Assembly: GCA_947476255.1 (NCBI GenBank)
Contig: CANJPY010000021.1
Span: 1-56,905 of the forward strand
From: Chthoniobacteraceae bacterium
GTDB lineage: Bacteria > Verrucomicrobiota > Verrucomicrobiia > Chthoniobacterales > Chthoniobacteraceae
Direction of reading: 5' to 3'
Length of the DNA: 56,905 bases
The notes below the pieces were generated by a model. It was not told where the DNA came from and searched no databases. It saw only the letters and a program-made list of their open reading frames with translations. A program made the translations under genes and the position numbers. Below are positions 1 through 56,905 of the stretch, one piece after another (positions within the stretch are counted from its first letter, which is position 1; each line of letters starts with the position of its first letter).

Positions 1-366
1 CCCTCGGCCCACCGCTTCATCGCCGACGACGTCCAAGACTTTCTCCCTCGCCTGGCCCGCCGCAAGGAACTCTTTGATGCCGTCATTCTCGATCCGCCCA
101 CGTTTTCCCGGGGCAACAAGGGCCGCCGCTTCCGCGCAGAAGACGACCTCGAATCCCTGTTAAACGCGGCGTTGGAAGTCACCACACCAAAAGGGCGCAT
201 CCTGCTTTCCACCAACTGCACAAAACTGAACCTCACCGCGCTCGAAACCATCGCGCGCTTTGCCTTAAAAAACGCCCGCCGCCAAGGCGCACTGCAACGT
301 GCCCCCTCGCTCGTTGATTTTCCTCAGGGCAATCCGGCAAGCACCCTTTGGATTCAACTCAAATAG
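1..366 (+). CDS. rRNA (RlmI/RlmK-like) SAM-dependent methyltransferase, C-terminal part
   Basis: The frame is open from base 1 to the TAG at 364-366, so only the last 121 residues are present and the start lies outside the window. It contains DAVILDPPTFSRG followed by a strand reading GRILLSTNCTKL. The DPPTFS(R/K) motif IV is typical of class I methyltransferases of the RlmI/RlmK (YccW-like) group, which methylate a base in 23S rRNA. Here it would be the catalytic Rossmann half. The PUA-like RNA-binding domain expected upstream cannot be seen, so the exact target is not known. The family is fairly sure, the specific enzyme is not. Confidence 0.75.
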   Translation, partial: PSAHRFIADDVQDFLPRLARRKELFDAVILDPPTFSRGNKGRRFRAEDDLESLLNAALEVTTPKGRILLSTNCTKLNLTALETIARFALKNARRQGALQRAPSLVDFPQGNPASTLWIQLK

Positions 367-438
367 CCATGCCCCTTCAGGCATTCGCAGGTCACGGGCG
401 CATCTTAGCCCCTCACCAGAGCGCTCCATCTGCCGTCA

Positions 439-1770
439 TTACGGAGCAACCGACTTGAGGCGGATGCGGCGGTATTCCATCTGCCCCCGGTCACCCTCGA
501 GTCCAATGGGCCCCGCCGCCGGCACCGCAAAATTATCGGTGAGTAATTCTCCGTTACATTCCGCCCGCGCGACACCTCCGCGCACACTGACTACAAGCTC
601 GTTCCAGTCTTGAGCCCGATATTTTTTTAATTCCTTGTAAGGACCAGCAAGCAAGTAGTCGCGGCACTGCAACTGCGGTCCCCGAATAAATACGCCGCTG
701 TCGGCATTGGGGGTGGCCCTGAACTCCAGTTTCAAGTCAAAATCACCTGCAAATTCCTGCGTTGTTGAAATTTGTTGAATGCGCCTTCCCTCGGCTGGAG
801 TCACAACAACCAGTCTGCCGTTAATCGCGCGATAACGTCCGTCGCTGCTCTCCGTCTTGCCCTCAAAGGCAATAGCATCCTTGACGTCCACCACCACAGG
901 GGCTCCCGGCTTGGGCGGTGCTGGATTTTTACGAGGCGTCGTCGCACGGAATCTCCATCCTGTCAGATCGCGCCCATTAAAGAGAGACACAAACCCGGGC
1001 TCAGGCGTGAACGCATCGGGTTCCTTGTCGATAAAACCGAGAGTGGCAAACACCGGCCGTAACGCCGCCCCCCACAGTGAGTAGCCCGAATCGTTCAGAT
1101 GTAGGAGATCTGGGAAATAGTCCTTCTGCGCGTCTCCGGCTGCGTCCGCAAAAAGGGTCCACGTATCCACAACCGTAACCTGCGCATCTCCGCGCACCGA
1201 GTTTTCGTAGAGCTCGTTCACACGTTTGATCGTTCCCGCAGGTCTCTTTTTTTCACTGGAACTCGGAAACATCCGGCAAAGAACAATGGGAACAGCAGGA
1301 TGCCGCGCCTTGATCGCCGCAATGATCTTTTCACAGTTTCGCCCAATCGCCTCCGCTTCAATCCCGACTTCAATGTCGTTCGTCCCCAACAGCATCACAA
1401 TGGCCGAAGGGTTCAGCGACAACACGTCTTCCTCGAGTCGGAGCAGCATCCCACGGGTGGTGTCTCCACTGATCCCGCGATTGGCCAGTTTCATTCCGGG
1501 AAAAACCTTTTTGAAATCGGCACCCCATCCCTGCGTAATCGAATCTCCCAAAAAAACAACGGCACCCTGATCCTGCTGCACCTGCGCTGCCCACTCGGTG
1601 CGTGCCTGCTGCCAGCGCTTCACGTATCCGTCATAGCGCCGCAGCGCCCCTTCTCCGGGATAGCCAGCCTCATCGGCAGGCAGCGATTTGTCGGCGGGAA
1701 GTTTGGCTACTTGTTGGGCATGGAGCAGTCCCGTGCACAATACAGCGAAAAGGAGGGAGGGTAATCTCAT
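439..1770 (-). CDS. Secreted SGNH/GDSL hydrolase fused to a DUF1080 (LamG-like) domain
   Basis: The protein has 443 residues from the ATG at 1770. An in-frame start at 1896 was rejected because the 1770 start opens with a signal peptide (MRLPSLLFAVLCTGLLHAQQ). The SGNH domain carries block I GDSITQGWG (Ser77), GTND at 129-132 and the Asp/His pair DLLH at 221-224, so the Ser-Asp-His triad is complete. From about residue 258 a DUF1080 (3-keto-disaccharide hydrolase/LamG-like) domain follows with SLFNGRDLTGW and NADSGVFIRG. This pairing is common in Verrucomicrobiota and Planctomycetes and suggests an exported esterase or deacetylase acting on polysaccharide decorations. It stands alone on the minus strand. 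The substrate is not known. Confidence 0.85.
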   Translation of the reverse strand: MRLPSLLFAVLCTGLLHAQQVAKLPADKSLPADEAGYPGEGALRRYDGYVKRWQQARTEWAAQVQQDQGAVVFLGDSITQGWGADFKKVFPGMKLANRGISGDTTRGMLLRLEEDVLSLNPSAIVMLLGTNDIEVGIEAEAIGRNCEKIIAAIKARHPAVPIVLCRMFPSSSEKKRPAGTIKRVNELYENSVRGDAQVTVVDTWTLFADAAGDAQKDYFPDLLHLNDSGYSLWGAALRPVFATLGFIDKEPDAFTPEPGFVSLFNGRDLTGWRFRATTPRKNPAPPKPGAPVVVDVKDAIAFEGKTESSDGRYRAINGRLVVVTPAEGRRIQQISTTQEFAGDFDLKLEFRATPNADSGVFIRGPQLQCRDYLLAGPYKELKKYRAQDWNELVVSVRGGVARAECNGELLTDNFAVPAAGPIGLEGDRGQMEYRRIRLKSVAP

Positions 1771-1954
1771 GACTGGAGTGTTCCCCCATTCAAATGCTCT
1801 TGTCTGGCAGTTTCTTTGATACTTTCCCCGAAAGATTTTTAGTTCACAGAAACCTTCCTGCGGCTCACCGCCTCCGCACAACCGCCTTCGAACCAAAACT
1901 CATCCGAGCCCCAATCCTTAAAAGTTTCTGTATTACACCACGGTGTGCGAAATC

Positions 1955-3013
1955 CTACGACATCAGTTCTCTAACGGACTTCAACACCAGCCCTGAATTG
2001 GAACTGTTACCCGTGCTCGTCGCGCGCAAATCTGTTCCCGCCACATCCCCGAAACGCCCCATCTGCATCGCGCGCAAATCAATCCCGGACCCCGCGGAAC
2101 TCGCCACCGTCAATTCCCGCAAGTCCGTCCCAGCCACAGGTCCGTAACGCCCCATCTGCATCGCGCGCAAATCAATCCCAGACCCCGCGGAACTCGCCAC
2201 CGTCAATTCCCGCAAGTCCGTCCCAGCCACCGGTCCGTAACGCCCCATCTGCATCGCGCGCAAATCAATCCCGGACCCCGCGGAACTCGCCACAGTCAAC
2301 TCCCGCAAGTCCGTCCCAGCCACAGGTCCGTAACGCCCCATCTGCATCGCGCGCAAATCAATCCCGGACCCTGCAGAACTCGCCACAGTCAACTCCCGCA
2401 AGTCCGTCCCAGCCACCGGTCCGTACCGCCCCATCTGCATCGCGCGCAAATCAATCCCGGACCCTGCGGAACTCGCCACAGTCAACTCCCGCAAGTCCGT
2501 CCCGGCCACCGGGCCGGACCGCCCCTTCGGCATCGCACGCAGATCTATTCCGGACCCCGCAGCGCTTGCAACTGTCACATTTCGGAGATCTGTCCCGGCC
2601 ACCGCACCGGAATTTAACTGCACCGTTCTCAAATCCGTTCCAGCCACACTTCCTCCACGATTGGCCATCGAACGCAAATCCGTTCCCGAGACACCTTCGA
2701 CAGGCGCGCCAAAGCCCTGTCTCAAGCTTTGAAGCACAGGTCTAGCTCCGTCCAGATTGCCAGCCCTCGCTTGATACTTGAGGGCGTTCATCGCCTCCTT
2801 GATTCCCACATTGAACTGCATCGAACCGAAACCACTCAGCGAAGACATCGCAAAAGACTGCGTGAAATCACTGACCGCGGACTTGAAACGCTGGGAATCT
2901 CCCGCCGCAATCGCAGACTGCAGGGCCTCAAAATGATTCGCAAACCGCGAAAAATTTGCCTGCTGAACAACGTCTCCAACACTTGGGACTTCAGTTATTT
3001 TGAGAACACTCAT
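1955..3013 (-). CDS. Tandem-repeat protein with AGTDLR/GIDLR motifs, function unknown
   Basis: The protein has 352 residues. Residues 1-105 look helical and non-repetitive. From about residue 108 it is made of short repeats centred on (G)TDLR or GIDLR. In the middle they settle into a 31-residue unit holding two half-repeats, AGTDLRELTVASSAG and SGIDLRAMQMGRYGPV. Five units are almost identical and a sixth, upstream in the protein, is more diverged. There is no signal peptide, membrane segment or Cys. The periodic 15/16-residue spacing with Asp-Leu-Arg would suit a solenoid or a repeated binding motif, but no family was recognised. The last repeat breaks into a Ser/Asn-rich end. It is a single-gene unit with its own possible promoter. 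Confidence 0.7.
   Translation of the reverse strand: MSVLKITEVPSVGDVVQQANFSRFANHFEALQSAIAAGDSQRFKSAVSDFTQSFAMSSLSGFGSMQFNVGIKEAMNALKYQARAGNLDGARPVLQSLRQGFGAPVEGVSGTDLRSMANRGGSVAGTDLRTVQLNSGAVAGTDLRNVTVASAAGSGIDLRAMPKGRSGPVAGTDLRELTVASSAGSGIDLRAMQMGRYGPVAGTDLRELTVASSAGSGIDLRAMQMGRYGPVAGTDLRELTVASSAGSGIDLRAMQMGRYGPVAGTDLRELTVASSAGSGIDLRAMQMGRYGPVAGTDLRELTVASSAGSGIDLRAMQMGRFGDVAGTDLRATSTGNSSNSGLVLKSVRELMS
2023..2610 (-). repeat. 93-bp coding tandem repeat (about six copies)
   Basis: The same block recurs exactly every 93 bases: CATCTGCATCG begins at 2060, 2153, 2246, 2339 and 2432, and a diverged copy follows at about 2525. Copies differ mostly by silent changes, which points to recent expansion or homogenisation by recombination or slippage. 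The period is a multiple of three, so copy-number change keeps the reading frame. Confidence 0.9.
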
Positions 3014-3053
3014 AACAAACGGGGTGACTCAATGGCTTAGTCAATACACGACA

Positions 3054-3082
3054 CTCTAACTGTTATCCAAAGGTTAAATCAA
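3054..3082 (-). promoter_or_regulatory. Possible sigma70-type promoter of the repeat-protein gene
   Basis: Read on the minus strand, TTGATT (-35, 3077-3082) is followed after 17 bases by TTAGAG (-10, 3054-3059). This sits about 40 bases upstream of the ATG at 3013 in an A+T-rich gap. It is a motif match only. Confidence 0.35.
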
Positions 3083-3378
3083 CCCAAAACGCACGTGCAA
3101 AGCGCGGACTTACAAGTGGATTGCATCTTTAAATCGCTTCATAATGCTACCGACGTTCAATCCAGCACGGCGCCACCCGTTTTTGCGCCCGCTCAAATCC
3201 CTCATAAACCGATAAATCCTGCACTTATTATTTAAATCATACACCTCGCAAAAGTAACCCCTGCGAGCGTCGCTCGGCTCCCATTCCCACGAACGCCCGA
3301 ATTTAACAGCCCCCCTGCCATGCGCTGCGCAAAAGTCTATGCTCGACACGGCCCCCAATCTCTCATTCAACCGCAGGG
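3083..3378. other. Divergent intergenic region, no gene seen
   Basis: Together with 3014-3082 this makes a gap of about 365 bases between divergent genes. It is richer in A+T than its surroundings and presumably holds the promoters of both. An 86-codon minus-strand reading frame crosses it but has no recognisable family and no good start signal. Confidence 0.4.
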
Positions 3379-4104
3379 ATGCGTTCCCTCCTTCTCCGTT
3401 GCCTCCTCGCGCCCGCCGTCCTCCTGCAGCTCAGTGCCTCCGTTTTCCATGCCGCGCCGCCCGCCTACGAGACGCGCGCCGAACATGACCCAAATGGCAT
3501 TGGCAAATTCTACCTCGGGAGAGAGATCGCGCACGTGATGGGCCATCAGGCCGCCGGTTGGCTGGAACGTCCGGAGCGAGAGTCTGAAGAGCGGACAGAT
3601 CTTCTGATCCAAGCCATGCAACTCAAAAAAGGGGAGATCGTCGCCGATATCGGCGCCGGTTCCGGTTATTTTTCATGGCGCATGGCCAAGGAAGTGGCGC
3701 CTGAGGGCAAAATTTTGGGCGTCGACATCCAGCCGGAGATGTTGGACTTGCTCCAACGCAACATGCAACGCCGCGGAGTCTCCAACGTGGTTTCCGTGCT
3801 GGGGACCACGACGGACCCCAAACTGCCTGCAAACAGCGTCGACACCATTCTGATGGTGGATGTTTACCACGAGTTTGATTTTCCCTACGAGATGGCCAAA
3901 GCCATGGTGGCGGCCTTGAAAAAAGGGGGGCGTATCGTTCTGGTAGAATTTAGGGCAAACGACCCCGAGGTGAGGATCAAAAAAGTCCACACCATGACGG
4001 AGGAACAGGCCAAGAAAGAATTCGCGATCTTCCCTGATTTGCATTGGGAAGCCACGCTCACCCCGCTTCCCCAGCAGCATATCCTGATCTTCCGCAAACT
4101 CTGA
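3379..4104 (+). CDS. Exported class I SAM-dependent methyltransferase
   Basis: The protein has 241 residues. The start was chosen because it gives a typical signal peptide (MRSLLLRCLLAPAVLLQL..., cleavage near residue 25 after FHAA). The mature part has the SAM-binding motif I DIGAGSGYF at 90-98, the motif II acidic residue in LGVDIQPEM, and LMVDVYHEF before a motif like KKGGRIVLVEF. These are class I (Rossmann) methyltransferase hallmarks. A methyltransferase behind a secretion signal is odd because SAM is cytoplasmic; similar exported proteins occur in PVC and Acidobacteria genomes. The signal might instead be an uncleaved anchor. It lies 13 bases before prmA and is probably co-transcribed. 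Confidence 0.75.
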   Translation: MRSLLLRCLLAPAVLLQLSASVFHAAPPAYETRAEHDPNGIGKFYLGREIAHVMGHQAAGWLERPERESEERTDLLIQAMQLKKGEIVADIGAGSGYFSWRMAKEVAPEGKILGVDIQPEMLDLLQRNMQRRGVSNVVSVLGTTTDPKLPANSVDTILMVDVYHEFDFPYEMAKAMVAALKKGGRIVLVEFRANDPEVRIKKVHTMTEEQAKKEFAIFPDLHWEATLTPLPQQHILIFRKL

Positions 4105-4117
4105 GCCCTCTCATTTT

Positions 4118-4984
4118 ATGCCCCAACTTGCCACAAACCGCTTCACCTGGAGCCGCCGTGTTTCCGCAACCACCGCGGAAGAGTGGTTTGAAACCCTCGC
4201 GCATTTGGGGCCCATGCGGGTCATGCTCACGCAGAACGCGGGCTCCCATTCAGCGCAACTTCAAGCCCATGGCCTTTCCAATCAGGAAGCAAAAGCCCTC
4301 CAAAAAGAGCACGGCGGAAAAATAAGCGAGGCCACGTGGCTCACGAAAAACAATCCCCCCCAACGCGCCCCCATTCGGGTACGCGGCCGTTTTTCAGTCG
4401 TAAGCACCGAGGCTGAAAAACGTGCAGCCTTTGAAAAAGACGGCAAACCCGCCCTCTGGATTCCTGCAGGGCTCGCTTTCGGGACCGGCGAACATGCCAC
4501 CACCGCCATGTGCTTGAGGCATCTCGCGGACATCTCCACCGGATTTAAGGGCAAAACTTGGGAGTTCCTCGATCTGGGCACTGGCTCCGCCATCTTGGCC
4601 ATGGCAGCGCGCGTCCTCGGTGCAAGCAAGGTCTTGGGCACCGACTTCGACGCGCTTGCGCTCAGAACCGCCAAGGAAAACGTCCTCAACAATGGCCTTA
4701 CCCAACTCAAACTCATCCGCTCCGACGTTTTGAAATGGACCCCCGAACGCACTTGGGACGTCGTTGCCGCCAATTTGTTCAGCGGGGTCCTCATCGAGGC
4801 CGCCCCCATTATCGCCAAAGCGGTCGCCAAAGGGGGCCATCTCCTCCTCTCGGGCGTGCTCCGTGAACAGGAGGAGGAAGTTCTCGCGGCCTTCACCGTG
4901 CAAAAGCTCTCCATCGAACGCGTTGCACGGAAGGGAAAGTGGATCAGCGCCTGCGCCCGAAAGACCTTAACCGCAGTGCGTTAA
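4118..4984 (+). CDS. prmA: Ribosomal protein L11 methyltransferase
   Basis: The protein has 288 residues, close to the usual 290-300. It has the PrmA signature GLAFGTGEHATT (about 118-129), SAM motif I DLGTGSAIL at 152-160, GTDFDALALRTAKEN, and the NLF element in VVAANLFSGVL. In E. coli and Thermus, PrmA trimethylates amino groups of ribosomal protein L11 in the cytoplasm. The N-terminal substrate-binding half is poorly conserved, as is normal for the family. It follows the exported methyltransferase and its last 41 bases overlap the 3' end of the convergent P-ATPase gene. Confidence 0.88.
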   Translation: MPQLATNRFTWSRRVSATTAEEWFETLAHLGPMRVMLTQNAGSHSAQLQAHGLSNQEAKALQKEHGGKISEATWLTKNNPPQRAPIRVRGRFSVVSTEAEKRAAFEKDGKPALWIPAGLAFGTGEHATTAMCLRHLADISTGFKGKTWEFLDLGTGSAILAMAARVLGASKVLGTDFDALALRTAKENVLNNGLTQLKLIRSDVLKWTPERTWDVVAANLFSGVLIEAAPIIAKAVAKGGHLLLSGVLREQEEEVLAAFTVQKLSIERVARKGKWISACARKTLTAVR

Positions 4985-7181
4985 CAACAACACTTACAGA
5001 GGAAACCGCCATGGCGGCGCTCGCGACCACAGGACCGGGTGCCCAGCCGTTCCAGACCTCCAAGACTCCCGCCGCCAACGGCACTGCAAGCGCATTGTAG
5101 CCAAAGGCCAACACCAGATTTTCGCGGATCACCCGCAACGTCTTCTTCGACAATTCCATGGCGTCGAGCAGGGAGCGCAGGTCATCCCGGATCAGCGTCA
5201 CGTCCGCAGTCTGCCGGGCCGACGCCGTGCCGCCCCCCATGGCGATGCCCACGTCCGCCTGCGCCAGCGCAGGCGTGTCGTTCACCCCGTCGCCCACCAT
5301 CGCCAGCAGGCCGCCTTTCTGTAAGTCACGCACGATGTTCCTTTTCGCATCCGGACGCACCCCGGCGAAAACACGCGAAATCCCCACCGCTGCCGCCACT
5401 TCCCCGGCCGTAACCGCATTATCGCCACTGATGAGCACCGCTTCCACGCTCCTGCGTTTCAACTCAGCAAGCACCTCCCTTGCCTCGGCACGAATTTGAT
5501 CCGCCACGCGGAACCACCCCGCAAACTCCTGATTCACAGCTATCCACACCCGCAGTTCGCGCTCTTGCGCCGGAGTTTCTGGGAGGGAGACACCTGCAGA
5601 CTCCATACAAAGCCCAGAGCCCACAAGAATCTGACACCCGTCCACAATGGCCTTTAAGCCAATTCCGGGAACAGCTTCCACGCACGAGGCCTCTCCCAAG
5701 CGCATCCCGCGCTGCCTCGCAGCCCGCACCACCGCCAGAGCCACAGGATGCGCACTCTCCTTCTCCGCTGCCGCCACCAATCCCATCAGATTCCCCTCAA
5801 AAGACTTTCGTTCCCACCACTCCACGACGTCCAAGCGCCCTTGTGTGAGAGTCCCCGTCTTGTCGAAGGCAACCACACGGACCTTTGCCAGCGTCTCCAA
5901 AACCTCTCCATTGCGAAAAAGGATCCCGAGCTGCGCGCCTCTGCCCGTGCCGGCGAGAATCGCCACGGTCGTCGCAAGACCCAAGGCACATGGACAAGCC
6001 ACCACAAAAACCGACAAACCATGAAGCAGGGCCGTTTGCACTCGATGTTCGCCCGCTCCAAGAAGCCACCAACCCAGCACGGTTCCGAGCGCTGCAAACA
6101 TCACCCAAAGGACAAATTGTCCAGACACACGGTCCGCCATCTTCTGGATTTGCGGTTTTCCGGCCTGCGCTTCGCGTACTATCTTAAGAACCTGCTGCAA
6201 AAACGCCTGTCCACCCGCAGATTCCACCCTAACGCGTAAAGCCCCGTCACCGTTGAGTGTTCCCCCAACCACCTTTTGCCCCGGCCCCCGAACCACGGGT
6301 GCAGACTCCCCCGTCACCCAGCTCTCATCAACGGTCGTGCGTCCCACCAGCACTTCGCCATCCACGGGAATGCGCTCGCCCGGGGCGACCCTGATAACCA
6401 TTCCGGCCTCCACTGCCGCGAGCGGCTTTTCCTCGATTTCCGTCCCCTCCTCCACCCGGGCAACCCCGGGCTGTAACTCCGCAAGGGCAAAAATGGATTC
6501 CCCCGCCTTAAAGCGGTTGCGCAACTCCAGCCAGCGACCAAAGAGGGCGAAGGTCACAATGCCCGCCGCCGCCTCAAAATAAGAACTTTCATGCGCGGGG
6601 ATGCCCGCAAGCCACGCCGCCACACTCCCAAACCAGGCAAAAACGGCCCCCCCTCCGATAAGTACATTCATGTCCGGAGCCCGTCGCACAGCCGCAAGCC
6701 AACCCGCGTGCAAAATGCTCCGCCCTGCCCCAAACAACACAGCCCCAGACACCGCCATTTCCATAAACACCCTGCCCGGAAACTCCGCCGCCAACGCCGA
6801 AGCCGCCCAGAAGTGCCCGCCCATCGTCCACACAGCCAGCGGCGCAAAGCCGGCCACCGCGAACTTCCACCTCCTTGCCGCCTCACACAGTTCGGCTGCG
6901 CGTCTGCGCAACTCCTCCGAGGCTGACAAGGGCGGCAATTCCACCTCAAAACCCTCCTGCACAATAATTTTTTCGACACGCTGCGAACGGTTCCCCTCTT
7001 CTCTGAAAGCGTCCGCCAGCCCGTCCTTCCAAAACACGCGCGCACTGCTGGTGGCAAAATTCACACTCGCTTCAGCCACCTCCGGAACGGCCCGCAGAGC
7101 CGCTTCGAGCCTTCCCGCACACCCCGCACAATGCATCCCCTTGACGAGCCACTCCTGAGAGCCTTGGTTTGATAAGTTCAT
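4944..7181 (-). CDS. Heavy-metal (copper-type) P1B ATPase
   Basis: The protein has 745 residues and the start at 7181 is preceded by GGAGGCA on the minus strand. An N-terminal HMA domain has GMHCAGC (Cys18, Cys21). The core shows CPCALGLAT in the sixth membrane helix, DKTGT with the phosphorylated Asp at residue 440, and GDGVNDTPALAQADVGIAMG. The CPC metal site and single HMA domain fit Cu(I)/Ag(I) exporters of the CopA/CcoI type. Phosphatase-domain TGES appears as VTGES. No chaperone or CueR-like regulator is next to it, so detoxification and cuproenzyme assembly cannot be told apart. It is convergent with, and overlaps, prmA. Confidence 0.92.
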   Translation of the reverse strand: MNLSNQGSQEWLVKGMHCAGCAGRLEAALRAVPEVAEASVNFATSSARVFWKDGLADAFREEGNRSQRVEKIIVQEGFEVELPPLSASEELRRRAAELCEAARRWKFAVAGFAPLAVWTMGGHFWAASALAAEFPGRVFMEMAVSGAVLFGAGRSILHAGWLAAVRRAPDMNVLIGGGAVFAWFGSVAAWLAGIPAHESSYFEAAAGIVTFALFGRWLELRNRFKAGESIFALAELQPGVARVEEGTEIEEKPLAAVEAGMVIRVAPGERIPVDGEVLVGRTTVDESWVTGESAPVVRGPGQKVVGGTLNGDGALRVRVESAGGQAFLQQVLKIVREAQAGKPQIQKMADRVSGQFVLWVMFAALGTVLGWWLLGAGEHRVQTALLHGLSVFVVACPCALGLATTVAILAGTGRGAQLGILFRNGEVLETLAKVRVVAFDKTGTLTQGRLDVVEWWERKSFEGNLMGLVAAAEKESAHPVALAVVRAARQRGMRLGEASCVEAVPGIGLKAIVDGCQILVGSGLCMESAGVSLPETPAQERELRVWIAVNQEFAGWFRVADQIRAEAREVLAELKRRSVEAVLISGDNAVTAGEVAAAVGISRVFAGVRPDAKRNIVRDLQKGGLLAMVGDGVNDTPALAQADVGIAMGGGTASARQTADVTLIRDDLRSLLDAMELSKKTLRVIRENLVLAFGYNALAVPLAAGVLEVWNGWAPGPVVASAAMAVSSVSVVVNALRLRSFGRRR

Positions 7182-7257
7182 GCTGCCTCCTTGAACTAAA
7201 TTTACATCTAATGCCGACTTTTACCATTCCCCCTTTCCCATCTCGCTTCCTACCCCT

Positions 7258-9141
7258 ATGCTAACACATTCTATGAACCCCGAGATTCAGAAGGCCCTTG
7301 AGGCCGGTAAAATTTCAGAAGCAACCGCAGCAGCCTTGGAAAACCTCTCCGAAGGCACCTGTATCGTCCACAAAAGCTGGGGGTTCGGCAAAATTGCGAA
7401 GCACGACTTCGACTTCAACCAAGTCGTCATTAACTTCACTGCAAAGCCGGGCCATGCGATGCAATTCCAATACGCTGCCGAGTCCCTCAAACCACTCGCT
7501 CCGGATCATATCCTGGCAAGAATCGCAGAAAATGCGGGGAAAGTGCACACTGAAGCCACCCAAGACCCCGTAAAAATCACCGCCGGAATCCTCGCCCAGA
7601 ATCACAACCGCATCAGCCAAGATGAGTTCACCAAACTCTTTGTGCCCGCGGTTTTTAAAGAAGAAGAGTTCAAAAAATGGTGGGACGACGCCAAAAAACG
7701 CCTCAAAAAAGACGGCCACTTTTCCATCCCCACCAAAAAGAGCGAACCCATCGTTTACCGCTCGGAAGCAGTCTCCCACTCCGAGCAGCATTTATCCGCG
7801 TTCCAACAGGCAAGGCAGGTCAAGGATCAGATCTCCGCTCTTGAAAAAATCCTCAGATCCATCGCAGAAATCACCGATCATGCGGCTCAAATCCAACCCG
7901 TCATCTCGGATCTCGAGGATTCCGCCCGGCGCAATCTCAAACTGCGCACCGCCGAGTGCCTCACGCTAATTTCCCTCCGGGACGAACTCGTCGAACGCGG
8001 AGATAAACTGCAGGCCGGGACGGACGCACTCACACTCGCCGCAATTCTCCTCGAAGAGCAGCGGAACCTGACCACCCTTCTGGAAGAAATTCCGGCAGCC
8101 AAGGTGAAGCGCGCTCTGAATGCGCTGCAGGAGGCTTTTGGCGAAGAATGGTCCGCAAAAGCCCTTTCCCTTATCGAAAGAGGCAGCACCCGTCTCGTTT
8201 CGGAAGCCGCCCGCCTGCTTCAAGATAACGACCGCACCGATGAACTCCGCACCGCCCTCGACCGTGCGATCCGCAACCATTCGATCTCCTCAGCCGCACT
8301 GACCTGGCTGTGCGACAAAAAAGAGCGCGCGCGCAAGGACAGCCCTTTCCGCGGGCTCCTTCATCCCAGAGTCATGAGCGCCATGCTCTCGGCCCTCGAG
8401 CGCGACCAGTTTAATGAAAACAGGGACCGCAAACTCCATGATCTGATCATCAACGACATGGAATTGATGCCCGATCTTCTCTCCGGGGCTGAATTGGAGG
8501 AAGTCCGCGAAGCCATGCGCAAGCTGTTGCTCACTCCCGTTTTTGAGGACCTCAACAAACGTTCGCTGCTGGGACGTTTCGTGCGGGTATTCCCCGAGCT
8601 TGAAGCTCTTATTTCTGGAGAGCGCTCGGAAAGTTCCTCCGGCGAACGCGAAGAAAAACAGGAGGGCCTCATCGTTTCCTGGGAAAGCCTCCAAAAACGC
8701 CAGGAAGAGTACGAAGATCTCATCAATAAAAAGATCCCCGAAAACTCCCGCGACATCAACGAGGCTGCAAGCCACGGGGACCTCAAGGAAAACGCTGAGT
8801 TCAAGGCCGCCAAGGAAATGCAACGCATGCTCGGGCGCCGCCGCTCAGACTTGGAGCGCGAAATCATGATCGCACGCGGCACGGACTTCGCCAACCCCGA
8901 CACTGCACAAGTGTCTATCGGCACGTCGGTCATCGTTAAAGACGCCGCCTCCGGGCAGACGGAGACGTTCCACATTCTGGGCGCGTGGGACTCTGCCTTG
9001 GAAAAAGGAATCATCTCTTACAAAACAGCCGTCGCGCAGGCCCTGATTGGCCAGAAAATTGGTGCCACCGTTTCGCTTGCTTCGGAATCGGGAGATCGGC
9101 CCGTGGAAATCACCTCAATTACTGCGTGGAACAAGAACTAG
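7258..9141 (+). CDS. greA: Long GreA-type transcription elongation factor with N-terminal extension
   Basis: The protein has 627 residues, against about 158 for ordinary GreA. Only the last 160 residues or so are GreA. A coiled coil carries the acidic tip HGDLKENAEF (His506 onward), which in GreA inserts into the RNA polymerase secondary channel and triggers cleavage of backtracked transcripts. The C-terminal FKBP-like domain follows. The first 450 residues are mostly helical, open with CIVHKSWGFGKI, and have no named domain I can identify. Long GreA proteins are also found in chlamydiae, so this is a PVC trait. There is a second ATG at 7273; no clear ribosome binding site separates the two. 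Confidence 0.85.
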   Translation: MLTHSMNPEIQKALEAGKISEATAAALENLSEGTCIVHKSWGFGKIAKHDFDFNQVVINFTAKPGHAMQFQYAAESLKPLAPDHILARIAENAGKVHTEATQDPVKITAGILAQNHNRISQDEFTKLFVPAVFKEEEFKKWWDDAKKRLKKDGHFSIPTKKSEPIVYRSEAVSHSEQHLSAFQQARQVKDQISALEKILRSIAEITDHAAQIQPVISDLEDSARRNLKLRTAECLTLISLRDELVERGDKLQAGTDALTLAAILLEEQRNLTTLLEEIPAAKVKRALNALQEAFGEEWSAKALSLIERGSTRLVSEAARLLQDNDRTDELRTALDRAIRNHSISSAALTWLCDKKERARKDSPFRGLLHPRVMSAMLSALERDQFNENRDRKLHDLIINDMELMPDLLSGAELEEVREAMRKLLLTPVFEDLNKRSLLGRFVRVFPELEALISGERSESSSGEREEKQEGLIVSWESLQKRQEEYEDLINKKIPENSRDINEAASHGDLKENAEFKAAKEMQRMLGRRRSDLEREIMIARGTDFANPDTAQVSIGTSVIVKDAASGQTETFHILGAWDSALEKGIISYKTAVAQALIGQKIGATVSLASESGDRPVEITSITAWNKN

Positions 9142-9166
9142 CCTGAATTCGACAATTAGGATTGCC

Positions 9167-9185
9167 GCCTTCCCTCAGGGAAGGC
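9167..9185 (+). terminator. Hairpin after greA, possible terminator
   Basis: A perfect 8-bp stem GCCTTCCC/GGGAAGGC with a 3-base loop sits 26 bases after the greA stop. No T-run follows directly; TTTTT appears about 15 bases later. It could be a weak terminator or an mRNA-stabilising structure before eno. Confidence 0.4.
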
Positions 9186-9244
9186 AGCCTCCTCCGCGTT
9201 TTTCAGACTCTTTTCAAAACCCAGCCAGCCCTCAAAGCTCTTAA

Positions 9245-10555
<1,311 letters not shown>

Positions 10556-10574
10556 TTTTATCTAATAACGAATT

Positions 10575-10910
10575 GTGAGCGACCGTTTCTTCGAGAACCA
10601 AGCACCTACAGTGCCTCCGGTTTGGGTTTCCCTGAACCGCGCGCTGGCTTCTGCCATTGTTCTTCTGGTGATCGGAACGCTCGCAATTCGCTACCTTCCA
10701 GAGACTTCCAAACGCGACGAGATCCAGTCCGACATCCAGCTCCTGGAAGCTAAAGTCGCTGAGAAAAGGGCCCTCCTCAAGCGGCACGAACGCCAGGAAC
10801 GCCTTCTCCGCACCAACCCCGAGTACCTGAGCATGGTGGCCAGGGACAAATTAGATTTGATGCAGGAAGGCGAAACCCTGTTCCGCTTCGATGCCACGTC
10901 GAAGCGCTGA
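10575..10910 (+). CDS. FtsB/DivIC-type septum formation initiator
   Basis: The protein has 111 residues from a GTG start. One membrane helix (about 22-42, LNRALASAIVLLVIGTLAI) is followed by a coiled coil (about 48-75) and then the conserved short region LRTNPEYLSMVARDKLDLM, the septum-initiator (DivIC/FtsB) signature. It would join the FtsL/FtsQ divisome complex in the membrane. Position directly after eno supports this. I infer FtsB rather than DivIC only from the eno linkage. Confidence 0.82.
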   Translation: MSDRFFENQAPTVPPVWVSLNRALASAIVLLVIGTLAIRYLPETSKRDEIQSDIQLLEAKVAEKRALLKRHERQERLLRTNPEYLSMVARDKLDLMQEGETLFRFDATSKR

Positions 10911-10928
10911 CACCGCCTGACTGCTCTC

Positions 10929-11013
10929 AATTCCAAGTTCGAATTCCAAGTTCGAATTCCAAGTTCGAATTCCAAGTTCGATTTTCGAATTCCCGGTTCG
11001 AATTCCTTGTTCG
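10929..11013 (+). repeat. 13-bp tandem repeat tract in the ftsB-prfB gap
   Basis: Four perfect copies of AATTCCAAGTTCG (10929-10980) are followed by a 7-base partial unit and two variant copies (10988-11013). Each junction creates the palindrome TTCGAA. The tract starts 18 bases after the ftsB-like stop and ends about 190 bases before prfB. It codes for nothing plausible. Confidence 0.9.
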
Positions 11014-11203
11014 CTTCCCAGCCTTGGCTCCACTGGTGCTCTCAAAGTTTAAGACGCCCCTGAGCGGATCTCGTGCAGTTGCAAAGAACACCTCTGCCTG
11101 CGATTTCACACTTACCACTGCGGTGTGACGCGATTCCATAATTTTACAGGTTTCCCTCGAGTTTTTATCGAGCCTTTATTCTAATCTCCCTTTCTCTGTT
11201 CCC

Positions 11204-12341
11204 ATGGCTTTAGACCTCTCTTCCCTTGATATTTCCAGTTTAAACAGCCGCGTTGAAGAACTCAGGAGGTATCTTTGACCTCTCCCATCTGCAGTCACGA
11301 CTGAACGAGGTGGAAGGCGCCATGAGCGCACCCGACTTTTGGAACCACAAGGACCGCGCACAACAGCTTGTGGAAGAGGTCTCCGCCCTGCGCGCAAAAA
11401 TCAACCCGCTCCTCTCCCTCCAACGGCAAATCGCCGACTTGGGTGTACTTATCGAACTTGCTGCAGCCGAGGTGGATCAAAATCAAGCGGCCCTCGAAGT
11501 TGAAGCAGAACTGCAGTCCTTCACCAAATCCCTCGAACAGTTCGAACTCAAAATGCTGCTCTCCGGTCCAAACGACCGGAATGCAGCATTCCTCTCCGTA
11601 CAATCAGGCGCGGGCGGTACCGAAGCCTGTGACTGGGCCGACATGCTCCTGCGCATGTACCAGCGCTGGTGCGAGCGGCGCGGTTACCAGACCTCCATCA
11701 TCGATATTCAAGCCGGCGACGAAGTGGGCATCAAATCTGCAACTATCCGAGTTTCTGGGGAATACGCATTTGGATACCTGGCCACCGAACGCGGCGTCCA
11801 CCGCCTCGTACGGATCTCTCCTTTTGACTCGAACAAAAGGCGCCACACTTCTTTCGCCGGCGTGGATGTCGTTCCGGAGCTTCCAGAAAGCGCCCCCATC
11901 GAAATTAACGAAGTCGACATCGAGGTGGACACCTACAGAGCCGGGGGCAAGGGAGGCCAGAACGTCAACAAGGTTGAAACAGCCGTCCGCATCCGGCACA
12001 AACCCACGGGCATCGTCGCAGCCTGCCAGAGTGAACGCTCTCAGATGCAAAACAAACACCTCGCGATGCGGATGCTCTCGGCAAAACTCCAACAACTTGA
12101 GGCCGACAAACGCAGCGCCGAAATCGAGCGCCAATACGGCGAAAAAGCAGAAGTCGCTTTTGGTTCCCAGATCCGTTCCTACGTTTTTCAACCGTACCAG
12201 ATGATCAAAGACCTGCGGACAGGCGTTCAGACCAGTGATATTCAGGGCGTTATGGACGGGGACATTGACGCCTTCATCGAGGGCAAACTGCGTGGACTCA
12301 CGGCCAAGCGCGGCCCGGGGCAGGATGACGACATTGATTAG
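11204..12341 (+). CDS. prfB: Peptide chain release factor 2 (programmed +1 frameshift)
   Basis: Two frames make one protein. Translation starts at ATG 11204 ([13 protein letters not shown]...), runs 24 codons to CTT 11273-11275 and meets TGA at 11276-11278. A +1 shift onto GAC at 11277 gives a 378-residue RF2. The body has the stop-codon-reading SPF tripeptide (RISPFDS) and the hydrolysis motif GGQ in [13 protein letters not shown]2 reads UGA and UAA. A search for single open frames would give a false start at 11253. This is the standard autoregulated prfB layout, with low RF2 favouring the frameshift. Confidence 0.95.
11264..11279 (+). promoter_or_regulatory. RF2 programmed frameshift site
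   Basis: AGGAGGTATCTTTGAC combines an internal Shine-Dalgarno-like AGGAGG, a short spacer, the slippery CTT and the in-frame TGA followed by C. It is nearly identical to the E. coli site. RF2 shortage at the TGA promotes a shift to the +1 frame, so RF2 controls its own synthesis. Confidence 0.93.
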
Positions 12342-12545
12342 CGTCCACACGGACGTTCCCTGGGGCGCACGCAACCCGTAAAGACGATTCGGCATGGAGC
12401 TCGATCGCATCCTGCCTCCCTGCGAAGGATGCTAAGGAACGCGTGTTCTCATGGTATTCAAAGTGGTGTGCACGGCGTGAGGCCTCTTCATCCCACGTCT
12501 TAGCCTGCAGCGCTGTTTGGAATATTCAGACCCAATTCAAAAAGT

Positions 12546-15035
12546 ATGCTTCGCCGTCTTCTCATTGCAGTCCTAGGTATCAGCGCCGCTTGCCACGTTT
12601 TTGCACAGGACAAAAAGTCGCTCGATTTCGTGCACGATATCGCGCCGATCTTAAAACAGCACTGCGCAGATTGTCACACCGGAGACAAAAAAAAGGGCGG
12701 CTTATCGCTAAACACTCATCCTGAATGGCTTGCAGGAGGAGAGAACGGTGCGGTTTTTGATTCCAAGGCCCCTGCCAAAAGCAGAGTTTTGGAACTGATT
12801 TTCAGCGCAGATCCAGACACCGTCATGCCACCTCTGGACAAAAATCGCCCCCGCCCCACAAAAGAGCAACTCGAGTTGCTCAAATCATGGGTGGTTTCTG
12901 GAGCCGCATGGGAAAGCGGTTATGCATTTAAACGCCCAAGCTACGAGGCGCCCATCAAACCTCGCCTGCCCAGCCTGCCCTCCGCCGTGGAGGGACGCAA
13001 CCACCCACTCGACCGTCTTTTGGACGGATACCTCGCTAAAAACAAACTTGCCCTTCCAGCGCTCGCGGATGACGCAGTGTTTGCGCGCAGACTCTATCTA
13101 GACCTTCTCGGGCTACTCCCCAGCCCCGAGGTGCTCGAAAAATTTCTCAAATCAGACGCTCCGGACAAACGCAGCCAATTGGTGGACACGCTGCTGCAAA
13201 ATAAAAACGATTACACGGAGCACTGGCTCAGCTTCTGGAACGATCTCCTGCGTAATGACTACGGAGGGACGGGCTTCATCACGGGCGGACGCAAGCAAGT
13301 TTCCTCATGGTTGTATGAGGCTGTTTACACAAACAAACCCTACGACGCGATGGTCCGGGAGCTCGTGAATCCGTCTCCCGAAACCGAAGGCTTTGCCCAA
13401 GGCATCACATGGCGGGGCACCGTAAGCGCCAGCCAAACTCGCGAGGTCCAATTCGCCCAATCCATTTCCCAGTCTTTCCTCGGATTGAACCTCAAATGCG
13501 CGTCCTGCCACGACAGCTTCATCGACAAGTGGAAACTCACCGACGCCTACGGCCTCGCAGCCGTCTACGCAGATAAGCCCGTGGAAATCGCACGCTGCGA
13601 AAAGCTCACGGGAAAAACCGCTGTAGCGGCGTGGCCGTTTCCCGAAATAGGTCAAATCGAGCCAAATGCACCGCGCGAGGTACGCCTGAAACAGCTTGCC
13701 GCCCTGATGACACATCCGGACAACGGATGGTTTGCCCGTACCATTGTAAACCGGCTTTGGGCTCGCCTCCTAGGCCGTGGACTGGTGCACCCAGTCGATG
13801 CTATGGGAACACAGCCGTGGAGCGAAGAAATCCTCGATTACCTGGGCTGGCATCTCGCTCAGTCCAAATACGACCTCAAGGCGACCCTGCGTCTTATTGC
13901 GACCTCTCGTGCCTATCAATCGAATGCCGTGCCTCGTGTGAAGGATGACGAAGTAGGCGCTTATGTCTTCAAAGGACCTCGAGCCAAACGCCTGAGCGCT
14001 GAACAATTTTTGGACCTCATCTGGCAACTCACCGATTCCGCGCCCCTCTCCCAAGATGCTCCCCTTCGACGCGGCGAACCATCCCAAACCCTCCTCGCAT
14101 CAACTACGTTAGCAGCAGTCCCCATTCGCCATGCAGGCGACCTTGCAGCGCAAAGCCCTCCGCCCGCCGACCCCAAAGCCACGCCCGCCACACCGAAGCA
14201 AAACCTTGTGGCTTTGCAAAAAAACATCGAACTTCCCTCCAAACCCGTTCGTGTGTCCGGAATCCTGAGCGGCTCGCCAGCGGTTCGCATTCTCGTCAAT
14301 GGAGCGCTCCAACAGGCTCCAAAAACCACTGCTTACGGACGCATCACGGATTTACAGCTCGCCGATGTTTTTGCCAAGGGCTCAAACCTGATCGTTCTCC
14401 TGCAAACCACCCCGAATGGAAAGACCTCGCAAGCTTGGATGGAACTGGAGTTTCTTTTTGCAGATGGCTGCCGGCAAAGAGTCTACACCGACGCAACTTG
14501 GACAAGCGCAACAGGGTTTCCCGAAGAGTTCGTAAAAAGCGGCAAGTTCTCGCAAAAAACACCGGAGTTCACCAACGCGGCATGGATGCCGGTCGCTGTG
14601 AACTCGACTCAAAACAGCGACGCACTGCGACAAACGCTACTTCCTGATTTTGTTTGGGCCATTCAACCCCGCCTCCCCGCACGAGCCTCCCTGCTCAAGT
14701 CAGATCTCCTGATGCGCACTTTGGGCAGACCAAATCGAGATCAAATTGTGACCTCGCGTCCGAATGATCTAAGCACACTAGAAGCATTGGATCTTTCGGC
14801 AGGAAAACGCCTCTCTGAACTGGTCGCGCTCGGCGCAAAAAAAATTGCGCAACGCCCCGAAATTTCCGCGGAGTCTCTCACGCACTGGCTTTTTCTACAC
14901 GCCCTCGCACGCCCGCCGCAAGCGACAGAACGCGAAGCGGCTCTCGAACTCTTGGGCACCAGTCCTTCCGTGCAAAACATCGAAGACCTCCTCTGGACAG
15001 TCTGCATGCTTCCCGAATTTCAACTCATCCGCTGA
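12546..15035 (+). CDS. Secreted c-type cytochrome DUF1549/DUF1553 protein
   Basis: The protein has 829 residues. The signal peptide is MLRRLLIAVLGISAACHVFA. A planctomycete-type cytochrome c domain follows with CADCH (Cys40-His44, one haem) and its usual MPP (VMPPLDKNRP) axial-ligand region. DUF1549 then carries a second CASCH (about 318-322), and DUF1553 fills the C-terminal half, with a long non-conserved insert around residues 505-700. These proteins are typical of Planctomycetes and Verrucomicrobiota and almost always precede a DUF1501 gene, as here (25 bases). Their role is not established; electron transfer coupled to polymer or sulfated-sugar breakdown is often proposed. Confidence 0.88.
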   Translation: MLRRLLIAVLGISAACHVFAQDKKSLDFVHDIAPILKQHCADCHTGDKKKGGLSLNTHPEWLAGGENGAVFDSKAPAKSRVLELIFSADPDTVMPPLDKNRPRPTKEQLELLKSWVVSGAAWESGYAFKRPSYEAPIKPRLPSLPSAVEGRNHPLDRLLDGYLAKNKLALPALADDAVFARRLYLDLLGLLPSPEVLEKFLKSDAPDKRSQLVDTLLQNKNDYTEHWLSFWNDLLRNDYGGTGFITGGRKQVSSWLYEAVYTNKPYDAMVRELVNPSPETEGFAQGITWRGTVSASQTREVQFAQSISQSFLGLNLKCASCHDSFIDKWKLTDAYGLAAVYADKPVEIARCEKLTGKTAVAAWPFPEIGQIEPNAPREVRLKQLAALMTHPDNGWFARTIVNRLWARLLGRGLVHPVDAMGTQPWSEEILDYLGWHLAQSKYDLKATLRLIATSRAYQSNAVPRVKDDEVGAYVFKGPRAKRLSAEQFLDLIWQLTDSAPLSQDAPLRRGEPSQTLLASTTLAAVPIRHAGDLAAQSPPPADPKATPATPKQNLVALQKNIELPSKPVRVSGILSGSPAVRILVNGALQQAPKTTAYGRITDLQLADVFAKGSNLIVLLQTTPNGKTSQAWMELEFLFADGCRQRVYTDATWTSATGFPEEFVKSGKFSQKTPEFTNAAWMPVAVNSTQNSDALRQTLLPDFVWAIQPRLPARASLLKSDLLMRTLGRPNRDQIVTSRPNDLSTLEALDLSAGKRLSELVALGAKKIAQRPEISAESLTHWLFLHALARPPQATEREAALELLGTSPSVQNIEDLLWTVCMLPEFQLIR

Positions 15036-15060
15036 TTGAAGACACACGCCATCTCATCCT

Positions 15061-16503
15061 ATGAACACACTGTCCTTGGATCCTCAAAACACACGCCGCG
15101 ACTTTTTAAAGAAACTCTCGGCCGCCTCCATGGCCGCCTGGATGGCACGCGAACCTCGTGCGTTTGGGTCGGTTGAAAAAGTGATCCACCCAAAGGCCAC
15201 GGCAGACTCCTGTATTCTTCTGTGGATGGGCGGGGGCATGGCCGCTCCCGACAATTTCGATCCCAAGCGTTACCTCCCTTACGAGAAGGGGCGCCTCATG
15301 AAGGACATTTTGTCCACATTCCCAGCCATCGACACCGCTGTGGATTCCATCAAAATTGCCCAAGGACTCGAAAATATTGGCAGTGTCATGGATCGAGGGA
15401 CGCTCGTGCGCTCCCATGTCCAACCGGATCTCGGAAGCATTCTACATTCCCGCCACCAGTATCACTGGCACACGGGGTACGTTCCTCCTCAAACGGTGGC
15501 GTGTCCGCACATTGGTGCGTGGATGTCCAAGGTTCTCGGTCCCCGCAATCCCGTGATGCCGGCCTTCATTAACGTGGGACAACGCATCGAAGGCGTCGGT
15601 GAATCCGAGGAAATCAAGGCGTTCACCACCGCCGGCTTTTTCGGAACGGAATTCGGTCCGATGAACCTCCCCTTTCCCGAAGAAGCCGCTCAATCGGTGC
15701 GCCCGCCCGCAGGAATGGAGCCTGGCCGTTTTGAAAACCGTTACAAACTCTATCGCAAACTCGTAGACCAAAGTCCGAATCGAGACTTCCTCAGTGATTA
15801 TCAGCGCGAGTCCATGTTGCGCTCGTTTGAAAACGCCCAGCGCCTCTTGGGCTCCAAAGAAAAGGACGCCTTTGACCTTTCCCTCGAACCCAAGGAGTCT
15901 TTTGAAAAATACGATACCGGTCGTTTTGGACGAGGCTGCCTTCTGGCCCGGCGCTTGGTGGAAAACGGAGCACGTTTCGTCGAGGTCACCACCGAGTATG
16001 TCCCCTTCCTCCATTGGGACACCCATGGCAGCGGCCACGAAACACTGGTGCGCATGCACAAGGAAATCGACCTTCCCATCGCCACTCTCATTCGAGACCT
16101 CGAACAAAGGGGCCTTCTGGAACGCACCCTGGTCATCATCGCCACGGAATTTAGCCGCGATGCCATGGTGGAAGGCACCGTGGGTTCAAACGCAGGAGAC
16201 CAGGCAGCTCACAAGGGGGATACAATGGAAGACCCCAAACACTACGGCCTGCACAGGCACTTTACAGGCGGCTCCTCGCTCGCGCTCTTCGGAGGTGGCG
16301 TCAAAAAGGGCTTCCTCTATGGGAAAACGGCCCCGGAACGCCCGTGCCTCGCGGTGGAAAACCCTGTGAGCGTCACGGATATGCACGCCACCATTTTCCG
16401 TGCGATGGGGATCAGCCCAAAAACCGTGTTCGACATCGAAAACCGCCCGTTTTACGCCACAAGCGACGGAAAAGGAGAGCCGGTGCAAGCGCTCTTCGGG
16501 TAG
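15061..16503 (+). CDS. DUF1501 (sulfatase-like) protein with Tat-type signal
   Basis: The protein has 480 residues. The N-terminus TRRDFLKKLSAASMAAW (Arg12-Arg13) is a twin-arginine signal, so export in folded form is expected. The body has LLWMGGGMAAPDNFDPK, WDTHGSGHE and TLVIIATEFSRD, the pattern of DUF1501, which belongs to the alkaline-phosphatase/sulfatase fold group. It is paired with the DUF1549/DUF1553 gene and is probably translated from the same mRNA. The enzymatic activity of DUF1501 has not been settled. Confidence 0.88.
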   Translation: MNTLSLDPQNTRRDFLKKLSAASMAAWMAREPRAFGSVEKVIHPKATADSCILLWMGGGMAAPDNFDPKRYLPYEKGRLMKDILSTFPAIDTAVDSIKIAQGLENIGSVMDRGTLVRSHVQPDLGSILHSRHQYHWHTGYVPPQTVACPHIGAWMSKVLGPRNPVMPAFINVGQRIEGVGESEEIKAFTTAGFFGTEFGPMNLPFPEEAAQSVRPPAGMEPGRFENRYKLYRKLVDQSPNRDFLSDYQRESMLRSFENAQRLLGSKEKDAFDLSLEPKESFEKYDTGRFGRGCLLARRLVENGARFVEVTTEYVPFLHWDTHGSGHETLVRMHKEIDLPIATLIRDLEQRGLLERTLVIIATEFSRDAMVEGTVGSNAGDQAAHKGDTMEDPKHYGLHRHFTGGSSLALFGGGVKKGFLYGKTAPERPCLAVENPVSVTDMHATIFRAMGISPKTVFDIENRPFYATSDGKGEPVQALFG

Positions 16504-16620
16504 TTGACTGGAGCGCTCCCGCAAGGGCGTGCTGCGAGTGGACAATACCCTAAATTTGACAAAGCCTCAAGGAGCAATCCTTCCGGGATGGCACTCTTTG
16601 TGCTGCAAAACACGGAAGAT

Positions 16621-18537
16621 ATGTCCACTTCCCCTTCGTATGGTATTCGCGGAATCGGCGCCAAAATCGTCATCAGCGGACTGCTGATCGCGCTCACCCC
16701 TCTTCTCATCTGCAGCATCGTTGCGATTCGCAAAGCCTACCGTGACCGCGAAACCTCGCAAGGCGTCACCTGCCAGGGCGCGGTAGAACAGGTGGCAGAC
16801 AAAATAGACCGCCTTCTCTTCGAGCGCTACGGCGATGTGCAGGCGTTTGTGTTTCACCCGGGCGCGGCCGACAAGCCTGAGGTCGTGGCCCAAACCGCGG
16901 ACACCTTCACCAAGATGTACGGCTTCTATGACCTGATGATGGTCGCCGACGCCAGCGGAAAAATCATCGCGGTGAACACCGTAGACGCAGAGGGGAAACC
17001 CATCGACTCCAAATCTTTGATCGGCAAAAGCGTCAAGGGTGAACCCTGGTTTGAAGACTGTATCAGCGGAAAAATCAAAGAAGGCGAAAGCTACACGGGT
17101 GATTTGGCCGCGGATCCTCTTGTAGCGCAGGTCTACAAGTCCCAGGGGCTGTCCCTGAACTTTTCAGCGCCCGTCCTGAACGCAGAAGGCAAACCCATAC
17201 GCGTCTGGAGCAACCGAGTCTCGTGGGAACGCTCCGTACGCGAGGTGCTTTCAGGTTTGGATAAAATTTTTAATACAAGTGTGCTGGGGCAAACCGAACG
17301 CACCTCCATCGAAGTCCTTTCGAATAAAATGCAGATATTGGAGGAATATCCAAAGTCCTCGATTGGCACCTCCGTTGGCGCGCCAACGGTGACGCTTCCC
17401 CAATTGACCGGAAAGAGCGGCTTTTTCATCTCCTCGGAAGCAAACGGGCAACGCGAACTGGTGGCACATGCGCCCTTTTCGGGCTTTCTCTCGTACAAGG
17501 GGCAGGGTTGGCGCCTCGTGCTGCACAATCCCCTCGCGGCTGCAATGCAGGAGCCCAAAGCGCTGCGCGATCTCTTTATTTTATTGATCGCGATTTCCGT
17601 TGTAGGCACCTGCGTGGCAACCCACCAGACCGTGGGATATTTTCTGATCCGCCCCTTGGGCAGTCTCACCAATAAAACGAAACGCCTCTCGGAAGGGGAT
17701 GCAGCGTTTGACCTGCCCGAGGTCCACCGCACCGACGAACTTGGCGCTCTGGCGCGTGCCCTCGAGATCTTCCGGAAAACATCCGATAAAATACGCACCA
17801 TGACCGGCCATACAGCGCTGTCGGTGGACGAAGCTGGTACGGCCGTGGGACAAATTTCCGACGGTGCGCGAACGCAAACGGGCCAGTTGAATCTGGTGTC
17901 GACCGCTTTGAATGAATCCTTCAGCGCCATCAAACTGGTGACCAGCAATGCCGTGCGGGCGCGGGAACGGGCGGAAGGCGCTTCGCGTTCCGTTGAGAGC
18001 GGCCATACCGCTGTCGCTCAATTAGTTCCAATCGTCGAGGCGATTGCGCAAAACAGTCGGAAAATCACACAGATCACACAGGTTATTGCACAGATCGCGA
18101 ACCGCACCCATATTTTGTCCCTGAACGCAGCCATTGAAGCTGCGCGCGCAGGCGAACACGGCAAAGGATTCGTGGTGGTGGCGCAGGAGGTCGGAAAACT
18201 TGCGGAAAGCTCCGCTCAAAACGCGAAACAAATTGCGGACATTGTTGAGCAGGCGTCCGCCGATTCACAGCGTGGTAAAGTCGCAACCGAAACCGTCAGC
18301 GATGCCATGGTGTCCATTGCCACAGGCACCAAGGAAACCACTGAGATGGTGCGCTCCATCGCAGTCGCGATGGATGAACAACAGGCAACACTCTCCCAGA
18401 TCAGCGGGAATATCAGTGAACTCCGAAACATCGCGATGGCAAATTCCGCGTCGTCGGAGGAAATCACGGCAACGATGATCCAGCTCTCAAAACTCTCCAA
18501 CGACACACGCCTCCTTGCAGAATACAAGTCGGCTTAA
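16621..18537 (+). CDS. Methyl-accepting chemoreceptor
   Basis: The protein has 638 residues from ATG 16621; an ATG at 16588 and a TTG at 16504 are also in frame but add nothing recognisable. The first membrane helix (about 12-35), a periplasmic Cache-like sensor domain (about 40-312) and the second helix (about 316-338) are followed by HAMP and a signalling coiled coil whose hairpin tip reads [19 protein letters not shown]. No CheR-tethering pentapeptide is present at the end. It opens the chemosensory operon, 105 bases before cheR, and is the only receptor in the window. The ligand is unknown. Confidence 0.9.
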
Positions 18538-18642
18538 ATTCATGCCCTCAGGCACATACGACGGCGGGTGTTTCAGTAGGCAGATCGCTGACTGTCATAC
18601 CTCCAGCCGTCGCGCTGTCACTCCCCACCCTGCCCGCTGAAC

Positions 18643-19512
18643 ATGCTTCTCGCAGATCAACTAAAGGCAGCCCTGCTCCAAAGGGTGGGAATGCGTGGCG
18701 ATATCACCGCTGCAAAAATAGAAGCGCAGCTTGCCAAAATACCCGCCGACGAACGCGAGTTCTGGGTTCAAAACACCGTCAATCTGCCACCACAAAGTCC
18801 GGCTTGGCAGGCTTTTATCGAGCCGTTTCTCATTCACGAAACGTACTTTTTCAGACACGAAAACCAGCTCGAATTTCTCGCCACCAAAGTGTTGCCCGAT
18901 TTGATTCAGGAACGCATCCATTCCAACCGGCACGAATTTCGCATTTGGTGCGCAGCGTGTTCCTCAGGTGAAGAGGCTTTTACGGCAGCACTGCTTTTGC
19001 GCGAAGCTCTCCACAGCTCCAGAGACTTCAGCAAGATCGACTGGAAAATCTCCGTTACAGGCACCGACCTGAGCGCTGAGGTCCTCGCCAAGGCACGCCA
19101 CGGCGAATACCACGCTAGTGCAGGGCTCAACAGCTTCAGAGACATACCCGCGTTCGCCAAGCATCACTTTCCAAGCATTTTCCAACACGCTGAAAAAACA
19201 TGGCGCCCCGACGACGCGCTTAAAAGAACGGTCCACTTTCAGCAGCGCAATCTTGTCACGGATCCAGCTCCAGTCTCCGATGTGGATTTGATTATGTGTC
19301 GCAATGTCCTCATCTACCTCGATGAATCCAGCGTGCGGCGCAGCATTGCCACCATGCAGGCAGCGCTGCGCCCGGGAGGAGTCCTTGTCCTGGGGCCTGC
19401 GGACATGCTCAAACACACGGACGGTTGGGAATTATTGACCAACCAGAAAGCCATGTTCTGGCGAAAAACAACGCCGTTACAAACTTCCAACTCAACCCCA
19501 GCACAGCGATGA
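18643..19512 (+). CDS. cheR: Chemoreceptor glutamate methyltransferase CheR
   Basis: The protein has 289 residues. It has a small helical N-terminal domain, then a class I methyltransferase domain with IWCAACSSGEEAFTAALLL (SAM motif), FHARHGEY-like region ARHGEYHAS, and DLIMCRNVLIYLD (motif IV). CheR adds methyl groups from SAM to receptor glutamates for adaptation. Its TGA overlaps the cheB ATG (ATGA at 19509-19512), so the two are translationally coupled. Confidence 0.92.
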   Translation: MLLADQLKAALLQRVGMRGDITAAKIEAQLAKIPADEREFWVQNTVNLPPQSPAWQAFIEPFLIHETYFFRHENQLEFLATKVLPDLIQERIHSNRHEFRIWCAACSSGEEAFTAALLLREALHSSRDFSKIDWKISVTGTDLSAEVLAKARHGEYHASAGLNSFRDIPAFAKHHFPSIFQHAEKTWRPDDALKRTVHFQQRNLVTDPAPVSDVDLIMCRNVLIYLDESSVRRSIATMQAALRPGGVLVLGPADMLKHTDGWELLTNQKAMFWRKTTPLQTSNSTPAQR

Positions 19513-20591
19513 AACTCCGCGTCTGTCTGGCGGTCAAATCCACCTTCACTGCGATCGCTCTCCGCTCGAGCCTCGCAACCTATCCTGACACGCAAATGCT
19601 GGGGGAAGAACGCACGTGCCAGGGAACAGAAAAACTGCTGGCTCAGCAGCCCTCAGGACTCGCGGTGATCGACGTTGATCTCTTTGGCGACCCTGATTCA
19701 CAGGGCCTCATCGCGCTTCTTGCGCAGCGGCGCGAGCCCACGATTCTCATCAATGCACGGGGCACGCCGCTTCCCTCCAATCTGGGCAGCAAAGCGGGGA
19801 TCCGGATGCTCACGAGCCGGCGCCCGGGGGAGCTCGATATTGGCCACATTCAGGAACTTCTTATTCCCGCGCTCAAGGCCGCGCGCGAAGCCTGGGTGCA
19901 GGCCGGACCAACCGCCAACGCAACGCACATTCCTGTTTCGAGCTTTGCCACAACTGCGACCCAACCGAATATCGTGCAGCGCAGGGGTGGAGTGGCGGAA
20001 CTCATTGTGCTCGGCGTCTCCACAGGCGGCCCCACGCTCCTCGTAAAGATGCTCAAGGATCTGGCCACTCCTACCATCCCGATGCTCATTGCCCAGCACA
20101 TGCCAGCGAGCGAAACCGCCGGGTTTGCACTCCGCTTGTCTGAGGAAATCAACCAGTCCGTTGTTGAAGTCGGCGCGGGCCCTCTCGCAGGGGTCGGGCG
20201 TATCGGCCTCGTGCAAGGAGGCAAGGACTTCCAAATACTGCGCAGCCCTGCAGGTGGTTTTCGACTCAAAGAAGCAGTGGTTCCCCACAACCCGTTCCAC
20301 CCGAGTATTGACCACCTCTTGCAAACCGCTGCAGAAGCGGATATTGCAGTTCACACCGCGATCCTCACCGGCATGGGACAAGATGGGTCTGTGGGTGCGC
20401 TCTCCTTAATGCGAAAGGGTTTTCCAGTGATCGCCCAGCGTCCCGAAACATGTGCAGTTGCTGGGATGCCCTCGGCCGCCATCAACAACGGGGCCGCTCA
20501 ACACGTGCAGTCCCCTGAGCAAATCGTGGAGTCCCTCAACCGCTGGTTTGCAGCCGCGAAAGCTCCACGGGGTGAAGGAGGCACCCTATGA
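19509..20591 (+). CDS. cheB: Chemoreceptor methylesterase CheB with degenerate receiver
   Basis: The protein has 360 residues; ATG 19509 was chosen because it overlaps the cheR stop and removes an implausible leader. The C-terminal methylesterase has the full triad: Ser171 in GVSTGGP, His197 in AQHMP and Asp292 in TGMGQDG. The N-terminal receiver keeps an Asp at the end of its third strand (AVIDVDLFGD) but lacks the usual acidic pair at the end of strand one (reads CLAVKS), so Mg-dependent phosphorylation by CheA may be lost or altered. It sits within the cheR-cheB-cheA operon and overlaps both neighbours. Confidence 0.9.
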   Translation: MKLRVCLAVKSTFTAIALRSSLATYPDTQMLGEERTCQGTEKLLAQQPSGLAVIDVDLFGDPDSQGLIALLAQRREPTILINARGTPLPSNLGSKAGIRMLTSRRPGELDIGHIQELLIPALKAAREAWVQAGPTANATHIPVSSFATTATQPNIVQRRGGVAELIVLGVSTGGPTLLVKMLKDLATPTIPMLIAQHMPASETAGFALRLSEEINQSVVEVGAGPLAGVGRIGLVQGGKDFQILRSPAGGFRLKEAVVPHNPFHPSIDHLLQTAAEADIAVHTAILTGMGQDGSVGALSLMRKGFPVIAQRPETCAVAGMPSAAINNGAAQHVQSPEQIVESLNRWFAAAKAPRGEGGTL

Positions 20592-21025
20592 GCGCCACCG
20601 CCACAAAACGCATCCCATTCATTCTCACTTCCAAAGACCCTTCATTTGCGGGATTGATGGAACATCTTTGCGACGAATCCTCCCTGCATTTGCTCACAAC
20701 GGCAGGGCCTTCGATTACTCTTGAGACAGTTCGGAGCAACACTCCGGCCTTCGTGCTGCTCGATCTGGACAGCATCGAGCCCGTGGAAACCACGCGCCTG
20801 ATTATGAAACTCGCGCTCGCGAGCAGTGCCTTCGTTTTTCTCACGGGAAGCAGCGCCGTCCCGGGTGCGCCTGCCATGGACCAGTTCTACCAAGCTGGCG
20901 CGCATGGATCGATCTTGAAACCGGATGGAAAAACAAGTGTGAGCCTTGCAGGCGAGCCTGGAAAAGCCTTCCTCGAACAATTGGTCCGCACCACCCACCG
21001 CTTTCTTGCAAGGAGGTTGGAATGA
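20588..21025 (+). CDS. Stand-alone receiver-like protein, degenerate
   Basis: The protein has 145 residues and overlaps both neighbours by ATGA. It has the size and outline of a receiver domain: FILTSKDPSF (strand one), FVLLDLDS with Asp59 in the phospho-acceptor position, FVFLTGSS (strand four) and SILKPDG with the conserved Lys. The acidic pair of strand one is reduced to one Asp or missing. A Pro/Asp and Gly rich tail (KPDGKTSVSLAG) resembles the KPSG linker seen in CheB receivers. It may be a phosphate sink, a partner for the receiver-less face of CheB, or a non-phosphorylated adaptor. It is not a typical CheY. Confidence 0.65.
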   Translation: MSATATKRIPFILTSKDPSFAGLMEHLCDESSLHLLTTAGPSITLETVRSNTPAFVLLDLDSIEPVETTRLIMKLALASSAFVFLTGSSAVPGAPAMDQFYQAGAHGSILKPDGKTSVSLAGEPGKAFLEQLVRTTHRFLARRLE

Positions 21026-23766
21026 GTGTGGACCCGGCTATGGTGCAGGAATTCGCCACCGAGGTGGCGGAACACATTGATGCCTCCGAGCAAATTCTTG
21101 TCGGTGCGAGCATGCAGCAACCGGAACAGGGAGACATCAATCTTTTGTTCCGCAGCTTTCACTCGATCAAAGGACTGTCGCGCGTGATCGGGTTTGGCGC
21201 GCTCGAGGGCATTGCTCACGAAGCGGAGTCCCTTCTGGCTACGGTGCGTAGCGGGGCTCAACCACTTACGGAGAGCTCGACGAACCTTCTTCTTCAATCC
21301 CTTGATGCCGTAAAACAAGCGCGGACAGATCTCATGGAAGGCCGTGAGTTCAAATCCAACGACAAACTTGTTTCAGCCCTCAAAGCAGCCACCAAAGGAG
21401 GTGGAAGCGCCACTGCTCATGCTGATACCGGGCCTCAAGGAGAAGCCGAAGAGAGCACTCCTAGTTTTTTACATGCGGATCTTTATTTCGACCAGGACAC
21501 GCTTGTCGCTCAGGCCGAATTATTTGAAGAATTGCTTCCGGGCATGGCCCGATATGTCCTGGACTCCACCGCAGCCAGTGCAGAGGCCATTGAGGAAGAT
21601 TTCGACACGCTTATTTTTGCGCTGGATAAAATCCGCCTTCACGCTTTGGCAGAGGCTTTACAGGCCTTCAGGACCGAGCGTACACCGCTGCGATTCGCGC
21701 GTTTTCTAAGGCTCTTGGACAACTTCCGAAATCTTCTGGGAGTTTCCTGCGGATATGCCGAAGTCGCTCTCACGCTCAGGGCTTGGTTTACGGAAGCACT
21801 GTTGGCGCTCCTTGAGTCCAAGCAACCGCAAAACGCCCTCGATTATCTCAGCGTTCTGCTGCCAAACAATCCCTTCAGCGTTATCCTAACGCAGTTGGAT
21901 GATTCCGATTTACTACCGGAGGAAAAAGACGAATTTTTACGACTGGCGGCGGAGGCCTTAAAGACGGACCTGGAGGCCGACGCCGCTGCCACCTCTGCTC
22001 TGAGCGGCATGGTTGCAGAGCGAATGCGCGACCGTTTGCAACGGGCCTATAAACCTCAACCCGCCGCACTCCGTTTTCTAGAAACGCGCAAGCTCGATAC
22101 AGAGCTCTTTTTGCGAGTCCCGCCACATCTCTCGGAGCGACTCTCGCAGATGTATCAAAGTAAAAACGCAGACTTTTTTGAAGTCCTCATCCAGATGCCT
22201 TCCACGAGATCGGCATTTGTTGAGTTCGCAACCAAGGCCGCAGAGTCATTGACTCCCATTTTTTCCGAAAGAGCCTCCATCGAAGGAATGCAATCCATTG
22301 CACTCCTAATTTTTGCCCAGACAGACGAAGAGCAGTTGCGCACCAAAGTCACAGCGTGCTTTTCAAATCCAGACCTTCTCATCCTGCGAAAGCTCGACGG
22401 CCGCCAAACAACGGCTCATTACGGCCTCAAGAGCAAACCTTCTGCAAATGCAAGTGCCGGCGGTGGCGCGCAAGTACGCGTTCCCGTGGAATTGATGGAC
22501 GCCATGTTCGGCCGAATCGGACAGTTTTTCAGTGTCGCCGCTCGGTTCAACGCGATGGTGCACGACAGCGAGGCTCCTGATATTTTGAGGGAACTTTCAG
22601 ACTACAGCGTCCTTCACGCGCCCCAGTTGCTGCCCAAAATTGACTGGCTCATCCGCCAGCAAAACGATTTCAGTTCTCTTGAAGCAGAGGCGCACAGGTT
22701 GATCTCGCTGATTCACGAGACCACGCTTGGACTGCGTGTGATTCCCCTCGAAACCCTGTTTGGTCGCTTCCCTCGAATGGTGCGGGATTTGGCGCAAAAG
22801 CAGAAAAAGCTGGTCCGCTTCGATGCGAGATCCAAAGGCATCAGAGTGGACAACGGCATGGTGGAACTGCTCGCGGACCCGCTGATGCATATGCTGCGCA
22901 ACAGCGTTGATCACGGCATTGAGCCCCCGGAAGACCGCGTCGCCGCAGGCAAACCTCGCACCGCCGTACTCGTGCTTTCCGCTGAACAACGAGGCAACCG
23001 AATCATTGTCGAGATCCACGACGATGGGCGTGGAATCAACATCGAAAAAGTGCGGGCCAAAGCAGTGACGGCCGACCTCGTCACGGAAGAAGAAAGCCTG
23101 AAATTGAGCGACGAACAGATCGCACGTTTTATATTCACGCCGGGCTTTTCAACCGCAGACAAAATCACAGACACCTCCGGACGCGGTGTGGGCATGGACG
23201 TGGCTTTGGTGAACGTCACAAAGTTGGGGGGTAAAATCGACATTCAAACGCGGCAGGGCAATGGCACGGTATTCCGCCTCGACATGCCTCTCTCCAAGGC
23301 CATCCAACCCATGCTCCTGGCCGAAACGGGAGTTCAGACGGTAGCGCTTCCCGATAGAATGGTAGTGGAGGGTACCGTTGTTTCCTGCGAAGAATTACAG
23401 TGGGTGAACGGCCAGCGTTCCATTCTGCTGCACGGCCGTTTTTTGCCCGTCTTCAAACTCGTAGACCTTTTGCGACTTCCCTCGCCTCCGCCTCAGGAAG
23501 AGGCACAACTCTCGATTATCGTCTGCGAATTTAATGGAAGGCGCGTCGGCGTCGAGGTTCATAAAATTCTGCGCAGAAATGACATGCTGATTCAGGAAAT
23601 GCACCCCCGGATCGCACATTTACCCGGCATCGGCGGCATTTCAACACTGGGTACGGACCGCATTGTGATGGTGATCGACCCCGAGGGCCTCTTCGAACTC
23701 GCAAAGCGACATACGGTTTTTGGACTGCGCAACCACAATATCCGCGTCGAGGAGGGACAGATCTAA
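21022..23766 (+). CDS. cheA: Chemosensory histidine kinase CheA
   Basis: The protein has 914 residues. The HPt (P1) domain has phospho-acceptor His47 in FHSIKG. A long middle region (about 120-470) without a clear P2 signature follows. The dimerisation and ATPase part has N-box MHMLRNSVDHGIE, G1 DDGRGI and G2 TSGRGVGMD, then a C-terminal CheW-like P5 domain ending near residue 905. It would be coupled to the receptor through CheW-like proteins. The middle region is longer than in E. coli CheA (654 residues). No receiver is fused at the C-terminus. The ATG overlaps the previous stop. Confidence 0.93.
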   Translation: MSVDPAMVQEFATEVAEHIDASEQILVGASMQQPEQGDINLLFRSFHSIKGLSRVIGFGALEGIAHEAESLLATVRSGAQPLTESSTNLLLQSLDAVKQARTDLMEGREFKSNDKLVSALKAATKGGGSATAHADTGPQGEAEESTPSFLHADLYFDQDTLVAQAELFEELLPGMARYVLDSTAASAEAIEEDFDTLIFALDKIRLHALAEALQAFRTERTPLRFARFLRLLDNFRNLLGVSCGYAEVALTLRAWFTEALLALLESKQPQNALDYLSVLLPNNPFSVILTQLDDSDLLPEEKDEFLRLAAEALKTDLEADAAATSALSGMVAERMRDRLQRAYKPQPAALRFLETRKLDTELFLRVPPHLSERLSQMYQSKNADFFEVLIQMPSTRSAFVEFATKAAESLTPIFSERASIEGMQSIALLIFAQTDEEQLRTKVTACFSNPDLLILRKLDGRQTTAHYGLKSKPSANASAGGGAQVRVPVELMDAMFGRIGQFFSVAARFNAMVHDSEAPDILRELSDYSVLHAPQLLPKIDWLIRQQNDFSSLEAEAHRLISLIHETTLGLRVIPLETLFGRFPRMVRDLAQKQKKLVRFDARSKGIRVDNGMVELLADPLMHMLRNSVDHGIEPPEDRVAAGKPRTAVLVLSAEQRGNRIIVEIHDDGRGINIEKVRAKAVTADLVTEEESLKLSDEQIARFIFTPGFSTADKITDTSGRGVGMDVALVNVTKLGGKIDIQTRQGNGTVFRLDMPLSKAIQPMLLAETGVQTVALPDRMVVEGTVVSCEELQWVNGQRSILLHGRFLPVFKLVDLLRLPSPPPQEEAQLSIIVCEFNGRRVGVEVHKILRRNDMLIQEMHPRIAHLPGIGGISTLGTDRIVMVIDPEGLFELAKRHTVFGLRNHNIRVEEGQI

Positions 23767-24266
23767 TGATTGATCACGTGTCCGCCCGTTGTGACAAGTT
23801 CAGGCTGCTGTTTCCAACACGCAACATCGGGGCAATCATCCCCTTGCCTTCCACAACGTTTATCGCTCCCTTAAGGTCTGTCCACAAAAACGGGCCGGAA
23901 GTGATCGCAGTGGATCTCCGCCGTCTTCTCAATGCGCAAATTTACGAAGGGCAGTCCTCCTGCATTCGCTTGAACTGGGTCTCCAGCGATTTCGAACGCA
24001 GAGCCATTCTGATTGTTGATGCCGTCGATGAAATTGTGAATTCGCCCCACGGCCAATTATTGAAACTCCCATTGCTTCCGCCTCGGGTTCTTCAGTTTTG
24101 CGATGGCCTGCTCCACGATGCTGATGGCACCTACCGGATCAGTGTCCGCCCCGACGTGAACTGGCCCATGAAGCCCCTGAGCGAGGGCAGGCTTTGGCGG
24201 CGGGCTCTGGTGGCCCTTCACGAAGAAAGAACGGACCAGCAAAAACAATCCACCCCGCTTGTATGA
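23766..24266 (+). CDS. Divergent CheW-like coupling protein
   Basis: The protein has 166 residues and its ATG shares one base with the cheA TAA. Sequence identity is low, but the order of elements fits a CheW fold: FRLLFPTRNIGAIIPL, then VIAVDLRRLL, then RRAILIVDAVDEIV, then a segment LPLLPPRVLQFCDGLL. CheW bridges receptor and CheA. The assignment rests on this pattern plus its place between cheA and the response regulator. It could instead be an unrelated beta-rich protein special to this operon. Confidence 0.55.
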   Translation: MIDHVSARCDKFRLLFPTRNIGAIIPLPSTTFIAPLRSVHKNGPEVIAVDLRRLLNAQIYEGQSSCIRLNWVSSDFERRAILIVDAVDEIVNSPHGQLLKLPLLPPRVLQFCDGLLHDADGTYRISVRPDVNWPMKPLSEGRLWRRALVALHEERTDQQKQSTPLV

Positions 24267-25996
24267 TGGAAGCTGCATCCCCCACTCAAGCCTCAGGTCC
24301 CAAAACGGTTCTGGTTGTAGACGACAGTAATATCATGAGGCGTCTGGTGAGCGAAATCGTGGGCATGGACCCAGATTTCAAAGTTGTGGACACCGCTGAG
24401 AACGGCAAGATCGCCTTGCAAAAGGTGCGCCTGCTCAAACCGGACGTCATTCTGCTCGACATTGAGATGCCGGAACTCTCTGGTTTGGAGACACTTCGCC
24501 GCCTTGGTTTGAGGAGCCCGTCCAAGGTGGTCATTTTATCCTCCCTCGGAGGAGAAGGGACGCCCGAACGTGCAGAAGCTCTCAGACTCGGAGCCGCCGA
24601 GGTTCTAGACAAACCATCGGGTTCGGTGAGCATGGACATTAAGTCCAGCCGGGGCTCTGCCGTCATGCGTGCGCTACGCCGCGTCACGGGCCTGCCACTG
24701 GAGGACACCGATACTCCAACCGACGCCGAAGAAGCTCCCATTGAACTCGGCCCGCCCGAGGGAGCTGCACTACGCTCCAACGCACTGTTGCTCATGCTAA
24801 ATTCGGTGAAGACAGCGATGCTCGCCTTCGATGAGAAAGGCGCGCTCGCTTTCGCAAATGCGCGAGCACTCAAACTTCTGGAACGCGACAAAGTCGAACC
24901 CGGCACGATCACCCTCGAGGAACTTTTCGGCGATTATAACTCGATGTTTGCGGGGGATATACGCGGCGTCATCGATTCCGGAGAGGCGCGAATGGACTTC
25001 ACCGTAGATTACTCCACCGAAAGCGGAGAGTGGCTCCCCTTGCTTGCCTCTGTCACTCCCACGCCCGCGCGACTCAAAGAATTCGCTGCGGTTCTCGTCA
25101 CGATAGAGGACACCACCGCAGAACAGAACCTGCGCAAGGTACTGGACAAGGTGATGTCGAGTGCGGTCACCGATGCCGTGGTCGGAGGCGAAGACCTTGC
25201 GCTCGGAGGAAAACTGGCGGAGGCCACGGTGCTCTTTAGCGATGTACGGAGTTTCACAAAACTATGCGAGGGCCAGGGCGCGGAAGCGGTTGTACACATG
25301 ATGAACGAATACTTTGCGTTCATGGCAGACGTTATTAGAGGCAACTACGGAGTCATCGACAAATACATCGGCGACGCCATCATGGCTCTGTTTGGAGTGC
25401 CTAAATCCACGGGAAACGACGCCCAAAATGCGGTTCAAGCTGGATTTGCGATGCTTCAGGCGCTCGACCTTCTAAACAGCGACCGGGAAAAGGAAGGGCG
25501 CATTCCTTTTAGAATCGGCATCGGGCTCGCAACGGGCAGCGTCGTGGCCGGACTGTTAGGCTCACCCGAGCGTATGAACTACACGGTCATGGGCAATTCT
25601 GTGAATCTTTCTGCCCGCATCGAAAGTCTCACGAGTCACTACGGTGCCCAACTTTTGGTGTGCAGCGAAACGTTCCGGGCTCTCAAGAATCCGTATCGTT
25701 CACGCCTGATTGATAAAATAAGAGTGAAGGGACAGAGCAAACCGGCGGCACTGTATGAAATTCTGTATGCCGATGCTCCTGAACAGGAAACGCAATGGTT
25801 GGGCGCGTATTCGGATGGCCTGGCGGCGTACGAAGTCGGAAAATTCAAGGACGCCCTCGCCCTTTTTGAAAATGCCCTCAAATTCAACCCCCTCGACAAA
25901 GCCGCTAAAGTTTTAGAGTCCCGCTGCAAGATATTGCTGGAACGCCCCCAACCGGATTGGGATGGCGTGTGGTCGATGGAATCAAAATCGGGCTAG
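24263..25996 (+). CDS. Response regulator: receiver-PAS-like-class III nucleotidyl cyclase
   Basis: The protein has 577 residues; ATG 24263 overlaps the previous stop (ATGA). Residues 12-135 are an intact receiver: VVDDS acidic pair, phospho-acceptor Asp66 in LLDIEMPELSG, VILSS and VLDKPSG. A linker and PAS-like domain (about 170-290) follow, then a class III cyclase. Metal-binding Asp327 (LFSDVRSFT) and Asp371 (KYIGDAIMALFG), Lys367 typical of ATP-preferring enzymes, and the NLSARIE Asn/Arg pair are all present, so it should be active. A TPR-like segment ends the protein. CheA phosphorylation probably controls cAMP (or cGMP) synthesis. This is the only intact receiver in the operon. Confidence 0.88.
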   Translation: MMEAASPTQASGPKTVLVVDDSNIMRRLVSEIVGMDPDFKVVDTAENGKIALQKVRLLKPDVILLDIEMPELSGLETLRRLGLRSPSKVVILSSLGGEGTPERAEALRLGAAEVLDKPSGSVSMDIKSSRGSAVMRALRRVTGLPLEDTDTPTDAEEAPIELGPPEGAALRSNALLLMLNSVKTAMLAFDEKGALAFANARALKLLERDKVEPGTITLEELFGDYNSMFAGDIRGVIDSGEARMDFTVDYSTESGEWLPLLASVTPTPARLKEFAAVLVTIEDTTAEQNLRKVLDKVMSSAVTDAVVGGEDLALGGKLAEATVLFSDVRSFTKLCEGQGAEAVVHMMNEYFAFMADVIRGNYGVIDKYIGDAIMALFGVPKSTGNDAQNAVQAGFAMLQALDLLNSDREKEGRIPFRIGIGLATGSVVAGLLGSPERMNYTVMGNSVNLSARIESLTSHYGAQLLVCSETFRALKNPYRSRLIDKIRVKGQSKPAALYEILYADAPEQETQWLGAYSDGLAAYEVGKFKDALALFENALKFNPLDKAAKVLESRCKILLERPQPDWDGVWSMESKSG

Positions 25997-26046
25997 AAGC
26001 CCGCATGAGATTCACGAACAGGCAGGCTCTCAATCATGAATATCCT

Positions 26047-27429
26047 ATGTCCCAGATGAACTTACTCTGCTGCAAGACGGAGGATCTCACCGTTGCGATA
26101 CCGTTGGACCGCGTCATCGGGGTGGTGGAAAGCGGGTTGCTGACTCCATTGCCCTATTCGGGAGACGCCTTCGAAGGGTTGGTCGAAGCGATTGGTCAGG
26201 TGATGCCCCGGGTAAATCTGGCCCAACTGCTCGGCGGCAAGCAACCGGAGGGAGGAATTCTGGTGGTGGTGATGGACAAAGGCGGTTCCCTCGCCCTTCG
26301 AGTGCAACAGGTGACTTCCATGCTCACGGTTGACGGCGAGAATGTCCTCGCAAACGCGGGCCGCGCCCGCGAGCGGCATGAACTGTTCATGGCTGAGTTC
26401 GAGCACAACGCCGAGCGCCACTTTCTTTTGGATATCGACCGACTGGCGGCAGCCGACTCCCTGCGCGTGCTCCCTCCTGACGGTGAGGTCATGCTCGCGG
26501 AAGCGCTTCCCCCAGCGCACGCCGAGGAGTTTGTTGTCGAACCCCACATCCCGTTTCTTCTCGTCGAAGTGGGGGGGGAAACGTACGCCTTTGAATCGTC
26601 CGAGGTCGAAGAACTCCATGTTTCGGGCCCGATCCGCGAGATGCCCGGAGCGCCCGCATGGATGCTGGGCTTAATCGACCTTCGCGGTAAACCCGTTGTC
26701 GCTCTCTCCACGGGCATGCTTCTGGGACGCGCGCATTCCAACGCCCGGGAAGTATGCCTGCTTACCCAGCTTGAGGGAGGTGTGGAGGTGGCGCTTTTCG
26801 TAAACCGCGCGCTCGGACTCGATCGTTTTTCTCCTGATAAAATCTATGCCATGTCTCAACCCATGGCCGGGGTTCGCAGTTATATCGTTCTGGGCGAGGA
26901 TCATATTGTTGGAATTATCAGTCCGCAAAAATTGGTGGAGCAGGTGCGCACACAATTAGCCACCGCCATTCCTGAAGATCCCTGGTCGACGGGCGGGAAA
27001 CCGCAGGAAGTGGAGCCCGTTGAGCATCACCAACTCTTGACAGTACGCGTGGGAGACGAATTATTTGGACTCACCCTCGAAAGAATAGAACGCATCTTGG
27101 CTTCCGTACGACTCACTCCGTTGCCGACAACAGTGGCGCATTTTGATGGCATGGCAGACGTGGGAGACGGCGTCATACCCGTCATCGATTTACGCAAGCA
27201 GGTGCACGGGGGCGGGGGCAGCGGGGGCGAACCGCCTTGTATCCTGACCATGCTCGAGGGAGCCATGACTGGAATTTTGGTGGATCAGGTTTTAAGCATC
27301 CGAGACGTGCCGGCAGACCGATTTGAACCAGTAAAGGATGGCTCAAAACTACCAATTTCGCACGTGGTCCCCCTAGAGGGACGTATGGTTTCTGTGCTAA
27401 CGATCGACAGACTGCTCCCCGCAGCCTGA
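26047..27429 (+). CDS. Triple CheW-domain protein
   Basis: The protein has 460 residues from ATG 26047; in-frame ATGs at 25957 and 26005 would overlap the cyclase gene or lengthen the leader, so the start is uncertain. Three CheW domains follow in a row: one from LLCCKTEDLTVAIPLDRVIG, one from PFLLVEVGGETYAFESSEV, and one from HQLLTVRVGDELFGLTLERI. The third has the well-kept DLRK strand (VIPVIDLRKQ). Multi-CheW proteins can crosslink receptor and kinase arrays with altered geometry. It ends the chemosensory operon. Confidence 0.85.
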   Translation: MSQMNLLCCKTEDLTVAIPLDRVIGVVESGLLTPLPYSGDAFEGLVEAIGQVMPRVNLAQLLGGKQPEGGILVVVMDKGGSLALRVQQVTSMLTVDGENVLANAGRARERHELFMAEFEHNAERHFLLDIDRLAAADSLRVLPPDGEVMLAEALPPAHAEEFVVEPHIPFLLVEVGGETYAFESSEVEELHVSGPIREMPGAPAWMLGLIDLRGKPVVALSTGMLLGRAHSNAREVCLLTQLEGGVEVALFVNRALGLDRFSPDKIYAMSQPMAGVRSYIVLGEDHIVGIISPQKLVEQVRTQLATAIPEDPWSTGGKPQEVEPVEHHQLLTVRVGDELFGLTLERIERILASVRLTPLPTTVAHFDGMADVGDGVIPVIDLRKQVHGGGGSGGEPPCILTMLEGAMTGILVDQVLSIRDVPADRFEPVKDGSKLPISHVVPLEGRMVSVLTIDRLLPAA

Positions 27430-27699
27430 GGTGCAAGCTGAGGCGGAGGGACGGGCGCGAAAAATAAAGGGCGTGATAAAGCGCGTGAACACCCATCGAT
27501 GGAGACTCTTGTGCGTCTTTCTTACACTTCATTGCCCCGGATCACTGCGAAAATCTGTTCTCTGATACGTATCTTTCAAGTGTAAAACTCTGTTTCGTTC
27601 GATTACGCTTGCAGTTGCTTCTTTCTAAAGCTATCCCCTCAGCCCCACTTTTCGCTAAAACCACCCGAGACCTCAGCAACAACCGGATCCAATTCCATT

Positions 27700-28845
27700 A
27701 TGCCCCAGTCCAAATCAGCTAAATCTGACGGGAAGGTTCGCCCTGCAAAAGGCTCGCCCAAAGCAAAGGCTAAAACAGCGGCGTCAAAAACATCTAAGCT
27801 TACTGCACTGAAGAGCGTAAAAAAGACGCCTCCCTCGAAAAGCAAGCTCTCGCCAGTCAGCGCCAAGGCTGAAGCGGTGAAGAGCAAAATTACAGCCAAG
27901 GCCCCTGCTCCGAAAACAGGTGCCCTCAGGAAGGCGACTTCTGCGGCAAAAACGCCGCCAGTCTCCGCCAAAAAGACCACGTCGGCTTCCATCAGAAAAA
28001 AATCCATGCCAAAACCGACGGCTCAAAAGCTTTCCTCACAGACGTCCCTGAAGTCTAAAATACAGGCGCCAGCGAAGGCTGCCGCTCCTCACAAAGCGCC
28101 GACTCCGAAAAAGGCGGCGGCTCCGAAAAAGGTCGCAGGTACGAAGCAGGCCCCCTCGCCTAAAAAGGGACTTCCCTCGGAGGGGAGTAAACCCGCAGCA
28201 AAGCCGAAAGCTTCGGTTTCCCAGCCATTGACCGATTCTTCAAAGAAAGTCGCGGCCATCAAACCGACTGCGAGTAAAGCCGCGTCTAAAAAGGAAGTAA
28301 AATCCCCAGCACCTGCCGCGAAGGTAGGAACCGGGACGATCATTGCGGTTCCAAAACGCCAAAAGCCAACTGAGCCCACGGATCCGTGGATTATCCAGCA
28401 ACGTGATAAGATTTATCAACTCCGTGACAGCATTCTCGAATCCATGCACGGCGTCGCAAAAGACACCCTCCGCTCCCGTGCGGAAGGCAGCGAGGCGAGC
28501 GCCTTTGGGATGCACCAGGCCGATGCTGGCAGCGATGCGTACGACCGAGATTTTGCCTTGTCGCTCCTGAGTCAGGAGCAGGACGCACTCTACGAAATCG
28601 AGGAAGCGCTGAAGCGCATTGAGCTTGGAACCTATGGCGTCTGTGAAATGAGCGGGAAACAAATCATGGTCGCTCGCTTGGAAGCTCTGCCGTTTGCCCG
28701 CTACACCGTCGAATGTCAGGCGGAAGTTGAGCGTCAGAAGAAACTTCACAAAGCGCGGATGCCGGTGACCTCTCTATTCGGACTTACCGAGGAAGAAGCC
28801 GCAGAAGGCGAAGAAGAAGACCAAACACTAGATTCCAAAGAGTAA
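27700..28845 (+). CDS. DksA/TraR-type protein with histone H1-like Lys/Ala/Pro tail
   Basis: The protein has 381 residues. Residues 1-210 are an unstructured, very basic tail rich in Lys, Ala, Pro and Ser (repeats such as [12 protein letters not shown]). Residues 225-350 are a DksA/TraR-like domain: a long helical hairpin, the segment [19 protein letters not shown], and [16 protein letters not shown]. Only two of the four zinc-finger cysteines remain (CEMS and VEC), so zinc binding is probably lost. The end is acidic ([12 protein letters not shown]). DksA-type proteins act at the RNA polymerase secondary channel; the tail resembles nucleoid-binding histone H1-like proteins. It may be a combined chromatin/transcription factor. 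It lies upstream of two ribosomal protein genes. Confidence 0.85.
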
Positions 28846-28909
28846 TACTTCGTATTTGACTCGGCATTTCTTTAACAGACTGATATCACCCAACTCATTC
28901 CTTTTAATT

Positions 28910-29083
28910 ATGGCACGCGACTTCATTATCCTTGAGTGCACCGAGGCACGCGCGGAGGGCAAACCCGTCTCCCGCTACATCTCGTCCCGCAACAAAAAAA
29001 GCCCCAACACCCCGAACCGCTTGGAGAAGGTGAAATACAACCCTTTCCTGCGCCGCCGCACCGTGCATCGGGAAACCAAATAA
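28910..29083 (+). CDS. rpmG: 50S ribosomal protein L33
   Basis: The protein has 57 residues. [13 protein letters not shown], then [11 protein letters not shown] and [17 protein letters not shown] follow the L33 pattern. Only one Cys of the usual zinc CxxC pair is kept (ECTEAR) and none at the C-terminus, so this is a zinc-free (C-minus) form. A longer frame from 28856 was rejected because L33 normally starts MA(R/K). It is followed 27 bases later by rpsR. Confidence 0.93.
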
Positions 29084-29110
29084 GGCCTTCCTTAACCGCC
29101 TAAAGTAATT

Positions 29111-29350
29111 ATGCAGCCAAAGACACCCGCCCGCCGCTCCGCCTTCCGCCGAGCCAACCGCACGATGCCCCGTCGTCGCGTGGACATCGCCCTCGAGGCC
29201 ATCGACTGGAAAAACCCTGATCTTCTCAAGCGGTTCATCACCGAAAACGGCAAGATTATTGCCCGCCGCCTCACTGGGATGCCAGCGCACTATCACCGGA
29301 AAATCACCCGTGAAATCAAGCGCTCCCGGCAGGCTCTCTTGATGCACTAG
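29111..29350 (+). CDS. rpsR: 30S ribosomal protein S18
   Basis: The protein has 79 residues, the normal length. [19 protein letters not shown], then [15 protein letters not shown] and KRSRQALL match S18. S18 binds the platform of the 30S subunit next to S6. Pairing with rpmG in one short operon is common. Confidence 0.95.
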
Positions 29351-29550
29351 CCAGCAGGCGACCCCTGTCGGCCTTAAAAACTCGGAGCGTTAGCGTCTCT
29401 TCAAAGAAACCAGCGCCCCATTCATCCGTTTCAGTTGTACGCCGTACCCTTCACAGGGTGCGGCGACTTCGTTCCAAGAGGTTACCCCCCCTTTTTCCCA
29501 TACGACCTTGCGCGAAATCTGCAGGTCGAGTAACCCCTCCCTCTCCTCAC

Positions 29551-31965
29551 ATGGACGCCCGCTCTGGCCCAGACCTCTCCTCCCTCTGGGAAAACGCACC
29601 CTCTCCCCTGTGGGTAGGCGCCGCTTCCGGGCTCTGCGTTGCAGTCAATCCGGCCCTTTGCCGGTTGCTGGGTGTTTCTGCAGAGGCTCTTCTCGAACGT
29701 GGATGGGTTGATTTGCTAGACCCTCTTCTCAAAGAATCCGTCCTCCATTGGCTTCACGAACAAAGACCAAACAGCCTGCGCTTCAGAGCGAACCTGCGCA
29801 TACACGCACGCGGGCGCCTGCGCACATTCCGCGCAACCGCGCGCAAGCATCCCGGCCGACTCTCAACGGAGCCACACTGGATCATCTCCCTCAGACTCTG
29901 CCCGGAGCCTCTAAAAGCCCCCCACTCCCCCCCCTCTAAGGCGTTTCAAGAAACCACGGAGCTCACAGAGGAACCGCTCCGTCTTTGCTTTGAACATGCG
30001 CCGGTGGGACTGGGATTCCTCGATCTTCATCTTCGCTGTATCCGCTCCAACCCTGCCTTTTGCCAGATTCTCACCAATCGTGAGCATGGAATCGACGGCA
30101 CGGACCTCCCCTCCATCCTCGGCCAAAAAATCCCCCCTGAAGCCGCCAGCGAAATTGAACGCGTTTGCAAGCAAACCCTCCTCTCGGGCGCTCCCCACGT
30201 CCTGCATGGCTGGCCCGTAAAACCCTCGCACTCTGAGGCACCCTCCCGAGTCGCGGACTGGGAAATACGGCGCATTCAAACGACAGAAAACATTCCGGTG
30301 GGACTGCTGGTCAGCATCAACGATGTCACCGAGCAGAAATTGACCGAAGAAAGACTGCGCCTTCTCGCCAGTATTCTGGAGTCGACTCCGGACTTTGTCG
30401 CAATCCTCTCTCCAGAGGGAAATGTTCTCTACCTAAACAAGGCAGCCAGGGAGGCTGCCCAAAAAGACCCGGACAGCTCGGTTCAGGCTCTACACATGAG
30501 TGAACTGCACCCCGAATGGGCCTGGAGACTTCTTGAATCCGAGGGGCTTCCGAGCGCCTTACAGGAAGGAAACTGGGAAGGAGAAACCGCATTTTCACCC
30601 GCACAGGGGGAACCCATACGCGTCTCTCAAATTCTCTGTTCCCATAAGAATGAAGCCGGTGAGGTGGAGTTTCTCTCCACCATTTTACGAGACATCACGG
30701 AATCTTTGGACATCCGCGAGCAGTTGGCCAAAGCCCAGGAACAATTTAAACTGACAGCAGAAGAAAAATCCACCGAACTCGCTGCCGTCAGCGCTCTTAT
30801 TCGGGACCAAGCAAGCAGGCAAACAGAGGCGGCAAACAGCGCAAAAAACGCCTTCCTGTCTCGTATCAGTCACGAACTGCGCACTCCTCTTAATGCAATC
30901 CTTGGGTTTACACAACTACTCAAACTGGAGAGCCCAAACACGTCACAAATAGAGAGTATCGGCCACATCACACGCGCTGGCAGACACCTCCTCGCTCTCA
31001 TTAACGAGTTGCTCGATATCGCACAAATCGAGTCCGGACGCTTGGCTCTCAACCTCGAACCTCTGGAGCTCAATGCTTTTCTGCGGAATTGCGTCGAAAT
31101 GATGCGCCCCATCGCCGCAAGCAGTAGCGTTGACCTCCAATTTGTGGCCCGAGACAAAGCCTTTTACGCCCGAGGAGACAAACTCCGCCTCAAACAGGTG
31201 GTCCTCAACTTCCTTTCCAATGCCATCAAGTACAATAACGAAGGAGGCATGGTCCTTGTCAGCCTCCGACTCACTCCGGCGCGTGTCCGCTTTGAAGTGC
31301 GCGACACAGGCCCGGGTATTCCTGTGGAAAAACGCAATCTCCTCTTCAAACCCTTCGAGCGACTGGGCGCGGAATCTGGCGAGATCGAAGGCACAGGCAT
31401 CGGCCTCGCTCTCTCCAAAGGACTGATCGATGCCATGGGGGGCTCCATTGGCCTCGAAAACCCAGACGGCGGCGGTTGCGTTTTCTGGGCGGAACTTCCA
31501 GTCGCCGACCCCTCGGAGCAAGAACAGCTCAGAGTGGAAATACTCCCACCCAGTCTGGCTGCGCCTCTCCCCAAAACAGGGGCTCCAGCGCCGAGAATCC
31601 TCGTCATTGAATCGCAGGACTTTGACCTGCAACTTCTGGAAAAACTTCTTCGCTCAAAATACCCTGCGGGTGAAATCCTCAGCGCAATGCAAGGGGACTT
31701 GGGCCTCGAACTTGCCCTCGAACACCATCCGGAACTTGTTTTCCTCGATGTCCTGCTTCCCGACCTGACTCCCCACCAATTCCTCACGCGCCTGCGCCAC
31801 GCCTCCGCTCAGACCAACCCCCAAATCGTGCTTCTCGGGAGTGATCTCAGTAGTCACGAGTTTCGGACACTCAGAGAGATGCATCCTTTCGAAGTCCTCC
31901 TTAAACCTTATCACCCCGAGGAATTGCTCCGGTTGCTACATACCCTTTACCCAAAAAAAGATTGA
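29551..31965 (+). CDS. Hybrid sensor histidine kinase (multi-PAS, HisKA, HATPase, degenerate receiver)
   Basis: The protein has 804 residues from ATG 29551; an earlier in-frame start at 29458 lies in non-conserved sequence. It is cytosolic, with no membrane helix. Three PAS-like domains (about 10-110, 150-275, 285-395) precede HisKA with SHELRTPLNAIL (His441) and an HATPase with N-box LKQVVLNFLSNAIKYN, DTGPGIP and EGTGIGLALSKG. The C-terminal receiver-like domain (about 680-800) has FLDVLLPD with an Asp and a Lys in LLKPY, but strand one reads VIESQDFD, so the acidic pair is altered. No partner regulator is adjacent. Input is unknown; soluble PAS suggests an internal signal. Confidence 0.88.
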   Translation: MDARSGPDLSSLWENAPSPLWVGAASGLCVAVNPALCRLLGVSAEALLERGWVDLLDPLLKESVLHWLHEQRPNSLRFRANLRIHARGRLRTFRATARKHPGRLSTEPHWIISLRLCPEPLKAPHSPPSKAFQETTELTEEPLRLCFEHAPVGLGFLDLHLRCIRSNPAFCQILTNREHGIDGTDLPSILGQKIPPEAASEIERVCKQTLLSGAPHVLHGWPVKPSHSEAPSRVADWEIRRIQTTENIPVGLLVSINDVTEQKLTEERLRLLASILESTPDFVAILSPEGNVLYLNKAAREAAQKDPDSSVQALHMSELHPEWAWRLLESEGLPSALQEGNWEGETAFSPAQGEPIRVSQILCSHKNEAGEVEFLSTILRDITESLDIREQLAKAQEQFKLTAEEKSTELAAVSALIRDQASRQTEAANSAKNAFLSRISHELRTPLNAILGFTQLLKLESPNTSQIESIGHITRAGRHLLALINELLDIAQIESGRLALNLEPLELNAFLRNCVEMMRPIAASSSVDLQFVARDKAFYARGDKLRLKQVVLNFLSNAIKYNNEGGMVLVSLRLTPARVRFEVRDTGPGIPVEKRNLLFKPFERLGAESGEIEGTGIGLALSKGLIDAMGGSIGLENPDGGGCVFWAELPVADPSEQEQLRVEILPPSLAAPLPKTGAPAPRILVIESQDFDLQLLEKLLRSKYPAGEILSAMQGDLGLELALEHHPELVFLDVLLPDLTPHQFLTRLRHASAQTNPQIVLLGSDLSSHEFRTLREMHPFEVLLKPYHPEELLRLLHTLYPKKD

Positions 31966-32071
31966 ACGCATTTCCCCCCCGTTTGTCCCACGCACTGAAT
32001 CCCTCGGACGCGCCTTTCTCCTCCCCGTTCTTTGGAGCGTGCTGCGTGCCTTCACTCCAGTCTCCCTGCTT

Positions 32072-33001
32072 ATGATCAAAGTCGTCCATCTCACCAAGCG
32101 CTACCCAGGGTTCACAGCTGTGCGCGATATTTCCTTTGAAGTTGACAAGGGAGAGGTCGTCGGTTTCCTCGGGCCCAACGGCGCCGGAAAAAGCACCACC
32201 ATGCGCATGCTCACGGGCTACCTTCCCCCGACGTCGGGCCACGCCTCCATCGCCGGGTTTGATATCTTCGAACAATCCATCCAAGCCCGCCAGCATCTCG
32301 GATACCTCCCTGAAAGCACCCCCCTCTACCGCGATATGAGGGTCCATGAATACCTCCGCTACAGAGCCTCTCTCAAAGGCGTTGAAGGCTCGAAAATCAA
32401 GGACCGCGTCGGAGATGTGCTCGAAATGTGTGACTTGAAGGAAAAAGAACGCGCCCTGATCGGCACCCTCTCCAAAGGCCAAAAACAAAGGGTCGGACTC
32501 GCTGACGCCTTGGTTCATGACCCTGATTTGCTCATCCTCGACGAACCTACCATCGGCCTCGATCCCAACCAAATCCGGCAGGTGCGGGAGCTCATCAAAA
32601 ACCTCGCGCATCGGCGCACCGTTTTGATTTCGACGCACATTCTGCCCGAAGTCGAAATGATGTGTTCGCGTGTGGTGGTGATCCACAAGGGGCGCATCCG
32701 TGCCTCTGATACGCCTGAGAATCTGCTGCAAAAGCACCGCTCCGCGGGCGAAGTTCGCTTGGAACTCCAGAACGCGGGCGAGGATGTACACGCAAAGCTC
32801 GCGGCCCTTGCCGGAGTCAAGGACGTGCAGCACAAGAAGAGTGATCCCGATTCCCTCTTCCTCCTGCGCACCGAAGCAGAAGCGGACCCGACCGCTGAGA
32901 TTCTCAAACTCGCGGCTGACAATCACTGGAATGTACGCGGGATCGTGCGAAAAAAACCCTCGCTCGAAGACGTCTTTGTCGATCTGACCCAAGGCGAGTA
33001 G
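32072..33001 (+). CDS. ABC transporter ATP-binding protein (GldA-like)
   Basis: The protein has 309 residues from ATG 32072; the frame is open further upstream but overlaps the kinase gene. Walker A GPNGAGKST at 34-42, signature LSKGQ (variant of LSGGQ) near 133, Walker B LLILDEPTIGLD near 153 and STHIL with the switch His are present. The C-terminal extension is typical of ABC-2 exporters. With the next three genes it forms the ATPase/permease/GldG-like/DUF4340 cluster common in Verrucomicrobiota. Substrate unknown; Bacteroidetes GldA is linked to gliding and secretion, but no other gliding gene is here. Confidence 0.9.
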   Translation: MIKVVHLTKRYPGFTAVRDISFEVDKGEVVGFLGPNGAGKSTTMRMLTGYLPPTSGHASIAGFDIFEQSIQARQHLGYLPESTPLYRDMRVHEYLRYRASLKGVEGSKIKDRVGDVLEMCDLKEKERALIGTLSKGQKQRVGLADALVHDPDLLILDEPTIGLDPNQIRQVRELIKNLAHRRTVLISTHILPEVEMMCSRVVVIHKGRIRASDTPENLLQKHRSAGEVRLELQNAGEDVHAKLAALAGVKDVQHKKSDPDSLFLLRTEAEADPTAEILKLAADNHWNVRGIVRKKPSLEDVFVDLTQGE

Positions 33002-33058
33002 CCCTCCATTCCTCTCCGCTTTTTCCCGCCTTCATTAAAAATCCTTCGAACTTTCTTT

Positions 33059-33814
33059 ATGCGTACATTTCTGACCCTGCTCGGTCGCGAAGTGAAAAGT
33101 TTTTTCTACTCGCCCATCGCCTATGTGGTGCTCTTCTTCTTTCTCATCGCCACAGGGTTCAACTTCTACACAGGAGTCTCTTTTCTAAACCAAAGTCCCT
33201 CCGAGGTCACCGTTGTCGAGGCCGCCTTTAATACCGTCCTCTTCTGGTTTCCTTTTGTCCTCATTTTCCCCCTCATCACCATGCGCACCTACTCCGATGA
33301 GTTCCGCATGGGAACCATTGAAACACTGGCCACCGCTCCTGTGAGCGACTGGCAAATTGTCCTGTCAAAATTTCTAGGCGCCTTCTTTTTCTATGTCCTC
33401 ATTTGGGCGCCCAGTTTCCTCTACTTCGTCGCTTTTCAAGAAATCACCGGCAAGCAGGCGGCGCTGGCTGCCGGAGCCTTTGGCGGCAGTTACCTCCTCC
33501 TGCTGCTCATCGGCGCATTTTACGTCGCCCTAGGCTGCCTCGCCTCCGCCCTTACCAACGAACAAATCAACGCTGCCGTGATGACCTTCGTCGCCATCTT
33601 CGGGTTCTTCGTCACCGGCTTGCTCGGTTTTATTCTCAATTCCCCTAGTCCGGCCATTCGGGAAATCATCGCCTACTTTTCCGCGGTCGAACATATGGCC
33701 GACTTCTCCCGCGGCCTCATCGATAGCCGCCCTTTGATTTGGTACACGTCGATGACGGCCTTCGTCCTCTTCCTCAATCTTCAGGTTTTCCAATATCGGA
33801 AGTGGAAAGCTTAA
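33059..33814 (+). CDS. ABC-2 type permease (GldF-like)
   Basis: The protein has 251 residues and about six membrane helices (for example AYVVLFFFLIATGFNF and TVLFWFPFVLIFPLITM). The YSDEFRMGTIETLATAPVSD segment after the second helix is the ABC-2 coupling helix region. It follows the ATPase gene by 57 bases and precedes the GldG-like gene. Confidence 0.88.
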   Translation: MRTFLTLLGREVKSFFYSPIAYVVLFFFLIATGFNFYTGVSFLNQSPSEVTVVEAAFNTVLFWFPFVLIFPLITMRTYSDEFRMGTIETLATAPVSDWQIVLSKFLGAFFFYVLIWAPSFLYFVAFQEITGKQAALAAGAFGGSYLLLLLIGAFYVALGCLASALTNEQINAAVMTFVAIFGFFVTGLLGFILNSPSPAIREIIAYFSAVEHMADFSRGLIDSRPLIWYTSMTAFVLFLNLQVFQYRKWKA

Positions 33815-33850
33815 CCCCGGACACCTGCGCCGTTTCTTTCTTCGCCCACT

Positions 33851-35404
33851 ATGGACCAGTCCACAGCCTCTCCCTCCGAACCTCCCAAAAACTCCCCCTC
33901 GGAGTCCGGCAAGCCTCGCGCCTTCAACCGACTTGCCATTGGAATCAATGTCATCACTCAAATTGTAATTTTTTCGGCCATTATCATCATGGTCAATTAC
34001 GTCAATTTCCGACATTTCAAACGCTGGGACTTCTCCCGCAACCAGAAATACGCCCTCGCTCCACTCACCAAAAACCTGCTCTCCGGCTTGAAGAAACCCG
34101 TGAAAGCAGTCGTCTTTTTTCCCAGCTTCCAGGCCATCGCCCAAGACGTCGGCTCTTTGCTGCGCGAGTACGAATACGCCTCGGACAAAAAATTAACGGT
34201 CGAAGTCGTTGATCCTTACCGCAATCTGCTCCGAGCCAAAGAACTGTCGGAGAAATACAAGTTCGGCTCCAATGACAACATTGTGATTCTTGATTACGAG
34301 GGGAAATCCAAGTTTGTAAACGCCATGGACATGGCGGAGATGGACAATTCAGGTTCCATGTTCGGGCAGACCCCTTCCGTGCGCGCGTTCAAGGGGGAGG
34401 AAGCGCTCACCTCAGCTCTTCTCGAAATCACGGAAGAAAAACAAAGCAAAGTCTACTTCCTGACAGGCCACGGCGAACCCTCCCCCAACGCCCAAGACCT
34501 TGCCGCTTTCAGGAGCTTCATCGACCGACAAAACATCAAAGTCGAAACCTTAAACCTCAACAACGTGGACGAAGTGCCCTCAGACGCCTCAGCCATCGCC
34601 TTGGTTGGGCCCAAAGCAGATCTCTCCGAGAGGGAACTCAAACTCTTGTCTGATTACTGGACCGAACGGAATGGACGCCTCTTTCTCGCCATGCCCGGCA
34701 ACACCAAGACCCCGAGAACTGCCCAATGGCTGGCCACCATGGGAGTCAACCTCCAGCAGGATGTGGCGCTCAAAGCAGGGACGATGCTCGTCCTTCAGGG
34801 CGGACAACCCACCATTCGCAATGGCATCGTCACTGCCGCCACAGGCTTCACACCGCCCGCCACCAAGCCCGTCCTCAAAGACGCCGCGGAACTGGACCTC
34901 CAACTCGCCGGACTCACCCAATCCATCTCCATCGACGCCGCCAAGGCCGCCAGCGAAAAGATACGTGCAATCCCCCTCATCACCACGACCCCCGACTACT
35001 GGGGCGAAACTGAATTTAATCCCACCGCAGAACCCCAGGCCGTTAAAGACCCGCAGAAAGACCATTTGGGACCGCTCACACTTGCCGTCGCGCTCGAGCG
35101 CGGAGGCATCATGGATCCCCGCGTTAAGGTGGAAACAAGCAGAATGGTCCTCACAGGCAACGCCGCATTCCTCTCCAACGAAGGACTGCGCGTGTCTGAA
35201 GCAGGCTTGGACTTTGGAATCAATGCCTTGAACTGGCTCATCAATCGCGAACAACTGGCGGGAATTCCCCCAAAGTCAAAACAAGCAGTGAGTTTAAGTC
35301 TCAACGAAACACAAATGGGCCGTCTGGCTCTCGCCGTCGTTGGCATCATCCCCAGTACCGCCGCACTCATCGGCATCTTTGTCTGGTTGCGCCGCCGAAA
35401 GTAA
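33851..35404 (+). CDS. GldG-like ABC-associated protein
   Basis: The protein has 517 residues. An N-terminal membrane helix (about 27-50, IGINVITQIVIFSAIIIMV), a large extracytoplasmic domain with RWDFSRNQKYALAPLTK and YFLTGHGEPSP, and a C-terminal helix (LALAVVGIIPSTAALIGIFV) ending in RRRK. This is the ABC-type uncharacterised transport (GldG/PF09822-type) layout. It would be the exporter's membrane-bound accessory. Confidence 0.85.
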   Translation: MDQSTASPSEPPKNSPSESGKPRAFNRLAIGINVITQIVIFSAIIIMVNYVNFRHFKRWDFSRNQKYALAPLTKNLLSGLKKPVKAVVFFPSFQAIAQDVGSLLREYEYASDKKLTVEVVDPYRNLLRAKELSEKYKFGSNDNIVILDYEGKSKFVNAMDMAEMDNSGSMFGQTPSVRAFKGEEALTSALLEITEEKQSKVYFLTGHGEPSPNAQDLAAFRSFIDRQNIKVETLNLNNVDEVPSDASAIALVGPKADLSERELKLLSDYWTERNGRLFLAMPGNTKTPRTAQWLATMGVNLQQDVALKAGTMLVLQGGQPTIRNGIVTAATGFTPPATKPVLKDAAELDLQLAGLTQSISIDAAKAASEKIRAIPLITTTPDYWGETEFNPTAEPQAVKDPQKDHLGPLTLAVALERGGIMDPRVKVETSRMVLTGNAAFLSNEGLRVSEAGLDFGINALNWLINREQLAGIPPKSKQAVSLSLNETQMGRLALAVVGIIPSTAALIGIFVWLRRRK

Positions 35405-35485
35405 CCGGTCTCTTTTCAGTCAAACATTCTTCCCTTCGAGTTCAAGCGCTCAGGAATAGCTCCTTCTGTTACCCCTCTTCCCATC

Positions 35486-37297
35486 ATGAAACTTCGCACC
35501 ACTCTGGCGCTCGCGACGGTAGGCGGCGGCTTGTTTGCTTACATCTGGTTTGTAGACCGCCATCAATCCTCGACCAACGAGGCGACCCAAGCATCGACTA
35601 AAGTCCTGAAATTGGACCGCGATAAGGTCACCGGCATCAGCATTCGGAATTCCGGAACCCAACTGGAGCTGCGCAAAAAAGACGGGATCTGGAACATGGA
35701 ACAGCCGTTGACGGATCTTGGAGACTCCGCCGCGATCGAACAACTGCTGGGACTCGTGGCAAATCTCCGGCATGACTCCAAAATAAACCTCACGCCCGGG
35801 AAAGAAGCCGAACAACTCAAGGATTTTGGCGTCGCAGAATCCGAATTGTCCCTCAAATTAAAGCCCGAGTCCGGCAGTGAACTCGAACTGTTGGTGGGAA
35901 AAGACAGCGCCATTGAAGGCAAAATTTATGTCCGCCAAAAGGGACAGAATGCGGTGTACGTTGTCCGAAACGACCTGCGTACGCAGCTCATTAAAAAAAC
36001 CGACGATTTCCGAGACCACCGTCTTTCAGCAATTCCCTTTCAGAGTGTTCAAAAAATCACCGTTAAAACAAACGAGGGTGAAATCGATCTCGAACGCCAG
36101 AACCAACACTGGAACATCCTCAAACCCCTGCGGGCACGCGCGGCTGATGCAAAAATTAAAGACCTTCTCGCAGGCGTCCTCACTGCAACAGTCAGCCAAT
36201 TTCATCCAGAGACCCCCACTCCGGAACAAAGTCTGGCGGAACCCCGGGCAACGGTGACTCTGCAAGTCGAGGGCCAAAAAGAGCCCGTCATCCTCCAAGT
36301 GGGCGCGACTCCAAGCGGTGAGGAAAACAAAGACAAAACATTCGCGAAAATTTCCACCCGAAAAGCCGTCACCGTCATCCCCAACAAGGCACTCGACCCC
36401 ATCTTAAAGGCACGCCCGAACGACCTCCGCGACCGTAAGCTGCTGCGCTTCGAACCAGACATCGTCGACCGTATTACCATTCAAAATGCAGCCTCTCCCC
36501 CCATCCTCCTCGCACGCAAAGGTGAAACGTGGGTGCGCAAGGATGGAGACAAAGAGGCACCCGTGCGCGACGGCGTCGCATCCAAACTTTTAGCCGACCT
36601 CCAGACCGCCGAATCCATCAACTTTGTCGCAGATTTGGCCACCGACCTAGGCCAGTATGGTCTGGCCGCTCCCGCTGTCACCATACGTCTCGCCTCGTAC
36701 TCTTCCGAAAACACCCCGGAGTCCAAAGCGGGTGAAAAAATAATCACATCATTACTGATTGGCACGGTTGAAGCCGACGGTGGATACGTGAAACTTGAGG
36801 ACGAACCGTACGTAGTTGCAGCCCCACGGGCCTTCCTCGACTCCATTCCCGCGGATATCCTCCCGCTCCTCCCGCTCGCCACTCCAGAGGCCCTTTTCGA
36901 GCTCAAACCAGAATCCATCACAGGTCTGCAGTTCCACCAAAAGGACGCCGCCCCGATAAGCGTGGAAAAGAAAGATGGCTCATGGTCTCTCGCAGACGCC
37001 GGCACCGGAACACTCGATACGGACGCCGTGCAAAAAATCGAAGCTCATTTAGTCGCGCTCAAGGTGGGACGCATTTCTGATCCGACGGCCCTCGCACTCT
37101 TGAGCGAAAATCTGAACACTCAAGTCCTCTCGCTCAAAGTCAAAACCTCGCAGGAGGGCAAAGAGGAAACGCAGGAACTTCATCTTGGACTTCCGACAAA
37201 ACACGGCGAATTTCCTGTAAAACTCGCTGGCAAAGAGGAAGTTTTCCTGTTGAGTCCGGCGAGCAAAGAGATACTGGCGGGAAAAGTACTCCGCTGA
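35486..37297 (+). CDS. DUF4340 membrane-anchored protein
   Basis: The protein has 603 residues. One N-terminal anchor (TTLALATVGGGLFAYIWFV) is followed by two or three repeats of the DUF4340 pattern: LDRDKVTGISIRNSG...LRKKDGIWNMEQPL, a later one beginning VQKITVKTNEGEIDLERQN and another at FEPDIVDRITIQN. DUF4340 proteins always travel with GldF/GldG-like ABC genes. It is likely an extracytoplasmic partner. It closes the cluster and is followed by a possible terminator. Confidence 0.85.
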   Translation: MKLRTTLALATVGGGLFAYIWFVDRHQSSTNEATQASTKVLKLDRDKVTGISIRNSGTQLELRKKDGIWNMEQPLTDLGDSAAIEQLLGLVANLRHDSKINLTPGKEAEQLKDFGVAESELSLKLKPESGSELELLVGKDSAIEGKIYVRQKGQNAVYVVRNDLRTQLIKKTDDFRDHRLSAIPFQSVQKITVKTNEGEIDLERQNQHWNILKPLRARAADAKIKDLLAGVLTATVSQFHPETPTPEQSLAEPRATVTLQVEGQKEPVILQVGATPSGEENKDKTFAKISTRKAVTVIPNKALDPILKARPNDLRDRKLLRFEPDIVDRITIQNAASPPILLARKGETWVRKDGDKEAPVRDGVASKLLADLQTAESINFVADLATDLGQYGLAAPAVTIRLASYSSENTPESKAGEKIITSLLIGTVEADGGYVKLEDEPYVVAAPRAFLDSIPADILPLLPLATPEALFELKPESITGLQFHQKDAAPISVEKKDGSWSLADAGTGTLDTDAVQKIEAHLVALKVGRISDPTALALLSENLNTQVLSLKVKTSQEGKEETQELHLGLPTKHGEFPVKLAGKEEVFLLSPASKEILAGKVLR

Positions 37298-37308
37298 GGA
37301 ACCCTGGG

Positions 37309-37325
37309 AAAGCCCGTCGGGTTTT
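37309..37325 (+). terminator. Short hairpin with T-run after the ABC cluster
   Basis: AAAGCCC-GTC-GGGTTTT makes a 7-bp stem (one G-T pair) with a 3-base loop, ending in TTTT, 12 bases past the DUF4340 stop. It lies between convergent genes, where a terminator is expected. Confidence 0.45.
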
Positions 37326-37381
37326 CGGCGACCGCATTAAACCGGTTCACCCCTCCGCCGTAACGTTTTCACGCCCCTCTC

Positions 37382-38557
37382 CTAGGCTCTATTCGCCCCC
37401 AGCGCTTCCCCCAAGATTTCAGACACACGGGTCAACTCCTCGTGTGTGTTATAAAAATGGGGACTGAACCGCAGGAACTCCTTCCCTGAACGGTCATGCC
37501 GCAAGGATGCGCTCACGCCTTGAGCCTCTAAGAGGGCAAAAAGCTGGGAGGCACGCATCTGAGGATGCCAAACCGTGGTGATCCCGCTCGCATTATCCCC
37601 AGTGAGCGGCCCCAAAACATAAAAACCCAGAGCGCTCAACCGCTCCCACAAAAAAGCCTTCAACTCTAACAAGCGGAGAGCAATGCGATCAACTCCCTCG
37701 CCCAGCAACAACTCGAGGGCCGCCTTCATCCCATAAACGCCGCTCGCATTGAGCACGCCCGGCTCATAACGCTGCGCCGTTGGAACAAACTCGATGTGCT
37801 CCTGGCTCAAAAACCGGGGACTGTTGACATTCCAAGCACCCAATAATGTCGGACGCACTGTTTCAAAATGACGTTCCGCCACATACACAATCCCCATGGC
37901 CATCGGCCCCAACAACCACTTGTGGGCATCGGCACTCAACATGTCCACGTTCGCACGGCACACATCCAGTGGAAATGCCCCCAATGTTTGAATCGCGTCC
38001 AACGCGAACAAAATTCCCCGCCCACGCAAAAGAGCCCCAATGGCCTCCACGTCCAGCCTGTAACCCGTAAAAAAATGACAGCTCGCAAGCGCCACCAATC
38101 GCGTGCGAGCACTCAAGGCGGCCTCCACCAAGGCCGGAGTAACTTCCCCTGGCACCTCTGAGCGCAACCGCCTCACTAGGACACCCCGCCGCTCCAACTC
38201 GAGCCATGGATAAACGTTCGCCGGGTAATCATCTGCGTAACACACGACCTCGTCCCCTTCCTTCCAGTCCATTCCGTTGGCAAACAAACTCAACCCAAGC
38301 GACGTCGGCCCCAAGAGCGCGATCTCCTGCCAGCGCGCTCCGATAAGCTTGGCGGCAAGCTCCCGCGTTGTTCGAAAGTCCCGAAGGACCTCCGTAAACT
38401 CCTGCGGCATCCGTGCACTCTGCAAAGCATAGTCCGCCATCGCCTGCGCCACACTGCGGGGTAGAGCCGTTACCGCCGCATGCGCTAAAAAAATCTTCCC
38501 AGCACACACCGGAAATTCGCGCAATCGCGAAGCTTCATCAGAAAAAAATTCCGTCAT
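37382..38557 (-). CDS. Class V aminotransferase (cysteine desulfurase-like)
   Basis: The protein has 391 residues from ATG 38557 (MTEFFSDEASRLR); an in-frame ATG at 38641 adds a poor leader. It shows the PLP-lysine motif SADAHKWLLGP, the preceding LFALDAIQTLGAFPLD (cofactor Asp) and an N-terminal IFLAHAAVTALP, as in the class V family that includes NifS/SufS and kynureninase-like enzymes. The active-site Cys loop of cysteine desulfurases is not evident, so a general aminotransferase or lyase role is as likely. It follows the RelE/ParE-like gene by 49 bases on the same strand. Confidence 0.82.
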   Translation of the reverse strand: MTEFFSDEASRLREFPVCAGKIFLAHAAVTALPRSVAQAMADYALQSARMPQEFTEVLRDFRTTRELAAKLIGARWQEIALLGPTSLGLSLFANGMDWKEGDEVVCYADDYPANVYPWLELERRGVLVRRLRSEVPGEVTPALVEAALSARTRLVALASCHFFTGYRLDVEAIGALLRGRGILFALDAIQTLGAFPLDVCRANVDMLSADAHKWLLGPMAMGIVYVAERHFETVRPTLLGAWNVNSPRFLSQEHIEFVPTAQRYEPGVLNASGVYGMKAALELLLGEGVDRIALRLLELKAFLWERLSALGFYVLGPLTGDNASGITTVWHPQMRASQLFALLEAQGVSASLRHDRSGKEFLRFSPHFYNTHEELTRVSEILGEALGANRA

Positions 38558-38606
38558 TCCAAAAGCCCGTAAAATGCAGCGTCGCAGACCTCTAACAGGC
38601 CGTCCG

Positions 38607-38975
38607 CTACGAAACCCTCCGGGAAGCACGGCCCGCATCAATCAACTCCCAGAACTTTCTCTGTCCCGCCAGTTCCACATCCTCGCTCGGCATCGGAAGA
38701 GCCGCCCTGAAAAGGAAATCTCGGAAGGTATTTTTATGAAGCACCCTGTGAACCGTGATGCCCTCGCTCACTCGTTCAAAATAGATTCTATAATCCTTCA
38801 CCCGATACCGGAAAAGTTTCTTCCCCTCGCGCTCGATCACGCCAAACCGCTCGGGATCTGCTTTATCCAACTCTTCAGGCAGCACTTCAAAATCACACAG
38901 CAGATCCAACTGCAACTCGGTTGGCAAAGCAGCCATTTCGGCAGCACTGATATCATTGAACACAACCTGAAACAT
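38607..38975 (-). CDS. RelE/ParE-like protein, orphan
   Basis: The protein has 122 residues from ATG 38975; an upstream in-frame start at 39053 was not chosen because its leader is Gly/Arg-rich and unlike the family. The core KLFRYRVKDYRIYFERVSEGITVHRVLHKNTF has the strand pattern of RelE/ParE-type toxins (YRVxDYRIYF, VxRVxxK). The rest of the protein is longer than most toxins and no antitoxin gene is adjacent, so it may be a non-toxic relative. The family is a moderate call. Confidence 0.6.
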   Translation of the reverse strand: MFQVVFNDISAAEMAALPTELQLDLLCDFEVLPEELDKADPERFGVIEREGKKLFRYRVKDYRIYFERVSEGITVHRVLHKNTFRDFLFRAALPMPSEDVELAGQRKFWELIDAGRASRRVS

Positions 38976-39114
38976 AATCCTGCTGTCTGGTAAGGGACGC
39001 CCGCCCCCGTTAGAGCCCCGCGTCGTAGGTCCCTGGGGCACCAGTCTACGCAACGGGAATTAAAAAATTAAAACGATACAAATCCCCGCAGGTTCGCACC
39101 AGTCAGCTGGACGA

Positions 39115-39714
39115 TTACATCCCCCAGAGCCGCTTCGCTTCTCTGAACGCATCCACGGCATCCTTGGTGTTGCCATTGCGTTCGCAGACATAAGCAATTC
39201 CAATCCACGCTTCGGGCGAGTGGCTGTTGAGTCGCACCGCTTCCCGAAACGCCCTGAGAGCCGCCGTGTTCTGTTCTTCACGCAACAATTGGCGCCCCGC
39301 TTCGAGCGATGCCGCAGCCAACTTCCTTGCCTGAATCCGACGCGCAGCGGCCAACCGCTTCTTATTCGCCGCCACCCGCGCCGCCTCCACCACCCGGTCT
39401 GCCTTGTTTTCACCCTTGGCGGAAGAGTGCTCTACTGCAGTCGTTTTGGGCTTTTCAGAGGAAACCGAAGGCCTCAAATCAGACTTTTCCGCTGTTTTGC
39501 CCCCCGCTCCCGCACCGGAGGTCTTGGTCGCGGTCGTCTTTTTCGCCGTTGTCTTAGCTCCACTCGCGGACGCAGTCTTGATCGGCGCTTTCTCCACTGG
39601 CTTCGATGCTTTGTCTTCTGAAGGCGATTGCAGTACCACAGGAGAAAGACGGGCGCGCTGACAAGACACGGTCAGAAAAACAACCGCTAGAAAGAAAGAA
39701 AATCGGAGTTTCAT
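39115..39714 (-). CDS. TPR lipoprotein with Lys/Ala/Thr-rich linker
   Basis: The protein has 199 residues. The signal peptide ends in a lipobox (LTVSC, Cys18). A low-complexity Lys/Ala/Thr/Ser linker (about 25-120) is followed by two TPR-like helices pairs (LREEQNTAALRAFREAVRL and ERNGNTKDAVDAFREAKRL). It should be anchored to a membrane with a C-terminal protein-binding domain. No partner is known. Confidence 0.72.
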   Translation of the reverse strand: MKLRFSFFLAVVFLTVSCQRARLSPVVLQSPSEDKASKPVEKAPIKTASASGAKTTAKKTTATKTSGAGAGGKTAEKSDLRPSVSSEKPKTTAVEHSSAKGENKADRVVEAARVAANKKRLAAARRIQARKLAAASLEAGRQLLREEQNTAALRAFREAVRLNSHSPEAWIGIAYVCERNGNTKDAVDAFREAKRLWGM

Positions 39715-39812
39715 TGGGGCTTGCCAAAATTGACATCAATTCAAAACTTTTCTCAACCTCAATTTATGCGTGCCGCTCGACAAGACCCCAAAAGCCGTGA
39801 AAAATACACGCC

Positions 39813-40079
39813 GTGGACACTCCTCCCCCTTCTCTCGTTAAAAAGTTTGCAATCGCTGGGTTGATTCTGGCGGAGATCTACATGGTCTTCACTGTGGCCA
39901 GCCCCCGCCTCAAGGGAGTCGACATCCCAACGGCCGCCATCGCCTTCCGCATCGTGGCCATGGCGTTTTTCTTCGGCCCCTTTGGGCTCGCCATCGGCAC
40001 CGGAGTCGGCCTCCTCGCGGACAGTGCCTTGCGGGCCCTCAAAGGCAGCGCCAAAAAAACGGCGCCTCCGGAGGTCTAA
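39813..40079 (+). CDS. Small two-helix membrane protein, function unknown
   Basis: The protein has 88 residues from a GTG start. Two hydrophobic segments (IAGLILAEIYMVFTVA and AAIAFRIVAMAFFFGPFGLAIGTGVGLLA) are followed by a basic tail. No family was recognised. It is divergent from the TPR lipoprotein gene and convergent with the next gene. Confidence 0.5.
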   Translation: MDTPPPSLVKKFAIAGLILAEIYMVFTVASPRLKGVDIPTAAIAFRIVAMAFFFGPFGLAIGTGVGLLADSALRALKGSAKKTAPPEV

Positions 40080-40098
40080 CCGGCTGCCCTGCGTCGGC

Positions 40099-40563
40099 TC
40101 ATTTTTGGGGAACCGATTCCAGAGTAAACGTTCCCTCGTCGTACTTCGAAGAGTACCTCGTAGAAAAAACACTCCCATCCATCGTCCCCGAGTAAGTGTA
40201 GACTCCACCTCCCACACAGGATTTGAGGTCATGCTGACCGCTCAGAAAAAGCCGCCTGCCCTTCGGTTCCGCGCGCAGAGCCACCGGATAGGCGGTGGTG
40301 AAGCCATGCCAACCCGCTTCAAAAAAGACCTCGCACTGCCCGTCTTTTGGCGCCCCAGACACAGCGCGCAAACGCCCGCCGGCCCCATGTTTCTCGCTAT
40401 GCCAGCGCCCCTGCCACCGCTGAGTGCTCCTCTGGGTGGCCTCTTGGGCATTTTGTGCCTCCGCACGTTTCCAGGCTTTTTCAAACTTTGGAGAAATGCA
40501 GCTGCTCAGGCCACAACCCCAAAAAAACAGAATAAAGTAACGCACTTGTAAACACATAAGCAC
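40099..40563 (-). CDS. Small lipoprotein, function unknown
   Basis: The protein has 154 residues. The N-terminus [13 protein letters not shown] looks like a lipobox signal (Cys22). The rest is beta-rich with repeated WxGRW and [16 protein letters not shown] segments, suggesting a small beta-barrel or lipocalin-like fold. No family was recognised. Confidence 0.55.
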
Positions 40564-40693
40564 ACCCGGAACCTACAACCTCCGTCGCAAATAGACAACG
40601 ACCGATACCCTGAGAAAAAAGCCGATCCTTTCCCTCTTTCCCCGCCGTTCCCTCCCGCTGGCGGGCGCGCCCGCCCCAGATTCCGCGCACGCG

Positions 40694-40723
40694 TTGACTT
40701 TCCCAGAGACAAACCGTTAGACT
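40694..40723 (+). promoter_or_regulatory. Possible sigma70-type promoter of the fused phosphatase-rpiB-glyA gene
   Basis: TTGACT (40694-40699) and TAGACT (40718-40723) are spaced 18 bases apart and end 27 bases before the ATG. It is a motif match in the right place and nothing more. Confidence 0.4.
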
Positions 40724-40749
40724 CTCCAACTTATTCGTCCTTTTTATTC

Positions 40750-42954
40750 ATGAGTCACAAGGCGGCCAAACGCATCCTCTTCGTCTGCACGGGAAACACC
40801 TGCCGCAGCCCCATGGCCGAAGCTCTCCTCCGTCACGCCACCAAAGGACGCGTGGACCTCGAAGTTGCTTCCGCAGGCGTGCACGCGGTGTCCAATCAAC
40901 CGGCCAGTTCCCAGTCCATAGAGGCCTGCGCCCAAATGGGGGTGGTTCTTTCCAAACACCGCTCTCAACAACTCACAGACGCGCTTGCGGAATGGGCGAC
41001 CCATATTTTCTGCATGACCGCCGGGCACCGCGATGCTCTCGAAGATGAATTTCCCGCCGTCGCTCGCAAAGCCCATCTCGTCTGCGAATTCGACGCCACT
41101 CTCCCCACTCAAGTCCCAGATCCCTTCGGTCAGGGACTCCCCATCTACCTCAAAACCAGGGAAACGCTTCGCCAAGCAATCCCTTCCCTTCTGCGCTTCA
41201 TTGATTCCAAACCCATGAGTGATTCAGCCACCCTGCCTTCCCCCTCCGCGTCCGAACTTCAATCCCGCACCCTCCGCGTCGCCATAGGCGCCGACCACGG
41301 CGCGCTCGACCTCAAGAAAGCCGTCCACGACTGCCTCTCTCGCAAAGGCCATGCCGTCTCCGACTTCGGCACCAGCGGCACCGAAAGTGTCGACTACCCG
41401 GATTTTGCGCAGGCGGTGGGCAATGCGGTGAGCGCTGGAGAATCGGATTTCGGCATTCTCATGTGCACCAGCGGCATCGGCATGAGCATTGCCGCCAATC
41501 GCTTTCCCCACATACGCGCAGCGCTTGTCGCCAACGCGGATGACGCCCGCCTCTCCCGCCGCCACAACAATGCCAACGTGTTGTGCCTCGGAGCCAACCA
41601 CGTTGATACGACCGCAGTCGCCCGCATTGTCGACGCCTTCCTCACCACCGCCTTCGAGGGGGGCCGCCATGAGAGACGCATCGAAAAATTGGAACACCTT
41701 GGCACAGGCGCCACCTCCAATGCGGCGCTCTCGGAAACCGATCCCCAAATCTTCACGGCAATCCAATCTGAAGCCCTGCGCCAGTTCGAAAACATCGAGT
41801 TGATCGCCTCCGAAAATTTCACGTCTCGCGCGGTGATGGAGGCCCAAGGCTCCTGTCTGACCAACAAGTATGCCGAGGGCTATCCGGGCCGCCGCTGGTA
41901 CGGTGGCTGCGAAAACGTGGATGTAGTTGAACAACTTGCCATTGACCGTGCCAAAGAACTCTTTGGCGCGGAACACGCCAATGTCCAGCCACATTCCGGT
42001 TCCCAAGCCAACATGGCCGTGTACTTCTCCGTGCTCCAAACCGGCGACCGCCTCCTCACCATGGATCTCAACCATGGCGGACATCTCACCCACGGCAACA
42101 AGGCGAATTTCTCAGGCCGGCTCTTCGAAATCGTTCACTACGGCGTTTCGCCCGACAACGAACGGATCGATTACGACGCCCTCGCCAAGACCGCCCTCGA
42201 AGTGAAACCCAAAATGATCACCGCAGGCGCCAGCGCCTACCCAAGAATCATCGACTTCGAGCGCATGCGCGCCATAGCGGATTCCGTGGGGGCTTATCTC
42301 TTTGTGGACATGGCGCATATCGCAGGCCTCGTGGCGGGAGGCGTGCATCCCTCCCCTGTTCCCATGGCGGACTTCGTCACCACCACGACGCATAAAAGCC
42401 TCCGCGGCCCCCGCAGCGGCCTCATCCTCTGCAAGGCCAAATACGCCAAAGCCGTCGACTCCCAAGTCTTCCCCGGCTGCCAAGGCGGGCCGCTGGAACA
42501 CGTCATAGCTGCGAAAGCCGTCTGCTTCCTCGAAGCCTTGAAGCCCGACTTCAAAACCTACTCCGCCCAGGTCGTCAGCAACGCCAAGGCGCTTTCCGCA
42601 CGCCTCGCGCACCACGGCTACAGAATCGTCTCCGGCGGCACTGACAACCATGTAATGCTCGTGGACCTGCGCCCCAAACACCTCAACGGCAAGCAAGCGC
42701 AGGAGGCCTTGGATCATGCAGGCATCACCGTCAACAAAAACGGCATCCCCTTCGACACCGAAAAAATCACGCTCGGCGGTGGCATCCGCATTGGCACCCC
42801 GGCCGTCACAACCCGCGGGATGAAGGAGGAGGAAATGATGGAAATCGCAGACCTCATCCACCGGGCTCTGAGCCAAATTGCAGACCCTGCCGCACTCCAT
42901 GCCGTCAGGGACACGGTGCGCCAACTCACCCGCCGCTTTCCGCTGCCAGGTTAG
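40750..42954 (+). CDS. Three-enzyme fusion: LMW protein phosphatase, ribose-5-phosphate isomerase B, serine hydroxymethyltransferase
   Basis: One unbroken frame of 734 residues. Residues 1-152 are a low-molecular-weight phosphatase with CTGNTCR (Cys13, Thr17) and a DPF loop. Residues 174-318 are Rpi[12 protein letters not shown] and Cys239 in MCTSGIGM. Residues 331-734 are serine hydroxymethyltransferase with [25 protein letters not shown] and PLP-Lys549 in [13 protein letters not shown]. All three active sites look intact. In Bacillus the separate genes ywlE, rpiB and glyA are near neighbours in this same order. Thr17 matches the residue that marks YwlE as a protein-arginine phosphatase rather than a tyrosine phosphatase. 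zwf and opcA follow, linking pentose phosphate and one-carbon metabolism. Confidence 0.9.
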
Positions 42955-43078
42955 TCGCACTGGGTCCACACAGCCAGGCTGTCCCCCCCTCCCCCAGCCT
43001 GTCCTCGGCATTTCTCCTATCAAACACAAGCCATTTCTCGTTGCTGTGCTAGCAACGCCCCGCTAACACTCCAACATC

Positions 43079-44623
43079 GTGAACGCCTCATCTTCGCCGG
43101 CCCTGAACCCTCTCAAAGAAGGTCTCTCCAACCGCCCTCTTCCCCGCCCCTGCAATGTCGTCATTTTCGGCGCCTCGGGTGATTTGACATCCCGGAAGCT
43201 CATCCCTGCTCTTTACAATCTGGAGGCTGACGGAGATCTGCCTGCGACCACACGCATCACCGGCTTTGCACGCAGACCCAAGACGGACGAAACATTCCGC
43301 ACCGAACTCGGCGCAGCGCTGACCAACTTCTCAAGATCCGGCAAACAGGAAGACATTTGGCAGGATTTCTCGCCGCGGGTGCACTATCACCAAAGCGAAT
43401 TCAGCAATGGCGAAGGCTACAAGGAGTTGGCGCAGAAACTCGACAAGTTTGACGCAGAAAACGGCACCGCGGGAAACCGGTTGTTTTACCTCAGTGTTGG
43501 GCCGAGTGAATTTGAGGGCATTCTCGGCAAACTTGCGGAGTACGGCTTGAACAAAACCCGCGAAGGCGCCTGGGCGCGTGTCATTGTCGAAAAACCTTTT
43601 GGCCATGACCGCTCCACCGCCCACGCACTGAACGAAAAAGTCAGCCACGTCTTTGCAGAACAAGACACCTACCGAATTGACCACTATCTGGGCAAAGAAA
43701 CGGCCCAGAACATCATGGTGTTGCGGTTCGCAAACTCCATTTTCGAACCGCTCTGGAACCACCGCTACATCGACCACATTCAAATCACGGCCGCCGAACC
43801 CATGGGCGTTGAAGCGCGGGGGCCTTATTACGAATCTTCTGGCGCACTGCGCGACATGTGTCAAAACCACCTGACGCAGATCCTCTGCCTCGTCGCCATG
43901 GAGCCCCCCACCGACCTGAGCGCAGACAGCGTCCGCGATGAAAAACTCAAGGTCGTGCGCGCCCTTCGCAAATACACCCCGTCCGAGGTGGCCCAAAATG
44001 TGGTCCGCGCCCAGTACACTGCGGGGGCGATTTCAGGAAAAGAGGTTCTGGGATACCGCGCCGAAGACCGCGTCAGTCCCCAATCCCAGACCGAAACCTA
44101 CGTGGCCTTCCGCGCCTTCGTCGACAATTGGCGCTGGGATGGGGTGCCATTTTACGTCCGTGTCGGCAAACGCATGCCTAAACACGGCACGGAAATCGCC
44201 ATCTATTTCAAAGACACCCCGGGCGTTCTCTTCAACGCGCAGCAGGCTGGCCTCGGGCCCAATGTGCTCGTCATCCGCATCCAGCCTGACGAAGGCATTT
44301 CGCTCAGAATCCAATCCAAGCGCCCGGGTTCACAACTCGCCATCGAACCCGTCAAAATGGATTTCCACTACAAGACAAGCTTTGGAAAACCCAGTCCCGA
44401 AGCCTACGAGCGCCTCTTGCTGGACGCCATGTCCGGAGACGCAACCCTCTTCGCCCGCCGCGATGAAGTCGATGCAGCCTGGACCTTCATCGATTGCATC
44501 GAAGATGCCTGGCACAAAAACCCCGTTCCGCCAGCAATGGCCGAGTACCCTGCAGGGTCCTGGGGCCCCAAAGAAGCCGACGACCTCCTCGCCAAAGACG
44601 GACGCTCCTGGCGCCGCCTCTAA
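43079..44623 (+). CDS. zwf: Glucose-6-phosphate 1-dehydrogenase
   Basis: The protein has 514 residues from a GTG start; the first 25 residues are an extra, Pro/Ser-rich leader. The NADP site GASGDLTSRKL, the active-site RIDHYLGKE and the later VRVGKRM are as in bacterial Zwf. It oxidises glucose 6-phosphate to 6-phosphogluconolactone with NADP. It is followed by opcA, 26 bases later. Confidence 0.96.
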   Translation: MNASSSPALNPLKEGLSNRPLPRPCNVVIFGASGDLTSRKLIPALYNLEADGDLPATTRITGFARRPKTDETFRTELGAALTNFSRSGKQEDIWQDFSPRVHYHQSEFSNGEGYKELAQKLDKFDAENGTAGNRLFYLSVGPSEFEGILGKLAEYGLNKTREGAWARVIVEKPFGHDRSTAHALNEKVSHVFAEQDTYRIDHYLGKETAQNIMVLRFANSIFEPLWNHRYIDHIQITAAEPMGVEARGPYYESSGALRDMCQNHLTQILCLVAMEPPTDLSADSVRDEKLKVVRALRKYTPSEVAQNVVRAQYTAGAISGKEVLGYRAEDRVSPQSQTETYVAFRAFVDNWRWDGVPFYVRVGKRMPKHGTEIAIYFKDTPGVLFNAQQAGLGPNVLVIRIQPDEGISLRIQSKRPGSQLAIEPVKMDFHYKTSFGKPSPEAYERLLLDAMSGDATLFARRDEVDAAWTFIDCIEDAWHKNPVPPAMAEYPAGSWGPKEADDLLAKDGRSWRRL

Positions 44624-44649
44624 CTCGAGCCCCTTAAACGGCCCTTTTC

Positions 44650-45696
44650 ATGGCATTTGACCCCTCTTCCCTTGGGCTCCCAGTCGAGTTGAGCCAGATC
44701 TCCCGGACCCTCAACTCCCTCTGGGATGGGCCCGAGCAGCGCACCCGCGCGTGCCTGCTCAATCTCGTCGTCTTTTCCCAAGGCGCCGAAAATCTCGCGG
44801 CCAATACCGAGCTTATCTCAAAGTTTGTCCGCAACCACGCCTGCCGGGCTATCCTGCTGGGAAACTCGCCGTTGGCCAAAGCGCAGAAGGCCTCTGCCTG
44901 GATCCAAGCGCACTGCCATATGACCAAGGCGGGCGCCCAGGAAATTTGCAGCGAGCAGATTACGCTCCTTGCCGAAGGCCTCTCCCAAAACACAGTGGCC
45001 AACATGATCATGGCCAATCTGGACTATGATCTTCCTCTTAACCTCTGGTGGCAGGGCGATTTGCCTGAAAACACGGACTCTCCTCTGTGGCAGCGCGTCG
45101 ACAAGCTCATCATTGACAGCCTCGACTGGCACAATCCCGCAGACAACCTCCTCCGCCTCTCACAGATCCGCGCCCATTACGGAACCCGACTAACACTGGC
45201 AGATCTTAATTGGACCCGCACCTTGAGCCTCCGCCAGGCGGTCGCCCTCAGCTTTGACCTTCCCGCACTGCAACGAGACCTCGCAAGCATCGATCGACTG
45301 GAAATCTACCACGCCCCCGATGCCAAATTAACAGCCCTGCTGCTCACAGGTTGGTTTGCAGCGCAGTTGTCTTGGCAACGAGCTGCAGGAAACGGCTCTG
45401 CACTTCACTTCGTCTCTCCAACCGGCGCCAAAATCGCCTGCGTCTTCGTTGAAACTCACGGGGAAGCAATCAGCGCTGTCACCCTCGGCTCCGAGAGCTC
45501 CAGGCTCTCGCTCCAGCGCGAAAAAGGCTCTCCGCTGCTCACGGCTACAGCGACATCCTCCGAGGGCTCGACCGTCGCTCATTTCCCGGGCGGAAGCGGC
45601 GATTCGATCAGTCTCTTGAACGAAGAAATGATGCCCGGCACCCAGCACAAAGTTTATTTAAAAGCCCTGAAGACCCTGGGGACGCTGCTTTCGTAA
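44650..45696 (+). CDS. opcA: Glucose-6-phosphate dehydrogenase assembly protein OpcA
   Basis: The protein has 348 residues. The N-terminal part (RTLNSLWD...RACLLNLVVF), the middle DLPLNLWWQGDLP and RLSQIRAHYG follow the OpcA pattern. In cyanobacteria and actinobacteria OpcA activates or assembles Zwf under redox control. Direct linkage to zwf supports the call. The redox cysteines of the cyanobacterial form cannot be judged here. Confidence 0.85.
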   Translation: MAFDPSSLGLPVELSQISRTLNSLWDGPEQRTRACLLNLVVFSQGAENLAANTELISKFVRNHACRAILLGNSPLAKAQKASAWIQAHCHMTKAGAQEICSEQITLLAEGLSQNTVANMIMANLDYDLPLNLWWQGDLPENTDSPLWQRVDKLIIDSLDWHNPADNLLRLSQIRAHYGTRLTLADLNWTRTLSLRQAVALSFDLPALQRDLASIDRLEIYHAPDAKLTALLLTGWFAAQLSWQRAAGNGSALHFVSPTGAKIACVFVETHGEAISAVTLGSESSRLSLQREKGSPLLTATATSSEGSTVAHFPGGSGDSISLLNEEMMPGTQHKVYLKALKTLGTLLS

Positions 45697-45715
45697 GCAG
45701 TAAAAGGGGTTTTGC

Positions 45716-46624
45716 GTGAGCAAAGTGGTGACAATCGAACTTCCCGCAGACGTTTTGGAAGTTGCCCAGATTTCAAAGGATGAGGTCCGCTTGGAAAGCG
45801 CCGTAGCTTTTTACAAAGCAAAACGCCTTTCCTTGGGCCGGGCCGCTGAACTGGCTGGTTTGGCCCTGCCATCATTCATGGACGCATTAGCCGACCGCCG
45901 TGTTGGACTGCATTACGGACCGCAAGAAGTCAGCGAAGAGGCCCGTGCACTCGCACCACATCCCAGAGCTCCATCCATCGCAGAAGCCCCAACGGTGGCT
46001 GGGGTCGATGTCGGCGGTCCAAGCAAAGGCTTTCACGCCGTCACCCTTTCCAACGGCCGCTTTACCCCGAAACACTTCAAGGAAGCAGAAGCGGCGTACA
46101 AATGGATTTTGGAAGTAAAAGCAACGATTATTGCCATTGATGCCCCTTGCCGGTGGGCCGTATCTGGCAGGTCCCGCCTTGCGGAGCGGGAACTGGCGCT
46201 TCACGGAAAACCGATCCAGTGCTTCAAAACGCCAGCGCGAACCTCCGCGGCAGGGAACCCATTTTACGGCTGGGTGTTCAACGGAGAGACACTCTACGAG
46301 CGTTTGAGCGCGTCGCATGATTTATTCGATGGCTCCCAAAAAAACGGACCCATTGTTTTCGAAACCTTTCCCCACGCAGTGGCGTGCGCGCTGGCGGGTC
46401 GCGTCATCCCTGCGAGCCCGAAAGGCCTCATTCGCAGGAGATCGTTAAGCGAGCAGGGCTTTGATGTCGGGCCGCTTGCCAACATCGATTTTGTCGACGC
46501 CGCCTTGTGTGCTCTGACCGCCCTGCAATTTCATCTGGGACTGACGACGGCTTTTGGCGACTCCAGAGAGGGCTTCATTGTTGTCCCCCGTTGCACGACA
46601 AAGCAGCTCCCTCTGCTCATTTAG
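45716..46624 (+). CDS. UPF0175-DUF429 fusion protein
   Basis: The protein has 302 residues from GTG 45716, which follows the sequence AAGGGG. Residues 1-75 match UPF0175: VTIELPADVLEV, ESAVAFYKAKRLSLGRAAELAGL, and the ending VGLHYG. That family is antitoxin-like with a helix-turn-helix. Residues 95-300 match DUF429, a predicted RNase H-fold nuclease: VAGVDVGGPSKGFHAV (first Asp strand), IIAIDAP, FETFPHA and DFVDAALCALTAL (last Asp). The four acidic positions expected for an RNase H fold look present. The combination of antitoxin and nuclease in one chain is uncommon. It is 19 bases after opcA. Confidence 0.8.
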   Translation: MSKVVTIELPADVLEVAQISKDEVRLESAVAFYKAKRLSLGRAAELAGLALPSFMDALADRRVGLHYGPQEVSEEARALAPHPRAPSIAEAPTVAGVDVGGPSKGFHAVTLSNGRFTPKHFKEAEAAYKWILEVKATIIAIDAPCRWAVSGRSRLAERELALHGKPIQCFKTPARTSAAGNPFYGWVFNGETLYERLSASHDLFDGSQKNGPIVFETFPHAVACALAGRVIPASPKGLIRRRSLSEQGFDVGPLANIDFVDAALCALTALQFHLGLTTAFGDSREGFIVVPRCTTKQLPLLI

Positions 46625-46727
46625 CCTCGTGAGCAGACTCTGTCTCCCACCCTGTTTGTCTCCGTCCACGCTCCGTCTGATTGATATGGGGTTGCAATTG
46701 TCAAAAGAGTCATTTAACAAATTTTCA

Positions 46728-47330
46728 ATGAAATTCGCCCCTCGCTTGCTAGCTATCGGTTTCGCAATTAGCCTTTCTGCATGTGCAACCCAACTCCCCC
46801 CTGTTGACTTTGGAGTTGGAGCTGTTGGTACTTCCCACCACAAGATTAACGCCGAACTAAAAACGGTGACCGTTCAAGTGGCTCCAAAGAACACGCAAAA
46901 AGGTAAGGTTGCGATTCAATTGCTGGAAAGCGCCGGCACTCAAATGTCATCCGGGCAAGGAATCGTCAGTGCTTGGCAAAATTCGCTGCAAGATGCGATG
47001 GCCCGAAACGCGATTTTCAACGATTCCTCCACCACAAAACTTTCTCTTTCAGTGACCGTTCTGAAACTAGACGTGCCTTCTTTCGGAGCCGAATTTGAAA
47101 CTGAAACCATCGCGCGGTATGAGCTGATCAATCGCTCTAATGGTGATATTGTGTTCTCCTCAGACGTAGCATCAAAAGGTTCGTGTGCGATGTCCGAGGC
47201 GTTTATGGGGTTAATTCGAGCTAGAACCGCAGCATGCAATTCAGTTCGAGAAAACATCAAGCAATTCTTGAGGGAATTGGAGACGGTCAATCTGTCTAAG
47301 CCCATGTTCCCGTCCCAGTCGAAATTGTGA
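46728..47330 (+). CDS. Lipoprotein, function unknown
   Basis: The protein has 200 residues from ATG 46728, chosen because it gives a lipoprotein signal (LSAC, Cys19); in-frame starts at 46686 and 46554 lack one. The rest is a mixed alpha/beta domain (KLSLSVTVLKLDVPSF, TIARYELINRSNGDIVFSS). The sequence is poorer in G+C than neighbours, suggesting recent arrival. No family recognised. The next gene starts 3 bases after the stop. Confidence 0.65.
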   Translation: MKFAPRLLAIGFAISLSACATQLPPVDFGVGAVGTSHHKINAELKTVTVQVAPKNTQKGKVAIQLLESAGTQMSSGQGIVSAWQNSLQDAMARNAIFNDSSTTKLSLSVTVLKLDVPSFGAEFETETIARYELINRSNGDIVFSSDVASKGSCAMSEAFMGLIRARTAACNSVRENIKQFLRELETVNLSKPMFPSQSKL

Positions 47331-47333
47331 TAC

Positions 47334-47789
47334 ATGAAACTTTGGTCCGCATTTTTTTCTCTAGCCCTTCTTGCTGGATGTCAGACCAATATAAACTCTG
47401 ATTATTACAAGGCAACGTCTGTTGGATCAGTAAACCGCGCGGTAAAAGGAACGGTGATTAGTGTCCGTTCGGTTAAGGTTTATGACGACTCAGGCGTTGG
47501 GGCCTCCTCGGGAGCAACGTTAGGCGCCATCGGAGGTGCGAGCGCAGGGAACAGTTTGGCGGGTTCTGCGGCTTTGGCCGTAACGGGAGCAGTGGCTGGA
47601 GGATTAGCTGGCTCCGCTATAGAGCGTTCTTCCACAAGACAAGGAGCGTATGAGTATGTTGTCGAAGCCTCCAATGGCGCGCTCCTCACCGTCGTTCAAG
47701 GCGGACCCACTTATTTCAAGTCGGGCGAAGCGGTTCTAGTAATCTACGGGAACCCTTCACGAATTATTCCGCTCCAACAAAGCCATTAA
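47334..47789 (+). CDS. Glycine-zipper lipoprotein (SlyB-like)
   Basis: The protein has 151 residues. The lipobox is LLAGC (Cys16). A Gly/Ala-rich helical hairpin (ATLGAIGGASAGNSLAG, then TGAVAGGLAGSAIE) resembles the glycine-zipper 2TM domain of SlyB/Pcp outer-membrane lipoproteins, between small beta segments. It is paired with the preceding lipoprotein and has similar base composition. Confidence 0.72.
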   Translation: MKLWSAFFSLALLAGCQTNINSDYYKATSVGSVNRAVKGTVISVRSVKVYDDSGVGASSGATLGAIGGASAGNSLAGSAALAVTGAVAGGLAGSAIERSSTRQGAYEYVVEASNGALLTVVQGGPTYFKSGEAVLVIYGNPSRIIPLQQSH

Positions 47790-48013
47790 GGTCTGAGGGC
47801 TGCCAAGGGAGTCTTCCCTCCGCAAATTTCGGCGTTTTGTGTAGGACCAACGAATTCCGTTGAATGGGTGCCCAACACCCTTCCCTCAATGTTCGGACTA
47901 GCGGAGGCAGCAAAATCGTCTTCTCGACCAAATACGACGACGTTGAGAACCATCGCGACTTCACCATTGGGTGAATTCGGAAATTCCTCCCTCGCTCCTT
48001 CAGGACTACTCTG
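47790..48013. other. Intergenic region before the restriction locus, no gene seen
   Basis: With the hairpin that follows this makes a 309-base gap. Reading frames of 80-95 codons exist on the minus strand but show no family and no start signal. The gap marks the boundary between the lipoprotein pair and the defence island. Confidence 0.4.
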
Positions 48014-48045
48014 AGACTGGGGCTGCTTTGGGTGCACCCCAGTCT
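48014..48045 (+). terminator. Strong hairpin upstream of hsdM
   Basis: AGACTGGGG and CCCCAGTCT form a perfect 9-bp stem, with further TGC/GCA pairing inside, followed by TTCTC. It lies 53 bases before the hsdM ATG and may be the terminator of the lipoprotein transcript. Confidence 0.45.
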
Positions 48046-48098
48046 TTCTCGCACTTACGCGTTCCGTTCATTAATCTTCGCCAGACTTCCCCTCCCCG

Positions 48099-49379
48099 AT
48101 GGCCATCAAAAAATCCGAACTCTATTCCTCCCTCTCGTCCGGTTGCGACGAACTGCGCGGGGGGCATGGACGCCAGCCAATACAAGGACTACGTGCTCGT
48201 GCTCCTCTTCGTCAAATACGTCAGCGACAAGTACGCCGGCCGCGACGACGCCCTCATCTCCATCCCGGAGGGAGCCAACTTCGCCGACATGGTCGCCCTC
48301 AAGGGCAAACCCGACATCGGCGATCAGACCAACAAGCGCATTTTAGGCCCGCTCGCGCAGGAGAACCGGCTCTCCGACATGCCGGATTTCAACGACGCCA
48401 CGAAACTGGGCTCCGGCAAGGCAATGGTGGACCGCCTCTCCAACCTCATCGCCATCTTTGAGAATCCGGCCCTCGACTTCTCCAAAAACCGCGCCCACGG
48501 GGACGATATTCTGGGCGACGCCTACGAGTACCTCATACGCCCTTCGCCACAGAAAGCGGCAAGAGCAAGGGCCAGTTCTACACCCCCGCCGAAGTCTCGC
48601 GCATCATTGCCCGCATCCTGCGCATCCGCCACGCCTCGGTCACCAGCAACACCACCGTTTACGACCCCACCTGCGGCTCCGGTTCGCTCCTGCTCAAAGT
48701 CGGCGACGAGGCCAGCTACGGCCGGAACGTGAAGGTCCCCCTCTACGGTCAGGAGAAAGACTCCGCCAACTCCGGTCTGGCCTACATGAACATGGTCCTC
48801 CACAACCATGCCGAAGCCGAAATCAAACAGGGCAACACCCTCGCCAACCCGCTCTTCAAAGACGGCGACTCCCTCAAGACCTTTGACTACGTCGTCGCCA
48901 ACCTGCCCTTTTCCGACAAACGCTGAAGCACCGGCCTCGATCCCGACAACGACACGTTCCACCGCTTCGATCCGTACGGCGTCCCGCCCGCCAAACAGGC
49001 CGACTACGCCTATCTGATGCACATCGTCCGCTCGCTTAAGTCCACTGGCAAAGGCGCGTGTATTCTCCCGCATGGCGTCCTCTTTCGCGGCAACGCGGAG
49101 GCCGTCATCCGCGAGAACCTGCTCACCCGCGGCCTGATCAAGGCGGTCATCGGCCTTCCTGCCAACCTCTTTTACGGTACCGGCATTCCCGCCTGCATCA
49201 TCGTGTTGGACAAAGAGGACGCCGCCTCCCGCAAAGGCGTCTTCCTCGTCGACGCCTCCAAAGGGTTCATCAAGGACGGCAACAAGAACCGGCTTCGCGA
49301 ACAGGATATACACAAGATCGTGGACACCTTCGCCAGACAGGCCGAAGTCCCGCGCTATTCGAGTCGGGGGATGTTCTAA
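48099..49379 (+). pseudogene. hsdM: Broken hsdM: type I restriction-modification DNA methyltransferase
   Basis: Three lesions can be read. It begins MAIKKSELYSSL...CDELRG at 48099; a run of six G at 48159-48164 has one G too many and shifts the frame. The HsdM reading resumes as GGMDASQYKDYVLVLLF until about 48540 (GDAYEYLI), where one base is missing; the frame returns at TTC 48543 (FATESGKSKGQFYTPAEV). It then covers the SAM motif DPTCGSGSLLLK and the catalytic motif NLPFSDKR (NPPF-type), where a TGA at 48924-48926 replaces the usual Trp. The frame continues (STGLDPDND, GIPACIIVLDK) to a stop at 49379, short of the normal C-terminus. The product cannot be made as a whole. Confidence 0.88.
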
Positions 49380-49380
49380 A

Positions 49381-50415
49381 ATGAGTGAAGAAATCACAGC
49401 AGAACCGGCGTACACAGACCTGCTGGGCCGCATCTCAGAGGCGTATGTCGCCGGTCAAGTCAGGGCGACCCAAGCCGTCCACTCGCACATCACCAAAACC
49501 TACTGGAAAATCGGTCGGGACATCGTGGAGTTTGAACAGGGCGGAAAAGCGCGGGCGGAATACGGGAAGAACCTTCTCACCAGGCTCAGTCGCGATCTGA
49601 CAGTGCGGCAAGGAAAGGGGTTCAACCGAAGCAATGTCATCCGGATCAGACAGTTTTACGTGAATTACCCAAAAGGTGCGACAGCGTCGCACTTATTGAC
49701 ATGGTCTCACTGGGTCGAGCTTCTCAAGATCGAAGATGCTCTGGAAAGGAGCTTTTACGAGCAACAGTCGGTGGCTGACAAGTGGACCGTTCGAGAGCTG
49801 CAAAGGCAGATGAAATCCTCCATTTTCCTCCGGCTTGCCGCTGGGAAGGACAAAGACGCCATCCTCCAACTCTCCCAGCAAGGGCAGCTCGGGGCGCAGC
49901 CTTCCGATCTGCTGAGGGACCCGTTTGTGTTTGATTTCCTCAAGATTCCCGAACCGCACTCTGTCAGCGAAACTGATCTGGAGACCCGCCTGTGTGACCA
50001 TCTCCAATCCTTCCTGCTGGAATTGGGGAAAGGGTTCACCTTTGTGGGACGACAATATCGCGTCCCAATCAACAACACGCCGTTTCGCGTCGATCTGGTT
50101 TTCTACCACCGTATGCTTCGCTGCTTTGTCCTGATTGACCTTAAAATCAAGGCGGTGGAGCACCACGACCTCGGGCAGATGAACCTGTATCTGGGATATT
50201 TCGCCGCTGAGGAGAACGTCGAAGGCGACAACCCGCCCATTGGGATCATTCTTTCCCGTCACAAAGACGAATTGCTGGTGGAGTACGCCACCTACCAGAT
50301 GAACAGCCAGTTGTTCGTCCAGAAATACCAGCTGTATCTCCCCAATCGGGAAGAACTCCGGCGCGAACTGGAATGGACCCTCCAGGAAGCCGCCGAAAAC
50401 GGAGGAACGCAATGA
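49381..50415 (+). CDS. YhcG/DUF1016 family PD-(D/E)XK nuclease
   Basis: The protein has 344 residues. An N-terminal helical DUF1016 domain (SHITKTYWKIGRDIVEFEQ and RFYVNYP-like RQFYVNYPKG) is followed by the YhcG nuclease domain: FVGRQYRVPI, then FRVDLVFYHR (first Asp) and FVLIDLKIK (D-x-K active site), and GQMNLYLGYF. All catalytic residues look present. Such genes often lie inside type I restriction loci, though their role is uncertain. It starts one base after the hsdM stop and its own TGA overlaps the hsdS ATG. Confidence 0.88.
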   Translation: MSEEITAEPAYTDLLGRISEAYVAGQVRATQAVHSHITKTYWKIGRDIVEFEQGGKARAEYGKNLLTRLSRDLTVRQGKGFNRSNVIRIRQFYVNYPKGATASHLLTWSHWVELLKIEDALERSFYEQQSVADKWTVRELQRQMKSSIFLRLAAGKDKDAILQLSQQGQLGAQPSDLLRDPFVFDFLKIPEPHSVSETDLETRLCDHLQSFLLELGKGFTFVGRQYRVPINNTPFRVDLVFYHRMLRCFVLIDLKIKAVEHHDLGQMNLYLGYFAAEENVEGDNPPIGIILSRHKDELLVEYATYQMNSQLFVQKYQLYLPNREELRRELEWTLQEAAENGGTQ

Positions 50416-50805
50416 AATCCGGCTACAAACAAACTGAAGTCGGCGTCATTCCGGAGGATTGGGAGGTGAAGCCTTTGGGCTCACTCTGTCGACGAATCAC
50501 AACGGGTAAGCTCGATGCCAATGAGATGGTTTCGGATGGAGGCTATCCTTTTTTTACGTGCGCCAAAGAAAGCTATTAGATTGATAGGTATGCCTTTGAT
50601 TACGAGGCTCTGCTTGTGTCTGGGAACGGAGCAAATGTCGGTTACGTGCACTATTACAACGGGAAGTTTAACGCGTATCAACGGACGTATGTCCTGAGTA
50701 AATTTTCTGCGGAAGTTCAATTCCTGAAACTTTTCTTAGACCGCAATCTTCGAGAACGAATTAGGGTAGAGGTTAATGTGGGAAATACGCCCTACATTAC
50801 AGAAA
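50412..50805 (+). pseudogene. hsdS: hsdS remnant: type I specificity subunit, first recognition domain
   Basis: It starts at ATG 50412 with GYKQTEVGVIPEDWEV and GGYPFFTCAKESY, then a TAG at 50577-50579, then in the same frame IDRYAFDYEALLVSGNGANVG and GKFNAYQRTYVL up to EVNVGNTPYI. This is the N-terminal half of an HsdS first target-recognition domain. Everything after NTPYI (the spacer helices and the second recognition domain) is missing. Both the stop and the deletion inactivate it. Confidence 0.85.
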
Positions 50806-50976
50806 ATCCTCGATCTGTTGCAAACCAATCCCAGCTTTGGACGCGGAGAAATCGCAGCACAATTGGGAAACATCACCGAAGACGGAGTGAAATATCACCT
50901 TAACAAGCTCAAGACCGAAGGCCGCATCCGTCGAGTTGGTCCCGACAAGGGCGGCCACTGGGAGGTGCTGCCATGA
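50797..50976 (+). pseudogene. Winged-helix tail of a lost gene
   Basis: In the frame ending at 50976 the segment ILDLLQTNPSFGRGEIAAQL, VKYHLNKLKTEG and RIRRVGPDKGGHWEVL is a winged-helix domain typical of the C-terminus of Schlafen/AlbA_2-type ATP-binding proteins. It is joined out of frame to the hsdS fragment. An ATG at 50776 could start a 66-residue product, but it begins inside the hsdS sequence. I read it as deletion debris; a functional small DNA-binding protein is not excluded. Confidence 0.6.
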
Positions 50977-51857
50977 AACAGAGTACCCCTGGGACCGCGG
51001 AGCCCCAGCTCCGCATCGACCCACCAGACACCCAAGAGGTCCGCAACGAGGAGGCACTCGCCCGAGAAAACACCCAGAGAAAAGGGAACGTTCAAGCGGA
51101 GCTGGTGCTCCGCGGTCCCAGGGAAGAAACTAGCGTGCGGTGGTATTCTCGGGGGTATTTACCCCACTACGACGACATTCAAAAAATCCAAACCGTTACA
51201 TTCCGCCTTGCCGACTCCCTGCCAGCTCAAACCCTCGCCGAACTGGAAGCAGAACTCAAACGCCATCCACCGTCCAAACGCGATGCCCACCGCCGAAAAC
51301 GACTCGACCAATGGCTCAATAATGGCGCCGGTTGTTGCGCACTGAGCCACCCTCAAGTCGCCAAGGTCATGCAGGAGACTCTCCTCAAGTTTGATGGGGC
51401 ACGGTACCACCTTGTTGCGTGGTGTATCATGCCAAACCATGTTCACGCCCTGATTCAGCCTCGAACCCCTCTCGCGCGCGTCGTGCAATCGTGGAAGTCC
51501 TTCACGGGACGTTGGGCACTGGCGCGTAACATAGAGCTGCAACTCGGAATCTCGGGCGACCGCTTTTGGATGCCAGACTACTGGGATCGCTACATCCGCG
51601 ATCAAGAACACTTTTCAAAAGTCGTGGACTATACTCATCAAAATCCGGTAGCAGCGGGTCTTTGCCAAAAAGCTGAAGACTGGTTATGGTCCAGCGCAAG
51701 ATTTGCCCCTGGGACAGCGGAGCCCCAGCTCCGCATCGACGCACCAGACACCCAAGCCGGCCGCAACGGGGAGGCACTCGCCCGAAAAAACGCCCGGAGA
51801 GAAGGGAACGTCCAAGCGGAGCTGGGGCTCCGCGGTCCCAGGGAGGAGCCTCAATGA
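50973..51857 (+). CDS. REP-associated (RAYT-like, Y1) transposase extended by flanking repeats
   Basis: The protein has 294 residues from ATG 50973. The core (about 52-245) is a Y1 transposase: RWYSRGYLPHYDD, TVTFRLADSLP, the HUH motif in MPNHVHALI, and VVDYTHQNPVAAGL with the catalytic Tyr. Residues 5-50 and 245-292 are translations of the two flanking 137-bp elements and resemble each other (GTAEPQLRID...QAELxLRGPRE). A GTG at 51135 would give a start without the first repeat. It overlaps the previous frame and hsdR by ATGA. RAYTs are single-domain proteins thought to move REP elements. Confidence 0.85.
   Translation: MKQSTPGTAEPQLRIDPPDTQEVRNEEALARENTQRKGNVQAELVLRGPREETSVRWYSRGYLPHYDDIQKIQTVTFRLADSLPAQTLAELEAELKRHPPSKRDAHRRKRLDQWLNNGAGCCALSHPQVAKVMQETLLKFDGARYHLVAWCIMPNHVHALIQPRTPLARVVQSWKSFTGRWALARNIELQLGISGDRFWMPDYWDRYIRDQEHFSKVVDYTHQNPVAAGLCQKAEDWLWSSARFAPGTAEPQLRIDAPDTQAGRNGEALARKNARREGNVQAELGLRGPREEPQ
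50987..51123 (+). repeat. 137-bp BIME-like element, upstream copy
   Basis: The ends are inverted repeats of 28 bases: 50987-51014 and 51096-51123 (CCCTGGGACCGCGG... and its reverse complement, one mismatch). The middle of about 81 bases is unique. The element can fold into a long hairpin pair, the usual form of a REP doublet. Confidence 0.88.
51707..51843 (+). repeat. 137-bp BIME-like element, downstream copy
   Basis: A direct copy of 50987-51123, exactly 720 bases away (a multiple of three), with the same 28-base inverted ends (51707-51734, 51816-51843). Its last bases GGGAGGAG also serve as the ribosome binding site of hsdR. Confidence 0.88.
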
Positions 51858-54800
51858 ACCCCACCACCGAACGCGACACTCAGAACCGCGTCGTCACCCT
51901 CTTTCGCGACACCCTTGCGTATACGCACTTGGGCGACTGGCGGGATCGTACGAACAACAGCAACGTCGAGCCGGACCTGCTCGCGGCGTTCCTGCGCAAA
52001 CGCGGTTACAGCGAGGGGCACATCACCAAAGCTGTTTACGATTTTCAGACGGAGGCGCGGAACCTCAATCGCAGCCTTTACGACAACAACAAGCGCATCT
52101 ACCAGCTGCTCCGCTACGGGGTTCCGGTGCGACTGGGGGTGGCTGAGAACACAGAGACCGTCTGGCTTGTCGACTGGGAACACCCAGAAAAGAACGACTT
52201 TGCGATCGCGGAAGAGGTCACGCTCAAAGGGTCGCTCGAAAGGCGGCCGGATTTGGTGCTCTACATCAACGGCATTGCCATTGCGGTCATCGAACTCAAA
52301 AACGGGCGCGTCTCGATCGGGGACGGCATCCGGCAGCTCATCTCCAACCAGTCGGCGGAGTTCAATGCTTGGTTCTTCAGCACTGTGCAGTTGGTGTTCG
52401 CCGGCAACGATTCCGAAGGACTGCAGTACGGCAGCATCGGGACTGAGGAGAAGATGTTCCTGCGCTGGAAAGAGGACCAAAACGACAATGCGGACCTCAA
52501 GCTGGACAAGTACCTCCAGAAGATGTGCCGGAAGGAGCGGCTACTGGAGCTGATCCATGACTACGTGCTCTTTGACGGAGGCAAAAAGAAGCTGCCGCGG
52601 GTGCACCAGTATTTTGGGATCAAAGCGGCACAGGAGTACGTGCGACGGCGCGAGGGCGGGATCATCTGGCACACGCAGGGCAGTGGAAAGAGCATCGTCA
52701 TGGTGCTATTGGCGAAGTGGATTCTGGAGAACCAGTCCGCCGCACGCGTAGTGATTGTCACCGATCGGGACGAACTGGATAAACAGATCGAGGGCGTGTT
52801 TCTAGACGCGGGCGAACCGATCAAACGCACGACCAGCGGACAGGATTTGATGACGCAGTTGGGGCAACCCTTGCCGCGCCTGCTGTGTTCACTGGTGCAC
52901 AAATTCGGGCGCAGGGGCGTGGATAATTTCGACGCATTCCTCGCCGAACTGGAGGCGCAGCCCTGTCAGACGGTGGGCGACCTGTTTGTGTTCGTGGACG
53001 AATGTCACCGGACCCAAAGCGGCCGCTTGCACCGGACGATGAAGGCGTTGATGCCCAAAGCTGTGTTCATTGGGTTCACCGGCACGCCGCTGCTGAAGGC
53101 GGACAAGGCGATGAGTCAGGAGGTGTTCGGGCGGTACATTCACACCTACAAATTCAGTGAAGCGGTCGCCGACGAGGTAGTGCTGGATTTGGTGTATGAG
53201 GCGCGGGACATCGACCAGCAACTGAGCAGTCCTGAGCGGGTGAACGAGTGGTTTGACGCGAAGACGCGCGGCCTCAACGACTGGCAGAAGGCGGAGCTTC
53301 GCAAACAATGGGGCACCATGCAGACGGTGCTCAGTTCGCGCTCGCGGATGGAGCGGGTCGTCATGGACATCCTGCACGACTTTGGTATTCAGCGTCGGCT
53401 TTCGGATCACAAAGGCAACGCGATCCTCGTGGCGTCCAGCATTTACGAGGCGGTGCGGTATTACGAATTGTTCCAGAAGACCCTGTTTAAAGGGCACTGT
53501 GCCGTTGTGACCTCGTACAATCCGCAGGCGCAAGACATCACCAGAGAGGATACGGGGGCCAATACGGAGACAGACAAGCAGTTCGTTTACAACACATACT
53601 GCGCCATCCTGAAGTACATGAACGCGGGGCCGAACAAGTCGAAGACAGAGGTGTACGAGGACGAGGTGAAGGCGTTGTTCAAAACACAGCCCGCGAGAAT
53701 GCGGCTGTTGATCGTCGTGGACAAGCTGCTCACCGGATTTGACGCCCCAAGTTGCACGTACCTGTACATCGACAAATCCATGCAGGACCATGGGCTATTT
53801 CAAGCGATCTGCCGCACGAACCGTCTGGACGGGGCGGACAAAGACTACGGGCATATTGTCGATTACAAAGACCTGTTCAAGAAGGTGGAAAACGCCATTT
53901 CGGTGTACGCCGACACCGATCTGGACGAGAGCGAGGGCGGTGCATCCTCAAACGTGTTGTTGCAGGACCGACTGACCAAGGGACGGGAACGGTTGGACGA
54001 CGCTCTAGAGGCAGTTGCGTTGATCTGCGAGCCGGTGGAGCTGCCCAGAAAAGAGCGCGAGTACATCCGATATTTCTGCGGCAACACTGAGGTGGCATCG
54101 GACCTGATGGAGCGGGAACCCCAGCGCGTCGCGTTCTACAAAGCGGCGGTCGCGCTCCTGCGGGCGTATGCCAACATCGCGGATGATTTGGAGGCGGCTG
54201 GCTATTCGGCTGCGGATATTTCGCGAATCAAAACGGAGCTGGATGTGTGCGTGAAGATGCGCGAAGTGATCCGGCGCGGCAGCGGAGAGACCATCGACTT
54301 GAAGACATACGAGGCCGACATGCGGCACTTGATCGACACATACATCGAGGCCGACGCGCCCCGCAAAATCTCGACCTTCGACAACATGCCGCTCCTCGAA
54401 ATCATCGTGCAGAGCGGGCTTGGAGCAGCGGTGAACAGCCTTCCAGAAGGCATCCGCAGCAACGAAACGGCGGTGGCGGAGACCATCATTAACAACGTCC
54501 GCAAACGGATCATCAAGGAACACCTGAACGACCCCGCGTACTACGACCGGATGTCGGTGCTCTTGGAGGGGATCATCGCGGACCTGAAGGCGAAGCGGCT
54601 GGATTATAAGCAGTACCTGCTCCAGATCGCGGACCTCGCCAAGCAAGTGCAGCAGGGCAAAGCGGACACCGATCCTTTGCGTGATCAGTCAGCCGGCGTT
54701 CGAGCGATTTTCAACAACCTGCGAGCAACGGAGGATGGCACCAGCAGGGTCGCTGAGCAACCGCCCGAATCTCCGGAAAGCGTTCAAGAACGCGTCACGC

Positions 54801-54964
54801 TCGCGCTTGCCATTGACCACGCCGTCAAACAGACGCGGCCGGATGGTTGGCGTGAGAACGTGGTTAAAGAGCGTGTGGTTAAAAACGCCATCAAGAAGGT
54901 CCTGAATGACGCCACAGAGGCGGAACGGATTTTCCAGATCATCAAGCAGCAGCGAGAGTACTGA
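51854..54964 (+). CDS. hsdR: Type I restriction enzyme R subunit (endonuclease/translocase)
   Basis: The protein has 1036 residues from ATG 51854; an in-frame ATG at 51686 was rejected because it runs through the repeat element. The nuclease domain has PDLVLYINGIAIAVIELKNG (about 133-152). The motor domain has Walker A THTQGSGKS-like HTQGSGKS (about 273-280), Walker B VDECHR and GFTGTP. The C-terminus is helical as in HsdR. The gene is full length and shows no lesion, although its partners hsdM and hsdS are broken. Without HsdM and HsdS the enzyme should not cut DNA. RBS GGGAGGAG precedes the ATG. Confidence 0.95.
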   Translation: MNPTTERDTQNRVVTLFRDTLAYTHLGDWRDRTNNSNVEPDLLAAFLRKRGYSEGHITKAVYDFQTEARNLNRSLYDNNKRIYQLLRYGVPVRLGVAENTETVWLVDWEHPEKNDFAIAEEVTLKGSLERRPDLVLYINGIAIAVIELKNGRVSIGDGIRQLISNQSAEFNAWFFSTVQLVFAGNDSEGLQYGSIGTEEKMFLRWKEDQNDNADLKLDKYLQKMCRKERLLELIHDYVLFDGGKKKLPRVHQYFGIKAAQEYVRRREGGIIWHTQGSGKSIVMVLLAKWILENQSAARVVIVTDRDELDKQIEGVFLDAGEPIKRTTSGQDLMTQLGQPLPRLLCSLVHKFGRRGVDNFDAFLAELEAQPCQTVGDLFVFVDECHRTQSGRLHRTMKALMPKAVFIGFTGTPLLKADKAMSQEVFGRYIHTYKFSEAVADEVVLDLVYEARDIDQQLSSPERVNEWFDAKTRGLNDWQKAELRKQWGTMQTVLSSRSRMERVVMDILHDFGIQRRLSDHKGNAILVASSIYEAVRYYELFQKTLFKGHCAVVTSYNPQAQDITREDTGANTETDKQFVYNTYCAILKYMNAGPNKSKTEVYEDEVKALFKTQPARMRLLIVVDKLLTGFDAPSCTYLYIDKSMQDHGLFQAICRTNRLDGADKDYGHIVDYKDLFKKVENAISVYADTDLDESEGGASSNVLLQDRLTKGRERLDDALEAVALICEPVELPRKEREYIRYFCGNTEVASDLMEREPQRVAFYKAAVALLRAYANIADDLEAAGYSAADISRIKTELDVCVKMREVIRRGSGETIDLKTYEADMRHLIDTYIEADAPRKISTFDNMPLLEIIVQSGLGAAVNSLPEGIRSNETAVAETIINNVRKRIIKEHLNDPAYYDRMSVLLEGIIADLKAKRLDYKQYLLQIADLAKQVQQGKADTDPLRDQSAGVRAIFNNLRATEDGTSRVAEQPPESPESVQERVTLALAIDHAVKQTRPDGWRENVVKERVVKNAIKKVLNDATEAERIFQIIKQQREY

Positions 54965-55677
54965 TGGGTAGCCAGATCACCATTGGAGGGGTCGTGGTGG
55001 ACGTCGTTCTAAAGGACATCAAGAACGTGCACCTGAGCGTGTACCCGCCGACGGGGCGCGTCCGGATATCGGCTCCGAAGCACATGAAGGCGGATACGAT
55101 CCGGCTATTTGCGATTTCGAAGCTGCCCTGGATAAGGCAACAGCAGCGAAAGCTCAAAGGACAGGCTCGTGAGTCCGCCCGCGAATATCTGGCGAGGGAA
55201 AGCCACTACGTGTGGGGAAAGCGGCACCTGTTGAAGGTCGTGGAAGCCGCAAGCGGACCGGTGAGCGTCACTGTCCGCCGGAGTACGCTGGTTCTGACGG
55301 TGCGCCCCCAATCCACAACGGCCCGAAAGGAGGCGTTATTAGGCGAATGGTACCGCCTGCAGGTCCGGAGCGCAGCCACGCCCATGATCGCCAAATGGGA
55401 GCCGATTTTGGGCGTTCAGGCGTCGCGGCTGGGCGTGCGGCGAATGAAGACGAAGTGGGGCAGCTGTAATCCGGCGTCGCGTTCGTTACTTTTGAATCAG
55501 GAGTTGGCGAAGAAGCCACCGGAGTTTCTGGAGTATATCGTGGTACACGAGCTAATGCACCTGCTTGAGCCGACGCACAGCCCCCGATTCGTCGCCCTGA
55601 TGGACATGCACATGCCGAAGTGGCAGTTCTACAGGGACGAGCTGAATCGGTTGCCGGTCGGGCATGAGGAGTGGTAG
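54964..55677 (+). CDS. YgjP/DUF45-type zinc metalloprotease
   Basis: The protein has 237 residues and its ATG shares one base with the hsdR stop. It has MKTKWGSCN and the zinc site HELMH (His195, Glu196, His199) followed by EPTHSPRFVALMD, as in the YgjP (DUF45/M48-like) family. Genes of this family are commonly found directly after hsdR. The substrate is not known. Confidence 0.9.
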   Translation: MGSQITIGGVVVDVVLKDIKNVHLSVYPPTGRVRISAPKHMKADTIRLFAISKLPWIRQQQRKLKGQARESAREYLARESHYVWGKRHLLKVVEAASGPVSVTVRRSTLVLTVRPQSTTARKEALLGEWYRLQVRSAATPMIAKWEPILGVQASRLGVRRMKTKWGSCNPASRSLLLNQELAKKPPEFLEYIVVHELMHLLEPTHSPRFVALMDMHMPKWQFYRDELNRLPVGHEEW

Positions 55678-56223
55678 GATTTCTGGCAGGACACGCTGAA
55701 GTTTCTGTACCTCACACGACTCCGTTCAAATACGGTCTTTGAGCAGGCAATCCAGCAGGGGGTGGCGAGAGACGATTTCTTTGGCACGGCGTTGGGCGAG
55801 AAGGAAGGCCGCTAAGAGGGCTTCCAACTGGCTGTACCCCACGTCCAGATAGACGAACAGCTGCTCCTTGTGGAACCGGGAGCAGCAAGGCTTTATCGCG
55901 ATTCCTTGGCACCCGCGCCCGTGGTGCAGGACACGGCCTTGACCCAGCCCGAGTTGGGAGGGTTGAAGCCAGCCGCTCAGAGTGCGTCCAGATCGGGCGT
56001 GAATCCTGACGTTTACGGGACGGCAACGGCACCCGCCCCCGCTGCTGGCGGCATTCCAAAAATGAAGTCTTTCCACGGGGCGGTGGAGGTAGACGCGGCC
56101 AGGGCCAAAGCGAGGCTCATGCAGATCGCGGAGGAGGTCATCAACGTGCTGACTAGCGACCCACTGGCGAAAGTGACGGTGAATCTGGAATTGAGCGCGG
56201 AGTTCTCCAACGGGGCGGCGTAA
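55678..56223 (+). pseudogene. Remnant of a DUF499 ATPase (C-terminal part)
   Basis: In the frame continuing that of the protease, FWQDTLKFLYLTRLRSNTVF and QAIQQGVARDDFFGTALGEKEGR match the C-terminal region of DUF499 ATPases. A TAA at 55813-55815 breaks the frame, which continues (EGFQLA..., LLLVEPGAARLY) through a Pro/Ala-rich linker to KSFHGAVEVDAARAK and VTVNLELSAEFSNG and ends with TAA at 56221-56223. The ATPase core is absent. DUF499 proteins belong to a different defence gene group, so this looks like a deletion scar. Confidence 0.7.
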
Positions 56224-56577
56224 CAAGTATGCAGGGCCGGGAGCAAGAAGGCTGCGAACCTCAAGTTAAGGTTAGCGAGTGGGAGAAGTCTGGCTGAGGA
56301 AGGCTTAATTGACGATTTCAGCTTGCGGAAGCTGTTAGCAGGGTCGCGTGACACCTCAATCCACAACAAACCCACTCCGCTTCTTTTGCGACTATATCGT
56401 CGTCAAATAAAGTCTGGAATTACAATATTCTCAGGGTACTCTCGACTGCGTTTTTCAGCTCGATGGTCAGGTTTTTGTGGTGTTGTTGGTGATGTTGGGA
56501 ACGCAGCCTGCCAACCGTTTGTCATTGAGGTCTCAAACCCCTTGATTGCTGCTGGTACGCCCACCTCTAATGCCTTT
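56224..56577. other. Degraded intergenic stretch between the ATPase remnant and the IS3 gene
   Basis: About 354 bases with lower G+C than the operon and no recognisable gene. Plus-strand and minus-strand frames are open over parts of it but match nothing I know. The terminal inverted repeat of the IS3-type element, if present, should lie here; none was identified by eye. Confidence 0.4.
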
Positions 56578-56905
56578 TTAAAAGCGGCAGGGGCACTGGC
56601 GAGGGTGAGCGGTCTTTTGATCGATTTGCGATAGGCTACCCTGGCGTGCCCCCGGTTTTTGATCCACTCGTTGTGAGAGTTTTGGGTTAGTTTTGGATCG
56701 TTTGTTCTTGGTTTGGTGTTTGGGGAATGGAGCGCAGCCTTGCGGCTGCCGGAGCGTAGCGGAGGCTGCCGCAAGGCTGCGCTGCGCGAACTCCTCGGGG
56801 GTTTGGTAACCCAGCGCCGAGTGGGGGCGGCGGCAATTGTAGTCTTGGCGGTATTCTTCACCCAGCACTTTTGCCTCCAGCACGCTCACGAAACTTTCTC
56901 GGTTC
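56578..56905 (-). CDS. IS3-family transposase OrfB, C-terminal part
   Basis: The frame is open from the window's right edge to a stop at 56578. NRESFVSVLEAKV, then EYRQDYNCRRPHSALGYQTP and EEFAQ are the C-terminal integrase-core signature (last catalytic Glu region and RRPHSALGY) of IS3-type transposases. The start and DDE core lie beyond the window. After EEFAQ the tail (about 70 residues) is low-complexity and partly encoded by a hairpin repeat, so the original stop may have been lost. Confidence 0.78.
   Translation of the reverse strand, partial: NRESFVSVLEAKVLGEEYRQDYNCRRPHSALGYQTPEEFAQRSLAAASATLRQPQGCAPFPKHQTKNKRSKTNPKLSQRVDQKPGARQGSLSQIDQKTAHPRQCPCRF
56732..56782 (+). repeat. REP-like hairpin inside the IS3 gene tail
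   Basis: Arms 56732-56750 and 56764-56782 (GCGCAGCCTTGCGGC... and its complement, one mismatch) enclose a 13-base loop. This strong palindrome differs in sequence from the 137-bp elements near hsdR. Confidence 0.75.

What the first reader, a model, noticed from the sequence alone, without database searches (positions are those of the whole stretch)
16621..27429. Chemosensory operon whose only intact receiver drives a class III nucleotidyl cyclase
Receptor, CheR, CheB, CheA, CheW-like proteins and a receiver-cyclase are encoded in a row, mostly with ATGA or 1-base start/stop overlaps. No CheY, CheC, CheD, CheZ or motor gene is seen. Of the three receiver-type proteins, CheB's receiver and the small 20588-21025 protein lack the acidic pair, while the cyclase receiver (Asp66) is complete and its catalytic residues Asp327, Asp371 and Lys367 are present. 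This implies a receptor-to-cAMP (or cGMP) phosphorelay comparable in layout to Wsp (which makes c-di-GMP) but with a different second messenger. Alternative-function chemosensory systems are known; this particular gene set is not one I can name.
Basis: partly seen in the sequence, partly recalled or inferred. Interest (0 to 1): 0.7.

Follow-up and report, generated by a model that had tools for sequence, protein, structure and literature searches.

The report
Chemotaxis-type sensor operon making cyclic AMP
Some bacteria of one Verrucomicrobial family carry a conserved gene set in which a chemotaxis-style receptor and kinase appear to be wired not to a swimming motor but to an enzyme predicted to make the messenger cyclic AMP, through a receiver domain of the kind normally found on the chemotaxis enzyme CheB.

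Summary
The eight genes at 16621-27429 are real and conserved: same order and strand in 4 other genomes of the family, plus 2 partial copies. The cyclase keeps its class III catalytic residues and the Lys/Thr pair of adenylate cyclases in 6 of 6 orthologues, so cAMP is favoured. Its receiver is intact, strongly conserved (86-99%) and CheB-like, while the operon's own CheB has an N-terminal region that no receiver model matches. The small protein keeps one acid of the pair, the acceptor Asp and the Lys in 5 of 5, so it may still take phosphate. FliG and two other che clusters with CheY-like proteins lie elsewhere in the genome. A second chemosensory-cyclase operon, with a differently built cyclase, occurs in 7 of 77 Nitrospinota genomes. 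Receiver-cyclase regulators in chemosensory clusters were listed in 2012 (PMC3447774), so this is a new variant of a known kind. A candidate effector, a SthK-like K+ channel, is present in 6 of 6 carriers. Phosphotransfer and cyclase activity are untested.

The parts
16621..18537 (+). methyl-accepting chemoreceptor: 638 aa, dCache-like ectodomain, HAMP, MCP signalling domain; no tethering pentapeptide seen at the C-terminus (ends LAEYKSA; read by eye)
   Evidence: dCache_1 listed for 5 of 5 orthologues, best E 3.4e-7; window copy only E 0.023, 14.7 of 45 bits; signal domain 80-96% identical to orthologues
18643..19512 (+). CheR methyltransferase
   Evidence: PF01739, 6.1e-44
19509..20591 (+). 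CheB methylesterase with an N-terminal region of receiver size that no receiver model matches; Ser171, His197, Asp292 (catalytic triad as recalled) kept in 5 of 5
20588..21025 (+). small CheB-type receiver-like protein: second acid D17, acceptor D59 and K111 kept in 5 of 5; first acid replaced by K or S
   Evidence: CheB receiver 3t8y E 1.2e-4; hhalign to the cyclase receiver, probability 94
21022..23766 (+). CheA: Hpt with His47, about 350 aa of unassigned region, kinase core, one CheW-like domain
   Evidence: His47 and the N- and G-box residues tested identical in 5 of 5; box names recalled
23766..24266 (+). divergent CheW-fold protein
   Evidence: CheW in 4 of 6 orthologues, best 1.1e-5; window copy not among them; 15 hits with E <= 1e-3, all CheW, CheA or chemotaxis core-unit chains
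24263..25996 (+). response regulator: CheB-type receiver (14-121), CheB-like linker (119-147), PAS-like (178-290, inferred from alignment to GAF-PAS-cyclases; no Pfam match of its own), class III cyclase (320-500), TPR-like C-terminus (inferred)
26047..27429 (+). protein of three tandem CheW domains

Best explanation
This is an alternative-function chemosensory system that turns an extracytoplasmic signal into cAMP. Shown by sequence: a dedicated receptor, CheR/CheB adaptation enzymes, a CheA with intact phospho-histidine and kinase motifs, four CheW domains outside CheA, and a receiver-PAS-cyclase with the phosphorylation and catalytic residues intact, in one conserved operon. Inferred: the receptor sets CheA activity through the CheW proteins; CheA-P His47 phosphorylates Asp66 of the cyclase receiver; phosphorylation acts through linker, PAS and helix on the cyclase dimer, raising (less likely lowering) cAMP; CheR and CheB reset the receptor. 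The receiver is of CheB type and the operon's CheB has no recognisable one, so kinase output appears moved from phospho-control of adaptation to messenger synthesis. The small receiver is probably a phosphate sink or P1-binding modulator. A SthK-like K+ channel is the best candidate cAMP target.
For: Same eight genes, order and strand in 5 of 5 complete loci (window included) of two genera; two partial copies consistent. Five coupled junctions. Cyclase D20, D21, D66, K117, D327, K367, D371, T441, N448, R452 identical in 6 of 6. K and T match CyaC 1wc1 and CyaB 3r5g, not the E and G of 2w01. The receiver is the most conserved stretch compared against 4 of 5 orthologues (86-99%); against L072 CheA's P4 is one point higher, 87 to 86. 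CheB type: NCBIfam CheB models 113 and 84 bits, next family 64; best solved structures CheB 3t8y and CheY6, which was crystallised with CheA3 P1; Foldseek ranks 3t8y first; tree puts it on the CheB side. Two receivers found in the window, the other in a hybrid kinase. CheB-CheR-CheA-(receiver-GAF-PAS-cyclase) operon in 7 of 77 Nitrospinota genomes. SthK-like channel in 6 of 6 carriers.
Against: No biochemical data. The genome has other che clusters with CheY-like proteins and FliG, and 6 of 6 carriers have FliG, so cross-talk to a motor cannot be excluded. The small receiver is a second possible acceptor. Carriage is patchy: 5 of 12 genomes of the genus, 6 of 213 of the order, many incomplete drafts. 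None of the 5 cNMP-binding proteins of this genome showed a CRP-type DNA-binding domain in the stretch seen (two frames ran off the fetched locus), and the channel was not looked for in genomes lacking the operon. The CheB side of the receiver tree rests on an 83/84 split that also holds 2 non-CheB rows and the small receivers. The AlphaFold model of the cyclase is poor (mean pLDDT 53).
Confidence: 0.7

Rival explanations
1. The operon mainly feeds motility: this CheA phosphorylates a CheY encoded elsewhere, and the cyclase is a side branch or sink.
For: FliG in 6 of 6 carriers; a CheY beside CheB/CheR in contig C38 and a CheY-like protein in C142.
Against: Both other clusters have their own CheA; the operon's complete receiver is in the cyclase and is very strongly conserved; in 5 of 5 complete loci the gene junctions leave no room for a further gene between the eight.
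Confidence: 0.12
2. The cyclase makes cGMP rather than cAMP, as known bacterial guanylate cyclases do.
For: A close solved relative is 2w01, which I recall as the cyclase domain of Synechocystis Cya2, a guanylate cyclase, although its record is labelled adenylate cyclase.
Against: 2w01 has E where this has K367 and G where this has T441; 6fht, nearly the same cyclase sequence in the alignment but with K, is labelled adenylate cyclase; CyaC 1wc1 and CyaB 3r5g have K and T. K and T are identical in 6 of 6 orthologues and are seen by eye in the 3 Nitrospinota cyclases printed.
Confidence: 0.08
3. The small receiver is the real first acceptor and the system is a branched relay or switch in which it controls CheA or the receptor array, with the cyclase read out indirectly.
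For: D17, D59 and K111 kept in 5 of 5; profile-related to CheB-type receivers and to the cyclase receiver.
Against: First acid lost in 5 of 5; it is, with the divergent CheW, one of the two least conserved proteins of the operon (27-61% identity); no family model matches it.
Confidence: 0.15

Closest known systems
ACF (alternative cellular function) chemosensory clusters with receiver-mononucleotidyl cyclase regulators (listed in PMC3447774, section 9 read; Wuichet and Zhulin 2010 not held, recalled)
   Same: che cluster with a multidomain response regulator whose output is a mononucleotidyl cyclase
   Different: that survey covered CheR-TPR clusters and the text read gives no locus, function or receiver type; this CheR has no TPR match, the receiver is CheB-type, and CheB's N-terminal region matches no receiver model
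Wsp system (WspA-F and WspR, recalled)
   Same: receptor, CheW-like proteins, CheA, CheR, CheB and a receiver-cyclase in one operon
   Different: WspR carries a GGDEF domain and makes c-di-GMP; here a class III cyclase predicted to make cAMP
Pil-Chp system of Pseudomonas aeruginosa with CyaB (PMC3019171, passages read)
   Same: a chemosensory system that raises cAMP through a class III cyclase
   Different: in the passages seen the effect is CyaB-dependent and may run through FimL or ChpA; here receiver and cyclase are one protein in the che operon
Rhodobacter sphaeroides CheY6 (PMC2817712, passages read)
   Same: second-best solved-structure match of the cyclase receiver; takes phosphate from CheA3 P1
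   Different: CheY6 is recalled as a stand-alone receiver of a motility system; here the receiver is fused to a cyclase
Nitrospinota CheB-CheR-CheA-(receiver-GAF-PAS-cyclase)-CheW operon (found here)
   Same: chemosensory genes directly followed by a receiver-class III cyclase with a related PAS-cyclase part
   Different: adds a GAF domain (2 of the 7 scanned); receiver on the CheY-like side of the tree; CheB and CheA each carry a receiver in 7 of 7

Membership tests
Chemosensory (che) system | MCP, CheW-fold protein and CheA with phospho-accepting His and kinase domain | tested here: met
Chemosensory (che) system | CheR and CheB with catalytic residues | tested here: met
   (CheB Ser/His/Asp in 5 of 5; CheR by family match only)
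ACF class | output regulator is a multidomain response regulator with a non-motor enzyme | tested here: met
ACF class | class assignment by phylogeny and gene order in the Wuichet and Zhulin scheme (recalled) | not tested
   reference set not available; source paper not held
ACF class | output is not flagellar or pilus motility in the cell | not testable with these tools
   6 of 6 carriers have FliG and this genome has T2SSE-family ATPases
Class III adenylate cyclase (IIIb type, label recalled) | two metal Asp, substrate Lys and Thr, transition-state Asn and Arg | tested here: met
Class III adenylate cyclase (IIIb type, label recalled) | cAMP synthesis | not testable with these tools
   needs assay
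Wsp system | GGDEF diguanylate cyclase output | tested here: not met
   Guanylate_cyc, no GGDEF match
CheB-type receiver | closest to CheB receivers in family models, structures and tree | tested here: met
   (moderate tree support 83/84; holding cyclase and CheB receivers together costs nothing, p-AU 0.497)

The most novel reading that the evidence does not exclude
A bacterial chemosensory array whose main output is a cAMP signal, arising by transfer of a CheB-type phospho-acceptor domain to a cyclase, and read by a SthK-like cyclic-nucleotide-gated K+ channel: receptor to cyclase to gated channel, the same logic as animal smell, evolved at least twice in bacteria (Chthoniobacteraceae and Nitrospinota).
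Probability: 0.15. Interest if true: 0.8.

Novelty: new variant of a known kind. Interest (0 to 1): 0.5.

Why it matters
Direct control of cAMP by a chemosensory kinase through its own receiver-cyclase is, in the listings and passages I saw from my searches of the held library, listed as a domain combination but not described as a system. Here is a conserved operon with an intact, CheB-type receiver, a substrate prediction and a candidate effector, so each step can be tested with purified proteins. It also suggests how an output is rewired: a phospho-acceptor of the kind that elsewhere tunes adaptation sits on the messenger enzyme, while the operon's CheB has no recognisable one.

Tried and rejected
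A literal absence of CheY in the organism was rejected: two other che clusters carry CheY-like receivers. cGMP as product was considered and set aside on the E/G versus K/T positions. The idea that the Verrucomicrobial and Nitrospinota receiver-cyclases share one fused ancestor was tested: the trees keep them apart, but joining them is not rejected (receiver p-AU 0.061; PAS-cyclase p-AU 0.176, a quick tree of 50 proteins that I picked from the loci held), so two origins are favoured, not proven. Before I dropped the 5 small receivers and 8 mostly long-branch rows (41 of 54 rows kept). Profile comparison of CheB with the two other receivers gave nothing. The full-length AlphaFold model of the cyclase was too weak for mechanism (mean pLDDT 53). 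The CheW-fold model rests on one of five AlphaFold models (74.8; the others 32-37), but Foldseek and Pfam agree. Two loci were not counted as cyclase-che operons: L143 (Trichocoleus) has che-like genes downstream of a cyclase with a divergent gene between, and L093 has a CheR-like match some 5 kb away.
Full report
What is there. The window is contig C21 of a 5.15-Mb, 93% complete draft genome. Its taxon is not told; contigs with the same operon are titled Spartobacteria, Chthoniobacteraceae, Chthoniobacter or Verrucomicrobia, one implausibly Akkermansia, so I place it in Chthoniobacteraceae (for the lineage). Eight genes run in one direction from 16621 to 27429: receptor, CheR, CheB, small receiver-like protein, CheA, a CheW-fold protein, receiver-PAS-cyclase, and a triple-CheW protein. 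Four junctions overlap by 4 bases, one by 1 base, and two have gaps of 105 and 50 bp.

It is conserved. A CheA search of 213 genomes of the order found full-length orthologues (61-82% identity) in 4 other genomes and a contig-end fragment (82%) in a fifth; the other listed matches are at 26-37%. In all 5 complete loci (window included) the eight genes have the same order and strand; the partial copies G397 and L111 agree as far as they go. Carriage is 5 of 12 genomes of the genus and 1 of 4 of a second genus, many being incomplete drafts. In 387 genomes sampled across the phylum, 136 had a match to the cyclase at E <= 1e-30; among the listed matches only the window's own covers the receiver, the others starting at residue 177 or later. 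Four of these relatives were scanned for domains (L006, L007, L008, L011): all four are GAF-GAF-PAS-cyclases, as is L080; the genome's own L067 is a CHASE2-cyclase and L068 an FHA-GAF-cyclase.

The cyclase. Residues numbered on the 577-aa protein: metal Asp327 and Asp371, Lys367, Thr441, Asn448 and Arg452 are identical in 6 of 6 orthologues. In the PDB alignments the Lys and Thr positions agree with CyaC (1wc1) and P. aeruginosa CyaB (3r5g), not with the Glu and Gly of 2w01; 6fht, close to 2w01, has Lys and Gly and is labelled adenylate cyclase. That 2w01 is a guanylate cyclase, the roles of these residues and the label class IIIb are recalled. So the likely product is cAMP.

The receiver. Asp20, Asp21, Asp66, Ser93 and Lys117 are invariant in 6 of 6. 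At 99, 99, 86, 88 and 97% identity to the five orthologues it is the most conserved stretch compared in 4 of 5; against L072 CheA's P4 is 87 to its 86; the PAS-like part falls to 40-77% (CheR, CheW and triple-CheW were not split into domains). It is of CheB type: NCBIfam CheB models score 113 and 84 bits against 64 for the next family; the best solved structures are the CheB receiver 3t8y (5.8e-26) and R. sphaeroides CheY6 (2.5e-24, and a second CheY6 entry), then two more CheB entries. Even the CheB linker motif (KPSGSVSMDIKSS here) aligns with CheY6 and in part with 3t8y. Foldseek ranks 3t8y first. In a 54-row receiver tree an 83/84-supported split has on one side the cyclase receivers, all 12 CheB receivers, the 5 small receivers and 2 others, and on the other side the 7 Nitrospinota cyclase receivers with CheY-like and kinase-borne ones.

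The other two receivers. CheB keeps Ser171, His197 and Asp292 (5 of 5), but its first 125 residues match no receiver model. The small protein is recognised only by profile (CheB receiver 3t8y, E 1.2e-4; cyclase receiver, hhalign probability 94). The hhalign alignment sets K16 and D17 against D20 and D21, D59 against D66, and K111 against K117. So one acid is lost, and the second acid, the acceptor and the Lys are kept in 5 of 5; its Thr86 falls one position off the switch Ser in these alignments. It may bind or briefly hold phosphate.

Signal input and coupling. The receptor ectodomain is dCache-like (5 of 5 orthologues listed, best E 3.4e-7, but the window copy only 0.023); its ligand is unknown. 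CheA has His47 and the N- and G-box residues tested identical in 5 of 5, plus about 350 residues without assignment. The protein at 23766-24266 folds like CheW.

The rest of the cell. The genome has FliG, and so do 6 of 6 carriers. Two more che clusters are present: C38 with CheR, CheB, CheY, two receptors, CheW and CheA, and C142 with CheA (cut by the contig end), CheW, a receptor and a nearby CheY-like protein on the other strand. Three more class III cyclases are present; two were typed above, the third was not examined. Of 5 cNMP-binding proteins none showed a CRP-type domain in the stretch seen. One is a channel with Ion_trans and cNMP domains whose best solved relatives are the SthK cyclic-nucleotide-gated K+ channels (4e-62 over residues 206-454); it has a homologue at 49-92% identity in the other 5 of 5 carriers. 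It is the best effector candidate, but it was not looked for in non-carriers.

A second lineage. A scan of the species-genome collection with two peptide patterns from the cyclase gave 210 relatives, of which the best 80 were kept; 6 of these 80 are copies of this operon (five of them the contigs already in hand) and 3, all Nitrospinaceae, have che genes directly upstream of the cyclase. There the protein is receiver-GAF-PAS-cyclase (2 scanned). A search of 77 genomes of that phylum had matches in 45, full-length in 7, and in 7 of 7 CheB, CheR and CheA precede it, with CheW-like and receptor genes in the same cluster. Trees keep the two lineages apart but do not reject a common origin (p-AU 0.061 and 0.176).

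How it most likely works. Receptor and CheW proteins set CheA activity; CheA-P phosphorylates Asp66; the linker, PAS and helix pass this to the cyclase dimer; cAMP changes; CheR and CheB reset the receptor, CheB probably without phospho-control. Steps shown are the parts, their residues and their conservation; every arrow is inferred. That a receiver of this kind docks on a CheA P1 domain is known for CheY6 and CheA3 (PMC2817712, passages read).

Compared with what is known. Receiver-mononucleotidyl cyclase regulators in chemosensory clusters were listed in 2012 without loci or function in the text I read (PMC3447774, section 9). In P. aeruginosa the Chp system raises cAMP through CyaB, possibly via FimL (PMC3019171, passages read). 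Wsp is the architectural twin with c-di-GMP (recalled). Ten literature searches showed, in the listings and the passages I opened, no description of this operon or of the Nitrospinota one; the library lacks most subscription papers. Verdict: real, conserved, plausibly functional; a new variant of a known kind.

Noticed in passing
L115, L125, L089, L204-L207: Conserved Nitrospinota chemosensory operon with a receiver-GAF-PAS-class III cyclase after CheA, 7 of 77 genomes.
   Followed up: partly
L157:427-1872 (contig C125): SthK-like cyclic-nucleotide-gated K+ channel, homologues in all 6 operon carriers.
   Followed up: partly
window 29458-31965: PAS-PAS hybrid histidine kinase with a C-terminal receiver just downstream of the operon; a relative lies downstream of the operon in L075 too (58% identity).
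   Followed up: no
window 12546-16503: Two genes, one read by eye as a DUF1501-type protein (label recalled), directly upstream of the operon and kept there in L070.
   Followed up: no
L077; also L104, L108, L124: L077, titled Akkermansia muciniphila, carries this family's operon (73% identical cyclase), so the title looks wrong; titles such as Rhizobium or Klebsiella pneumoniae on L108 and L124, and Cyanobium on L104, look doubtful but were not tested.
   Followed up: no
window 21022-23766, residues 126-480 of CheA: About 350-residue region between the Hpt domain and the kinase core, only 37-68% conserved and without a family match.
   Followed up: no
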